From Globisporangium splendens (taxonomy: Eukaryota > Oomycota > Peronosporomycetes > Pythiales > Pythiaceae): a DNA stretch of 64,000 nucleotides. The translations under genes and the position numbers were made by a program. Shown here in pieces: positions 1 through 64,000 of the stretch (within the stretch, counting starts at the first letter, position 1; each line of letters begins with the position of its first letter). The notes under the pieces are model-generated. The model saw only the letters and a program-made list of their open reading frames with translations, was not told the DNA's origin and made no database searches. The stretch covers positions 1-64,000 of the forward strand of contig VFIW01000121.1 of assembly GCA_006386115.1 (NCBI GenBank). Reading direction: 5' to 3'.

Positions 1-414
1 CCAGGCACGCGCGCAGGACCGGCATGTGCCTAACGGCGCACGTGCCTAGCGTGCGGAGCGTCAAGGCATGTGTAACGTGTGCCTGACCTCGATTCCGAGG
101 TCAGGCTCTCATATTCATGTAGTACATATGCATACAGTTTAGTGTAATAGTCAGATAAAAATACAGTTGCAGGTGGGACACCTGGATAGGAAGAAAAATC
201 GTAATCAGTTGAAGAAAAGGATAGGCATGCATGCAGGGAGGCTTAGACGTAGCGCTAGCGAACTAAGTCCTCCATTCAATTCACTTTCCAATTTGCCATC
301 AAGTCGCCACCTCCTCCTCCGATCCACGCCAGCGTTCTCCGACTTTCGACCAATCAAGTTCCGACTTTCCGACTTTCGACCAATCAGCGTTCAGAAGACC
401 TCCGACTCGTTACA
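1..414 (+). repeat. 5' LTR of element A (first ~25 bp missing)
   Basis: It aligns with 5995-6408 over the same length, with scattered substitutions, and ends in ...TTACA. Near its start it contains a strong inverted repeat at 81-105 (arms GCCTGACCTCG and CGAGGTCAGGC, 4-nt loop), preceded by related GTGCCTGAC/CACGTGCC repeats. Confidence 0.9.
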
Positions 415-416
415 TC

Positions 417-425
417 TGGTAGCAC
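417..425 (+). other. Primer binding site of element A (TGGTAGCAC)
   Basis: TGGTAGCAC starts two bases after the LTR end. It fits the 3' end of an initiator-methionine-type tRNA (...GTGCTACCA), and the same nine bases with the same two-base gap occur in elements B and C. The tRNA assignment rests on general knowledge of LTR elements; no tRNA gene is present in the window for comparison. Confidence 0.75.
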
Positions 426-822
426 TTTGTGTCCGGGGGGGAGTGTGGCCGTTTCCAAGCGTTCAAGTCGCCGTCGTCGTCCAAGCCAGGCATCTCCGAG
501 GTTGTAATTCGGGCCGCTTTCTGAACGGGTGTTGCTTTTAGTGACATAAATCCCGGAATCATTGTCTGTGCGTTGACCCTTTGGTGTTCTGTGGCAGTAA
601 CTCCTGTAGTGTTGAGCCAGTCGTGCTTTTGTGCGTAATTCTGTGTTCTGGTCTACCTCGGTTTCTCTACCAGTGACACGGTGTCTCGGGTTCGCCCTAA
701 CTGTCTGTGTTCTTTAGGGTGTTATTCCGTGGTGTCATCGTCAGGCGTGCCTAGGTGAAGCCCTCATTAGAGGATCAAGACTGTGATTGTGAACTCCCAG
801 AGTTGATATCCTCCCCAACTCG

Positions 823-1173
823 ATGCCCAAGAAGCCGCGCGTCAAGCAGGTTCCGATTCAAGGCAGCTTTACGTACTTAGGCGTGCCAAAACCTGCAGAA
901 GCTGATAAAGCGCGTCAAGACCTCGTGAACTGTCTGACGAAGGCTTTCCGGATCTGTGAAGTGCTAGAGAAGCACGTGGATAAGTGTCCAGACAAGCTGA
1001 AGAGAAAGTGCGCAAAGAAGGCTCTAATCCAGACCGCTCAAGGAATCGTCGATGCGTCCGACGGGATAAGCGAGTGCTTTCGCCGCGTGCTGCGTGATCC
1101 ACCGGCATCGAGTACTGGTACTGGGAAGGCTAAGCTGCGTCCAGGTCAAGTTCCTCCGCCTAAGTTCGACTAA
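823..1173 (+). CDS. Small basic ORF in the element A leader, upstream of gag
   Basis: A 116-residue open frame lies in the untranslated leader between the primer binding site and gag, an unusual place for a gene in gypsy elements. The product is rich in Lys/Arg with several Cys (short basic start MPKKPRVKQ, a KLKRKCAKK cluster in the middle, Pro-rich tail PPPKFD). I recognise no domain. It ends about 160 bp before the gag ATG and is in a different frame from gag. It could be an extra ORF of the element, a captured host fragment or chance; the length without stops and the biased composition make chance less likely but do not exclude it. Confidence 0.4.
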   Translation: MPKKPRVKQVPIQGSFTYLGVPKPAEADKARQDLVNCLTKAFRICEVLEKHVDKCPDKLKRKCAKKALIQTAQGIVDASDGISECFRRVLRDPPASSTGTGKAKLRPGQVPPPKFD

Positions 1174-1334
1174 AAAAGAACAAAGAAATAAAAAATAAAA
1201 GTATAGCTTCGTATTATACTGGTTTTTAAGATCCCATAAGATAGAATCTCGACTCCCGTCCCTGCCTGCCAAGTCAAGTGAAACCGGTTACGTAAATTAC
1301 CGAGTGTGAATACCAAGTCAAGAAAATTACCAAT

Positions 1335-4300
1335 ATGAGCGAACCAACGAATGCCCAGTTGTTGCAGAGTATGCTGGCAGTGTTAAACCAGCAAGCAGAG
1401 ATGATCAAAGAATTCCAGCAAGTAAAACGGGAGTCAGAGATAAAATTAGAGGGATGTAAATTACCGGTGTATAGTGGAGCATTACAAGAATCGTTCCAAT
1501 TGTATAAAGAGCAAGTCAGAGACTATTTAAAGGCGAGGAACATTGACAGACAGGATGCTAGCCTACAGCCACGCCTTTTGGCGATGTTGGGAGGAACCCT
1601 GCGGCAGGGAGCTGCCCAGTGGTTCATTGTGAAGAAGACAGAGATTGAGACGGTTGACCAATTCTTCCTAGAACTAGGAAACGAATTTATTCCCGCTGAT
1701 CTACAAGAGCGTTTGCGTGACCAGTTGGGTGAGCTATCCCAGGGTCAGAGTCGTGGCCTCGACGACTACGTCAGTCGTTTTAGGCATGTTATCACACAAG
1801 TATAAGAGATGAGTGAGCTCGACAAGATCATGTATTTTGTGCGAGGATTAGCTCCAGCGATCCGAACAGAGGTGCGCTATCGCCGATGTTCTACGTTGTC
1901 GGAAGCCATCACTCTAGCGTTGGACTATGACCGTTCGCATCGTCGCTCTGCGGATGGAGGTCGGTCCCACTCAGAACCGAGGTACAGGCGTTTCGATAAT
2001 CGCCAATACCAACTGAATGGTGCAAGTCCAATGGAAGTGGACAATGTCCGAGTCCTGGGTCGCGACGAGTGTTTGCGTCAGCACCTCTGTTTCAATTGCA
2101 ATCGACCAGGACATCGAGCGTCAGAGTGTCGTGCACCGCGCCAGCAGCGACATGCGAATACGCCACAGACGACGCGCAATTCAAGATATCAGCGTCCGAC
2201 ACAGCGAGCTCGTCGATCAAGTCCAATGGTTGAGCACAACCTGGCGACAATGGATGAAGTTGATTATCCCATTGTGTTTGACAATGCGGAGCTAAACGCA
2301 GTGGAAATTACACGTAAAAGCAACTTGTTTGTTGTGGACGGTCGCGTAGATGGTAATGATGTGCGCATTTTGATTGACAGCGGTGCCTCGACCAACCTGA
2401 TCCAGCGTGGGTTGGTGAAGAAAGTGCTGAATACAGCAGTGATCGAAGCGCAAGGATTCGACGGCAGAAGGACCAAGAAACAAGTGAACGAGGTGGAAGC
2501 ATCGCGCCAAGTACAAGACAAGAAGTTTGAGGCAATGCAGTTTACGGAATGGGATCTACCCAACAGCCACGATGTCATCTTCGGTCAGCCATGGTTCGTC
2601 AAGCACAACTCGATCATTGATTGGAGAAAGCAGACGTTTGCATTGCCGGAAGACACCTCTGTGCACGAGCGCAGCGGTAGTGAAATCTGCTCCAAGATCA
2701 AGAATGCAGAGTACGAAGAGTTGTTCGTCGTAAAGGTGTCCGCAGTTAACGACATTTCTCCAGTCGTCCCGCCAGAGTTGAAACCTGTCATTGGTCGGTT
2801 CGCGGACTGTTTCCCGGAGTTACTTCCGGATGGCTTACCGCCAGAGCGTGCTGTGAACTTTGAGCTCCAGCCGAAGCCAGACGCAGTGCCAAGCTCGCGC
2901 CCGCCGTTATGTCTGTCCAAGACAGAGCAAGACGCGTTGGAAGAGTTCGTTCGCGACAACGTGAAGAAGGGATGGATTGAAGTATCGAACTCCCCATGGA
3001 TCTCCAATATCTTCGGTGTTCCAAAAAAGGATCCCGCGATGGGTACGGCTGTGAAGCGCGCTGAATGGCTGCGCAGTGGCAACACAAAGGTGCCGATACG
3101 TTGGGTCATCGACTATCGGTATGTCAACAGCCAGATGAAGATCCCCAAGATTCCTCTACCACACATAGAGGAACTCTTTGATCAGATGCTCGGTGCGACG
3201 GTATTCACGGTGATCGACCTCGCGCAAGGTTATCACCAGATGCGCGTGAAGCCTGACAGTCGTCCTTACACGGCTTTTAGGTCGCAAAAGGAAACGTACC
3301 AATGGTGTGTCGCTCCGATGGGATTAGCGGGTATGCCGGGAGTATAGTCTCGTCTTATGCGAGTACTCTTTGGTAAATTCAAGTTTGTTGTCGTGTATCT
3401 CGACGACATCTGTATCTTCTCCCGCTCGATGAAAGATCATGCGCAACATCTGGCGATGGTCTGTGAAGTCCTCCGTTATGAGAAGTTGTACGCTCGCCTG
3501 TCCAAGTGCGAGTTCGGCAAGTCCAGTGTCCGTTTCCTCGGTCACACAGTCACGGCTGAAGGGATCCAAGTCGACGCAAAGAAGACAACCGCGATCGAGA
3601 AGTATCCTACCCCGACGACGCAGAAGACATTGTTGAGTTTTCTGGGTCTTGCCGGATACTATCGTCGGTTTATTTGCGACTTTGCGCGGATTGCGTTGCC
3701 ATTGCATCGGCTGATTAAGAAGGATGCAAAGTGGATATGGTCATCCGAACATGATCACGCCTTTCGTGCCTTGAAGTTGGCACTGCAACAGGCTCCGACG
3801 TTGCGTTTACCTGACTTTGACCGTCGGTTCACGGTCACAACGGATGCCTCGGGTTACTGCATGGGTGGTGTCTTGTCTCAAAAGATCGACGGGTTTGACG
3901 CTCCCATTGCGTTCTATTCGAAGAAGTTCGGGCACTATGAGGAAGAGTGGCCTGCTCATGAGAAAGAGCTGCTCGCAATCAAGTTTGCGTTGTCAAAGTG
4001 GCGACACTACCTTCATGGTCGTCAGTTCGACGTGTTTACGGACAATTCGGCTTGCCGGTGGATGCTTCATCATCCGAAGGCGACTCCCAAGCTTGCGCGG
4101 ATGCTAACGTTCTTCTCCCAGTTTGGTTTTGTCCTGCACCACGTGAAAGGCAGTACCAATGTGGTGGCTGATGCCTTGTCTCGACCAGGACTGGAAGAAG
4201 ACAAGCCATCTGATGAATCCATCATGGTCTCGACTCCCGAAGTGCACGCTTGCGATGATGCGTGTCATATTCGGTCGCAGTCTATTTCTCGTCTTGTGGT

Positions 4301-6080
4301 ATCTGCGGCATTTCTACGCCACTTGCCTGATTCAGATTGCTCCGTCTTCCTCTCCGCTGTGGACTTTCGGGGGGAGAGACGCGCCGTGGCAGTACGGCAA
4401 GAGCAAGTCCACACCGTCGACACACAGTGGGCAAGTGTTCACTTGTCCGAAGCGACGAAGAAAGCCTTTCAAGCTGGCTATGCCCGCGACCCAAGTTTTG
4501 CCAAGGTATGGCAGAGTCGCGAAGAGAACGATAAGTTCGAGAAGCGAAATGGTCTTCTGTTTTTGCGAACGAAGCACCCGATATTGCGATTATGTGTCCC
4601 AAACTCGAACAAGTTGATCACTGATGTTATTCAAGAGTTCCATGACGCTCCAGTGGCTGCTCATCCAGGGGTTCGTCGAACACAGTTAAAGGCAGATCAA
4701 TGGTACTACTGGCCCACTATGGAAAAGGACATTCATGAGTATGTTGGCAGTTGTCAGACGTGTGCTCGATGGAAATCGAACAATCAGAAGAAGATCGGCT
4801 TGATGATGCCAATTCCGACACCTCAAGAGTGCTGGGATGTTGTGTCGATGGATTTCATCACAGGACTTCCAGTGTCCGAAAGTTTTGATGCCATCTTTGT
4901 CACGGTGGACAAGTTGTCGAAACGTCCGAAGTATCATCCAACACACTCGACAGCGGATGCCGAAGGTACCGCCAAGGTATTCTTCGAGGCAGTTGTTCGT
5001 CACCACGGTTTGCCGAAAGTCATCATCAGTGACCGCGATCCAAAGTTCACATCGGACTTTTGGAAGTCGCTGACAAAGCTCATGGGTATCAAGCTGAGCA
5101 TGACTACATCGCATCGCGCACAAGCAGACGGACAAACTGAACGTCAGAATCTCGTGTTGGAAGATGCGCTGCGATGCATGGTGTCATACCATGGAGACGA
5201 TTGGGTGAGCCACCTTGGCACGATCGAGTTTGCTCATGCAACTCTCGTTAATGAGTCGACCAAGTTCACACCGTTTGAGGTCGACACTGGAAGAAAGGTG
5301 CGCAACCTAATTGCCCAAGAGTTCGGCGTCGACGACGGAATCATCGAACAAGTAGATGTCGCTGAGTTTGCCAAAAACTTTGCGGAGAAGCGCCAACAAG
5401 TCATCAAGCTTGCCCAAGAGAACCTCAAGCAAGCTCAAGAGCGTCAGAAGAAATACTACGACAGGAAGCGTCGTGAAGTAGAATTTGAAGCTGGCGATCT
5501 CGTTATGTTGGATACGAAGAATCTACCACTGAAGACAGTCGCTCGAAGCACTTCACTCCAAAAGGCAAAGTTGGCAGCGAAGAAGGTTGGACCGTTCAAG
5601 ATCGAAACCATGGTGAACAAGAATGTGGCCCGTTTAGTATTGCCTCCAAACATGAAGCGTTTGCATCCAGCGTTCAATGTGGAGTTGCTTAGCCACTACG
5701 TTGAGAATCCAACCAAGTTTTACACAAGACCAATACCTAAAGCAGCCCCCGTCATCCTCGACGACAAGACTGGAGAAGCTCTGCACGTAGTGGAAGCCTT
5801 ACTTCGCCGAAAAACCCGCAACCGCCAGATGATGTGGTTGGTCAAGTGGCTCGGGTATCCTGCGCACGAGAGTACTTGGGAATACGAGAAGAACATCCGA
5901 CATGTTTCGCATTGGCATCGAATCCTTCAAGAGTTCGAAGACTCCCAACGCGAAGTCAAGTCTGGGGGATGTCACGTGTGCCTGACCTCGCACGCCAGGC
6001 ACGCGCGTAGGATCGGCATGTGCCTGACTTCGCACGTGCCTAGCGTGCGGAGCGTCGAGGCATGTGTAACGAGTGCCTGA
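1335..6080 (+). pseudogene. Gag-pol polyprotein of element A, interrupted by two nonsense codons
   Basis: One reading frame of about 1580 codons runs from the ATG at 1335 to the TGA/TAA-type end at 6080, interrupted only by TAA at 1803-1805 (middle of the Gag capsid region) and TAG at 3345-3347 (in RT, just before the palm motif). Domains in order: Gag; CCHC zinc knuckle (CFNCNRPGHRASEC, about 2088-2130); aspartic protease with DSGA (about 2376); RT with YLDD (about 3396); RNase H starting at TTDASGY (about 3837); integrase zinc region H-H-C-C (about 4640-4770); DDE core with MDF (about 4850), SDRD (about 5030) and QTERQ (about 5135); C-terminal chromodomain (about 5780-5935). The frame continues about 110 bases past the PPT into the 3' LTR. 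The TAG lies where related elements usually have Trp, so it looks like a G-to-A point mutation. No indels were seen, which implies recent decay. Confidence 0.93.
5955..5969 (+). other. Polypurine tract of element A
   Basis: The purine-rich run TCTGGGGGA sits directly before the TG that opens the 3' LTR at 5970. It is the expected primer for plus-strand DNA synthesis. It is translated as part of the C-terminal extension of pol. Confidence 0.7.
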
Positions 6081-6408
6081 CCTCGAGTCCGAGGTCAGAC
6101 ACTCGTCTGCATGTAAGTCAAATATATACAGTAAGAGGTAGCTAGTCAGATAAAAATACAGTTGCAGGCAGGACACCTGGATAGGAAGAAAAATCGTAAT
6201 CAGTTGAAGAAAAGGATAGGCATGCATGCAGGGAGGCTTAGACGTAGCGCTAGCGAACTAAGTCCTCCATTCAATTCACTTTCCAATTTGCCATCAAGTC
6301 GCCACCTCCTCCTCCGATCCACGCCAGCGTTCTCCGACTTTCGACCAATCAAGTTCCGAATTTCCGACTTTCGACCAATCAGCGTCCAGAAGACCCCAAA
6401 CCTTTACA
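5970..6408 (+). repeat. 3' LTR of element A
   Basis: 439 bp, from TGTCACG to CTTTACA. From 5995 onward it matches the leftmost 414 bp of the window. The hairpin seen in the 5' LTR is present but imperfect (arm GTCAGAC instead of GTCAGGC). Flanking sequence begins with GATCC at 6409. Confidence 0.92.
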
Positions 6409-6639
6409 GATCCCAACGAGGACATGCGGAATTCGTACCGCCACCATCAGGAGGCTGTTCAGGAGGAGGCTCCGTCATTGGTCGAAACTCCGAAAACAGC
6501 TGGTTACTGAAGGATGGGACGCTGGCTCTTGATTGGTTCTTGCTCGAGTCTTGGGGCTTGGTATTGCGTAATCTGTGGGGTAGACCGCAAATTTCACAAT
6601 AACCGCTTGACACTCTGTTACCCGACTGCAAAACCGCTG

Positions 6640-7640
6640 CGCAACGCGGACCGAGCTTCGCGTTGATCAAGGCACTTACGATCACGACGACCACAGCGCA
6701 GCTCTTTCTTCGATTTTGCGAACACGCCGGGCTCTCGTTCAGCGCTGGCTACGATTTCGTGCTCAACGTGTGGAAAATCATCGACGCCGAGACCAAAGTG
6801 CTCTGGAAACGGCTCATGCTGCACCAGGACAGGTGATGGATCTGATCGAGATCCCGCAGCACGACCTCATCGTGAGCTGCGACTTGCACCACGCGATCCT
6901 GCTGTGGGATATACATGACTGTCGCGCGCGCGGATCGCTCGTTGGCCACGCACGTGGAGTCAAGCAGCTCGTGTACTCGTCCCACCATGACCTGCTGCTC
7001 AGTGCTGGATTCGAGTTCGATGCCTACGGTTGGGACCTCGCGTCGCGGCAAGTCGTCATACGCTTGACGGGCCATCGTGCTCCACTGGTTGATGTGCAAA
7101 TCGCGTTGTTCCAAACGGAGTGTGCTGTCACCGCAGATTGTATGGGCGTGTTCAAAGTCTGGGATATCCCGCGCAGTAGCGGCATGACCGGCGGTGCCGC
7201 GTTGGCGTCATCGCGAGGCCACGGCTTGGCGTCCCAGGTCATTCAACTCGAGTCCGTCGACCCGTCGCACTAGTTCTCGCGCTTTGAGCCCACGGCGTTT
7301 GTGTGTCTGCATCCGCATCGCCGCGATCTATGGACTGCAGCCGCGAGGACCGCAACACTGCACCTGTTCCGAAGTACGCGTGTGCAGCAGCTCGACGAGA
7401 TCCCCCTGCGCGCATTCTACCACTACAACGCCAACAAGTTCATCGTGTCTCGGGAAACTCTTTGATGCGGAAAACATTGGTCGCTGGCCATGGCAGTTCA
7501 CAAAAGACGACTCGCAGCGCCAAGCAGAGCGAGACCAGCTGGTGCGATCACTGATCCGGGACATTGAGCTCACGCCACTTGAGAAGGCCCTAAAGCGACG
7601 TCAGACGCTGTACCAAGAACACGTTGCGCGCGCGTCTCAA
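6640..7640 (+). pseudogene. WD40-repeat protein pseudogene, truncated by LINE A
   Basis: WD40 blades are readable but spread over shifting frames. The first block (about 6726-6830, ending LMLHQD) includes AGYDFVLNVW. After a 1-nt shift near 6830 the frame continues as QVMDLIEIPQHDLIVSCD..., with WD-type endings LLWDIHD, YGWDLAS and FKVWDIP. A TAG stop falls at 7271-7273 but the same frame reads on sensibly to about 7463. A further shift then leads into a charged helical C-terminal part (RSLIRDIELTPLEKALKRR) ending near 7640, where LINE sequence begins. At least two frameshifts and one nonsense codon make it a pseudogene of a host WD40 scaffold-type protein. The exact start is unclear. Confidence 0.75.
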
Positions 7641-10290
7641 AACTCACTCTGTCGCCCAGCACGCAGCAATTGCCAGTGCCGTCATCATACCCAAAGTGCT
7701 TTATGTGGCCAGGCACTCCTGACCCTCTACGGCTATTGTCAATCAGCTACACGACCTAGTGAAACAATTTGTCTGGGGCTCAAGGAATGGTAAGCCTGCG
7801 AAACCGTGGATGAAGGAAGAACAAGCTGAGCTCAAAATAATGAATGGAGGCTTGTCAGTACCCAACATCAGAACGGAGCTGATGACGATGAGTGCCACAG
7901 CAGTCTCCAAATGGGCAACCACAACCTCTCACATCGATCAGGTCGTCGGGGAAATCTTGCTGCACAACACAAGGGCTTCTTCGACGTACATCACGCCGCT
8001 CGATGCAATTCCAAGGCGGCCACTCCAGCTTCGTGATAACATGTGGGCAACTGGCGCAGCATTATGTGCGTCGCTCCATTCTCTACCCTACGAGCCCAGA
8101 GAACGTGATAATGTACGTTGGTGTTACGAGCACTTCAAGTCGACAATTGTGCAGACTCAATGGGACGGCGATGTGTTCCAGATCGACCTCAGCTCTAAAA
8201 TGTCTGACAGGTTTCCAGGTATCATCGCTGAAGGACGAAAGCTACGTGGGACATTCTGTGCAGAATGGCTGCCATACATGACCTCGACTGCAGATGGGTG
8301 GCTTCTTGATTCCAACGGCTCCCCTTACTAGCTTGCTCACACATCATTATCAGTTGGAACAGCACAACTGGGTGACATACTTCGATGGGAGTGGATAAGA
8401 CCAGGAGTGCTTAACTTCATCCCAACATGTTGAATCTCCGGATTCTCCCGGCCGTCTATTCGAGCGCTCGAGCGGTTATGTGCTACGTTGGTATCCAACT
8501 TCCCACAGCTCCTGTATCGACCACAGCAAACAAATGTGCTTCGGCTGTACAACGGGCAACGTCATTATAACCACGAATGGCATCTGAACACCAGTGAAGC
8601 AACTCTGACCCACGTCGACACGACCCTAGTCAAAGCTACGCATACAGTTCACTCCGCAACGGACTGTGACGTCATGGCAACAAGAGACTTGAACGGACAG
8701 AAGGTGTCGTTCCATGCACATCCACGCTTCACAAGAATCGTGCAACTATGGGGTGGCAACGGACGATACAATACGACCAGATCTTTCTATCGGCAACAAG
8801 TTGCAGCAACGAGGACACAAATTTGCAAAGATACTCGAGATGCAGCAGTCAACAAAGCTGTCCATACAGCAGGATCTCTGTGGCCAGGACTGCAGTTAAT
8901 CCAATGGAGCGAATTACACAACATCCCAGGGATTACTGCTTATACGACCCAGACTCTTCTCCGGCTGAAAGCCAACCGACTCTCCATGTGGAACTATGAG
9001 AAAGCTGATCTGTCCTGCTCGAATCCCGAATGTTCCCAAGTTGTCCAATCTTCTGTTCAACATCTATTCTGGGAGTGTCCGAAAGCCAAACTGGTGTGGA
9101 ACTACTTTTATGCGCTATGGGCGAATATCGGAATCACTCCTGGTCACGACCCCGCAATCTGGATCTTCAGTCTGGATCTACCAGATACTCCAAGGCATGC
9201 ATGGACCACGATCAAGAGACACATTATCGGACACAAGTTCTCCAATGAACATCTCCAAGATCATCTCTATTCCGTCGCACACACACTGTGGCGATATATG
9301 AGCGCGTCGCTCATACATGCCATTTGGTGTGCGCATCTGCGACGCATGGATTCGGATCCAATCGAATCGACTGCTGAGATTGCGATCATGATGACCAGAT
9401 TAGAGGCAGGAATGCGAAACCTCACACGACTCGCTGAAGCGCAAGCTGGAAACTCGGACGGTCACACGGTTGCAGCAGTTCTCAAGGCATATGTCGACTG
9501 CTTTCTCAGCCAAACCGACGCCATCCCCTTGACTCCGAATGATACTCGCGGCGTTTACCTGTTGTTTTTCGATGGTGGATCACGCGGCAATCCAGGACCA
9601 GGAGGGACTGGATCCATCATCGTGCGTGTCCATGAAAACTCGCACACAGCCAGTTTAATTTGGGCCGCGAGCATGGCCTGTAGCAGGAAGGACACGACCA
9701 ACAACATTGCCGAATACTGGGGTCTCATACACGGACTCCGAGAAGCCCAACGCAGTCACTTCGAACCGTTGTACGTGATTGGAGACAGTGCACTGATTAT
9801 CTCCCAACAGCGAATGCATTGGTCCCCTCGACAGCACCGATTGGCACGTTTATACCAGACAAGTCGACGACTCGCGGATTGCATCGACATCCGAGGATGG
9901 TACCACCACTACCGTGCCTTCAACAAGATGGCGGACTCAGCCGCCAACCTAGCCATGGACACCAGAACCTCAACGCAGGTCCACTTCCCAACTCAAAGAG
10001 CTGCTTTCAACAATCTAACCCAGGATCTTGACAACGACGTCATGCATTGGCTTATGCGAAGTTCGGAAGACCCAAGGTCATTGGACAACACAAGGCAGCC
10101 TCACATATGACCAAGAGAACATGCCATCCTGGTCAAAGATTATTTAGCATTCAGAAGTGATCTATTGCAATCCGCGCTGTAGACACATTTACACTCCTAG
10201 ATGAAATTCGCAATGAAGATTAGTTAGGAGAATGGATATTGTAGGTCACGAAGATGAACCTAAATATACCTCACCTTATAAAGATAAAGA
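7641..10290 (+). mobile_element. Non-LTR retrotransposon LINE A, 5'-truncated
   Basis: The element begins abruptly within the WD40 pseudogene and contains only the part of a LINE ORF2 downstream of the RT catalytic core: the RT C-terminal region, a zinc-binding RT-associated domain and an RNase H domain. 5' truncation is typical of target-primed reverse transcription. The 3' untranslated part (10111-10290) ends in AAAGAT-type simple repeats (about 10275-10295), a plausible tail. I found no convincing target-site duplication. Confidence 0.8.
7642..10110 (+). pseudogene. LINE A ORF2 remnant: RT C-terminus, zf-RVT, RNase H
   Basis: One frame (starting by 7663) is readable to 10110 with stop codons near 7736 (TGA), at 8329-8331 (TAG) and near 8431 (TGA). 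After the last stop about 540 codons are continuous. Features: a zinc-ribbon-like segment C..C..H..C (NPECSQVVQSSVQHLFWEC, about 9020-9080), typical of the zf-RVT region, and a C-terminal RNase H domain with its acidic residues in FDGGSRGNPGPGG (about 9568), NNIAEYWGL, VIGDSAL and NKMADSAANLA (about 9925). The RNase H part looks intact, whereas the RT palm is absent. Confidence 0.82.
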
Positions 10291-13200
10291 TAAAGAAATC
10301 AGAGCGAGAACACTTCTTCCGACGCCTAAACGAGGAGTTCCGGACTCGTCGTGCAGAAGCAGTGCTCGGAGGTGACTTCAATTGTGTGCTCGACAAGCAA
10401 CGGGACCGGTACCAAAGAGGAGTTCTGCTACCGATGCAATGCGAAAGTGCAGAACTGAGACGATTATTGACGGAGTGGAACATACACGACGCACGGGAGC
10501 TGGTGGAGGATCCGAGTGACCAGTGCAGCGGGAACCGACGGAGCATTTCACATACTGGAGAAAAAACTCAGCCAGTCGACTTGACCGATTCTATATAGCA
10601 GGAAATCTGGGCAGCGCCGTGCAATGGGAGACCACAGAGCTACCCAAGCGCTACTCGGATCACCAAGCAGTGGTGCTGCATACGAAATGGACGAGTCAAC
10701 CGCAGAGATCAAGGAAGGTGAACAAGTGCAGGTACCCGATACGTACTTCGCGTCCTGATTTGGTGCGGACTGGGGTGCAAAAGGCAATCAGTCGCGAGCT
10801 GGAGCTGATGCAGAGTGAAGAACCAATCGAGTGGAGCCACCTGGAGCAGCGGATCATCAAAGCAATACTGAGAGTAAGTCGAGCAGAGAAGCGGCAAGTG
10901 CGAAGATATCGGCAAAAGTTGGAGGATCAGCAACACCGACCGGCAAACCGCTCAAGGCGCCAGCTGATCGAAGAACAAGCAAACGCGGCAAGAGAGGCAG
11001 CAGAGTTTAAATTCGGTAAGTATATGCAAGCAACACAGGGGATGTTCGTCACTTCTTTCGGAGGATCGCCAACTGGCAGCGGGATCAAACAATGTCGCGA
11101 TTGGAAACGAGAGGCAACCGCGGCTTTGCATCGGCATAAGGCAGGAGGCGTGGACAGTCTGAACAACGACTTCTACAAGGATTGCGAGGACGTGATGGTC
11201 GACGTTTTGGTGCGGGAATTCAACAACATCCAACGCGGGGCACCCATGCCAAGATCATTCGGTCAAGGAATCGTTATTCCGTTGCGCAAGAAAGGAGATT
11301 CACCAAATCCCCCCTCGATTACAGACCAATCACTCTGCTTACGACCACATACAAGTTGTTTGCAAAAGTCCTAGCAACAAGGTTGCAAGACATCCTTCTG
11401 TGGATCATCGGGGAAGAACAACAAGGCTTCGTACGCGACCGACTGATGGAGAACGCGATCCTCATCATGCAAGCCGCATTGGATAAAGCGTACCACAGCA
11501 GCACTGAAGGGTTCGATGACGCTCCGGGAATTGTGATGCTTGACTTCATGGAGGCTTACGACACATTGGACAGAGACTTTCTGTACCTTGTGCTGAGCAA
11601 GTTCGGTTTTGGGCGACAATTTGTGGATTTAGTACGTCGAATGCACACGGACACTACGGCGCAGTACCTGGTGAACGGTGAACTGTCGAAAGAATGGGAG
11701 GTCAAGTCGGGTATTCGTCAAGGTTGCCCCCTGGCCCCTCTGCTGTTTATCGTTGCTGCGGAGATTCTCGCACTGGCAGTACAACAAGACCCCTATCTGG
11801 AAGGGATTCGTGTGACCAAATCCGGAGCAGAACCCCATCTTATTTCGACCTTCGTCGACGACTCCGCCGTCTTTTTGAAACAAGGAAACAGCTGCCTCGG
11901 CTGATGCAGCTGCTGACCGAGTTTGGCCAGCAATCAGGGCTGCACGTGCAACCAACGAAAAGCAGCTATATCAGTCTCAACACAGCAGTAGTCCAAGAAC
12001 AAAGATGCGGCATTCCAATCCTGAAGCATGGAGAGACGGTGAGGTACCTTGGCATCCAAATAGGAACCGGGAACATCACGCGAGCTAATTGGGAGGACCG
12101 CCTGCAAAAGCTCTGAACAAGATTGATTATCGCGACCAAAGTCTCCAACAGTGTGGTGGGGAGAGTGCTTATACTGAATTCGGTCTTGCTGCCATCGATT
12201 CTATTCACTGCCAGCTACATCAAGCCCCCAGTGAAGGTCGTGGATCAGCTAGTGAATCTACAAAAGCAATTTTTGTGGAAATCGACACTCGGCACAGACG
12301 GCATGAGGCACAAGGTGAGTCCTTCCCTGCTCTACCTGCCGGTCAAGGAAGGAGGTATTGGTCTCTATTCAATACCTCTGGCAATAAAGCGACAAGCGAT
12401 GCGGCGGACAACTCGGTGGCTACAGCGAGCGCGAGACAGGTATACAGAAGCTTGGCATGAACAGGTTCATCAGGACAAAAGTCAAAACTGGGGATGTTGC
12501 GCGATTTCGCCCAAGGAGCGAAGCCAGCACGCACAGACAAGGCTGTACCAGACGAACAATATCCACAGACTCGGGTGGGAGTATCTCGGTGAAGACCTGG
12601 TGGCTGCAGAGGGACGCAATCCCGCGTGGAAAGACGATCTGAAGCGGCAGATGGAATCCTTGCTACCGACCGTGGACCTCGAGTGGAGATCAGACGGACG
12701 AGTAGGTGTGTACTTTGGGAGAAAACCTGAGCAGACGATACATCAGCTATCGGAAGAGACTCGAGCGTTCTGGCCATCCTTCCAGTGGAACGACAACCCC
12801 TGGATAATCGACAGTCAAGGCGAGCAGTACACGGTCAAAACGGTTTCTTTCCTGAAAGAATGCAATTTGGCCAGCTTCAACGTGAGACGGGAAGAAGAGC
12901 GAGTGTTCTCCGTGCGGCTACCAACCATGACAGCGACTCTTAAATTCAAACGAATGACCGCCCTGCGAAAACTCGTAACCAGCATCATTCTATGCTCACC
13001 GGGGATAGAAATCGATGCAGGCAACCAGCTAAACAGTCACCAGGAGCCGTGGAGCAGGAAGCACACAAAACGAGAGTACAAGTGGATCAGCAACGGCATG
13101 GGAACCACCACCGCGGTGCCAGTGTCGGAGAGGAGCCACACGGACTACATTCAGATGCAACGGCAAGCAAATGGAGTTCTCTGGACAGTGACCGACTGAG

Positions 13201-14477
13201 CCGGGGATGCTACCTGTCAACAAGACGTTGCAATGATCGAAGAAGAAATAAAGACCATAGGGTGGACATTCAAACCGCACCCGCTCACGACGCAAGTTCC
13301 GTGAGGATGTCTTACGCCGTGTCAGATGTGGACGACATACCGTATTTCTACGATGCAGCTCAACCTGTTCCATCCGGGAAGGATCGAGTCTTCGGCATGC
13401 CCAAGCAATGCCGGATGTGGGGAGACAAAAGAAACGATCTCACACATAGTCTGGAGTTGCAAGCGAGCACAAGCCGCGTGGACAGCCTTCCTCGGACGAT
13501 GGATCGGCCGAACATTGACGAAGCAAGCACTCAACCTCTTCCTGCCTCAGATTGCTAGTCGCATAGCCCCGCCAGGTCAACGATCTCTGCTCCGGGAATT
13601 GGAAAAGCGCTTCGGGTTCATTACCCCGGAGCACTCGACAGCACTACAGAAACTTTGGTTTATTGTCACATCAAGCATCCCAGTATTGTTATGGAGAACG
13701 AGAGTGGAAATAGTGCAAGAGCGGCAACACGTCACTATTGAAGAAAGCACCCAGCGAGTGTGGACAGCGTGTGTGTTGCAAGTGCGGGCTGTGGCTCATC
13801 GGATGAGAACGCTCAAAGGAGAAAAGATCAATGCAACTTGCCTGAGCCAACTGCTCAGCGTACTGGAGAGACAAGATTTGTCGCGCTAACTGGAAGAATG
13901 GGCGACGGTGTGTCTATATTTCGATGGAGGTGCACACGGCAACCCAGGTCCAGGAGGCAGCGGTTGGGCACTCGTCTTCCTGAATGAACGAAGCAATCGA
14001 TGGGAACTCAAAGCATGCGGCTATGCGTACATGGGACCACAAGTCACGAACAATTGGTGCGAATACAGCGCGCTGAGAGATGGTCTGGCATACAGTGCAC
14101 ACTACCCACAGCACTATGAAGTCAAGTTCGAAGTCTTCGGAGACAGCCAAATGATTGTCGCAGCCCAGAACGGGTTCGCCTCAATACGCCAGACCAAGTT
14201 GTAGCCACTAGCAGTTCGGGTAAATCAAACCATCACCAACTTTGCGTGGATCTCCTGGAATCACACAAGACGAGAACAAAACAAAATGGCCGATCTTCTC
14301 GCCAACATGGCAATGAACTCCAAGAATGCAAAGATACTCATCGACGAATCGCGGGGAAATGATCAAGTTCTTCTGTCCCAAGTCGCAGCTCTACTCGACA
14401 ATGACATCGGTGCCGCACCGTCAAAACTGAGAAACACCTCACTGTCGGCAGTGTTCATGAGACTCAGGGATTCTTAA
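10291..14477 (+). pseudogene. LINE B ORF2 (endonuclease-RT-zf-RVT-RNase H), broken by frameshifts and stops
   Basis: Readable blocks in order: the C-terminal half of the endonuclease (GGDFNCVLD near 10370; SRLDRFYI and YSDHQAV near 10570-10670, two different frames); a long basic linker; RT fingers and palm (DYRPITLL about 11315, QQGFVRDR, a palm FMEAYDTLDRDF near 11545, GIRQGCPLAPLLF near 11715, and the YxDD-equivalent FVDDS near 11853); thumb (12123-13199); zf-RVT (C-x-G-C...H-x4-C near 13400-13470); RNase H starting YFDGGAHGNPGPGG near 13917 with TAG at 14202-14204. At least five frame changes occur, so this copy cannot encode a full ORF2. Confidence 0.88.
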
Positions 14478-14510
14478 ACTGTATGTAGATCATAAGTTGA
14501 ATAGAATCAC
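10291..14510 (+). mobile_element. Non-LTR retrotransposon LINE B (longest of three copies)
   Basis: It starts inside an APE-type endonuclease domain and runs through RT, zf-RVT and RNase H to a 3' end with the motif GAATCACCTTCTCTCT. The same 3' end, with GAATTACC, occurs on the minus strand at 19619 and 41041, where the copies are bounded by target-site duplications. The 3' tail is CT-rich rather than poly(A). Element B1 abuts the AAAGAT tail of LINE A. The 5' boundary is approximate and no duplication was identified for this copy. Confidence 0.85.
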
Positions 14511-15067
14511 CTTCTCTCTATCACGTACTTATTTCGGAGTATTTCGTATCCAATGTGCGTGGTGTTGTTGATCATTCATCAGTGTAGGCATTCCAGCTGG
14601 CGAAAACTCTGGTGCGATGAGCGAACATGAAAGAACGTATTCGCAGCTAGACGTGCAGGAGACAGATTCGAGAGTTGTGTCTTTCTGTCGCACTTGAACG
14701 CAGTGCATGCGTTATCGATCGTGTGATATCAATTAAGCAGCGCGGCACTGTCAGACCAGTGTGGCGTTGATGTTGCACTGGTAGGATTATTTACTGGTCT
14801 AAATGGGGTATGGTATGGATTTCTGGTATGGTCTCACCACTCAGGGTTATTTTAGTTTCTGTTGCTGGTCTAGCAATTGGTACGAATGCAACTCAGACCA
14901 GTAGTTAGACCGCGAGAAAAAAGTACATAATACGAGACACATTAACGAGGGTTCTGACTCGGTGCGTGCTCCAAAATACATTTGGATGAGAGATGACACT
15001 GAGGATGCAGCAGAGTACCAGTGGAAGTTGCCGAATTTTCGAACCTTGAGAAGATGATTGCGAGTGT
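14511..15067. other. Intergenic, no gene seen; cluster of AGACCAGT/ACTGGTCT octamers
   Basis: No convincing reading frame. Between 14753 and 14902 there are four copies of one octamer in both orientations (14753-14760, 14793-14800, 14864-14871 with one mismatch, 14895-14902), giving several possible foldbacks. This could be part of a small decayed transposon, but the ends are not defined. Confidence 0.4.
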
Positions 15068-15069
15068 GT

Positions 15070-15129
15070 GCAATGGGCTATAGCCAGCCATTACATGAAG
15101 GTGGATCTGTCCCCAGATCTAGTGTGTCA
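15070..15129 (+). repeat. Fragment of the family C LTR (first ~60 bp only)
   Basis: It matches the start of the element C LTR (30358-30417), including the foldback around CCAGCCATTACATGAAGG and the stretch CCCCAGATCTAGTGTGTCA, then stops abruptly. Its right end joins the remains of a minus-strand gene whose last codons and stop come from the LTR fragment. Confidence 0.8.
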
Positions 15130-15996
15130 CTTGCAAGATGGCTTCCACGATTCGTCCGGTCGACTGGTGATCTTTGTAAACCTGCGTTGCATCCGATAAT
15201 TTGCCGACCAGCTCTCCTTCCACCTGAGCTGCGATGGTGTTCTGGAAGCGGAAGAGGGTGTCCCCATCATACACTCGCCGTAGGAATTGAGGCAGGTATC
15301 GAATCAGGAGTTCGCCTTCCAGGATCGCTAGCATGATTTCCCATTCCATCGTTGTCGGCTGGCGCAGGGTTGGTGTGTACTCGAATTTTTGCTTGCAGTG
15401 TCGGATCATGTTGCGTTGTTCCTCCTCCGAGTATTTGTCCGATTGGAAGGTGAAGGGCTGGGTGCCTTGCTCTTTGGCTTTTGTTTGATTGTTGCTGCTC
15501 GTTCGCAAAATCCATGGCGTAGCCTTGGCTTCTTCTGCAAGCCTATTCTGGTCGATTCTCTTTTGGATAAGCGCTACTACTGTCCACGATGACCGGCGCA
15601 TATCATTGCGTAGTTAGAGGCTTGTGTGCTCAATTCAGTATAATAACCTCTTTCCAATGATCTTTGCAGTTGTCTGTTGGTTGTCGTCGTGGTACTTGTA
15701 CTCCCGATACAAAGAGCTGGCACCAAGGCTGTCTGTCCTGCAGAAGGCTGAATCAAAAGTGAGTGATACCAAACAAAAGTGTCGCCCTGTTGTCCTATTT
15801 TTCTGTATATTTCGGTGAAAGTGGTGCGAACTTCCTCCAAATTGAGCATTTTGCCCATATACAGAGACAATGGCATTTTAATGAGATAAAAGTGAGCGTT
15901 GGAATGTATCCGGGTGTTGTACAACAGATTCAGAGCCGGAGTGATGAGTGAAGAGTCCAATACGCGTATTTCAAGTGCTTCTTGACTTGAGGGCAA
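15119..15996 (-). pseudogene. Unrecognised minus-strand gene remnant, 3' end replaced by an LTR fragment
   Basis: Two minus-strand open segments (15996-15577 and 15601-15119) show protein-like composition without a known domain. The first begins MPSSQEALEIRVLDSSL; the second has a charged helical stretch and ends LPQFLRRVYDGDTLFRFQ...ILQVTH at a stop inside the LTR fragment at 15070-15129. Between them a segment LGASSLYREYKYHDDNQ is readable in another frame, suggesting one or two introns (a GTATCA donor near 15770 is possible) or indels. I do not recognise the family. The C-terminus is probably lost. It could also be several unrelated fragments. Confidence 0.35.
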
Positions 15997-17655
15997 ATCG
16001 AGCTGTGAGCTTTATTGCGGCACCGGTTTCCACTTTGCCTTGGCATGTCCTCGGCATGTTCCACCAGCACCATTAGTTTAGTTTAACACCATGCCAAGAG
16101 GCAACATGGAGCTACCCGCAAACCACTCGTAGCACAACTGCATCTGATCTCTGCTCAGGTGGGGCTCCAGAGGCGGCAGTGATCTAACCGTGCGCACTTA
16201 GTTCAACTGCATCTGATCTAAACGTTTGTCTACACTAAGTTCACTTTCCTTCTGGTTTGTAACATTGACAGACTTGATGTCGGCCATACTGTTTTGTAAC
16301 CTGTTCATCTGTGTACGCTTTACAAGTATTTTGTTGTCAACGTTTGTCCCATGACGCTGTAGACGGCAAACTGGTATTGCTTGCTCACGTTTGCTGTGCT
16401 TTTTGCTTGCTTCTGATCCCCACGTTTTCCGTCTTCTTTGAGTGGCGGGTTCGTTGTTCCGAGAAGAAACAAACCGTGTGTTCTTTGCTGGCAGGAAGAT
16501 TTCGTCATATGCAGATCATTTCGCATCCATTCTCCCAATGAAGCGCGCAAATCGAATGGGAGTCATTGATGGACTGCTGAGTAATCCAATGTCCATTTTT
16601 GCCCATTTCTATACAACTGTGTTGTGATGATGATATCCACAGTGTCTGGGTACGTGAACTCTCTGACCGCCATCCGTTTGCTGCTTTCAACTTCCGAATG
16701 AAACTGATGTGACCTGGCGCAACACATTCATGAGTTTGAACTTCCATAGCATGTGTTCTCCGAGAGTAGCCCTTGCACCTAGTGGTTAAAAATTCTTGTC
16801 GAGACAGCACGATAAAGATTACGAGACCGAAAATGGACACAAAAAAACTTGAGCGATGACAAATCGGGGCTGATCCACTCCCTTTCCTCATTGTGCTCCT
16901 GCAAAGAAATTGTGGCTGAAGGCGTTTGACTTTTCTTGTGTTATCGGCATGTGATCAGCATATCTGTCGCAAAATAAACTCTCACACGTGAAACTGCCTT
17001 GCTTTAGTGGTGCTGCCAGCTGTGACCGAGCATCATGCAGGCAGAGAGATGGTTATTTGTACCTTGCCTGCTGACATCAAAATTCCATCGCACATGTGGG
17101 GCTCATTTCGCATCCTACGCCATATCAGCACCTATAAATCAAAAACGTGCCATTGATGGGTTACTTGCATTGAATTTAACTAGATTAGGTCTTCTTTTCG
17201 CTCACATCTGTTTACAATTTCCCAACATTTCGCATATGATTTGATGATGATCTGCTGCGCAATCTGAGCCCGTAAACCCTCTGAATGGTAGCCGCCATCT
17301 CAAGCGATCGGAGAGGGAGAAACTGGTGATCAGAAGTATCGCACAGCACTTAGTTTTGAGTACCTGATCAGCATACAGTTGTCCTACAAGCAAAAGACCT
17401 TGTCGACAATTCCGAAGAGACATCAGGTGTTTGATGTCACAACGTACGCGGGTTTCTAGTGGAAAGTGTATCCAGTGACCAAAAATTCTTATATCCATGG
17501 CACCAACAGTCTCAAGACAGTCGTAAAAATGATACTCATCACACCGAAATACGGATAACGTGCATTTCAACAGTGCAGAAAACAGAACAGACAAACAGAG
17601 GGCGATCGACCCTATTGCACACCATATTGAACAGTTTGCCACGGTTGGAATCGAG
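15997..17655. other. Intergenic region, no gene or repeat recognised
   Basis: AT-richer than its neighbours. Short frames are present on both strands but none has domain-like composition or a paralogue in the window. Confidence 0.5.
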
Positions 17656-17675
17656 CGGTTCATTTTCATTCTTGC
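17656..17675 (+). promoter_or_regulatory. Oomycete-type initiator (Inr/FPR) of GT-1
   Basis: GGTTCATTTTCATTCTTGCC, about 45-65 bp upstream of the ATG at 17721, resembles the oomycete core promoter consensus (TCATT, a few bases, then CAWTTT-like). No TATA box is apparent. The match is by eye. Confidence 0.5.
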
Positions 17676-17720
17676 CCTCCATACAAGCAGCACTCCGTAG
17701 CAATCTGATAAAGTGTCAGA

Positions 17721-19464
17721 ATGAGAATGCAGCCGAAGACGTCTTCTGCAGCATGTATGTCGCGGCGATTGCATCCCATCGCCATCGTGGCAGCGGTGCT
17801 GCTCGTTTTAGGGTTCTGTGTGCTCTTTTTCGAAGCCGCTTCGTTGGATTACGCACAGGCGGTTGTACAGAGTGCGGAAGAGATGCGCAAGGAAAGACTA
17901 GGCGCATTTCGACAACATCTCGGTATGCTTCTCGACGCCAACGATGAGTCCCTCGAGCCATGGATGCGTGAAAGCAGCGACACGGAGGTCCCCTCGGACG
18001 AGCGTCTTCATTTGAGTCTACTTCAGGCAGCGTGCCTGGAAAACACAGCAAGCATCGTGCCGTGGACGTACGGCAAACCCGGTCCCGATCAAGAAAACGA
18101 CGAGGCGAATCGAAAGACGCTTATTTCAAAAGATGACCCAGAACTGCTCGAAAAGCTCCGCCAATGTCCTGATATCGACATCTTCATTCCCACGGGACTC
18201 CGCGGTCATGGATACTGCGAAGACGCGATTGTGTATGCGAAATGTAAGTGCAAAAAGATACTGTGGTGTCTGCTTGCTGAAGTTTTGGACTAATATTTTG
18301 TACTGTTGTGTGTGTTTATGATAAACAGTCTTGGAATCACGATTGCTGCCACACTGGGCACTGGAGGTCCAGCTTTTCGATGCCAATCTCAATCGCACAG
18401 TCACGTACCACGAATTGTGTCCCAAAACGCCGATTCTGCTCTTCAACCACTACTGGGATGGCGTCCCAGACGCTCCGGATTTCCCGAAAGACAAACCCGT
18501 GTACCTCATGCCGAACGTCGAAATGTATGAGCTGAACGAGAAGTACCTCTGGAGAATCGATGTCGCTTTGTGCAAGACGCGTACGTGCTACAAGCGCTTG
18601 GTCCAATGGTACGCGCAAGAGGGCAACCCGCGCAACACACAAGTGTTTTACACACGCCACACGTCATCTGACGTCGCGAACTATGCACATCGCAAACTGG
18701 GCGACGACGCAATCGCGAAAAAGGATTTTGAGAACGTGCGCTTCATCCACACCGTCGGTGGCAGGTACGTCAGCATCGATACGATTGGCAAGCCGTTTAC
18801 TTCTCTCTGTATTCTGACGTCTTTGTGTCCCTGCTTACACTGCGATAGCTCACACAAAGGCACTCGAGAAGTGATCGAGTGCTGGCTATCGCGTCCGGAT
18901 TTTCCTCGTCTCGACCTTTTCATCGCCGAAGGCTCGTACAAGAGCACCTACGAAGCGGTATACGGGAAGCGAATCCGTGCGAGCCAAATCAACTTGACGA
19001 GCCATCGTATCGACCCAATTCCGTTTGGCAAAACCATCGCTGAGGCGTCGTTTTTTCTGTGTCCGAGTCGCATGGAAGGCTACGGTCACTACATTAACCA
19101 GGCGCGCGCATCTGGTGGCGTGATCGTAACCACGAATGGATTCCCGATGAACGAACTTATTGAAGCCCCTGCAATGGGGGTGTACGTTGACACGAACCGC
19201 CAAAAAGACTCGAATATGTTTCTAGGTGGTAACTACCGAGGCGAACACGGCCTCCGCAATGTCGAAGGCATGCTCGCTGTAAGTTCTGGCGACAGCGTGT
19301 GCCGCGCAGTCGAGCAAGTGCTGTTCAACACAAGCGTCTGGCAACGCGAAGCAATGGCGGCTGCTGCACAGCGACAATACCATATCGACACGAGGTTCTT
19401 TGCACGCGAAATGCGTAAGCTACGGAAGTTTATCAACGAGGTGAGGAAGAAGTTGGCACACTGA
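17721..19464 (+). CDS. Glycosyltransferase GT-1 (GT-B fold type, membrane anchored), 3 exons
   Basis: Exons 17721-18243, 18329-18764 and 18849-19464, separated by two GT-AG introns (18244-18328, 85 bp; 18765-18848, 84 bp), give 524 residues without interruption. The splice positions are supported by the paralogue GT-2, which has the same two phases and an identical exon 2 length (436 nt). The N-terminus has a short basic stretch and one hydrophobic anchor (IAIVAAVLLVLGFCVLFF), so a type II Golgi/ER protein is likely. The C-terminal half resembles the donor-binding domain of GT4-like enzymes: KTIAEASFFLCPSRMEGYGHYINQ... then ASGGVIVTTNGFPMNELI. The usual E-x7-E motif reads E-x7-Q here. Substrate unknown. 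Alternative in-frame starts lie at 17727 and 17757. Confidence 0.85.
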
Positions 19465-19601
19465 GCTGGTACTCAGCATTTACGACAGGCACCAGAGGGA
19501 TCAGTATAGACGGTGAGGGACACCTCAGTAGCAATGGTAAATACTTGAAATACAGACGACAGTATCACTGGCTTCTATTTCCACAAGCACACGCTTTCTT
19601 G
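19465..19601. other. Short 3' flank of GT-1 before LINE copy
   Basis: Presumed 3' untranslated region of GT-1; no further feature seen. Confidence 0.4.
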
Positions 19602-19618
19602 TTCACCGTAAGCATTGT
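19602..19618. repeat. Target-site duplication (left) of LINE B copy 2
   Basis: TTCACCGTAAGCATTGT, repeated exactly at 21053-21069 on the other side of the LINE fragment. Confidence 0.92.
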
Positions 19619-21052
19619 GAAAGAGAAGGTAATTCTATTCAACTTATGATCTACATACAGTTTAAGAATTCCTGAGTCTCATGAACACTGCCGACAGTGA
19701 GGTGTTTCTCAGTTTTGACGGTGCGGCACCGATGTCATTGTCGAGTAGAGCTGCGACTTGGGACAGAAGAACTTGATCATTTCCCCGCGATTCGTCGATG
19801 AGTATCTTTGCATTCTTGGAGTTCATTGCCATGTTGGCGAGAAGATCGGCCATTTTGTTTTGTTCTCGTTTTGTGTGATTCCAGGAGGTCCACGCAAAGT
19901 TGGCGATGATTTGGTTTACTCGAACTGCTAGTGGCTGCAACTTGGTCTGGCGTATCGAGGAGAACCTGTTCTGGGCTGTGATAGTCATTTGGCTGTCTCC
20001 GAAGACTTCCAACTTGACTTCATAGTGCTGTAGGTAGTGTGCACTGTATGCCAGGCCATCTTTCAGCGCGCTGTATTCGCACCGGTTGTTCGTGACTTGT
20101 GGTCCCATGTACGCATAGCCGCATGCTTTGAGTTCCCATCGATTGCTTCGTTCATTCAGGAAGACGAGTGCCCAACCGCTGCCTCCTGGACCTGGGTCGC
20201 CGCGTGCACCTTCATCGAAATACAAACGCGCCGTCACCCATGCTTCCAGCTGGTGCGACAAGTCTTGTCTCTCCAGTACGCTGAGCAGTTGGCTCAGGCA
20301 CGTTGCGTTGATCTTTTCTCCTTTGAGCGTTCTCACCCGATGAGCCACAGCCCGCACCTGCATCGCACCCGCTGTCCATACACGCTGGGTACTTTCTTCG
20401 ATAGTGAGGTGCTACCGTTCATGGACTATTCCCACTCTAGTTCTCCATAGCAATACTTGAATGCTTGATGTGACAATAAACCACAGTTTCTGTAGTGCTG
20501 TCGAGTGTTCCGGAGTAATGAACCCGAAGCGCTTTTCCAATTCCCGGAGCAAAGGTCGTTGACCTGGCGGGGCTGTGCGGCTAGCAATATGAGGTAGGAA
20601 GAGATTGAGTGCTTGCTCCGTCAATGTTCGGCTCATCCATCGTCCGAGGAAGACCGTCCACGCGGCTTGTGCTCGCTTGCGACTCCAGACTATGTGTGAG
20701 ATAGTTTCTTTTGTCTCCCCACGTCCGGCATTGCTTGGGCATGCCGAAGACTCGATCCTTCCCGGATGGAACAGGTTGAGCTGCATCGTAGAAATACGGT
20801 ATGTCGTCCACATCTGACACGGCGTAAGACATCCTCACGGAACTTGCGTCGTGAGCGGGTGCGGTTTGAATGTCCACCCTATGGTCTTTATTTCTTCTTC
20901 GATCATTGCAACGTCTTGTTGACAGGTAGCATCCCCGGCTCAGTCGGTCACTGTCCAGAGAACTCCATTTGCTTGCCGTTGCATCTGAATGTAGTCCGTG
21001 TGGCTCCTCTCCGACACTGGCACCGCGGTGGTGGTTCCCATGCCGTTGGTAA
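19619..21052 (-). mobile_element. LINE B copy 2, 5'-truncated, with 17-bp target-site duplication
   Basis: Reverse-complement counterpart of about 13100-14510. It covers the end of the RT C-terminal region, zf-RVT (CPSNAGRGETKETISHIVW; one Cys replaced by Arg compared with copy 1) and RNase H (19662-20363). The RNase H start reads FDEGARGDPGPGG against FDGGAHGNPGPGG in copy 1. The RNase H frame is free of the stop found in copy 1. The 3' tail is GA/CT-rich (GAAAGAGAAGG on the plus strand). The flanking 17-bp direct repeat proves insertion by target-primed reverse transcription. Confidence 0.95.
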
Positions 21053-21069
21053 TTCACCGTAAGCATTGT
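21053..21069. repeat. Target-site duplication (right) of LINE B copy 2
   Basis: Second copy of TTCACCGTAAGCATTGT, immediately beyond the truncated 5' end of the LINE. Confidence 0.92.
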
Positions 21070-21257
21070 CACGCGAGATCACATGCTTGTAACTGACCAG
21101 TAGATGAAATGAATCAACAGCGAGTGGAATAAAACAGATTGCTTCCATTGACAACCGCTCTTGTTCCTGCAACCTAAGGTGGAATAGGAAAAGTACACAT
21201 TAAAGATACAATTCAACCGAAAGCAACCATGAATATTTTCCAGTCTGACGAGTATTT

Positions 21258-21483
21258 ATGAAAATTTCAGGTCATGAAAAATACTGTCTCGAGTCGTACA
21301 GTTCGATGCTGGCTAAGTTCGACCAGAATGAGACAGATGAAATGAGATTTTGCGTGTCAATTCGATTAGGTACGAGAGGGGCAACAAATAGCAGTTCATC
21401 TTCGATTTTTGCTTGGCGATCGCATACGCCGCGTGTCGCTAACTCGGAAATGGAATATCAAGCGGACGCCGACGCATATCTGC
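21258..21483 (+). pseudogene. Host gene, exon 1 (left part), interrupted by element B
   Basis: An open frame starting MKISGHEKYCLES and ending ANSEMEYQADADAYL stops at the left LTR of element B. If element B (21484-29614, with one duplication copy) is removed, the frame continues directly as QSGKAVDNTRA at 29615-29647, up to a GTACGT splice donor. The join falls inside a codon and stays in frame, so both sides belong to one gene. The remaining exons lie at 29718-30205 and beyond. The function of this N-terminal region is not recognised. Confidence 0.65.
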
Positions 21484-21877
21484 TGTAACGGGAATGCCCG
21501 TTACACGGCGTACACGTGTGTTGAGGAAGCGCAGGTGAGAGGAAGGACACAGCGGCAACGCTGCGTCCAAAAGAAGGAAGGGAGCTTTGCGCGATAACGT
21601 GCAAAAAGAGAAGTGAATTGAAATCTTAAGGTTTGAAATGCAAATCTGATGGGTTGTTCCTACGGCGTCTCTGATTGGTAGATAGTCGGGTGTCCAATCT
21701 GACTATCATCCAATGAGATTAAACTTCAATGTAATGTTCTTATTGGCTAAAAATGCAAGTGGCTACATACAGTGTTGATGGGTTAACGGGTGTGTTTGTA
21801 GAGAGTGGTAGAACCCGTGTGGGCATGACCCACACTCTTTGTACCCAAGAACCCATGTAATGGGAAGCCCCATTACC
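21484..21877 (-). repeat. 3' LTR of element B
   Basis: About 394 bp, near-identical to 29216-29609. Each LTR end is itself a foldback: 21484-21505 has arms TGTAACGGG and CCCGTTACA. The inner end reads CATTACC where the other LTR has CATTACA, so the terminal TG of this LTR is mutated. Confidence 0.93.
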
Positions 21878-21974
21878 TCATCCTCCTGTAAAGAGATTGG
21901 TCACGTAGAAACGCGTACGCGACCAATCCCTCTGGATTCTTCTGTGTTCTTTCGTGTTCGGAAGAGCTGAATGC

Positions 21975-22632
21975 AGGAGTGTAAGAGGGCGCTGTTCACA
22001 ACAGTCCCTCAAACACGGCACACACGCTTGTGCCAGAGGAAGCGATCTCCCGACTTGGAGGGAGGAAGAAGACTTGAGTACTTGGAGGAAATTTGCAACT
22101 GAATTGAAAAGGTTATGGTTTCTGTCGCTACTTACTAATGAACCCCAAGGGATCCTACACGTTTTATAACTAAAACCTAAACATGCACAATAAAACCTAT
22201 GAATATGATATATAAAACCTTGGGTACACTGAGGTTGAACCTACGGGATCTTCGAGAAGCTTGAACTTCAAGTCTTGTTTAAAATACCTGCAAAGTGATT
22301 GGCTCGCACCACTCACTCCAGGTGGCAGAAACACGTCGGTCTCGTCGCCAGCCCAGTTTCCCAAGCAGGAACCATCACTCAGTACTTGATTAGTACATGG
22401 ATGTCATCACTCTGTACTGGTTAGTACATGAGAACAACATTCTGCACTGATCAGCACAGAGAACACTCGTGACATCATCGAATGACGTCACACGTGCATG
22501 TGGGGACTGTATTACTGTAATCCCTTTGTTATTTGTGTCTCCACAATGCACGCTGAAGGTGGTGTGTGCCACACTAGATCTGGGGACAGATCCACCTTCA
22601 TGTAATGGCTGGTTATGGCCCATTACAAGGAG
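21975..22632 (-). mobile_element. Solo LTR of family C nested in element B, with 5-bp TSD
   Basis: 21980-22627 (648 bp) is a full-length reverse-orientation copy of the element C LTR (30357-31005). It is flanked by perfect AGGAG duplications at 21975-21979 and 22628-22632, with no internal sequence left: a textbook solo LTR formed by LTR-LTR recombination. It lies just upstream of the antisense reading frame of element B, so it inserted after element B. Confidence 0.93.
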
Positions 22633-22727
22633 AGAACGCTCTGCGGCTGGCTTGCCGAGGTGCTGCGTGTCTCAGCAGTAAAGAATTGTCCAAATGCCGC
22701 AACTTGTATGAGGTGAGCCTCGTACAG

Positions 22728-24244
22728 ATGTCTTCGATCGACGGCGACGCTGTCGACTACGACTCAAGTTGTGAGGAGGGAACTCCGTACAATTCTCATT
22801 TAAAACTCACCACGACGGCTATCGAGCGTGATGATCGGGTGGAAGAAGCAAAGCCTTCTTCCGGAGCGAAGCGTTCACTGCCCGCGGCTCTGTCGAATGA
22901 GCTGAAAAAGCATCGTGAGAAGGAAACTCCTCACGGAAAAGCGAGTGGAACCACCGCAGCGATTGACATTTCCGATGATGATGCATCGGATCGCACTTGG
23001 TGAATACAGCGAGAGGTATTCTCCTCTCGCTGGACGTACCCAATTGTGAATTGGATACTGTTGACCCACTCGAGGGCTTGCTCTTCGATGTGGAATCCGA
23101 GACTGATGCGCAGGTTACTGCGTCATCGGGGAATAGCATGTCGCCACGCTATCTTGCCTTTCCGGCAGAGCAAAAGGATCCGGTGGCGGGTCCTTTTGAA
23201 GGGATGGATTTCATCCCTCCTAGTTGAAGCCATTTGTGGGTGCCCAAACCCAATTGGGTTCGTGCACATCGTGGCACCAAGCATGGGGGAACTCACGCGC
23301 TGTACGATGTGAGTGCTGTCAAGGGCGATGACTTCGTCCTTCGACAGAACTTCCATCCAAAGGCGCATGAGGAATTTTACACCGATTTGTTTCATTCGAT
23401 GCGATTCTTCGACGGTCGGTCGAAGTTAAAGAAGTCTCACAGTGCTGAGAAACAAGCGCTGTTCCTTTCGCAAGCGTGGAATGCCTTCGTTGTGAATTTC
23501 AACGAAGACGCTGCAAAATGCATCGCTCGATTACGAGACAATCGAGAGAAATTCCTCCGGCACAATGCCTTTGGAAAGTTGTTGGCGATCCATGAAGACT
23601 GCATGGATCTTGGGGTTCCGTGTGGAGTCAAGACCACACCGATGTGTTGTCGCATCTGCGCAGATGATGCTCCTCAGCTGACTGAGGAGAATTTGCGCGG
23701 ATACAACTGAATCACGCTTCCTCATGCATTGCAAGATCGGATCCGTGAGTTGTGAGAGCGAGAGTCGGTTGGCATCGACTCTCGTATTGCTGCACCAAGC
23801 CGGGAACATCGGCTTGGAGCACCGAGGCAGGTTCCCAGGTATCTCGATCTGGCGGGTAGCCTAGCCAACGAACTCGGTAAACGTGCTCCCTCTTCCCTCG
23901 CGACGATCGATCGCGATGAGCAAGTATCTTCTCCACGATCCAGCGTTGGTTCCCCTCGGAGTCTCGCAACGGAGGAGCTGGAGGAGGGAAGATCTGCTCG
24001 TGACTCTGAGGCGCATCCTCAGGGTGATCAGCGTCTTCTTGATCGGCTGAAGTACGCTGAGCGGGAGAACGAGGTTCTCCGACTTCGGGCCGAGCTAAGC
24101 AAGATGATCGCGAAGCACGAGCGGCTCGAGGGACGGCTTTCGAGGCTCGAGGCTGATCACAAGCTTGTGCTTGGGATCCTTCGCGACCACGGTCTCCTGA
24201 AGAGGAAGAGACCAACGAGTCATCGTGGCGATGATACGCTTTGA
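22728..24244 (+). pseudogene. Antisense accessory frame of element B (acidic/basic N-part, coiled-coil C-part)
   Basis: On the strand opposite gag-pol, a protein-like frame starts MSSIDGDAVDYDSS at 22728 with a charged segment (PSSGAKRSLPAALSNELKKH). It changes frame near 23000, then runs in one frame to TGA at 24242-24244 with TGA stops at 23225, 23708 and 23753. The middle has EEFYTDLFHSMRFF and QAWNAFVVNFNED. The last 70 residues form heptad-like repeats (RENEVLRLRAELSKM, ERLEGRLSRLEADHKL) between 24025 and 24200. The part from 23756 to 24244 overlaps the pol tail in antisense. Element C has a frame of the same position and layout. The breaks may be mutations or introns. Function unknown. 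Confidence 0.6.
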
Positions 24245-27200
24245 GTCGCCCGACGTAGAACGTCGGGTGTAGACGCATGGTCGGAGGAAGCTCCAACTTG
24301 TATGCGTCCCCAATCCTTTCAAGTACCTTGAAAGGGCCAATGTATCTTGGCAGCAACTTGTTGCTGTCACTGCTCACCACTCTGTTAGGTAGGTTAGCAG
24401 TCGATAACAAAACCAATGAATTCCTTTTAAATTCGTTCGTGTTTTTGCGGCCACTCTTATCCGCTTGTTCCTTCTGACTATCCACTGCGTCGGCGATTGA
24501 ATCGCGGACAAAGCGGATGACAGCATGTCGCTGCAACACTGCTGTAGCGATGTCTTTGTCGGCGATCGCCGCATGAGCAGTTACCTGCTCACGTTGATGC
24601 GGGGTCTCCGAATGTTCCGAAGCAACAGCTGCTGCTTCGCGGACTCCTCCCCCACTTAAAGGAGATGTCACCGGTGGAGAGGACATCCCACCGAGGATGG
24701 AGGGAAGACGTGGGTGCCTGAGGGCGTTCACGTAGAACGGTGTGTGCCCAGTTGAGGCATGCACAGAGTTGTTGATTGCAAACTCTGCGAGGGGGAGACA
24801 TTTACTCCATGAGTGAATGAATGCGCATAGCTGCGCAGAATATCCTCGAGCGTGCGATTCACACGCTCTGTCTGACCATCTGTCTGCGGATGGTCAGCTG
24901 TCGACATCTTGAGCTGAGTGCCCAAGAGTCGGAACAACTCTTGCCAGAAGGCAGCTGTGAACCGTGGATCTCGGTCCGACACGATTTCAGTGGGCATTCC
25001 GTGTAACCTAAACACAGAATCCAGGAATATCTGCGCCGTCTGCTTTGCGGTGACGCTAGCAGGGACAGCGCTGAGATGGACCATCTTGCTGAAGCGATCC
25101 ACGATGACGAGAATCCCAGTCTTCTTGCTGGAGTCAGCAGGAAGACCGAAGATGAAATTCATCGAGACTGACTTCCAACAATCCGCTGGGACTGGCAGAG
25201 ATCGCAGCGGTGCGTTGGTCACCGGTGCTGGCTTTACGCGCTGGCAAACCTCGCATGCGCGTACGTATTTGCGGACCCACTTGTATTGGTGGGACCAATA
25301 GAAGTCGCGGGAAAGCGTGAGATACGTTTTCTCGCGTCCTGGATGGCCGCGGAAAGGCGCATCGTGGTACTCGAAGAGCACACGATTGCGAAGGTCACTG
25401 TCGTTTGGAACGACAGCGCGTGGCTCGTCGCTGTCATCTATACGGTAGTAGAGAACATCGTTGCGCATCTCGTAACGATGTAGACGAGCGCGTTGAGCCG
25501 GGTCCAACGCCTTGAGCGACTTATCAGACGGGTCTGACAAGTGGGCAACAAGTCGACAGGTGTCACTGTCTGTCGCATACGCTCTTTTGATATCGTCAAG
25601 GATCGACGATATCGGTGTGCTTTCTCGTGTGGTTGTCATCACACGGTCTTCCTTTGAGTCGTTCGCTTTCGGCTCAAAGTCTGGGCGACGTGATAATGCA
25701 TCCGCGATCACGTTGAACCGTCCGGGTTTGTACTCGACGTCAAACTCGTACTCCGCAAAGAAAGAAAGCCATCGGGCCATTCTTTGCGACAGATGTGGCG
25801 ACTCCACTGCGGTGCGCAGCGAAGCGTGGTCAGTGTAAACGGTGAACCGTTTACTTCCGAGCAAATACACTCTGAACTTCGCAAGAGCGTACTTCATGGC
25901 AAGCAACTCCTTGTCATGAACCGGATAATTGCGCTCCGCTGGCTTCAGCTGACGCGACTGATAGCAGATCACGCGTTCTCGATCTGCATCGTCGCGCTGC
26001 ATGAGCGCGCATCCGATTGCAAAGTCGGATGCATCACAGACCACATAGAATGGTCGCTCGTGATCGGCGATCGCGAGAACCGGAGCCTCCATGAGACTGC
26101 TTTTCACCCTGACGAATGCATCTTGACATTCGTCGGACCACTTCCAGTCGACGTCTTTCTTCAGTAATGATGAAAGAGGTCGGATGATACCCGCATAGTT
26201 CTGCGAGTACTTATGGAGATACGTCGCAAGACCGAGGAACTTGCAAAGATCCTTTTGGCTTGTTGGGACGGGCCAATCGTTGATCGCCTTGATCTTTTCG
26301 GGATCAGGACGCACTCCGTTCTTGCCGACAAAGCAACCGAGAACGGGGATCTCATCAACACCAAACATACACTTTTGTGTGTTGGCGTACAGCTTGTACT
26401 TCCGCATCAAGTCCAATAGCTGTCGGAGGTGCTCTTTGTGCACTTCCACATCGGATGCAGCATCCGATGCACGACTGTGTATGAACACGTCGTCAAAATA
26501 GCTTGGTGCGAAGTCTCGCACTGGACGTAATAGTTGCGTGACGCATCTATTGAATGTGGCGGGAGCATTTGTTAGCCCCTGTGGCATTACGAGCCACTCC
26601 CACAGCATCCCGCTCGGGGTGCTGACTGCTGTGAAAGGGATATCCTTTTCACGCATCAAGATTTGATAGAACCCATCTCTCGAATCGATCGTACTAAAGA
26701 TAGTACTACCTTGCATGCTGTCAATGATGACATCTTTGCGAGGTATCGGCGTTTGCGCCGGGATTGTTGCCGCATTCAACTTGTTGAACGCATGCACGAT
26801 CCTCCAACCTCCTGTGGCCATTTTCACACAGAAGGTGGGGCTGCAGTGCGGAAAATTCGACTCGCGCACTTGGCCCGCTTTACGGCGAGCTTCAAAGAAC
26901 TCGTCGATCACCTTGACTTGCTCTCGAGGCAGTGGCCATTGCCTCGTGATGCAGTACTTTGTTCCCGGCTTGAGATCAATCTCATGCCGAACTCCTTTGT
27001 CTGTCGGAAGACGACTGGGAACTTCTTCTGGGAATACGTCTTCGTACTCCTTCAATAGTCCGTAGAATGGACTGTTCTTCAGGGATTCCCATCCCTGAGC
27101 CTGAAATCGTTCCTTCTTCGTTGGCTCGTCGAGCACATCAGTGTCCATCACTGATGACGACGCAAGGAAACATTCACCGAGTGGGTGCCTCTGCACTGCC

Positions 27201-28118
27201 GACTCGGCATTGCTCGATTCCTGAGGAGCAATGTAACATATCTGCTCGAGGGTGCCTCGATGCAGTTCTTTCATGAACCGTTTCTGGCTCATGACGGGTA
27301 GCGTCACCACTTCCGAAGCGTCCTTCGGAGGGTCTTCTAACGCCACCTCATGAATATGAGATCCATCCTCATCAGTGACCAAGACACTGATGGCTTCGCA
27401 CGAGGAGCCTTGATCAGAGGTCTCCATTGGCGGTACCTTTCCTTCGTCATCGCTCTTCTGTACAGAGCGATGGACTTCCGAAGTCTGTCCTTTAGACTTT
27501 CGGGTGGCTTCTCCATCGGGCATCGTGCTAAGGGGGCCATCGCACACCCTTGCATCATGTTCGTTAACCGACAGCGCGTTGCGCGCCGACGGGCGGCTAG
27601 CCTTGTTCCGCTTCATAGCGGGGTAACTGATCGATTGTCGATTCCAATCGATGATCGGCTGATACTTCTTCAGCCATGGCATTCCAAGGATGACATCGAA
27701 CTTGTCATCTAAATCCAGCCAAATGAAGTCTCCTTCCATTTGGTGTCCATCATGCGTGACACGAAGCCGTGTCACGTGTTTCTCCGTCGTGACGGTGGCA
27801 CCTGTTGCCAACCGCACGGTGATCTTCGACTCGGAGGAACGTGATTCCTCCGAAATTACTCTCGCTAGTGCACGGGCGACATGCGATCGAACAAAGCTGT
27901 TTGACGCACCCGTGTCTAGCAGTGCCCGCAGAGGGGTCGTAAATCCCTCTACGGTTATCTCAAGTTGGATGAGCCGATCTCTCGACTCATCCGCAGTCGT
28001 GGTAGTCCAGCAGCGCGTGCCATGCACGCTGGGGGCTTGCGTCTCGTGCACCACGATCACACCAGACGCATATTCGCCAGTAGAGCGCCCCGCGTCTACT
28101 GGCTGTTGACGTTTTTTG
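23712..28118 (-). pseudogene. Pol of element B (PR-RT-RNase H-IN-chromodomain), -1 frame relative to gag
   Basis: Pol is entered by -1 frameshifting at 28117-28111. The first residues after the slip are KKRQQPVDAG. Domains: aspartic protease (LLDTGASNSF, about 27910), RT with SYFDDVF (about 26490-26505), RNase H (VCDASDFAIG, about 26030), integrase zinc region (about 25230-25370), DDE core (SDRDPRF; QTERVN), and a chromodomain at the C-terminus (RWIVEKIL...YRVRWLGYPPDRDTWEP, about 23830-23950). Frame changes near 24810 inside the integrase. The first catalytic aspartate of the integrase is replaced (MNF at 25157-25162, against MDF in elements A and C). The linker between integrase and chromodomain is low-complexity and is overlapped by the antisense frame. 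Confidence 0.92.
28076..28117 (-). promoter_or_regulatory. -1 ribosomal frameshift signal between gag and pol of element B
   Basis: Slippery heptamer A AAA AAC (28117-28111) in the gag register, a 7-nt spacer, then a hairpin at 28103-28076: arms GCCAGTAGA and TCTACTGGC (9 bp), one bulged C, an upper stem GCG/CGC and a GGG loop. The gag stop TAG (28098-28096) lies within the 5' arm, four codons after the AAC. Pol is open in exactly the -1 frame. Element C has the same arrangement with paired substitutions. Confidence 0.85.
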
Positions 28119-29165
28119 ATTCTTCGCGCGTTGGACGCGAAGAAGTCGTCCGATGTGTGTCTCGGACGCGGGGAGCGGGCTGCGCCGCTCGGCACTCGTA
28201 TTGAAAGTGCCCCAGTTTCTGGCAGCGGTGGCACCGCAGCTTGCGCTTGTCGACGGGTCTCTTCGGAGCCGCCGAAGCTTGAACCAACGAGAGATCCATT
28301 GGTTCGGATCCACTGCAACGTGGAGGAGGTCTCGCGTGCCGGAAGTGCGCGGCACGGTAGGGGAACGCGTGAAGCCGTGCTTGCTTCGCGCTGAAGTCTT
28401 CTTGAAGCGCCAGAGCGATTGCTTGCTCTAGCGTTTCCGGGTATTCCGGGAACAGGTAGGTCTTGACGGGACCATCCGTCAAGCCTTTCATGAACGTGGC
28501 GACTTGCGTCCCCATGTCGACCGGCTCTGACACAATACTTGATACCAAGTGTCGAGCATGTTGGATATACGCGTGAAGGTCGCGTCTATCCTGTCGGATC
28601 TCAAGGAATTCCGTGCGAGTACGGAATTTCGACTTTGGTGGCTCAAAAGCGGCTCGAATGTCACTTTTGAATTCCGCAAGTGTGCGGAAGCAGTGGTGGT
28701 CGGCCATTCGTCGGCTGAATGCCCAGCTCTTCGCTATCCCAGCGAGCTTGGACATCGCGAAATCGACCTGCTGCTCTGGGTCATGGATTTGCCCAGAGCG
28801 AATGGCGGCGTCGATTTCAACGAACCATCGGAGGAGAGGCTCCTTGTCTCCTCCGCCATACTTCGCGACATCAAGCATTACATCTTTCTGTCGTGGGGGT
28901 TGTACCTGCGCAGTAACTGCGCGGGTTGCTTCTCTTCCACGCTCCTCTGCCTCCTTCTGCAGGAACCCAATCGCCGTGAGGCGATGCTGCTCCGGCGGGA
29001 AGGTGGCGAGGATGGCGGAGATTGCCTTTTCGCCAACGACCTTCCCAGTCGTATCAGGGCGCTCCACTCGAGGTCACTCAAGTGGAGGCAACCATCCCGC
29101 GTGATTGTCGGACTCGCGGTTGACGCGGGATCGATCCCCAACATTGTTTCTTCGTCAGCATTCAT
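28096..29165 (-). pseudogene. Gag of element B, one frameshift near its N-terminus
   Basis: The frame starts at the ATG at 29165 (MNADEETMLGID) and carries the conserved LSDLEW segment; it shifts by one base near 29050 into the frame that runs to TAG at 28098-28096. The capsid-like part has LLRWFVEIDAAI and FAMSKLAG, and the C-terminal CCHC knuckle reads CHRCQKLGHFQYEC (about 28220-28180). The same blocks occur in element C. The product packages element RNA; the frameshift should abolish it. Confidence 0.85.
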
Positions 29166-29204
29166 TGTTGACGGCTCTCGCTCTGTGATTGGACGGACCA
29201 CAAA

Positions 29205-29213
29205 GTGCTACCA
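29205..29213 (-). other. Primer binding site of element B
   Basis: TGGTAGCAC on the minus strand, two bases inside the 5' LTR, as in elements A and C. Suggests the same primer tRNA. Confidence 0.75.
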
Positions 29214-29215
29214 GG

Positions 29216-29609
29216 TGTAGTGGGATAGCCCGTTACACGGCGTACACGTGTGTTGAGGAAGCGCAGGTGAGAGGAAGGACACAGCGGCGACGCTGCGTCC
29301 AAAAGAAGGAAGGGAGCTTTGCGCGATAACGTGCAAAAAGAGAAGTGAATTGAAATCTTAAGGTTTGAAATGCAAATCTGATGGGTTGTTCCTACGGCGT
29401 CTCTGATTGGTAGATAGTCGGGTGTCCAATCTGACTATCATCCAATGAGATTAAACTTCAATGTAATGTTCTTATTGGCTAAAAATGCAAGTGGCTACAT
29501 ACAGTGTTGATGGGTTAACGGGTGTGTTTGTAGAGAGTGGTAGAACCCGTGTGGGCATGACCCACACTCTTTGTACCCAAGAACCCATGTAATGGGAAGC
29601 CCCATTACA
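29216..29609 (-). repeat. 5' LTR of element B
   Basis: 394 bp. The outer 22 bp (29588-29609) form a perfect foldback with arms TGTAATGGG/CCCATTACA and a 4-bp loop; the inner 22 bp (29216-29237) form an imperfect one. The promoter elements were not identified. Confidence 0.93.
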
Positions 29610-30356
29610 TCTGTAGTCTGGCAAAGCAGTCGACAATACACGGGCGGGTACGTGTGTACATTTACACCCTATACCACCATACACTGACATATCGGCTCAA
29701 ATCGCAATTTTTTCCAGGAAAGCAAAGGCTGAGAAGCGCAAAAAAGCCAGTCCCGGCGAGATACATGTCTCCGCACGAAAGCACGGGCAAAAGCGAAAGC
29801 GATAAGTGCGTCTGCGATTCACACGGCGACTTTCGTTTATCAAGCGAAGAAGGTTGGTGCCTTCAGGATCTGCTGAATGAGTAATTGTACAAATGTAACA
29901 ACTCTTGGCTGTTGTTTCTCACACAAAGCGTGCTCCCTCACTCAATTGCAGGCACTGAAACGCCCACGCGGAATCCAAAAGGCAAGTACAACTTGGCAAG
30001 CAATTGTTGGTTCACTAGTGAGAAGCGCATGATTTCGTTTGTCCCATTGTGTAACATTCGTGTATGGATATTCTTTTGTTGCAGCCAAATCTACCGTGAT
30101 GAAGCAAAAAAGACGACGCGAATCCACAGACGTCAGCGAGAGTGATGCAGATACCAAACGAGGTGGCCACGGGGAGCGAGTGCCTCACCGTAGAAAGAGT
30201 GCCACGTGAGACCAGAGGATGCAAATAGAGAAAGCACAGCCAGCAATCCTGTCGACCCAATGCAAGTGAAAAACTTCCGCTCGTGGGGCGGCTTCCACAC
30301 GGCGCTTGAACTGTACTGGTCAAGCCAGCACCTTCGCTTCCGTATTCGCGACTCCG
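29610..30356 (+). pseudogene. Host gene, exon 1 (right part) to at least exon 4, interrupted by elements B and C
   Basis: After the element B duplication, exon 1 ends at 29647. Inferred introns: 29648-29717, 29853-29951 and 29982-30084 (the last with a GC-AG pair). The spliced reading is GKQRLRSAKKPVPARYMS..., TETPTRNPK, AKSTVMKQKRRREST: a Lys/Arg-rich, nuclear-type stretch. A 1-nt shift near 30200 leads to QVKNFRSWGGFHTALELY then WSSQHLRFRIRDS, which ends exactly at the element C LTR. That last segment resembles the N-terminal domain found in oomycete ZSWIM3/MULE-transposase-like proteins (recognition from memory, moderate). The rest of the gene is missing on the other side of element C. Confidence 0.55.
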
Positions 30357-31005
30357 TGTAATGGGCCATAACCAGCCATTACATGAAGGTGGATCTGTCC
30401 CCAGATCTAGTGTGTCACACACCACCTTCAGCGTGCATTGTGGAGACACAAATAACAAAGGGATTACGGTAATACAGTCCCCACATGCACGTGTGACGTC
30501 ATTCGATGACGTCACGAGTGTTCTCTGTGCTGATCAGTGCAGAATGTTGCTCTCATGTACTAGTCAGTATAGAGCGATGACATCCATGTACTAATCAAGT
30601 ACTGAGTGATGGTTCCTGCTTGGGAAACTGGGCTGGCGACGAGACCGACGTGTCTCTGCCGCCTGAAGTGAGTGGCGTGAGCCAGTCACTTTGCATGGAT
30701 TTTAAATAAGACTTGAAGTTCAAGCTTCTCGAAGATCCCGCAGGTTCAACCTCAGTGTACCCAAGGTTTTATATATCATATTCATAGGTTTTATTGTGTA
30801 TGTTTAGGTTTTAGTTATAAAAGCTGTAGGATCCCTTGGGGTTCATTTGTAAGTAGCGACAGGAACCATAACCATTTTAATTCAGTTGCAAATTTTCCTC
30901 CAAGCCCTCGAGTCTTCTTCCTCCCTCCAAGTCGGGAGATCGCTTCCTCTGGCACAAGCGTGTGTGTCATGTTTGAGGGGCTGTTGAGAACAGCGCCCTC
31001 TTACA
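30357..31005 (+). repeat. 5' LTR of element C
   Basis: 649 bp, TGTAATGG...CTCTTACA. The first 27 bp form a foldback (arms TGTAATGG/CCATTACA). A 23-bp palindrome at 30493-30515 contains two TGACGTCA (CRE-like) octamers, followed by several short palindromes with TACT/AGTAC arms up to about 30605. Confidence 0.93.
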
Positions 31006-31007
31006 CC

Positions 31008-31016
31008 TGGTAGCAC
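31008..31016 (+). other. Primer binding site of element C
   Basis: TGGTAGCAC two bases after the LTR; identical to elements A and B. Confidence 0.75.
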
Positions 31017-31124
31017 TTCGAGCGGTCCTTCCAACGACCCAGTGAAGTGAAGAGGTTTGACGACGCGGCTTTAAGCACGTCGCGCATTCCTGTCCAAGAC
31101 CCTGCGAGCATCCTTGTGTGGAAC

Positions 31125-32174
31125 ATGGATGCTACAGGAACCCCACTCGGTCCAGCAGTACCGGAAACTGTCGAGTTGACTATTGAGGGTTTCCCTCATC
31201 TGTCTTCTCATGAGTGGATGGCGCTTGAGCGCATGCGAGATGTCATCGGAGAGGCTGCTGTGGTCAGTCTACTTCGATCGGCATCTTCGGAGGACCAGAA
31301 GAGCGCGGTGGTCAGCTTCATGCACCACGAGATCATGTCCTCCCGGAAGCAGGTCACAACCCCTGTTTCCTCAATCAGGACGGTGCCACTGAAGCTTGAC
31401 GTCTCTCCGTATCGCGGCGGAGAGAACGAGCCACTCTCACGATGGTTCGTCGAGTTGGATGCAGCCATCGCTGCAAGACAACTGCGAGACCCTTCGCAGC
31501 AAGTGTTGTTCGCGATGTCCAACCTTGCGGGTCGTGCGAAGAGCTGGGCGTATGGCAAGCGTTTAGCCGATCTAAACTGCTTCCCCAGCTACTACCACTT
31601 CAAGACCGAACTCAAGAAGGCGTTTGAACCTCCACAGAGTGAGTTCCGTGCGCGCGTCGAGTTCCTCAAGCTTCGTCAAGGCCGTTTCGACCTTCACTCG
31701 TATGCACAACGTGCTCGTTACTTGGTATCGAGCATCGTTGACGAGCCGATTGACGTTCCGACGCAAGTCGTGACGTTCATGACGGGTCTGAACGATGGTC
31801 CGATTCGGAACCAACTGTTCCGCGAGTATCCCAAGACGCTGGACGAAGCCATCGAACGTGCGATGCAAGAAGAGTTCAGCATGAAGCAAGCGAAGTTCCA
31901 TGGGTTTGCGTCAAGACCAATGCGGCAATCAAATGTTGCGCATGACGGTCCCGAGCCCATGGACATCTCGTACATTTCCACGCCTGGAAATGAGCGTCCT
32001 CGCAACGATGGGAAGTGTTTCCGTTGCGGGAAGCCGGGTCATATTGCTCGGGACTGCAAAGTGTCTCTGCCGGGTCGGCAAACGACACAAGGTGCTCGTT
32101 CGAACAACCACGATCGTTCTTACGGTCGTCGGTTCGATCGGTCACCTGGGCCAAAAAACGGGAATGGACAGTAG
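31125..32174 (+). CDS. Gag of element C (intact)
   Basis: 349 residues from the first ATG (MDATGTPLGPAVPE) to TAG at 32172-32174. The reading frame is open further upstream but without an ATG. The capsid-like region includes PLSRWFVELDAAI and LFAMSNLAGRAKSWAYG, then RYLVSSIVDEPIDVPTQV. The C-terminal zinc knuckle CFRCGKPGHIARDC (about 32020-32060) would bind element RNA. The last codons contain the frameshift heptamer. Gag proteins of elements B and C align over most of their length, so they are sister families; this copy is the only unbroken gag in the window. Confidence 0.92.
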   Translation: MDATGTPLGPAVPETVELTIEGFPHLSSHEWMALERMRDVIGEAAVVSLLRSASSEDQKSAVVSFMHHEIMSSRKQVTTPVSSIRTVPLKLDVSPYRGGENEPLSRWFVELDAAIAARQLRDPSQQVLFAMSNLAGRAKSWAYGKRLADLNCFPSYYHFKTELKKAFEPPQSEFRARVEFLKLRQGRFDLHSYAQRARYLVSSIVDEPIDVPTQVVTFMTGLNDGPIRNQLFREYPKTLDEAIERAMQEEFSMKQAKFHGFASRPMRQSNVAHDGPEPMDISYISTPGNERPRNDGKCFRCGKPGHIARDCKVSLPGRQTTQGARSNNHDRSYGRRFDRSPGPKNGNGQ

Positions 32175-32192
32175 GGGCGGAGCCTCCTACTG
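32153..32192 (+). promoter_or_regulatory. -1 ribosomal frameshift signal between gag and pol of element C
   Basis: A AAA AAC at 32153-32159 in the gag register (codons CCA AAA AAC), a 9-nt spacer, then a hairpin at 32169-32192: arms CAGTAGG and CCTACTG (7 bp), upper stem GGC/GCC, loop GGA, one bulged T. The gag TAG at 32172-32174 lies in the 5' arm, four codons after the AAC, as in element B. Pol continues in the -1 frame as KKREWTVGAEPP. Confidence 0.87.
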
Positions 32193-35100
32193 GCCCGGAA
32201 AAGAGGACTGTGGATGTTGTGGAGACACAGGACTCTGGCCCCCATGTGCATCAAGCACATGCAGTTTCCACTGTGAGCGAGAAGAGTGTCAGTCAAACGT
32301 CAAGTTTGATCGTTCACAAAGTTCATGTAGACGGTATTGCAACGCCTCTACGAGCTTTGGTTGACACCGGTGCGTCGAACAACTTTGTTCGAAATGAAGT
32401 GATCATCAGGCATGGTATCTTCGTGCCCGATGCGAATGAAGAGAAGGCGATGATTGTCCGGTCGGCAAATGGGTCAACTGTGAAGATGCTGAAGCGCGTG
32501 GTGCGCTTGGCAATCAAGTGTGAAGATTTCCGAGGTGAAGACGAGTTTATTTTACTCGACCTCGATGACAAGTTTGACATCACCCTGGGAATGCCGTGGT
32601 TGAAGCGTTACCAACCTAGCATTGACTGGATGAATATGAAGATCTCCGTTGGCAAGTCACGCGATGTTGACTTGTGCTGCACAACAACGGATGAAGTGGT
32701 ATGGGTGTACACATCTGTGGAAGAGATCCCAGATGGCCCTTGTGATATTGCGGTGTGCGATGGCCCCCATGTTCACAAGCGGTACCCATTTTGAAGACGA
32801 CGAACGGAGGTGGAGCAGTCAGGCGCCAGAAAAAGACTGTCTCCTTTGCCATCGACGACGAGAAGGCTCGCGATGGCGTTGACAAGAGTGAATGGAAGAG
32901 GAACAGACACCCTTCCCAAGACAAGAAGACCAGCAAGAGAAGTTTTTCGCCAAGAGTTTTGAGTTCCCCTGATCAAGGTACAAGTGGCGATGACGAAGGG
33001 AGTGTCCAAGCACAAGACATTCCAAGCGAGTTTGTGAATATCGCGGTTTACAATGAAGAAGGTGACGTGGATGTAATCCGTCACGTGAAGATTGAAAATC
33101 CTCCAGGTTCAGTCGAAGAGTTGATTTCCTTGCCATCAATGAGCAAGAAGACACTAGAGCGCAGCCTAGCGAGAGGCGATATTGCGCAGGTGTGTGTGAT
33201 CGTCGAAATGGTCGACGAAGGCTTCGTCAACACAGCATCAAGTGCGGATGCAGATGTGTTGGACGAAAAGGCACGGAAGGAAAGGCTCGAGGAGCAGTCG
33301 TGGGACTCCCTCAAGAAGAACCCCGTGTATGCGCTTGCCAGGGAATATGAAGACATCTTCCCTGACAAGGTGCCGGACGAATTGCCATTCGACAGAGGCA
33401 TTCCTCATGAGATTGATGTACTTCCTGGCACGAAGTACTGCATCACAAGACAGTGGCCGTTGCCAAAGGAACAAGTCGAGGCGATCGACGAGTTCTTTGC
33501 ACAACGTGCTAAGGCTGGTCATGTGCGGGAGAGCAAGTCTCCGCATTGCAGCCCCACTTTCTGTGTGAAGAAGGCAACTGGAGGTTGGCGCATTGTTCAC
33601 GCTTTCAACAAGCTGAACGACGCGACAATTCCAGCCCAGACTCCGGTTCCACGCAAGGACATGATCCTTGATGGAATGGTTGGCAGCACCGTCTTTAGTG
33701 CTATCGATCTGAAAGATGGGTTCTATCAGATTCGAATGCGCGAAGACGATGTCCCACTAACCGCAGTGAGTACCCCGAGTGGTATGCTGTGGGAATGGTT
33801 AGTGATGCCACAGAGACTGAAGAATGCTCCTGCGACCTTCAATCGAATGGTCACGAACGTTCTTCGTCCTCTGCGAACATTCGCACCAAGTTACTTTGAC
33901 GATATTTTCGTTCATAGTAAGGCCACGAATGGGAAGTCTGATGTCGATGTTCATCTCGATCATCTTCGTCAAGTTTTCCAGGTCATGCGTGAGAACAAAC
34001 TCTACGCAAACTTGAAGAAGTGCATGTTCTTCACCCCCGAGATCCCTGTTCTCGGTTGTTTTGTGGGCAAGAGCGGTGTTCGAGTCGATCCGGAGAAGGT
34101 CAAAGCTATTGACGATTGGCCAGTGCCTCAGAACGTCAAACAGCTACGACAATGGTTGGGTCTAGCCAACTACTTGCACAAGTACACGCGCAATTATGCA
34201 GCGTTGGTGCAACCCCTCACACAGCTCTTGAAGAAAGACGTTGAGTGGAAATGGTCGAGAGACCATCAGACGGCGTTCGGAGAAGTCAAGAGGAGTCTTC
34301 GAGAAGCTCCCGTGTTGGCTCTGCCAAACCACGACAAGCCGTTCCACGTCGTCTGTGATGCGAGCGACTATGCCATCGGTTGCGCATTAATGCAACACGG
34401 TGATGAGGGTCATGAGCGAGTTGTGTCGTATCAGTCGCGACAACTCCGATCCGCAGAGCGGAACTGCCCAGTTCGCGAGAAGGAACTTCTGGCGATGAAG
34501 TATTCTTTGGTCAAGTTCCGTGTGTATCTGCTTGGCGAGGAGCGCTTTGCTATCTACACTGATCACGCATCTCTGCGTACGGCAGTGAAGACTCCTCATT
34601 TGTCGCAAAGAATGGCGAGATGGTTCTCCTTCTTTGCAGAGTACAACTTTGTTGTACACTACAAGCCAGGCAAGACGAACATCTTAGCCGATGCGCTGTC
34701 AAGACGTCCGGATTACGATCCGAAGACCAAGAGTGAAGACACGGACGGAGCGTGTCGACTCTGTGAAGATGTTCAAGCGATCGCGGTGCAAGCAACGACT
34801 ACAGTGCGAGAAGAGATTGTCGAAGGGTACAAGTCTGACGAAACATGTCAGGACTTGTTGAAGTACTTCAAGGACCCTTCGGACAAAGCACTGCAAGGTC
34901 TTCCGTCGCGCACAAGATCGCGAGTTCACCGCTTCCGAGTACACAATGGGTTGTTGTACTATGCGGTCGAACAAGGGGATACAGCAAGGGTTGTTGTTCC
35001 CAACGACGAAGGTCTGCGTCATCGACTCTTGTATGAGTACCATGACAGTCCTTCGGGTGGCCATCTCGGACGTGAGAAAACGTTTCTCAGTCTTTCCCGG

Positions 35101-36935
35101 GATTACTACTGGCCACACATGTACAAGTGGGTGCGCAAGTATGTGAGGACTTGCGAGGCTGCCAACGAGTGAAACCCTCTGGTTCCACGCAGGCACCACT
35201 TCGTTCATTGGCTGTCCCATCGGACAGTTGGAAGTCTGTGAGTATGGATTTCATATTCGGACTTCCAAGAGACACACATGGACGCAATGGCATCCTTGTG
35301 TTTGTGGACCGATTCAGCAAGATGGTTCATCTTGCGCCTGTTTCGGACAAGATCTCTGCTGAGAAGACTGCCAAGGTCTTTGTAGACGTCGTATTCCGTC
35401 TACACGGACTACCAGTCGAGATCGTGTCTGACCGTGACACCCGTTTCACGTCCAAGTTCTGGCGTGCACTGTTCGGACTTCTGGACACCAAGTTGTCCAT
35501 GTCAACAGCGGCACACCCTGAAACGGACGGTCAAACAGAGCGAGTGAATCGTGTCCTCGAAGACGTGTTGCGCAGCTACGCAACGTCTTTCAAAGAGTGG
35601 AGTGAATTTCTCCCTCTTGCCGAGTTTGCGTTGAACAACTCCACGCATGTCTCGACAGGTCACTCTCCATTTTATGTGAACTATGGCATTCACCCTCGAG
35701 TGCCTGCTTCCATAATGGGTGAGGTCTCTACCTTAAGTGGGGGAGGGACTCCGGCTCATGGTAACAAGCCGAAGTCGTCTTACGACCTGAATGCTGCTTC
35801 CGAGTTGAAAGCAAATTTTGACTCGATGAAACCCCTCGACGACCTAACAAGTCGTGAAGAGCAGCAAGTCGATGACTTTGTTGTGAGGAGGCAAGCCGTT
35901 GTGAGGTTTGTTCGAGACGCAATCGCGAAGGCTCAGGATCTGCAAAAGGAACAAGCAGACAAGAGCGGAAGGAAGAACAAGCAAGTGTATAAGATCGATG
36001 ATCTTGTATTACTTAGCACGGCGAACCTGCCTGAACATGCAGTGTCCAACTTGGGAAGCTCGAAGCTTCTGCCAAGGTTCATCGGACCGTTCAAGGTAGT
36101 GAAATGCAATGGCGATGCCTACACGCTAGACATACCTACACGCATGCGTCTACACCCGACATTTTATGTGGGTAGACTAAAGCCTTACCTTCCAAGTGGA
36201 TCTGCGGATCCTACGAGATCTTCCGCAAACGATCGAGCTGATCGTGAAGCTTCTCCACTTGATTGCGAAGAGCAAACAGCTCATCGCTCTGGAGATTCTT
36301 CTCGGCGTACAAGAGTTGCAGGACGTCGAAGGATTGGTCCTTCACCGACTCCAGCGCTTGAAGGCGAGAATGGTACTCACCACGAAGTACCTCAAAAGCC
36401 GAACCTGCCTCTTCCACAGAGCGCAAAAGGCGATCGTGAGCCAACTCACGAGACTTCTCGTTTTTCCGGAGTCGAACAAGTTCGTCCTGAACCTGTTGGA
36501 ACCGTTCCTCGAAACGGGACTCCAAAGCCGAACACTGGGCACAACCTTCTGTCGGGACGTCGATCTTCGACTCATGATCGGCGACAAGGTTCTCGAGACT
36601 CTCGCAGCGTTCCTCAAGCGTCGAACAACGCTGCTGCAAAGCCTCGATTTGCCCACGATGAGCACTCTTCCACTTCCAGAGTCGCTCAATCGTTTTCTCG
36701 TTCAGTCCCACCCCCGTTGTTAGACTCTCAGGGAGAGCATCGCTGGGTGGTTGAGTCGATTGTCGATCATGAAGATCGACCGACTCATCGTCGAGGAAAG
36801 AAGCAGTTGAACCATCAACGCTTCTACAGAGTTCGGTGGCGTGGATATCCACCGAGCTCGGACACGTGGGAGCCTCGTCAGACATTGGAGTCTGATGTTC
36901 CCGACGTGGTCCGCAGCTATGAGAACTGCTTGTAG
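32153..36935 (+). pseudogene. Pol of element C (PR-RT-RNase H-IN-chromodomain), two frameshifts
   Basis: Domains: protease (LVDTGASNNFVRNEV, about 32360), RT with SYFDDIFVHS (about 33890-33920), RNase H (VVCDASDYAIG, about 34350), integrase zinc region (about 35035-35165), DDE core with MDFIFGL (about 35245), SDRDTRF and QTERVNR (about 35430-35550), then a low-complexity linker and a chromodomain (HRWVVESIV...FYRVRWRGYPPSSDTWEP, about 36740-36880). Frame changes occur between protease and RT (about 32760-32794) and in the integrase zinc region (about 35155-35172). All catalytic residues I can check are present, so only these two indels separate it from an intact pol. Confidence 0.92.
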
Positions 36936-37277
36936 CGTCGCCAGGGGCGACACTACGACGACCAGAGCTACGGTTCGCTCTGTCGTCAGCAGGAGTTCTT
37001 CTTTCGGCACGAGCATTGCCACGACGAAGAAGACGCTCCATCTTGTTCTCATTCTCAAGACGAACAAATGTTCGCCATGAGTCTCTCTGGGCTGCGATGT
37101 GTTGGTTCGGATCATCGCGATCGTTGATCCGACGCCAACTGAAGAACCGCTCCTTGTAGAACTCGAGTCCCCCTTCTTCTTCAGAATGGGAGAAATGTCG
37201 AAGAGTTCTGGAGCTGTCTGCTGTCGCTTGGACGACGGACGTTCTTCACGGTTCACTTGGTCACTTGGTCGCTTCAT
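36211..37277 (-). pseudogene. Antisense accessory frame of element C with long coiled coil
   Basis: On the minus strand, 77 bp inside the 3' LTR, an ATG at 37277 opens MKRPSDQVNREERPSSKRQQ, a basic, nuclear-signal-like start. A single-base slip in a G run near 37158 connects it to a frame open without stops from LEFYKERFFSWRR (about 37157) to TAG at 36211. About 160 C-terminal residues (from about 36690) are almost proline-free and heptad-like (IEALQQRCSTLEERCESLEN; FEERFQQVQDELVRLRKNEK; QVEKLHDQLDRLRKIS): a strong coiled coil. It overlaps the pol linker and chromodomain region on the other strand. Element B has the same layout. No known domain recognised. Confidence 0.65.
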
Positions 37278-37340
37278 TGCCAATTGCAAAGTGAACTGCT
37301 CCGAAAGGTCTGCAAAAGTACGCAAGGTACTTGTGACTTT

Positions 37341-37353
37341 AAGGAGGGGATGA
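37341..37353 (+). other. Polypurine tract of element C
   Basis: AAGGAGGGGATGA immediately before the 3' LTR; expected plus-strand primer. Confidence 0.75.
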
Positions 37354-38000
37354 TGTAATGGGCCACAACCAGCCATTACATGAAGGTGGATCTGTCCCAG
37401 ATCTAGTGTGTCACACACCACCTTCAGCGTGCATTGTGGAGACACAAATAACAAAGGGATTACAGTAATACAGTCCCCACATGCACGTGTGACGTCAAGA
37501 TGACGTCACGAGTATTCTCTGTGCTGATCAGTGCAGAGTGTTGTTCTCATGTACTAATCAGTACAGAGCAATGACGTCCATGTACTAATCAAGTACTGAG
37601 TGATGGTTCCTGCTTAGGAAACTGGGTGGCGACGAGACCGACGTGTGTCTGCCACCTGGAGTGAGTGGCGCGAGCCAATCACTTTGCAGGTATTTTATAC
37701 AAGACTTGAAGTTCAAGCTTCTAGAAGATCCCGTAGGTTCAACCTCAGTGTACCCAAGGTTTTATATATCAGATTCATAGGTTTTATTGTGTATATTTAG
37801 GTTTTAGTTATAAAACGTGTAGGATTCCCTTGGGGTTCATTAGCAAGTAGCGACAGGATCCATAACCATTTTTAATTCAGTTGCAAATTTTCCTCCAAGC
37901 CCTCAAGTCTTCTTCCTCCCTCCAAGTCGGGAGATCGTTTCCTCTGGCACAATCGTGTGTGCCGTGTTTGAGGGACTGTTTGGAACAGCGCCCTCTTACA
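37354..38000 (+). repeat. 3' LTR of element C
   Basis: 647 bp, matching 30357-31005 with scattered substitutions and small indels. The double TGACGTCA palindrome is shortened here (about 37489-37508), with three bases less between the two octamers. Confidence 0.93.
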
Positions 38001-38575
38001 GTCTACATTGATGAAGATATCGGCGACGAGATGTATATCATCGAGAAGTTACTTCGCCAACGCCAAGTAAACCGCAAGACGCAATGGTTGATAAAGTGAC
38101 ACGGCTTTCCTGAGCACGAAGCGACAGGGAAAATGAGGACAATGTCAAAAACGTCTCCCATTGGAATATTCTCGTCGGAGAATATCAACAGCTCCAACGA
38201 GATGTCAATCGCGGGAGGATGTAAGGGTCGACGGTACCACGATGGTACAATGTACCAATATTTCGGTATATCGGAATGTTGGTAGATGATTACGACACTT
38301 TTAGGAATGATTGTATGTTTATGCATAGGTACAGATATGATGAGAACCCATCTGTTATCTTAGAAGCGATCCTGTCCGCAAAATAAAAGAAGAAAAATCA
38401 GATATGAGGAAATCCAGTAAAAAATCCAGTAAAAAATCAAGTAGCACGCAAGAGAAAGAGAGTAGGAAGAGCCCCAAGGGGGCCAAGGACTAGCAACGAA
38501 GTAGTTGAGTTTTTCTTCAACAGTTTTCTCAATCTCACTTCTCAATTCGCCATCAACTACACAAGCCTCCTTACA
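38001..38575 (+). mobile_element. 3' end of a fourth gypsy element (D): chromodomain tail plus 3' LTR
   Basis: 38001-38140 encodes a chromodomain piece (DEMYIIEKLLRQRQ, NRKTQWLIK, then a stop and HGFPEHEA) followed by a purine run and an LTR at 38220-38575 (356 bp, TGTAAGG...CCTTACA ends). The rest of element D is absent: sequence jumps straight from the element C LTR into the end of pol. The LTR contains A-rich repeats (ATCCAGTAAAAA twice, about 38410-38435). Confidence 0.75.
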
Positions 38576-39270
38576 ACGGTGGTGCCAGTGACCAGCAGCT
38601 GCTAACGAAGATCTGTTGCCACCAGCGGCATGTCCACAGCCTGGGGTGCTTGCCTCTTTCCAGCGCTTTACGACCCGGATAGATCGTATTTCTCAAAGTG
38701 ACACCCAAAATTCTTGAAACCACATTTTCAATTAAAAACCCAGTCCTTTCACACGCGTCCATAGAGTCCGAATTTGAATAGAGTTTGGTGCAGGTGACAC
38801 CATCTAGATCCACCTCAGATTCGCCCACTGTAGCTGCAGCAAATGTATGTAGCATTTTCTGGGTATTCGGAATGTTGTATGCGTCATTTTTAACTGCCGC
38901 CATTGCACGAAGAGCATCAGTTGCATTGCTGGCATTAGAACAGCGTGAAGAGTGCGAGCATTCCCATTTACAGTAGACGAAACTGATAAACAACTACAGT
39001 TGCCTATGGTGCTGGGGTATCTAGGTTCCTATGTGTGACTTTTAAGGTGCCTTTGTTTCGGACGAGAGCTTCGAGTAGTTGCGGATTGTTTCCAATCGTG
39101 CAGTTGAGAGCGCGGCGGAGGTGGAGGCTGACCACATGATTGACTTGGCAGTAGCGAGCATCTATCGGTGGTGAATCTTCGTATTTGTGTTTGCGGAGGT
39201 TGTGAGCTGTCCACTGCAGAGATGGCGCCATGAGAGTGACTTTTGCATTGCCTACGTTGCGTGTGAGCAC
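38576..39270 (-). pseudogene. Unrecognised minus-strand gene remnant next to element D
   Basis: Two protein-like minus-strand segments: 39270-39004 (MAPSLQWTAHNLRKHKYED..., ending RNLDTPAP) and 38993-38571 (ATDALRAMAAVKNDAYNIPN..., GESEVDLDGVTCTKLYSNSD). The second runs into the element D LTR and stops there. They may be exons of one host gene truncated by element D. No family recognised. Confidence 0.35.
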
Positions 39271-39302
39271 TCTCGTGGTGTGAACACTCTCGTGGTGTGA
39301 AC
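39269..39302. repeat. 17-bp tandem duplication
   Basis: ACTCTCGTGGTGTGAAC occurs twice in a row. Confidence 0.85.
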
Positions 39303-39649
39303 CTCGAAGGAGACTTCACGTTTGCATCGCGACCTCTCAATTTAGATAGAAACCATCTTTCATATAAAAGTACAAAAAATGTTTGCAATATGCAAGGTGC
39401 CCATAGTTGTATTATGCCTGCGCAAAACACTTTAATAAATACCTCTGAAATATTTCTAGGCTTGATTTGTTAGGGAACTGTTGAACATAAACTCGACTAC
39501 AAAATTAAAGTGTCAAAACCTCATTAAAAAAATAGTAAGATTACCTTTTCAAAGCACATAATGCGCACAAATGTTGAATAGTAATGGGACGTTATGTCAG
39601 GAAAAATATGGCGCGTTTGTTTTGTATTGATATCTGAATCAGATGCATT

Positions 39650-40081
39650 TGATACTATTGTTGATGAAAATGGACAGGATAGTGCTACATTTAGGATGCA
39701 GGTTTTGCAGCAAGCACAAGAGCGGGAGCCCCATTAAACAATTGCATCCGATACATCGATGGAGCCAAGCATTTCATATCGCATCCATCTCCTCGTCCCA
39801 ATGCGTCTGTCGGTGAGAATCTGCAAAGGTCTGTATTCAGTGGACATAATCGAGCGCACTGTTTTCATGGCAAGCAGTGTGCGCAAGTGACGGCATGTAC
39901 ATTTCGTTGTTCGAACCCGTTGAAGGTCGCAAATACGACAGCGCTGCGCTCAAAGAAAGCGTTCTTTGTGAGTCGATGGAAAAATGAGGCGGCTTTCGGG
40001 GACAAGATGATTTACGGCGACGCAGGATATCCAGTTCTGCAATACGTACGTGCACCACACAAGGACGCAGCATTAAGATAG
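39650..40081 (+). pseudogene. PIF/Harbinger-type transposase relic (DDE_Tnp_4 family)
   Basis: Short conserved blocks are readable in changing frames: FSGHNRAHC (about 39836), an EPVEGRKYDSAALKES block in another frame (about 39915-39960), and GDAGYPVLQYVRAPHKDAAL near the end (about 40017-40078). These correspond to the SGHKR...H, ...GR..D..., and GD.GYP motifs of nuclease-like Harbinger transposases. At least one frameshift and several stops are present; no terminal inverted repeats were found. Confidence 0.7.
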
Positions 40082-41026
40082 GAGCACCTTTCCTTCAACA
40101 GTCGCATGAGCTCATGCAGACAAAACGCCGAATAGTAATCGAGAGTGTCGGCAGAGTTCATATCGTAAATATTCGTCACATCAGAGTGCCGTGATCATTT
40201 ACGGAACAGATATGACTTGAGGGATAAAAAACACCATACAAAACGAGCTTGGTAAGACCAAGCATATCGTATCTCGTACCTTTTCAACAAGATACCCGTG
40301 CGAAACCAATGAGGTCAGATCGTTGGCTGGTGTGCTACACACAAGTCTCGCAGAAAAAGAAGAGAAGTGGCCAGCACGCTCAAGTGCGCGGCGAGGAAGA
40401 CATCGACGGATCGAGAGTCCGAAGAAACGGGCATCGCGACAAAGTGTCGAGAAAGGGTGGGGTTCAATGCACGGAGGAGCGCCCCTCGGTGGCATCGCGG
40501 AACACTGCGACGAAGTGGTGGAGGATGTTGTTGGTGTTGCTTTCAAATGACACCTTGTATGCTTAACACTGGCCCGGCTGTTCTAGATTGCACACAGATG
40601 TGCTAGTACACCGTTTGCCGAACAAGGTGCAATTATACCATGTCAAGGGGGTCTCGCATTGCAATATGACCCAACGGATACTACACCATTTTGCACCGAA
40701 GCTCTCGATTGACAAAGTTCGCATTTATCGGGTTCGAATTGTGTCCGAAATCATATGAGGGAGGAAAAATCGATTGTGTGGGATGTCGCTGTTTGAAATA
40801 TCGGGAAAGTAGATTTGATGAGTATCATATCAGTTCTGGAAAAATATCGGTATATAGAGAATCAATTGTGGGAGTTTGTACTGTAGTCCAACCAGGTTTA
40901 CTCACAGTATTGTTTTTGCGCAAATAAGCATATGACGGGGGATGGGTGCACCCAGTATCCCAAATTTTGGACACCTGTTGGACAGTTGTCAACTATTCGC
41001 ATGAAGATGACGGCAGTACGAGTACA
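40082..41026. other. Intergenic, mostly featureless; one copy of a GGTGCACCCAGT motif
   Basis: No gene recognised. At 40944-40990 lies the first of three copies of a short motif (GGGTGCACCCAGTATCCCAA then TTTTGGACA), also at about 46480 and 47185. Confidence 0.4.
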
Positions 41027-41635
41027 CTGCGGTAAACTGGGAGAGAGAGAGAGAAGGTAATTCTATTCAACTTATGATCTACATACAGTTTAAGAATTCC
41101 TGAGTCTCATGAACACTGCCGACAGTGAGGTGTTTCTCAGTTTTGACGGTGCGGCACCGATATCGTTGTCGAGTAGAGCTGCGACTTGGGACATAAGAGC
41201 TTGACCATTTCCCCACGATTCGTCGGTGAGTATCTTCGCATTCTTGGAGTTCATTGCCATGTTGGCGAGAAGATCGGCCATTTTGTTTTGTTCCGTTTTG
41301 TGTGATTCCGGAGATCCACGCAAAGTTGGTGATGGTTTGATTTACCCGAATGCTAGTGGCTACAACTTGGTTCTGGCGTATTGAGGCGAACCCGTTCTGG
41401 GATGCGACAATCATTTGGCTGTCTCCGAAGACTTCGAACTTGACTTCATAGTGCTGTGGGTAGTGTGCACTGTATGCCAGACCATCTCTCAGCGCGCTGT
41501 ATTCGCACCAATTGTTCGTGATTGTGGTCCCATGTACGCATAGCCGCATGCTTTGAGTTCCCATCGATTGCTCGTCATTCAGGAAGACGAGTGCCCAACC
41601 GCTGCCTCCTGGACCTGTGCTCTGCGGTAAACTGG
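41027..41635 (-). mobile_element. LINE B copy 3, 5'-truncated, with 14-bp target-site duplication
   Basis: 41041-41621 is a reverse-orientation piece of the RNase H end of LINE B. The reading frames break at least twice (TNNWCEYSALRDG to FASIRQNQ, then NKMADLLANMAMNSKN). It is flanked by CTGCGGTAAACTGG at 41027-41040 and 41622-41635. The tail on the plus strand is (GA)n, so LINE B copies end in CT repeats rather than poly(A). Confidence 0.95.
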
Positions 41636-41871
41636 TGCCAGAAACAGAAAGGAGACTTTGTCTCGGGATGAGAATCGCTCACAATTTGCTTCCTCACATA
41701 AAGCCAACACGTAGCCTTTGATAAACTTCTTCAAGAACTGGACAACTCTAGACTACGCTGTGTAGAAACATCATCACAAAAATGCATTCTAAAAAACCAC
41801 CCGCACGGCTCTGTTTGCACTTGAGATAGCATTTCGTAGTCCTTTCTTCAGTGATCTCATAGCGTATATTT

Positions 41872-43059
41872 TCAGTTTCTCGAATTGCACCACTCATTGC
41901 TTCCGCTCCAAAACCTTTCAAACAAATCGAGGAAAAATGGGTGGAATCGAGTCTTCATGTCGTCTCTCTGGGATATCTTGATTTGTTCGCGTTCCGACGT
42001 GATCCCCCAGGGCTTCCCATATCTGCCGTCTGGCAAGCACGAGTAGTGCACGACCTGAGCCTGCTCCCGAAGGTCGTTGACTGTTATCCCACCAAGAACA
42101 TCCAACTTGTCGGTGCCTGGTCGCCGGAAATCGGAATTGAGAATCACATATGTGCCTGGCAGTAACTTCGCGCGTGGCTGCTCCTTCGGCGTTCTCAGAG
42201 CACTGTCTAGTTGAGCCAACGACTTGTGAAAGTACGCGTTGAGAACGTCCATGTCGAAGTCTCCGCTGCTTCTAGTGTGACGGCGTTCGTTCACGAATGT
42301 AAGCAGATTGTCAAACGTTGCGTTGTTGGGCGTCAGCACCATCACGGTGCTCGCGAAGAATGGCTGCGGCAACCAGTACGCTTTCGGCGCATAGAATAGT
42401 GGCGCGACTCTATTCTTTTTGGTCTCAACATCAGCGTCTTCATCACCGCTGACCTCTCCGTCCTGGTAAACTGGCAAATCGAACAAATGATCGAGGTTGC
42501 GGATCGGAAGCGAGTCGGCGTCCAGAAACACGACGCGGTCGTACCCAATGTGCTGGAAAATGCGCAGCTTGGTCAGCGAATGGCGCCACGTCGGATCGCC
42601 AGAGCTCGCTTGAATCGGCGCCACTTGGACAGCGTGGACGCCCTCACCAAAGTTGGAGCTGTTGCGCCACTTGGCAATGTACGACGACGACACGGCGTCG
42701 GTGTGCAGAATCGTGATGTCGATGTCGCGGGAAGACTTGAGTGTGTTGCGCAACTGGTTAATCAGGACCAGACTCGCACACGCATAGGTATCCGAGGTGA
42801 CGTACAGCATGTACGAACATGACGATCGTGGCTGGAAGCTGTTGTTTTGAACGCGATCCAAGAGCTGTTGAGAGACATCGGCTTGGATCATTTGGCTTCG
42901 AAAAACATGTCTGGTTGCTACAGACCTGTCAATCGAGGTGGCCATTCGGCACGCAACGACAGCTACAGCGCAAAGCAGCAGCAGCGGAGGCCATAACGCA
43001 TGAGTTCGACCACGTGCTGGAATGGAAGCGCTTCGTGAGTGCCGTTGCGATGGTTTCAT
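41872..43059 (-). CDS. Glycosyltransferase family 8-like protein, Golgi type II
   Basis: 395 residues from the ATG at 43059; the frame is open upstream but without an ATG. An N-terminal anchor follows a basic stretch (WPPLLLLCAVAVVACRMA, about residues 24-41). The catalytic domain shows the GT8 pattern: YVTSDTYACASLVLINQLR, LTKLRIFQHIGYDRVVFLDA and DSLPIRNLDHLF, with the metal-binding DxD in LDAD (about residues 179-182), then PFFASTVMVLTPN and FDMDVLNAYF. A C-terminal LPGTYVILNSDFR and VVHYSC..GKPWG match the HFxG-KPW end typical of glycogenin/galactinol synthase-like enzymes. GT8 enzymes transfer a sugar from a nucleotide-sugar with retention. No introns seen. The acceptor is unknown; the neighbours suggest glycoprotein or surface-glycan synthesis. 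Confidence 0.88.
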   Translation of the reverse strand: MKPSQRHSRSASIPARGRTHALWPPLLLLCAVAVVACRMATSIDRSVATRHVFRSQMIQADVSQQLLDRVQNNSFQPRSSCSYMLYVTSDTYACASLVLINQLRNTLKSSRDIDITILHTDAVSSSYIAKWRNSSNFGEGVHAVQVAPIQASSGDPTWRHSLTKLRIFQHIGYDRVVFLDADSLPIRNLDHLFDLPVYQDGEVSGDEDADVETKKNRVAPLFYAPKAYWLPQPFFASTVMVLTPNNATFDNLLTFVNERRHTRSSGDFDMDVLNAYFHKSLAQLDSALRTPKEQPRAKLLPGTYVILNSDFRRPGTDKLDVLGGITVNDLREQAQVVHYSCLPDGRYGKPWGITSEREQIKISQRDDMKTRFHPFFLDLFERFWSGSNEWCNSRN

Positions 43060-44147
43060 TGTTGCTGAAGATCCGGAAGTGCTGGCAAGTGGGGTCTGGT
43101 GAGCTCCTCGATGAATGTGCCACAAGGAAGAAAGCTCGCGACCATCAGTCGAGATCTGTCCGAAAATACGATCGTGATGATTTCTGTGCGTTGCTGATTA
43201 CTCTCTATGGATCGGCATGATGCAAGGCTGGCAGCATTGGCTCGTCTCTGTGACGAATTTGCGCATGCAGCCATTTGCCGAAAAATTCACCCACTCCGCA
43301 AAAATAGCCGAAACATGTCATCGTCGTAATCGTAATGACAGATTGTGTAAACTCGCCAAAAATGTGAGACCACAATGACAAAGTGGGTACATTTCGTTGC
43401 GCTTGTGTGCGTGTCGGAGACTGTGCACTAACCAACCCCCAATCCCCTGTCACGTTTGCAGCAGATCGGTGTTGGCAGCGACTCAACCAACGGACGCTCT
43501 TCTGTTCGTGATGTCTAGTTGCAGTTGCGTGGGCAACAGTAATCTTTGCCATGCAGAATCTGGTGCAGGTGTCCCTATGACCCGGAATATATCAACTGTA
43601 TGAGGTTTCGCCTTATCAGAACAAGTCACCAGATATAAAAAAAAGAAAGGGTCTCCTAGTCGATCAATTCACGGTGTGGCCCACACTGTTGCGGGTGTTG
43701 GCTTCAAGTGGCACTCGCTGGGCAATCAAAACACGTTGAAGGAAAGGGATTTTTAGCGAGGTTCTCAAGGATTGACACCATTGTCAATTGCTGTGGGCGA
43801 AAAACGCACAGTCCTCACTGCCTGGACAAGTATGCGAGGTACTATCGGTTAGGACGGGAAATCGTATTTTGTGTGCTTTCCCAGTTGCGGGGACATCTGC
43901 AGCTCGCCAAGAAAGAGGTTGACGACCTGAAAAAGTCGTCAGAGCCCCCCAGAGTTCTTTGATTGGCGCTGTTCAAAGCCGCTTACAACAGCGTGCACTC
44001 TACGAAGCATTGGTTTTTCCAGAGCAATAAGCTTTTGTTTCCAATAAGACACTTTGAAAGCGCAAACAAATATACTATCTTGTTGTGAGTATTTTTCTTT
44101 AACTTGGCATTTTTCATGGAAATGTAGATTATCGCTTATGAGCAGAG
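43060..44147. other. Intergenic between GT8 and LicD genes
   Basis: No convincing gene. Presumably contains the upstream region of the GT8 gene (right of 43060, minus strand) and the 3' flank of the LicD gene. Confidence 0.45.
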
Positions 44148-45032
44148 CTAATGAAACCTGATTGGTGTCATGTAGTTAAGACCATACAAGTGACCCAGGT
44201 ATTTCTCTGGCTGCGCAGGACACGATACGTTACGACCACTAAAGACGCAAGGTTTCAGAGGAAACACCCAGTTTTTTGGGATCTTGAATTCCGTGATTGC
44301 TCCGTTCACTCTTGGACATCGCGCGCACCCTACAAAGCACAATGACGGTAACGGTCCGAACATCGGCTCAGGATCGATCGCTGGCGTCTTCGATTCCAGG
44401 AACACGAAGATATCGATGTATAATCCCGATTTGGTGTGCACTAGGCGAACTGGGATCGCAGCGTCTCGGTGACCGTGGTTGCGAAACTTGGCTTCGAACA
44501 TGTGAAACTCGTATACACTGGGAAACTCCAATAGCTCGTTGTTATCGCGTAGTCGAATATAGGTGGCTTCGTCGATGCCAATGTCAGCGTCCAAGTCGTA
44601 CGGGATGACATTTTGCTCACGGTACGAGCCAAGCAACGTACCGCTGTCGAGCCAATACGAGACGTTATTGCGCTCAAACACGTCAGCGATGGTGAACACG
44701 AGTCCCAAGATGATCTGCTGGATATCTGCACGCGTGAAGCAATCGGTTGGGTTATAAAAGCCGTCTTCGAGATGCCCACTGTCCATCTTTTCACAGTCCT
44801 CGTCTTTGGTGAGATTCGTGTAAAACTGCTCCGAGACCACTTGATCCACAGGAACCTCGGTTAAAAGCCTTGCTGTCACGAGCATCGCTGTACATCCAAT
44901 CGCAAGGCGAGCGACACTGAGGATGTGCATGTGTGGAAGCCACATGAATCGCCGAGATTGTCTTGTTGGTTTCAGTCGGTCTTGGTGATCAACAGTTTGC
45001 GGCAATACTCCCGCCGTACTATTACCCACCAT
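44148..45032 (-). CDS. LicD/fukutin-family membrane-anchored protein
   Basis: 294 residues, ATG at 45032. A hydrophobic anchor (MHILSVARLAIGCTAMLVTA, about residues 35-54) suggests a type II Golgi protein. The lumenal part carries the LicD signature: SYWLDSGTLLGSYREQN (about residues 124-140) and IPYDLDADIGI (about 141-151), with a DxD-type acidic motif, then GLYIDIFVF. Family members include bacterial phosphocholine transferases and the animal ribitol-phosphate transferases fukutin/FKRP, which attach phospho-alcohols to glycans. The usual C-terminal Cys-rich segment is present (CFVGCARCPR; CVFSGRNVSCP). The substrate in this organism is unknown. Its position beside glycosyltransferases fits a glycan-modification role. 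Confidence 0.88.
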   Translation of the reverse strand: MVGNSTAGVLPQTVDHQDRLKPTRQSRRFMWLPHMHILSVARLAIGCTAMLVTARLLTEVPVDQVVSEQFYTNLTKDEDCEKMDSGHLEDGFYNPTDCFTRADIQQIILGLVFTIADVFERNNVSYWLDSGTLLGSYREQNVIPYDLDADIGIDEATYIRLRDNNELLEFPSVYEFHMFEAKFRNHGHRDAAIPVRLVHTKSGLYIDIFVFLESKTPAIDPEPMFGPLPSLCFVGCARCPRVNGAITEFKIPKNWVFPLKPCVFSGRNVSCPAQPEKYLGHLYGLNYMTPIRFH

Positions 45033-47905
45033 TGCGCTTTGGCGTGTGTGTTGACTCCTTCTGTTCTTCGTGTATTTACGGGCGCTTGCAGGTGGATCAG
45101 TGCCTTCAATGATGGATTTTGAAATGAAGTGAGATGGGGAGAGCTGGGTTTGAAGTTTGAGCGAACAACTCCGCGAGAGCCACCAGCCGCAAACACTCTA
45201 TGCCAGGGCTATGCATCAATATGAGAGGTAAAAGGTGATCAACACAAGGGAGGCAATTTCTGTGTGTTAGGTCATATAGAAAGGTCTAGTATATTAACGA
45301 ATTTGTATAATAAAGAGGGAGATGAAGGAGCGGTGGCCAAATGGCTGTCGCCTCCGAACTCCTGCTAGGCTAGAGAGTGGGGTTCACTTTTCGAAACCAC
45401 GCGAAACCACCAGCCGAGCGTCAGCGATCACCCACCGCACGTTTGTCTTCCTCGCGCCAGCGCGCCATTTCGATTCAGGCTACAAGACAGTGCGAGTCGT
45501 GAGGATACAGCATCCACAACAGTCAATCAGGGCTCACGCTTCAAGTGAGTTTCTCGTGCCACAAGATCCGGTTCTTTTGACATGAATAAAACCCCGAACA
45601 TTGCGCAACAAGCATTGACAGCTAAGACAAGAGATTTTGGTTTAGTGTATGGTAAATGACACCAACTACTGTTCGACCAAAAGGTATATTATCACCTTTT
45701 GGATAGATAGAAAGTAGCACCAACACGGGTATCAACTGAACCTTCCCTCTTGCTGCTAGTGAATTTCTTCCTCAAGAGTGACAATCAAAACATGGCTACG
45801 GCGAGAGTTTTCTCAGGTTTTCCGTATTGGCTGCAAAAGAGCATTTCTAAAAAGGTTCCAAATTGTATTATCCGATGAATAGGATCAAATAAGCGTATAT
45901 GGGCATGACACTTTCCTCCGGGATGACTCCTCGACTTCGTTCGGCTGTTGGCTGCACTCATTTCGTGGACGTTGGCAGTTGCTGAGGAGATGTGTAATGG
46001 CTCGAGGAACGGCTGTAACTTGCTGATAGGGTGGGTGGTTCGCACGGTTGCACAAATATGCAGAGTGATAAACTGTAGGAGAAAGAACTCATTGTGCATA
46101 CAGGCATTTATGTGTGCACTCCTACTGTTGCTACCATACACTAGCATTCAATAAATCCAGTGCGCTGTAGTTCGATCGAATCAGCTTTGCTCGATACTGT
46201 ATCGATACACGGCCGAAGACGACCACGTTCGAGATAGCGGCACCCTGACAACTGACGAACCCGACCAGAGTGAATCGCATCCGAGCCCCTACAAGACTCT
46301 TGTGATCATCATGGTGCCATAAACTTTTGCCTAATTGCGATTATCAAGCGTGTCCCATCAGCGATGCCCAACTCAGACAGCATTCGCCCCACAAGACAGT
46401 CTCTGCGCAGTGACTCATGATCGATCAGTCGTGTTGTTGACTGTGAACAACAATGCGTGTAAGAGATGGTGTTGGGGATGGGTGCACCCAGTGTGCCAAA
46501 ATTTGGACATTCACATGGACATTTACAGTGGTGTCAGGAGCTCAGGTGGACACTAACTACATAAAAAGGACAGTCAAACTGGTTGTGTATGAATATGTCT
46601 CGATCTTGGGCAGATGTGATCAAAGGTTTGTCTAGTATTTTGTCGCTGCAAGAGTTCTGTAAACCTAACGTCCCAGATCCATCCATCCTCAGACGGATTG
46701 ACAACAAGTCTTTTCACTTGAGCGCTTGCTCAGTGCCTCGTGGTTCTTCGCGATTGCAGTCGTTGCTCGGGAGACAGTTGTCGATGTCGCCGATTCAGTT
46801 GTCGCAGCGGAAGGAAGGGGCTGACGTCATTGCAGTCGACATGGCAGGCATGGATGCGGTGTCTGTCCACGGTCTTTGGTGCACGCGTCTTAGGAGGCTT
46901 GATCTTGGTTGGCTTCGTTGCGGGTGAAACATGCATGGGACTCATAGCCGTCGCTGCCGGCCATCGTAGCGGTTGCATTGGTCGCTGATGCTCTCGCGAT
47001 AGCAACTGGAGTTGGGGCACTGTAGCGCCTGCGGACAAGCTGTACGGCATTCTGTGTCTTGCAGACATTTTAGCTATCGTCGCTGATAGTATCCTTCTCA
47101 GGGTATTCTAATTGCTGCATCGCGCGCTGGGCACGAATGGATGGGATCCAAACTGCGTAAATAAACAAAAGATTATGGACCGATGAGTGCACCCAGTATG
47201 ACAAATTTTAGTCGACATCGATAGTCCGACACCAAAACTCAGGTGGGCAAAATTGAAAGCGACAGCATTCGGCAGCACACGACAGTGAACCGGGAGACAA
47301 CCCCGTTCACCATACGATGGCAATTGCCTCCACCCTCAACACAGAGTCAACGAGGTACTCATTTACGGGCAGTATCACTCTGGACTGCACCAAACGCTCG
47401 CGGAGTTGAAACATCACGTTCTAAAGAACACTCCATGACATTTGTGTGTCGTGTGCTGTGGGAAGTTGTTGAGTCGGCGCGTTGGTGTCAGGTCGTATAT
47501 TTTGGGCAGTCGATGATAGATCCCATGGGTGATTGGTTGCTGGCGGGTCAGCATGGAAATCGGCGGAGAGAAAGCCCACCTCTCCAATGCCTCGTCCCTT
47601 TCGAGAGAGATCACGTTTGATACGTCTGACTCACACGGACGACGCGTTGTTTCCTAAAAATCCTCGGCGTTCACACATCGTGAATTTCCTAAGCGAGGTA
47701 AGGCACGTGACCTAGACCATGGATAGATATTGCATGGTAACCCCCATAAATGCATTGTTGCATCATCGAGTTTTCAGAGGCTTCATTGAACTCGACGCAT
47801 CCACCTTCGAGCAAACACAAAATATCCGTACAATTACAAGCTTGCTGTACCTCGACACCTACCGTGTGTGGGCTACCTCGTTACGCTTTTCTTTTCTCAC
47901 ACTCC
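45033..47905. other. Long intergenic region, no gene recognised; two GGTGCACCCAGT motif copies
   Basis: Short frames only, none with domain character. A GTGCACCCAGT motif followed by CAAA(A)TTT occurs at 46480-46507 and 47187-47210. One minus-strand frame of 112 codons at 47068-46730 is Pro/Arg-rich and overlaps a plus-strand frame; I cannot support either as a gene. Confidence 0.4.
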
Positions 47906-49707
47906 TCACCACTGGCCAAGTTCATTGAGCTGCTGTGAATCCTGTTGCGGCTGCTGTCGAAGGTGGTTCCTTGTTGTTTTGGCCGCGGAACGCTGACGCG
48001 CCGCGAACTGCCGCAATTTGAGCATCTCGAGGGCGAAGAACTTGGTGTCCATGTGGTATTGCCGTCGGACATTCGCGGCCATGGCTTCACGTGACCACAC
48101 GGTCGTATTCAATATAACTTGTTCGATGGCGGCGCACACACCAGCCTTATTGATCTGCGCCGAAAGTCCCTGCACCACGTCGGGCTTGATACCGTGCTCG
48201 CCAGTATACGCGCCAGCGAGCAGCATGTGCCCGTCTCGACCGATTTTGGTGGGTTTCACGAGTACGCCAAAGTCACGAGACGGAATCAGTTCGTTCATCG
48301 GCGCGACGTCCGTCGTCACGACCACGCCGCCCGAGGCCCGCGCCTGGTTGATGTAGTGGCCGTAGCCCTCCATGACGCTTGGACAGAGGAAGAAAGATGC
48401 CTCAGCGATCGCTTTCCCAAACGTTATTGGGTCCATACGATGATTCGTCAAGTTGATATTGCTGCTTGCGCGAATGCGCGCATCCTGTTTGGCCGAGAAC
48501 ATTCCTTTGTACGTGTGCGCGTTGATAAAGAGATCCAATGGCGGGAAATCCGGTCGCGACAACCAGCACTGGACGACCTGGCGGGTGCCTTTCTGGACGC
48601 TATAACAAGAGAACAATGGGATACATGAGAGTAGAGATAACCCAACGAATGGGTACTAGATCAGTGTCTTACCTCGTACCAGCCGTGTGAATGAATTTCA
48701 CATTTCGGTAGTCTTTCGGCCGAATCTCATTAGCGCCAAGCACATGGCGCGCGAGATTCGCGACGTCTGACGTCGTGTGCTTGGTGTAAATCACTTTGGA
48801 CTCGCGCGGGTTGCCCTCTTGTGCGTACCATTTCGTGACGCGATCGTAGCACGTCTGCGTCTTGCACAGCACAACATCCACACGCCAGTAGTGCTCTGCT
48901 GTGAGCTCGTACATCTCGACGTTCGGCATGAGGTACACGGGCTTTTGCTTTGGCCACGCGGGGGAGTCCGTCAGGCCGTCCCAGTAGTGGTTGAAGAAGA
49001 TCACAGGCGTCTGCGGACACAGCTCAAAGTACGTGACGTTCTTGCTGGTCGCGGCGTCAAAGAACGTCGCGTCAAAGACCCATCTCGGCAACATCCGCGT
49101 CTTCAGAACTGCCAAAAAATCAAGAGGCAATCAAACCACAGTGAAAAATAACGCGATAACATACAAAGCACTAGGTAGATACTGAAGACAAGGACTCACA
49201 TTTCACGTAGACGCTCGCGTCTTCGCAGTAGCCGTGGCCGCGTGAGCCCGTGGGAAGAAACACGTCGATGTCGGGGCACTCGCGCAACTTTTCAAGCGCC
49301 TGCGGGTCGTTTTCATTGATCACGAGTCGTCGGGTCTGCGCCTCGGCATCCTCTTCCTCGTTCTCTACCTCCAGACCGACTTCGTATGGGATCACGCTGG
49401 TATTGTGCGCCAGACACGCAGCCTGCAACACACTCAGATGCAGCAGTTCGCTCGCAGGCACGACGTCCACGACGCTCTTGTTCTCGGGTGCGTGGATCCA
49501 CGTGTCGCGGTCGCTGAGGCGCTGCGTCTGCGCGCCGCCGGACAGCGCCGTCGCCACCCCGGAGAAGGCGCCGCTGCTCCATGCATGCAGCGAGTTGGCC
49601 TCCAGTAGCAGCGCCACGCTGCCGAGCGCGAACAGCGCGCCGACGACGCGCATGAGCGTCGTGCGCTTCGGCGCAGAGGAGGAAGCAGACGACGCGGCAA
49701 AGCTCAT
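47906..49707 (-). CDS. Glycosyltransferase GT-2 (paralogue of GT-1), 3 exons
   Basis: Exons 49707-49200, 49108-48673 and 48599-47906 with GT-AG introns of 91 and 73 bp; 545 residues, uninterrupted. The first ATG (MSFAASSASS) is preferred over upstream non-ATG codons. N-terminal anchor VVGALFALGSVALLLEA. It shares with GT-1 the blocks LEKLRECPDIDVFLPTGSRG, ELCPQTPVIFFNHYWDG, PVYLMPNVEMYEL, KTQTCYDRV, EGNPRESKVIYTKHTTSDVA and PSVMEGYGHYINQARASGG. Exon 2 is 436 nt in both genes. The E-x7-E position again reads E-x7-Q, so this is a family trait and not damage. The C-terminal tail is Gln/Arg-rich. The repeated gene count in this window suggests local expansion of the family. Confidence 0.87.
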
Positions 49708-49713
49708 GACCTT

Positions 49714-49733
49714 CGTAGAAATGGAATGGGTGA
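49714..49733 (-). promoter_or_regulatory. Possible initiator-type core promoter of GT-2
   Basis: On the minus strand, CTCACCCATTCCATTTCTAC lies just 5' of the ATG and fits the oomycete Inr/FPR pattern (CATTC..CATTT). Very close to the start codon, so the leader would be short. Confidence 0.35.
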
Positions 49734-50102
49734 GTGGGGACAACCCAATGGGAGAGTAAGGAATAGATTGGATGGGTGATTTGTTGAGGGTTGACCCAGA
49801 GCGAAGGAGTGGGAGAGTTGGGTGTGGGAGTTATCCCATTTGACCCAGTTGTTTGAACCCATCTGAAGGAGACTGAATTAAGTGAATCATGAGTTCTGCA
49901 AAGTGCAGTACAGTCCTTTCACAATAGAAGAGTACAGCAGTCAAGGCGGGATAATCATTTTATGCACGTTGGTACAAATCTCTCATTGTCGAATTACAAT
50001 TAACAATGACATCTACTTTCTTCCAAATCTCTGGTTACACAGGTCTACAATTTAACCGATTGCAGTCTCAAAGCGCAAATGTTGGCGCACTTGCACTGCC
50101 AT

Positions 50103-51480
50103 TACCGGGGCACTACATGCATGCACGCCCTGGCAAACAGCCATAGTTTTAGCATCGCGCGCGCCTGGTTGATATAGTGGCCGTAGCCCTCCATGCGACT
50201 TGGACACAGGAAGAACGACGCCTCCGCGATGACTTTGCCGAACGGAATTGCGGGGAGGCAATGCTCGGTCAAGTTGATTTTGCTCCCTGGGATCCGGTCG
50301 CCATACGGTTTCTCAAACATGTTGATGTAGGCTTCGTCCGAAGCGAGCAGGTCAAGCTGGGGGAAATCCGGACGCGACAACCAGCACTCGATGACTTCAT
50401 TTGTGCCTTTCTGCGCGCTATCACAGAAAGCGAGGTACACAACGTATGCAAAGGCGTCAGAAACCCGTCCAACGGTCACAGAGGACGCATAGAGTAGCCC
50501 ACGTACCTGCCACCGACAGTGTGAATGAAGCGCACGTTCTCAAAACCCTTTTTCGCAATCGCATCACCGCCCAGTTTGCGACGCGCATAGTTCGCGACGT
50601 CAGATGACGTGTGGCGTGTGTAAAACACTTGCGTGTTGCGCGGGTTGCCCTCTTGCGCGTACTATTGGACCAGGCGTTCGTAGCACGTACGCGTCTTGCA
50701 CAGCGCGACATCGACGTTCCAAAAGTGGCTCTCGTTCAACTCGTACATCCCGACGTTCGGCATGAGGTACACGGGTTTATCTTTCGGGAAGTCCGGAGCG
50801 TCTGGGATGCCATCCCAGTAGTGGTTGAAAGCACGATCGGTGTCTTTGGATACAGTTCATGGTATGTGACCGTGCGACCGAGCTCTGCGTCGAAAAGCGG
50901 GATCTCGAGTGCCCAATACAGCAACAATCGCGACTTCAGAACTGCATGCAACAACAGTGTTAAACAATCACAGAAATGGAGCGGTGCAGTAAACAGAGCG
51001 CACGTACATTTCGCGTACGCGACAGCGTCTCCGCAGTACCCAAAGCCTCGGACTCCTGAAGGAACGAAAATATCGACATCGGGACATTGACGAAGTTCGT
51101 CAAGCAGGTTCGGATGGTCTGGCGTGAGCAGCAGCTTCAGGTTCTTGTCGTCATTTCCTGATCGGGTCCAGGTTTGCCATACGTCCACGGCACGATAGTG
51201 TCGGCGTGCGCCACGCACGCTGTTTGAAGCAAAATCAAGTGCATGCGGTCGTCCGAGGGGACCTCACTGTCGTTGCTCTCGTGCATCCATGGCTGCAACT
51301 CGCTGCTGTTCCGTGCCAAGAGGGAATCAATGTACTCTTGGGATGCGTGCGTGCGGTTCGTTGCGTTTGTGTGGGCAGCTCAAAACCAGCGTGTGTCGAC
51401 GAGCGAACGGGTCCCAAGAAGCAGCACGACCATCCCCCAGCTCGACAGCAGCGACTCCGCGAGAGCGAGGTGACAGGTGC
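50103..51480 (-). pseudogene. Glycosyltransferase pseudogene GT-3 (inverted relative to GT-4)
   Basis: Minus-strand relative of GT-1. The N-terminal part (about 51480-51295) has its own sequence: a hydrophobic anchor MVVLLLG at 51433, a TGA stop soon after, then YIDSLLARNSSELQPWMHES. From 51294 to 50156 it is the exact reverse complement of GT-4, including its two 1-nt deletions and the TAG in LVQ*YAQEG. At the 3' end the sequence jumps from the QARA codons across a GCGCGCG run to MLKLWLF, a counterpart of MLKLRQF near the GT-4 C-terminus, so roughly 270 bp are missing. Introns are retained, which means a DNA-level duplicate. Not functional. Confidence 0.85.
50156..51294 (-). repeat. Left arm of a 1139-bp inverted repeat (GT-3)
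   Basis: Reverse complement of 52660-53798, with the same length and no mismatch in the stretches I compared; the derived proteins in several frames are identical. It includes exon and intron sequence. Confidence 0.92.
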
Positions 51481-52357
51481 GCCATCACGAAGGCGTCGCA
51501 GACACCATTCCCTTCGCTTCTTCCTCAAGTTGTTTTCTACTGATCCGAGAGCGCGAAGCATGAACATTGAGCCCCTCGACCACCATGAGCTCTGGTGGCA
51601 TTCATGGTGGATACGGTGAGGCTTGTGCTGTTGTAGGTGCATTGTGGCCCGTCTCTGCTCGCGTGTATGGGTCCAATTTGGTGGTGCTCAGTGCAGAGAC
51701 GAGGCGAATCATGCAACAGTTGTTTCTTATAAAGAGGGGATCTTGAAAAGAGGGCTTCTGCACACACACACACAATACCCCGTTTCCGTGGTGGAAGTTG
51801 CTGACTGGAGCTGGATACGCACGCGGCTGAAGCCTCCTTCTTTAGTGAAGAATCTCCACACCATCGTTGATCCGACTGTAATGAGTCCACCCTTGGATCT
51901 CTTAGGTGGTTTCGGCGTCATTCAAGCAGTGCTGGATGGTTCGGTTCTGGACGACGCACGAAAACAGCATCGCGTATCCCTCGATTCACGAAGGGATGCA
52001 CTGATGCAGTACTGATGGACATCGCGTACTAAACAGGAGAGTGCTTGACGCAGCGTCGCTTGCTCCTCGACGTGCCGAATATCAGTCCTGGAAGACACTG
52101 CTATTAATAATGCGGACCGCGGGACTCCTTACAATCTGTTGCTTCGAGCGGCATTTATTCCGTAACAGACGAGAGTTCTCTGCTTGAGCTCTCGAAACAT
52201 CTAACCACGCCTTGCTCCAGTTCGGCAGCATAGCAGGAAAGCACCTCACCCTTAAAACGGAAACTGAGACTTTTCGGCCTCTTCTCCCTTCTTATCAACA
52301 CGGAAGGGAAAACACAATAACCTCCCAGCGCATTTGAAACAGCTCGTGACTCCGCTC
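51481..52357. other. Spacer between the GT-3 and GT-4 starts, no gene recognised
   Basis: Contains a CA microsatellite (about 51760-51775) and short frames without domain character. The divergent arrangement means it should hold the promoters of both former genes. Confidence 0.45.
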
Positions 52358-52376
52358 TGCCCATTCGTCGTTTTCA
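52358..52376 (+). promoter_or_regulatory. Possible initiator-type core promoter of GT-4
   Basis: TGCCCATTCGTCGTTTTCA, about 45-65 bp before the ATG at 52422, similar in position and form to the element before GT-1. Confidence 0.35.
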
Positions 52377-52421
52377 CGCGTTCTCGACAAGCCAGCAACT
52401 ACTAGCAGCAACAACACAAAG

Positions 52422-54170
52422 ATGAAGCGAAAGTCTGCTGCTGTGAGTGGGTCGCGGCGAATGCACCCCATCGTCTTCATGGCGGTACTGCTGCTCGCAC
52501 TCAAATGTTTCGCGCTAGTCTTCGAAACTGCTTCGTTAAGTAACTCGCGCATCGGACTCCAACTTTCCGCAAATCCGGTCCAGACGGCAGCCAAGCATGA
52601 AGCAAACTTGGACGCATTACAAGAGCATCTCACCTTCGGAGACAACGCCGAGGATTTCGAGCCATGGATGCACGAGAGCAACGACAGTGAGGTCCCCTCG
52701 GACGACCGCATGCACTTGATTTTGCTTCAAACAGCGTGCGTGGCGCACGCCGACACTATCGTGCCGTGGACGTATGGCAAACCTGGACCCGATCAGGAAA
52801 TGACGACAAGAACCTGAAGCTGCTGCTCACGCCAGACCATCCGAACCTGCTTGACGAACTTCGTCAATGTCCCGATGTCGATATTTTCGTTCCTTCAGGA
52901 GTCCGAGGCTTTGGGTACTGCGGAGACGCTGTCGCGTACGCGAAATGTACGTGCGCTCTGTTTACTGCACCGCTCCATTTCTGTGATTGTTTAACACTGT
53001 TGTTGCATGCAGTTCTGAAGTCGCGATTGTTGCTGTATTGGGCACTCGAGATCCCGCTTTTCGACGCAGAGCTCGGTCGCACGGTCACATACCATGAACT
53101 GTATCCAAAGACACCGATCGTGCTTTCAACCACTACTGGGATGGCATCCCAGACGCTCCGGACTTCCCGAAAGATAAACCCGTGTACCTCATGCCGAACG
53201 TCGGGATGTACGAGTTGAACGAGAGCCACTTTTGGAACGTCGATGTCGCGCTGTGCAAGACGCGTACGTGCTACGAACGCCTGGTCCAATAGTACGCGCA
53301 AGAGGGCAACCCGCGCAACACGCAAGTGTTTTACACACGCCACACGTCATCTGACGTCGCGAACTATGCGCGTCGCAAACTGGGCGGTGATGCGATTGCG
53401 AAAAAGGGTTTTGAGAACGTGCGCTTCATTCACACTGTCGGTGGCAGGTACGTGGGCTACTCTATGCGTCCTCTGTGACCGTTGGACGGGTTTCTGACGC
53501 CTTTGCATACGTTGTGTACCTCGCTTTCTGTGATAGCGCGCAGAAAGGCACAAATGAAGTCATCGAGTGCTGGTTGTCGCGTCCGGATTTCCCCCAGCTT
53601 GACCTGCTCGCTTCGGACGAAGCCTACATCAACATGTTTGAGAAACCGTATGGCGACCGGATCCCAGGGAGCAAAATCAACTTGACCGAGCATTGCCTCC
53701 CCGCAATTCCGTTCGGCAAAGTCATCGCGGAGGCGTCGTTCTTCCTGTGTCCAAGTCGCATGGAGGGCTACGGCCACTATATCAACCAGGCGCGCGCGTT
53801 CGGTGGCGTGATCGCGACCTCGAATAGTTCCCCGATGAACGAGCTCATCGACGCGCCTGCCATGGGAGTGTACGTCGACACTGAGCGTGCGAAAGATCCC
53901 AACATGTTTCTAGGTGGTGGCTACAGGGGTGAGCACGGACTTCGCGATTCAGAAGGGATGCACTCGGTTGTGACTGCGGACGGCGTCTGTCGCGCTGTCG
54001 AGCACATACTGCTCCACACGAACGCAGCGCAGCGACAGTACCGCCTGGACACCAAGTTCTTTGCGCGCGCGATGCTCAAGCTACGGCAATTCGCTACGGC
54101 AGTGAGACAGAACCCACCACTCGCAGTCAATTCTCCGCACTTACGAGCTGAACTTAAATCACCAGTCTAG
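52422..54170 (+). pseudogene. Glycosyltransferase pseudogene GT-4
   Basis: Exon-like segments 52422-52946, 53013-53447 and 53537-54170 with the family's two introns. The start is good (MKRKSAAVSGSRRMHP, then an anchor IVFMAVLLLALKCFALVF). Lesions: a 1-nt loss near 52798 (after PGPDQE), a 1-nt loss near 53125 (PIVLSTTT against PILLFNHY in GT-1; exon 2 is 435 nt instead of 436) and TAG near 53290 (LVQ*YAQEG). The C-terminal exon is intact apart from a 9-residue deletion (LLHTNAAQRQY against LFNTSVWQREAMAAAAQRQY in GT-1). The last third could still make MNELIDAPAMGVYVD... but the full protein cannot be produced. Confidence 0.87.
52660..53798 (+). repeat. Right arm of the 1139-bp inverted repeat (GT-4)
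   Basis: Partner of 50156-51294. The arm starts at AGCCATGGATG and ends in the GCGCGCG run at 53791-53798. Confidence 0.92.
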
Positions 54171-55832
54171 AGGTAGCTCAGCAACTGTCCTAACGGTTAG
54201 CATAGTACATTCGATCTGGCTTACGTATGCTTCCCTCAATTGTCAGCATTTTCGAGTGGTTCCTCAATTTCCAGCTCAGCCCCGTGGCAACGTCAAAAGG
54301 AACGAGCAAGCTCTGCTGTACCTGCCAACCGCGTCCCACATCGTGCATGTGATCGTCCTGAGTGCTCGCATTCGAATGTAGACCGTCTTCGTTCAAGTAC
54401 CATGGCGATTGCAATCGCGATCGTATCGGACGTCTGCCACTTCATGGATCCGAATTCCTTATCCATGGGTCCCCGTGGTTGCTTTGGTTGCGTAATTCAA
54501 CTGGCATTGTTTGCCGATTGGATTTGTAGACAGGAATATTGATAGTGAGTGAACCATGCACGCTACAAATATGCACTGTCATGATGCATGCACAACGCGT
54601 TCTTCTTGCGGCCGCTCAGTCAGTCAATGGTTTCGCTCCTCGTGCTTTTCGATGATGTGCGGCCACGCGCAACAGTCACAAGAGAGACTCTTTGAAGGGT
54701 AGCGGCGCCTGAACCGTTGATAGCAGATTCGTTACGCACTTGCGCAGTGCTGTGCCTTTGCGGCGCCTACAACCCTTCAGTGTCCCGGGAAGCGAAGAGC
54801 AAACTTGGACGACGCAACGAGGAATCCCGATGTACAGGATGTGGAACTGGGTACTCGTGTATTTTCGCTTTTTACAAGAGCAGACACCAGAATTTGCACT
54901 TCACTGTGTGCGATGAATATCACGCTCTGTGAGCAGCAAACAACGTATTGCAACGTGGAAGTTGGCAAGGCGTGCACGACTGATTAGCTTGCGAGCATCG
55001 TAGGCGCATGCTGCTGTCTTAGTGTTTGTATTCGCCACAGCATTGTTCGCCTCTGGCAGAGCAGATATGCCTGCGGATTCTCAAACTGATCGAACGCGTT
55101 GAGCTCTTCCTCAGTTTCACGAGAGCTTGTTTGAGCAAATCCTTGCGAGTGGACAAGCATGAGGCGTCCTGGTGCTCTGGTCGATGCCTCCCAACCAGAC
55201 AGTAATGCGCTGGAGCTCTTGCTTTCGCAAAAGATCTGAACTTTCCATTTCGGTAGGTGTCCATCACATGTCTCCAACGAGGACCATACGGCAGTGACTG
55301 ATCATAATTTCCTCATGAAGATCAGTACAACTGACCTCTGCCTCGATACATCTCTAAAATGCAAATGCACTGAAATAGAGAAGATAACGCATTCAAATTG
55401 AACGAAGAGTTATCCACTAAAACCAAAGTGGTTTAATCCCGACACCAGTGGTGTGCGCAACTTTTTTCCTCTCTAATAATTCGATAGATTCTATAAAATA
55501 ATGCCAAGTTGATTACCGCACTTCAACCTACTCAGTATCCAACAAACAGCAAAATTATACACTCATAATATTATAAAAATCCATAATGCATATGCTCGCG
55601 TCAAACGTGGCGCATTTCGCTAATTGAGACCAGCAACTTCAACGCTGTCTGGTTGGCTCCGAGGCACGTGGCCACGCGGGGAGCTCCTCACGCATCAAGC
55701 AGCGCCGCCATTCCTTCCATTCCATCACTCACTCTCGCTCCTATATGCACATCCACAGGTCACCACGATGGGACTACGCGCCTGTCAAGCGCTCCAAGTC
55801 ACTGGGCAGCTCCCTACCGTACGCTTCGACAG
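54171..55832. other. Intergenic between GT-4 and ABC transporter 1
   Basis: No gene recognised. A 41-codon frame at 55768-55893 just before the ABC start lies mostly upstream of the predicted transcription start and is probably not translated. Confidence 0.45.
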
Positions 55833-55850
55833 GCTCATTTCCAGTTTTGC
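55833..55850 (+). promoter_or_regulatory. Oomycete-type initiator (Inr/FPR) of ABC transporter 1
   Basis: GCTCATTTCCAGTTTTGC, 53-70 bp upstream of the ATG at 55903, is a close match to the oomycete core promoter consensus (GCTCATTY..CAWTTT). Best promoter match in the window. Confidence 0.6.
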
Positions 55851-55902
55851 GACACTCGCGACAGAGCTCGAGAAGATCTACTTCTTTTGGTAGTAGAAGC
55901 TC

Positions 55903-58900
55903 ATGGCGCGCAGCAATGCAGAGCAGGTGGCGACTGGAGCCGACGCGACCGAGTACGTGCAGGTCGTGACGCCGCGCGCGAACGAGTCTGGGCATGCGAA
56001 GGAGAAGATTTATCCAAGCAGCAGCAGCAGTAACAAGAGCACGAGCAAGGGTCGCGAGTCCAAGGATGAAGCTACCGCCGAGACGCCGCCCATCTCACTG
56101 ACCCAGTTGTATCGCTACGCGACGCTGTTTGACAAGGCATCGGTTGTACTTGGATGCATCCTCGCGGGAGCCCATGGCGCGCTGTTCCCGATGATGGCGT
56201 TGGTGTTTGGAGACGCCATCAACGCCTTCGCCCGCGCCGACGGCAGCGTCGACAAAGATGCGATCAATAAGGCAGCGCTGAACTATTTTCTCATCGCGCT
56301 CGGGCTCTTTGGGACCTCGTACGGCTCGTATGTGCTCTTCTCGAATACCGCAGAGCGCCAGATGAAGGCTCTGCGTGACCAAGCGCTCAAACACATGCTG
56401 TACTTGGACATCTCGTGGTACGACAGCAACGACGCGCTGCAGCTCTCGAGTCGACTCACGGGCGATACCGTCAAGATCAAGGAAGGCATGGGCTACAAGC
56501 TCGGGGATTGCTTCAAGTACGTGTGCCAGTTCGCCGGTGGGTACATCATTGGCTTTGTGAAAGGCTGGGACATGAGTCTCGTCATGGCGTGTGTGATGCC
56601 CGTGATGGCGGCGTCGCTCGCGTATCTCCTCAAGATGCTGCGTGCGAGTGCCGAGTACTCACAGCAGAAGTATGCCGAGGCTGGCGCCGTCGCGGAAGAA
56701 ACGCTGGGCTCCATCCGCACCGTGTCGTCACTGAATAGCGAGAAGCACGCGATCGCCAAGTACAACGAGAAAGCGCTCGTCGCCGAGACGGAAAACATCA
56801 GCATCGCCTGGTACTCGTCCTTGGTCGCAGGAATCTTCTTCGGGAGTATCTGGGTCATGTACGCTGCGGGTCTCTGGTACGGCGGATCGCGAGTCGCCAA
56901 GGCGGAAAAGTCCCCGGCCGAGGTGTTTTCAGCATTCTTTGGTATTCTGCTCGGCTCTGTGTCGCTCGCGCAGATCTCGCCGAGTGTGAACGCTGTGGCA
57001 GGCGCAAAGGGTTCAGCGGCTGCGCTGTACAAGATTCTCGACACGGTCTCAGCTATCGATGCGTCCCGAGATGACGGACTCGTGCCCGACTCTTGCGAAG
57101 GTCGCATCCAGGCCATCGACGTCAACTTCACGTACCCAAGTCGTCCGGACGCTCAGATCTTGAAAAACTACAATGTGACCATCGAGAGTGGACAGACCGT
57201 GGCGTTTGTCGGTGCCAGTGGCGGTGGCAAATCAACGCTGATTGCGCTCCTTGAACGATTCTACAACCCCACGAGCGGCCAAATCTTGTTGGATGGCCGC
57301 GATATCAGTACGCTCAACGTCAAGTGGCTTCGTTCCCAGATCGGTTTGGTGTCCCAGGAACCAGTTCTTTTTGCCAACACCATCGCCGAGAATATCGCCG
57401 CGGGTGGGGATGACATCACGCGGGAGCAGGTGATCGCGGCCGCCAAGTTGGCGAACGCGCACACGTTCATCATGTCGTTGCCCAACAACTACGATACCCT
57501 CGTTGGCGAGAAGGGCGTGTCGCTCTCAGGTGGTCAGAAGCAGCGTGTGGCTATTGCTCGAGCCATTGTGCGTGAGCCAAAGATCTTGGTTCTTGATGAA
57601 GCAACGAGTGCTTTGGATGCTGAGAGTGAACGTGTGGTGCAGGCTGCGCTGAACGACCTGATGGACAAGACCCAGATGACGACGTTGGTGATTGCTCACC
57701 GTTTGAGCACCGTGCGTCGTGCTGACAAGATCGTCGTGCTCTCGGGTGGCGCTGTGGTCGAGGAAGGTCCACACGACGCACTGATGCTGATCGAGGACGG
57801 CGTGTACAACAACCTGTACACGATTCAGGAGGGCAAAGCGCAGGAGGAAGCCGAGGCAGCAGCTGCAGAGTTGGCGAGCGCTGGACGTGGATACGGAGAT
57901 GACGCAATGTCGTTGGTGCGCAAGTCGAGCGTCCACTCGGTGAAGAGTGACGGTGCGGCCGCAAATCTGGAGATCGTGACCGATGACAAAGAAGGTGGTC
58001 TCCCGACCAAATTGTTTACGATCCGCGATGCCGTGACGTTCTGCCGCCCGGAGCTCAAACACTTTGTCGTCGGTGTCTTCTGTGCCGCAGTCTGTGGGTT
58101 TGCGCTCCCAGTGGCCGCGATCCTGATTACGGAAATGGTCACGACCATGACGAACAAGTATGCAGCGTACCAGGAGTACGGCGATCACAAGTACCTCGAC
58201 GAACTCTCAGATGATGTGACGCTGTATGGCATCTGCTACGTCATCGCGGCGGTCGTGATCTTCTTCGTCGTGAGTGTCCAGGCGTACTGCTTCAAGTACA
58301 TGTCGGAAAAGCTGACGTCGCGGTTGCGCGACACGCATTTCACAGCATTGTGTCGACAGAATATCGCGTTTTTCGATGATAAGAAGAACGGCACGGGGGC
58401 ATTGACTGCGGATCTTTCGACAAACGCGACCAAAGTCGCGCTGATCACGGGTGACGCGCAATCGCGCGTGATCCAAGCCGTGTTCACCTTCCTCGCGGCA
58501 TTGATCATCTCGTTCTCCACAGGCAGTTGGTTGCTCACGTTGATCATGCTGGCAGTATTCCCACTGCTCATCGTCGGCCATGTGATCCAGATCAAACAGT
58601 TGCATGGCCCCCAGGGTTTGTCGGACGAATTGGCCGAAGTCGGTGCGCACGCCTCCGAGGCACTGAGCAACATTCGCACTGTCGTGTCACTCGGATTGGA
58701 GCGTTCGATTTCCCGCAAATTTGCCGTCTTGCTGGAGGCGCCTCTGAAAAGCGGTCGGCGCGAAGCCCAGCTCACAGGCTTTTCGCTCGGGTTCAGCTCG
58801 TTCATCTTGTTTGCGACCTACTCGCTCGTGTTCTGGTATGGTGGTGTGCTCGTCGATAAACGCGAGATCACGTTTGAGAAGCTGATGCGAACGCTCATGG

Positions 58901-59790
58901 CGATCCTCATGGCGACCGAGGGTGTCGGCAATGCCGCGACTTTTCTAGGCGATTCCCGAAACTCGGTCAAAGCTGGCGGCGCGATCCTCGCGCTGAGAGA
59001 CCGACAGCTTCCGATCGACTCGTTTGATGAATCGGGATTACGACCAGCAAAAGTCGAGGGCAAGATCGAGTTCAAGAACATTTTGTTCCGATACCCGACG
59101 CGCCCCGAAGTGACGGTGCTCAAGAACTACAACCTGACGATCGAAGCTGGACAAACTGTTGCATTCTGTGGTCCAAGTGGTGGCGGCAAGAGTACCTGCA
59201 TCTCGCTGATTGAACGGTTCTACGACCCTGTTCAGGGCGAAGTGTGCCTCGATGGCCACAACCTGAAGGATCTCAACCTCCACTGGTTGCGCAGTCAGAT
59301 CGGGCTCGTGGGTCAGGAACCGACACTGTTCATTGGTACCATCGCCGAGAACATTGCATACGGGATCGACTCGAGCAAGGAAGAGATCGAAGCTGCTGCG
59401 AAGATGGCGAACGCACACGACTTCATCACTCGCTTTCCTGATGGCTACGAGACGCAGGTCGGCATGAAGGGAGAGCAGCTCTCTGGTGGTCAGAAGCAGC
59501 GTATCGCGATTGCGCGAGCGATTCTGAAGAACCCCGAGATCTTGTTGCTGGACGAAGCCACGAGTGCGTTGGACTCGGAGAGTGAGAAGGTCGTGCAAGA
59601 GGCTTTGGACAAGGTGGTGGCTCTGAAGCGTCGCACGACGATCATCATCGCTCATCGGTTGTCGACGATCCGCAAGGCGGACAAGATTTGTGTGGTGAGT
59701 GGCGGTAAGATCGCTGAGGAAGGCACACACTCGGAGTTGTTGGCACGGAACGGTATTTATGCTCGTCTAGTAGAAACCACGACCAATTAA
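55903..59790 (+). CDS. Full-size ABCB (MDR/P-glycoprotein-type) transporter 1
   Basis: 1295 residues, single exon, uninterrupted. Layout TMD1-NBD1-TMD2-NBD2, the length expected for a P-glycoprotein. NBD1: Walker A GASGGGKST (about 436-444), LSGGQKQRVAIARA (about 540), Walker B ILVLDEATSALD (about 561-572). NBD2: GPSGGGKST (about 1090), LSGGQKQRIAIARA (about 1193), LLLDEATSALD (about 1214). All ATP-binding residues are present. A Ser-rich hydrophilic N-terminus (about 60 residues) precedes TMD1, and a charged linker follows NBD1 (about 640-700). Likely a plasma-membrane exporter of hydrophobic compounds. It converges with a second ABCB gene at 60623; both NBD regions are nearly identical in DNA between the two. 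Confidence 0.95.
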   Translation: MARSNAEQVATGADATEYVQVVTPRANESGHAKEKIYPSSSSSNKSTSKGRESKDEATAETPPISLTQLYRYATLFDKASVVLGCILAGAHGALFPMMALVFGDAINAFARADGSVDKDAINKAALNYFLIALGLFGTSYGSYVLFSNTAERQMKALRDQALKHMLYLDISWYDSNDALQLSSRLTGDTVKIKEGMGYKLGDCFKYVCQFAGGYIIGFVKGWDMSLVMACVMPVMAASLAYLLKMLRASAEYSQQKYAEAGAVAEETLGSIRTVSSLNSEKHAIAKYNEKALVAETENISIAWYSSLVAGIFFGSIWVMYAAGLWYGGSRVAKAEKSPAEVFSAFFGILLGSVSLAQISPSVNAVAGAKGSAAALYKILDTVSAIDASRDDGLVPDSCEGRIQAIDVNFTYPSRPDAQILKNYNVTIESGQTVAFVGASGGGKSTLIALLERFYNPTSGQILLDGRDISTLNVKWLRSQIGLVSQEPVLFANTIAENIAAGGDDITREQVIAAAKLANAHTFIMSLPNNYDTLVGEKGVSLSGGQKQRVAIARAIVREPKILVLDEATSALDAESERVVQAALNDLMDKTQMTTLVIAHRLSTVRRADKIVVLSGGAVVEEGPHDALMLIEDGVYNNLYTIQEGKAQEEAEAAAAELASAGRGYGDDAMSLVRKSSVHSVKSDGAAANLEIVTDDKEGGLPTKLFTIRDAVTFCRPELKHFVVGVFCAAVCGFALPVAAILITEMVTTMTNKYAAYQEYGDHKYLDELSDDVTLYGICYVIAAVVIFFVVSVQAYCFKYMSEKLTSRLRDTHFTALCRQNIAFFDDKKNGTGALTADLSTNATKVALITGDAQSRVIQAVFTFLAALIISFSTGSWLLTLIMLAVFPLLIVGHVIQIKQLHGPQGLSDELAEVGAHASEALSNIRTVVSLGLERSISRKFAVLLEAPLKSGRREAQLTGFSLGFSSFILFATYSLVFWYGGVLVDKREITFEKLMRTLMAILMATEGVGNAATFLGDSRNSVKAGGAILALRDRQLPIDSFDESGLRPAKVEGKIEFKNILFRYPTRPEVTVLKNYNLTIEAGQTVAFCGPSGGGKSTCISLIERFYDPVQGEVCLDGHNLKDLNLHWLRSQIGLVGQEPTLFIGTIAENIAYGIDSSKEEIEAAAKMANAHDFITRFPDGYETQVGMKGEQLSGGQKQRIAIARAILKNPEILLLDEATSALDSESEKVVQEALDKVVALKRRTTIIIAHRLSTIRKADKICVVSGGKIAEEGTHSELLARNGIYARLVETTTN
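57013..57974 (+). repeat. Homogenised tract 1 (NBD1) of ABC gene 1
   Basis: 962 bp matching the reverse complement of 62439-63400, with two synonymous differences seen near the start and none elsewhere in the parts compared. The sequence diverges sharply on both sides. Confidence 0.88.
59014..59747 (+). repeat. Homogenised tract 2 (NBD2) of ABC gene 1
   Basis: 734 bp, the reverse complement of 60666-61399; no mismatch seen in the parts compared. Ends 43 bp before the stop codon. Confidence 0.88.
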
Positions 59791-60622
59791 AGCATGTTGA
59801 ATGTTGAACCCCTTGAAGAAATCCAACGAAATCGTACAATCATTGACGATACGAGCTGGAATTTGTCTTGGATCCTTCGATTGCAGGGGACCTTGAAATA
59901 CTCTCAACCAATGGCAATGTACTTAGTAGATTGCGTGGTTTGGTAGAAGTTATGAGTGTGGTCTGGTGTCACAGGTGCTGTCGCCAATCTCGATGGGAAG
60001 TCGAGTCAGCGAGGTCGCACTGGAGCTGAAGGTAGAAGCCCTTGGAGATGCCACAATAGAAGTCCGACTGCAATTGGGGTCAGAAATAGTAATCCGAGTT
60101 CCCCTGTGTTAATTGACAAGCATTTTGGTTGTGTGATATGTAGGTAACTAAAAGCAGTAGATTGGACAGTCTCACAAAAAGCAACGTTGTCGAACCAAGA
60201 CAACCATTTTCATACTCCGGTCGAAACCAGTTCAGTTGAATATTCTTGTTTTTTGCGAGGAACGTTGTATCCGTGTGTCCCCACGTCAGCCTTGTGGCGG
60301 CACCAGGCACTTTTGGCAGCACAAGTCTACTTCGCCCTTTTATTTGCATTTGCTCAGATGACCGAAAAGGGTTCATCAATTATTTGTTTGCACAGCAAAT
60401 TGAGGTCATGCAATTTTGTTCGATCTCAGCAGTCGCACTCATACATGACATAGCCATTACAACGCCAACTTCAGCGTTACTGATACACATTGGTTGGCTT
60501 GGTCGAGGAGAATCGGTAAACGGAGATTTCCAATCAGAAAAACAGCACTTCAACATTCAAAACTTGTCCTTATAATCTCCCTAATGACGATAGGGAAAAG
60601 TTTCACGAGCGCACATATGCAT
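59791..60622. other. Convergent 3' intergenic region between the two ABC genes
   Basis: 832 bp, no gene or repeat recognised; holds both 3' untranslated regions. Confidence 0.5.
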
Positions 60623-63600
60623 CTAGTTCGTAGCGGACTCCACCAATCGAGCGTACAGTCCATTTCGTGCCAACAACTCCGAGTGTGTGCCTTCCTCAGC
60701 GATCTTACCGCCACTCACCACACAAATCTTGTCCGCCTTGCGGATCGTCGACAACCGATGAGCGATGATGATCGTCGTGCGACGCTTCAGAGCCACCACC
60801 TTGTCCAAAGCCTCTTGCACGACCTTCTCACTCTCCGAGTCCAACGCACTCGTGGCTTCGTCCAGCAACAAGATCTCGGGGTTCTTCAGAATCGCTCGCG
60901 CAATCGCGATACGCTGCTTCTGACCACCAGAGAGCTGCTCTCCCTTCATGCCGACCTGCGTCTCGTAGCCATCAGGAAAGCGAGTGATGAAGTCGTGTGC
61001 GTTCGCCATCTTCGCAGCAGCTTCGATCTCTTCCTTGCTCGAGTCGATCCCGTATGCAATGTTCTCGGCGATGGTACCAATGAACAGTGTCGGTTCCTGA
61101 CCCACGAGCCCGATCTGACTGCGCAACCAGTGGAGGTTGAGATCCTTCAGGTTGTGGCCATCGAGGCACACTTCGCCCTGAACAGGGTCGTAGAACCGTT
61201 CAATCAGCGAGATGCAGGTACTCTTGCCGCCACCACTTGGACCACAGAATGCAACAGTTTGTCCAGCTTCGATCGTCAGGTTGTAGTTCTTGAGCACCGT
61301 CACTTCGGGGCGCGTCGGGTATCGGAACAAAATGTTCTTGAACTCGATCTTGCCCTCGACTTTTGCTGGTCGTAATCCCGATTCATCAAACGAGTCGATA
61401 GGAAGCTCGCGATCGCGGATCGCGACGATAGCCGCACCCGATTTCACTGCATTGCCAGAGTCACCAAGGAACGACGCGGCACTACCGACACCTTGAGACG
61501 CCATCATGATCGCCATGAGCGTGCGCATCAACTGCTTAAATGTAATGTCGTTCTTGTCAACCAGCACGCCGCCGTACCAGAACACAAGCGAGTACGTCGC
61601 AAAGAGAATGAATGACGCAAAACCGACTGCAAAGCCATTGAGCTGTGCTTCGCGACGACCGCTCTTCAATGGCGCTTCGAGAAGTGCCGAGAACTTGTCG
61701 GAAATTGATTTCTCCAAGCCCAGCGACGCCACCGTGCGGATGTTGCTCAGCGCTTCCGAAGCATGGGCTCCGACTTCAGCGAGTTCGTCCGACAAACCAC
61801 CTGGTCCGTGCAGTTCCTTCATATGCACAAAGTGGCCAATGATCAGCAGTGGGAACACCGCGAGCATGATCAGAGTGAGCAGCCAACTGCCCGTCGAGAA
61901 CGAAATGACAACCGCTGCGATAAATGTGAAGCCTGCTTGCACGACACGGCCCTGGGAGTCGCCCGAGATCAGCGCCACCTTGGTCGCGTTGGTCGACAAA
62001 TCGGCCGTCAAGGCGCCCGTCGCGTTCTTTTTCTCATCGAAGAACGCAATGTTCTGGCGACACAATGCAGTAAAGTGGATATCACGGAGGCGCGACGTCA
62101 GCTTCTCAGCCATGTACCGGAAACAGAAGTTCTGGATCGTCGTCACCGAGAAGATCACGACTGCACCACCAATGTAGCAGAACCCATAGATCATCACATC
62201 GGTCGACAACGAGTCCAGGTACTTGTGGTCCCCAGAATCCTTGAACGACGCGTACTTGGTCGTCATCGTCGCGACCATCTCACTGATCAAAATCGCCGAC
62301 GAAGGCAGCGCAAAGCCGTTCACAGCAGCCGCTAGCATCCCAATCACGAAGAACTTGCGCTCGGGGCGACTGAACGCCATCGCATCACGCAGCGTGAACC
62401 GAGCTTTCGCATCTTGTTTGTCATCTCCGCTATTCACAATCTCCAGATTTGCGGCCGCACCGTCACTCTTCACCGAGTGGACGCTCGACTTGCGCACCAA
62501 CGACATTGCGTCATCTCCGTATCCACGTCCAGCGCTCGCCAACTCTGCAGCTGCTGCCTCGGCTTCCTCCTGCGCTTTGCCCTCCTGAATCGTGTACAGG
62601 TTGTTGTACACGCCGTCCTCGATCAGCATCAGTGCGTCGTGTGGACCTTCCTCGACCACAGCGCCACCCGAGAGCACGACGATCTTGTCAGCACGACGCA
62701 CGGTGCTCAAACGGTGAGCAATCACCAACGTCGTCATCTGGGTCTTGTCCATCAGGTCGTTCAGCGCAGCCTGCACCACACGTTCACTCTCAGCATCCAA
62801 AGCACTCGTTGCTTCATCAAGAACCAAGATCTTTGGCTCACGCACAATGGCTCGAGCAATAGCCACACGCTGCTTCTGACCACCTGAGAGCGACACGCCC
62901 TTCTCGCCAACGAGGGTATCGTAGTTGTTGGGCAACGACATGATGAACGTGTGCGCGTTCGCCAACTTGGCGGCCGCGATCACCTGCTCCCGCGTGATGT
63001 CATCCCCACCCGCGGCGATATTCTCGGCGATGGTGTTGGCAAAAAGAACTGGTTCCTGGGACACCAAACCGATCTGGGAACGAAGCCACTTGACGTTGAG
63101 CGTACTGATATCGCGGCCATCCAACAAGATTTGGCCGCTCGTGGGGTTGTAGAATCGTTCAAGGAGCGCAATCAGCGTTGATTTGCCACCGCCACTGGCA
63201 CCGACAAACGCCACGGTCTGTCCACTCTCGATGGTCACATTGTAGTTTTTCAAGATCTGAGCGTCCGGACGACTTGGGTACGTGAAGTTGACGTCGATGG
63301 CCTGGATGCGACCCTCGCAAGAGTCGGGCACGAGTCCATCATCTCGGGACGCATCGATAGCTGAGACCGTGTCGAGAATCTTGTACAGCGCAGCCGCTGA
63401 GCCCTTCGCTTCAGCGACAGCAGTGATACTCGGCGAGATCTGGGCGAGCGAAAAGCTACCCATGAGCACGCCGAAGAACGCCGAAAACACCTCCGATGGC
63501 GATGTGTGGCCGAGCGTGACTTTGTGGCCGCCATACCAGAGCCCAGCAGCGTACATGAGCCACAGGCTGCCAAGGAATAAGCCGAAGACAGCAGACGAGT

Positions 63601-64000
63601 ACTTGGCGACATCAATGTTCTCCGTCTCGGCGACAAGTGCCTTTTCGTTGTATTTGGCGATCGCGCGCTTCTCGCCATTCAGCGACGACACAGTACGGAT
63701 CGAACCCAGGGTTTCTTCCGCGACAGCACCAGCCTCGGCATACTTCTTTTGCGAGTACTCGGACCGCGTGCGCATCATCTTCATGAGATACACGAGCGAG
63801 ATCGCCATCACAGGCATCACACACACCATGATCAACGTCATGTCCCAGCCGCGACTAAAGCCGATAATGTACCCGGCAAAGAACTGGCACGAGTATTTGA
63901 ACACATCGCCGAGCTTGTGGCCCATACCGTCCTTGATCTTGACGGTATCACCCGTGAGTCGACTCGAGAGCTGCAGCGCGTCGTTGCTGTCGTACCACGA
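60623..64000 (-). CDS. ABCB (MDR-type) transporter 2, 5' end outside the window
   Basis: The frame is open from the right window edge to TAG at 60625-60623, about 1125 residues visible; the first ~170 residues are missing. The order is the rest of TMD1, NBD1 (GASGGGKST, LSGGQKQRVAIARA, LVLDEATSALD), TMD2, NBD2 (GPSGGGKST, LSGGQKQRIAIARA, LLLDEATSALD). All nucleotide-binding motifs are intact. The TMDs differ clearly from gene 1 (for example FKDSGDHKYLDSLSTDVMIY against YQEYGDHKYLDELSDDVTLY), so substrate range may differ, while both NBDs are identical in protein. Tail-to-tail with gene 1. Confidence 0.95.
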   Translation of the reverse strand, partial: SWYDSNDALQLSSRLTGDTVKIKDGMGHKLGDVFKYSCQFFAGYIIGFSRGWDMTLIMVCVMPVMAISLVYLMKMMRTRSEYSQKKYAEAGAVAEETLGSIRTVSSLNGEKRAIAKYNEKALVAETENIDVAKYSSAVFGLFLGSLWLMYAAGLWYGGHKVTLGHTSPSEVFSAFFGVLMGSFSLAQISPSITAVAEAKGSAAALYKILDTVSAIDASRDDGLVPDSCEGRIQAIDVNFTYPSRPDAQILKNYNVTIESGQTVAFVGASGGGKSTLIALLERFYNPTSGQILLDGRDISTLNVKWLRSQIGLVSQEPVLFANTIAENIAAGGDDITREQVIAAAKLANAHTFIMSLPNNYDTLVGEKGVSLSGGQKQRVAIARAIVREPKILVLDEATSALDAESERVVQAALNDLMDKTQMTTLVIAHRLSTVRRADKIVVLSGGAVVEEGPHDALMLIEDGVYNNLYTIQEGKAQEEAEAAAAELASAGRGYGDDAMSLVRKSSVHSVKSDGAAANLEIVNSGDDKQDAKARFTLRDAMAFSRPERKFFVIGMLAAAVNGFALPSSAILISEMVATMTTKYASFKDSGDHKYLDSLSTDVMIYGFCYIGGAVVIFSVTTIQNFCFRYMAEKLTSRLRDIHFTALCRQNIAFFDEKKNATGALTADLSTNATKVALISGDSQGRVVQAGFTFIAAVVISFSTGSWLLTLIMLAVFPLLIIGHFVHMKELHGPGGLSDELAEVGAHASEALSNIRTVASLGLEKSISDKFSALLEAPLKSGRREAQLNGFAVGFASFILFATYSLVFWYGGVLVDKNDITFKQLMRTLMAIMMASQGVGSAASFLGDSGNAVKSGAAIVAIRDRELPIDSFDESGLRPAKVEGKIEFKNILFRYPTRPEVTVLKNYNLTIEAGQTVAFCGPSGGGKSTCISLIERFYDPVQGEVCLDGHNLKDLNLHWLRSQIGLVGQEPTLFIGTIAENIAYGIDSSKEEIEAAAKMANAHDFITRFPDGYETQVGMKGEQLSGGQKQRIAIARAILKNPEILLLDEATSALDSESEKVVQEALDKVVALKRRTTIIIAHRLSTIRKADKICVVSGGKIAEEGTHSELLARNGLYARLVESATN
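60666..61399 (-). repeat. Homogenised tract 2 (NBD2) of ABC gene 2
   Basis: Partner of 59014-59747, same length, inverted. Confidence 0.88.
62439..63400 (-). repeat. Homogenised tract 1 (NBD1) of ABC gene 2
   Basis: Partner of 57013-57974, same length, inverted. Confidence 0.88.

Follow-up and report, generated by a model that had tools for sequence, protein, structure and literature searches.

At the junction of gag and pol, Ty3/gypsy retrotransposons of the plant-pathogenic oomycete Globisporangium splendens carry a compact module: the slippery heptamer A AAA AAC, a gag stop codon four codons further on, and a predicted hairpin that contains this stop. We consider it highly probable that the module acts as a signal for programmed −1 ribosomal frameshifting and fixes the ratio of Gag to Gag-Pol. 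This reading rests on the phase of the heptamer, the frame of pol, its distance from the stop, the potential to form a hairpin, recurrence across families and the exchange of one heptamer for another. It was proposed in an initial annotation of a 64,000-nucleotide stretch of contig VFIW01000121.1 (hereafter the window), and it has held up: the module occurs in several families with two canonical heptamers at one distance, and the gag C-termini of relatives fit.

Element B, on the minus strand of the window, lies between a 5′ LTR at 29216–29608 and a 393-bp 3′ LTR at 21484–21876, which is 98.7% identical to its partner. Its gag (28096–29067, minus strand) encodes 323 amino acids with a capsid domain (PF03732) and a CCHC zinc knuckle (PF13917; 23.7 bits, just under the Pfam cut-off of 27). 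The pol ORF (24728–28318, minus strand) overlaps gag, is open in the −1 frame relative to it and encodes protease, reverse transcriptase, RNase H and integrase in that order, which together with the LTRs and the CCHC gag identifies B as a member of Ty3/gypsy (Metaviridae). The slip site (28111–28117, minus strand) is an X XXY YYZ heptamer in the zero-frame phase, read A AAA AAC by gag and AAA AAA C by pol. ORF coordinates and gag phase confirm the claim that four codons separate it from the gag TAG (28096–28098, minus strand). The hairpin claimed for the junction is recovered by the predicted fold at 28103–28076 (minus strand), a bulged structure of 12 bp with the three-base loop GGG, which begins 7 nt past the slip site and includes the TAG in its 5′ arm.

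How would such a module act? A ribosome translating gag would meet A AAA AAC with a stable bulged hairpin about 4–9 nt ahead. During the pause the tRNAs for Lys and Asn would slip back by one base and pair anew with AAA AAA; the shifted share of ribosomes, now in the −1 frame, would get past the gag TAG and yield Gag-Pol, and unshifted ribosomes would terminate four codons later and yield Gag. Pausing, slippage, efficiency and a role in particle assembly are what we infer from the arrangement of the module. The distance from the slip site to the predicted structure is 7 nt in B, 9 nt to the core stem in C, 8 nt in family D and 4 nt in family E, and so fits a spacing of about 5–9 nt, with E at 4 nt. 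With the protease in the −1 frame, readthrough of the gag stop could be rejected for the main families. The heptamer alone is unremarkable, AAAAAAC occurring 9 times in the window against 8.7 expected; an in-phase heptamer of any of 14 types is found in the last 60 nt of 9 of 532 open frames of at least 60 codons, B and C being among the frames.

Element C repeats the arrangement on the plus strand. Its gag occupies 31047–32174, its protease frame (32015–32794) is −1 relative to gag, and the module at 32153–32192 consists of AAAAAAC, nine letters and then a hairpin from CAGTAG to CTACTG. B and C were described as having different LTRs, and this is so: those of C are 651 bp long (93.4% identical), against 393 bp in B. 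Gag identity is 48% between B and C, 48% between B and D and 32% between B and E. The contrast drawn between the two lower stems, closed by A-T in B and by G-C in C, is also correct. That drawn between the upper stems, GCG/CGC against GGC/GCC, fails, as it mixes two registers; in the register of C, B reads CGC/GCG, and a single upper pair differs, C-G versus G-C. Two registers are open to the upper stem of B, one with a 5′ and one with a 3′ bulge; its lowest-energy fold has the 3′ bulge, as in C, and family E, judged by its fold, pairs in the other register. The upper stem thus keeps its pairing partly by sliding. A further gypsy-like element, A (window positions 1–6395), has flanking repeats that are 93% identical. 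A single ORF of this element contains the zinc knuckle together with a match to protease (23.8 bits, cut-off 24.3), so the module is not used there.

Nine related rows from about six families were aligned for covariation. Lower-stem cells pair in 98.6% of cases in register, versus 25–50% when the arms are slid. Three pairs (16-42, 23-35 and 24-32) vary on both sides with pairing; changes on both sides turn the C-G at the base of the stem into T-A in E and the closing A-T into G-C. The first upper pair is C-G, G-C or A-T and is broken in three of the nine rows. Five core pairs are invariant, and the stem core is nearly constant. Had these differences been selected for RNA structure, as initially argued? 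Selection on the hairpin is part of the favoured reading, on divided evidence. The three doubly changed pairs speak for it, as does a covariation score of 0.25 against a shuffled mean of 0.14, reached in none of 500 shuffles; pair counts and types do no better than shuffling: 141 of 500 shuffles have at least the 2 doubly changed pairs counted in that comparison, and all 500 have at least the 3 further pair types (shuffled mean 4.4). Judged from this alignment, covariation of the stem appears real but modest, and gives support, not proof. A permutation of the 3′ arms among five families (2 of 120) was set aside, two registers having been mixed in it.

Might the complementarity merely reflect conserved Pol residues, encoded by Val and Thr codons, in related copies? 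The constant core does cover GTA and ACT, and null models of the fold bear on the question. The hairpin of B has a predicted energy of −19.1 kcal/mol in a 48-nt piece (−20.2 in a 53-nt piece that includes a small second hairpin). The 48-nt value is equalled in 2 of 500 dinucleotide shuffles and 9 of 2000 synonymous draws. The corresponding counts are 31 and 117 for C, 2 and 20 for C2, 5 and 136 for D, 6 and 82 for F, 36 and 136 for B2, and 0 and 0 for E; the inverted-loop form of E gives 0 and 7, and the frame used in its null meets a stop. In C, D, B2 and F the predicted fold is only slightly better than what synonymous draws give, 4–7% of which reach the observed energy, as conservation of Pol alone would allow. 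The counts for E and B run against that explanation, as does the C-G to T-A change at the base of the stem in E, which alters two Pol residues and leaves the pairing in place; we judge it very unlikely. In a scan of the window against Rfam, no family reached its gathering score; a match to the DnaX frameshift element scored 14.5 bits against a threshold of 35 and counts as no evidence.

The module recurs throughout the 53.3-Mb G. splendens assembly (for the genome paper, see PMC7163027). Its AAAAAAC form has 163 + 168 = 331 matches and the G GGA AAC form, with the same spacing, 43 + 61 = 104; the reversed-pattern control gave 0 for each. The bare 24-nt hairpin core, CAGTAG-12-CTACTG, which is palindromic, occurs at 463 sites (control 3), and 320 of them (158 + 162) have AAAAAAC exactly 9 nt upstream. 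Pfam searches independent of the module, for protease and for gag, supplied 60 loci, the best 30 of 150 scored matches each, in which the module was judged by a loose hairpin pattern. These loci are not independent samples, since the protease loci are nearly all of family D and the gag loci mostly of family E. AAAAAAC with the hairpin was present in all 30 protease loci, and GGGAAAC with the hairpin in 21 of the 30 gag loci. In five further gag loci (L033, L034, L041, L042 and L045) the hairpin is present and the heptamer is altered. The four without a hairpin comprise one that lacks the junction (L031), two with truncated gags (L054 and L057) and one that is short and near a contig end (L040). 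The family D junction was found in 28 of 29 scored protease loci; the exception, L086, stops one codon earlier, and L050 and L056, without the TAG, also depart from the four-codon distance. Among seven short stretches picked for variety, six contain the module and the seventh covers the zinc knuckle instead. Loss of the heptamer or the pairing in elements that keep gag and pol had been named as evidence against the module. In the five altered loci the heptamer has indeed changed while the remainder of the module is intact, and at most two of them share one change.

All 29 scorable loci of the protease sample of 30 have the protease in the −1 frame, as do 23 of 24 family E loci. Gag could also be joined to Pol if a short intron spanning the junction were spliced out, as deposited gene models imply, and several G. 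splendens models do place gag and pol domains in one protein. However, model P0001 lacks the zinc knuckle, the models of relatives join at differing places by eye, and splicing explains neither the heptamer nor the hairpin; we find it exceedingly improbable. Because P0001 lacks the zinc knuckle, the deposited G. splendens models that run as single gag-pol proteins across the frameshift site are probably artefacts. A frameshift signal would explain the odd gag-pol joins in deposited gene models at this junction.

Family E carries G GGA AAC, and its 19-nt distance to the TAG is the same as in the AAAAAAC families. The hairpin loop is inverted in 7 of the 100 family E rows listed (of 104 matches), and in 5 of these 7 the two arms repeat each other perfectly, the outcome expected of fold-back copying. 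In three of four inverted-loop copies (L032, L047, L055 and L058) the protease is in the −1 frame; in L058 it is in the gag frame, behind the TAG, and in L032 the −1 reading hits a stop right after the hairpin. Inverted loops and re-copied arms suggest that a nucleic acid folds into this hairpin while the element replicates. Is the inverted repeat then a DNA element, or one for packaging or reverse transcription, with the neighbouring heptamer incidental? Its palindromic nature would agree with this, as would the copies in which one arm was seemingly re-copied from the other, which needs fold-back in replication. Yet the heptamer is specific to one strand, keeps to the gag phase and, in most copies, to a single distance, and is exchanged for another canonical heptamer, and gag C-termini of relatives from other sources agree with a frameshift site. 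We therefore regard an incidental heptamer as highly improbable. The family E protease has Asp-Cys-Gly (DCGASQN) at its active site rather than the usual Asp-Thr/Ser-Gly in 24 of 24 scored loci among L032–L060; DCGASNN is present in some Phytophthora, Peronospora and other relatives.

Does the frameshift module extend to other genomes? The best 120 of 320 gag matches, read as proteins and not as codons, were split by name, by eye, into 38 from Phytophthora, 11 from G. splendens, one each from G. ultimum and Pythium oligandrum, and 69 others. Of these 69, 64 end in KN (58), GN (4) or LN (2) plus exactly four residues; the exceptions are P0135, P0152, P0172, P0197 and P0233. The G. ultimum gag ends in KNVSNQ and that of P. 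oligandrum in KNDKAQ. One Pol relative, P0027, starts upstream of the site and reads KKRQRPVGAQQPTG, like the Pol-frame reading in G. splendens. Phytophthora differs: the KNxxxQ ending is absent from 37 of the 38 listed gags (P0158–P0237), the sole carrier being P0208 with KNARNQ. A final Q that is not part of the motif is seen in 27 of the 38, mostly the Q found just before S-KN in P0208; in three, KN itself forms the end, and seven have other endings, so that most stop before or at the expected start of the heptamer. These endings count against the generality of the module. Decay of the copies, the gene models or another kind of recoding could account for them, and the junction may work differently in the Phytophthora branch. 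A third-frame reading of models P0213 and P0271, made from protein, suggests that the 5′ arm of the hairpin persists there.

A broader scheme would have oomycete gypsy elements share one recoding module in which the hairpin outlasts the mode of recoding. Heptamers would be freely exchanged (AAAAAAC, GGGAAAC and probably UUUAAAC), in one copy a hairpin-templated loop inversion would have brought the protease, which follows the TAG, into the gag frame, and Phytophthora would have kept the hairpin with a gag that ends at the heptamer or ahead of it, so that recoding at this site would be of another kind. We think this scheme unlikely. Matches to the AAAAAAC module in viral_contigs (8 stretches) and genome_contigs (17 stretches) were rejected as chance, since a zinc knuckle or protease motif lies near none of the 25. 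Scanned with a protein profile, viral_contigs gave matches in 69 stretches, and no relative was among these.

The window holds other repeated features. ORFs at 55903–59790 (plus strand) and 60623–64000 (minus strand) are ABC-transporter-like by eye, from their signature, and convergent, tail-to-tail. Their antisense ORFs at 59038–59730 and 60494–61375 have translations that are alike over a long stretch, and the pair may reflect recent duplication or gene conversion. ORFs at 18331–19464, 47906–48616 and 53475–54170 look related by eye and possibly glycosyltransferase-like, and the copies of a repeat of 300 nt, at 18442 and 53125, share 90% identity.

Among the matches listed by a full-text literature search, whose scope leaves subscription journals and Repbase reports outside, no title or abstract start mentions a frameshift site in an oomycete retrotransposon. 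The view that such a module is undescribed for oomycete gypsy elements is supported as far as those titles and abstract starts extend. One match mentions frameshift mutations, and not programmed shifting, in a Phytophthora Copia-like element (PMC7082073).

For oomycetes, which include major plant pathogens, the module provides a well-supported candidate endogenous signal for −1 frameshifting. Its presence across distant families with interchangeable heptamers offers a comparison set for the combinations of heptamer and hairpin that stramenopile ribosomes accept. A AAA AAC with a downstream structure is also a retroviral gag-pro site, as in MMTV. Both have the heptamer and a downstream stimulator, which is a pseudoknot in MMTV gag-pro and, by prediction, a bulged hairpin with a loop of three bases here. 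Toti-like dsRNA viruses of oomycetes are reported to have predicted frameshifts at a slippery overlap (PMC8878296); the host group is the same, but these are dsRNA viruses and not retrotransposons. There is also a likeness to animal LTR retrotransposons, 28 of 51 of which had pol in the −1 frame in a 2003 survey described in a review, many with a classical heptamer (PMC5009743), so this kind of signal is already known. The elements described here differ in their oomycete host, and may also differ in having the gag stop inside the hairpin and, in several families, four codons between heptamer and stop.
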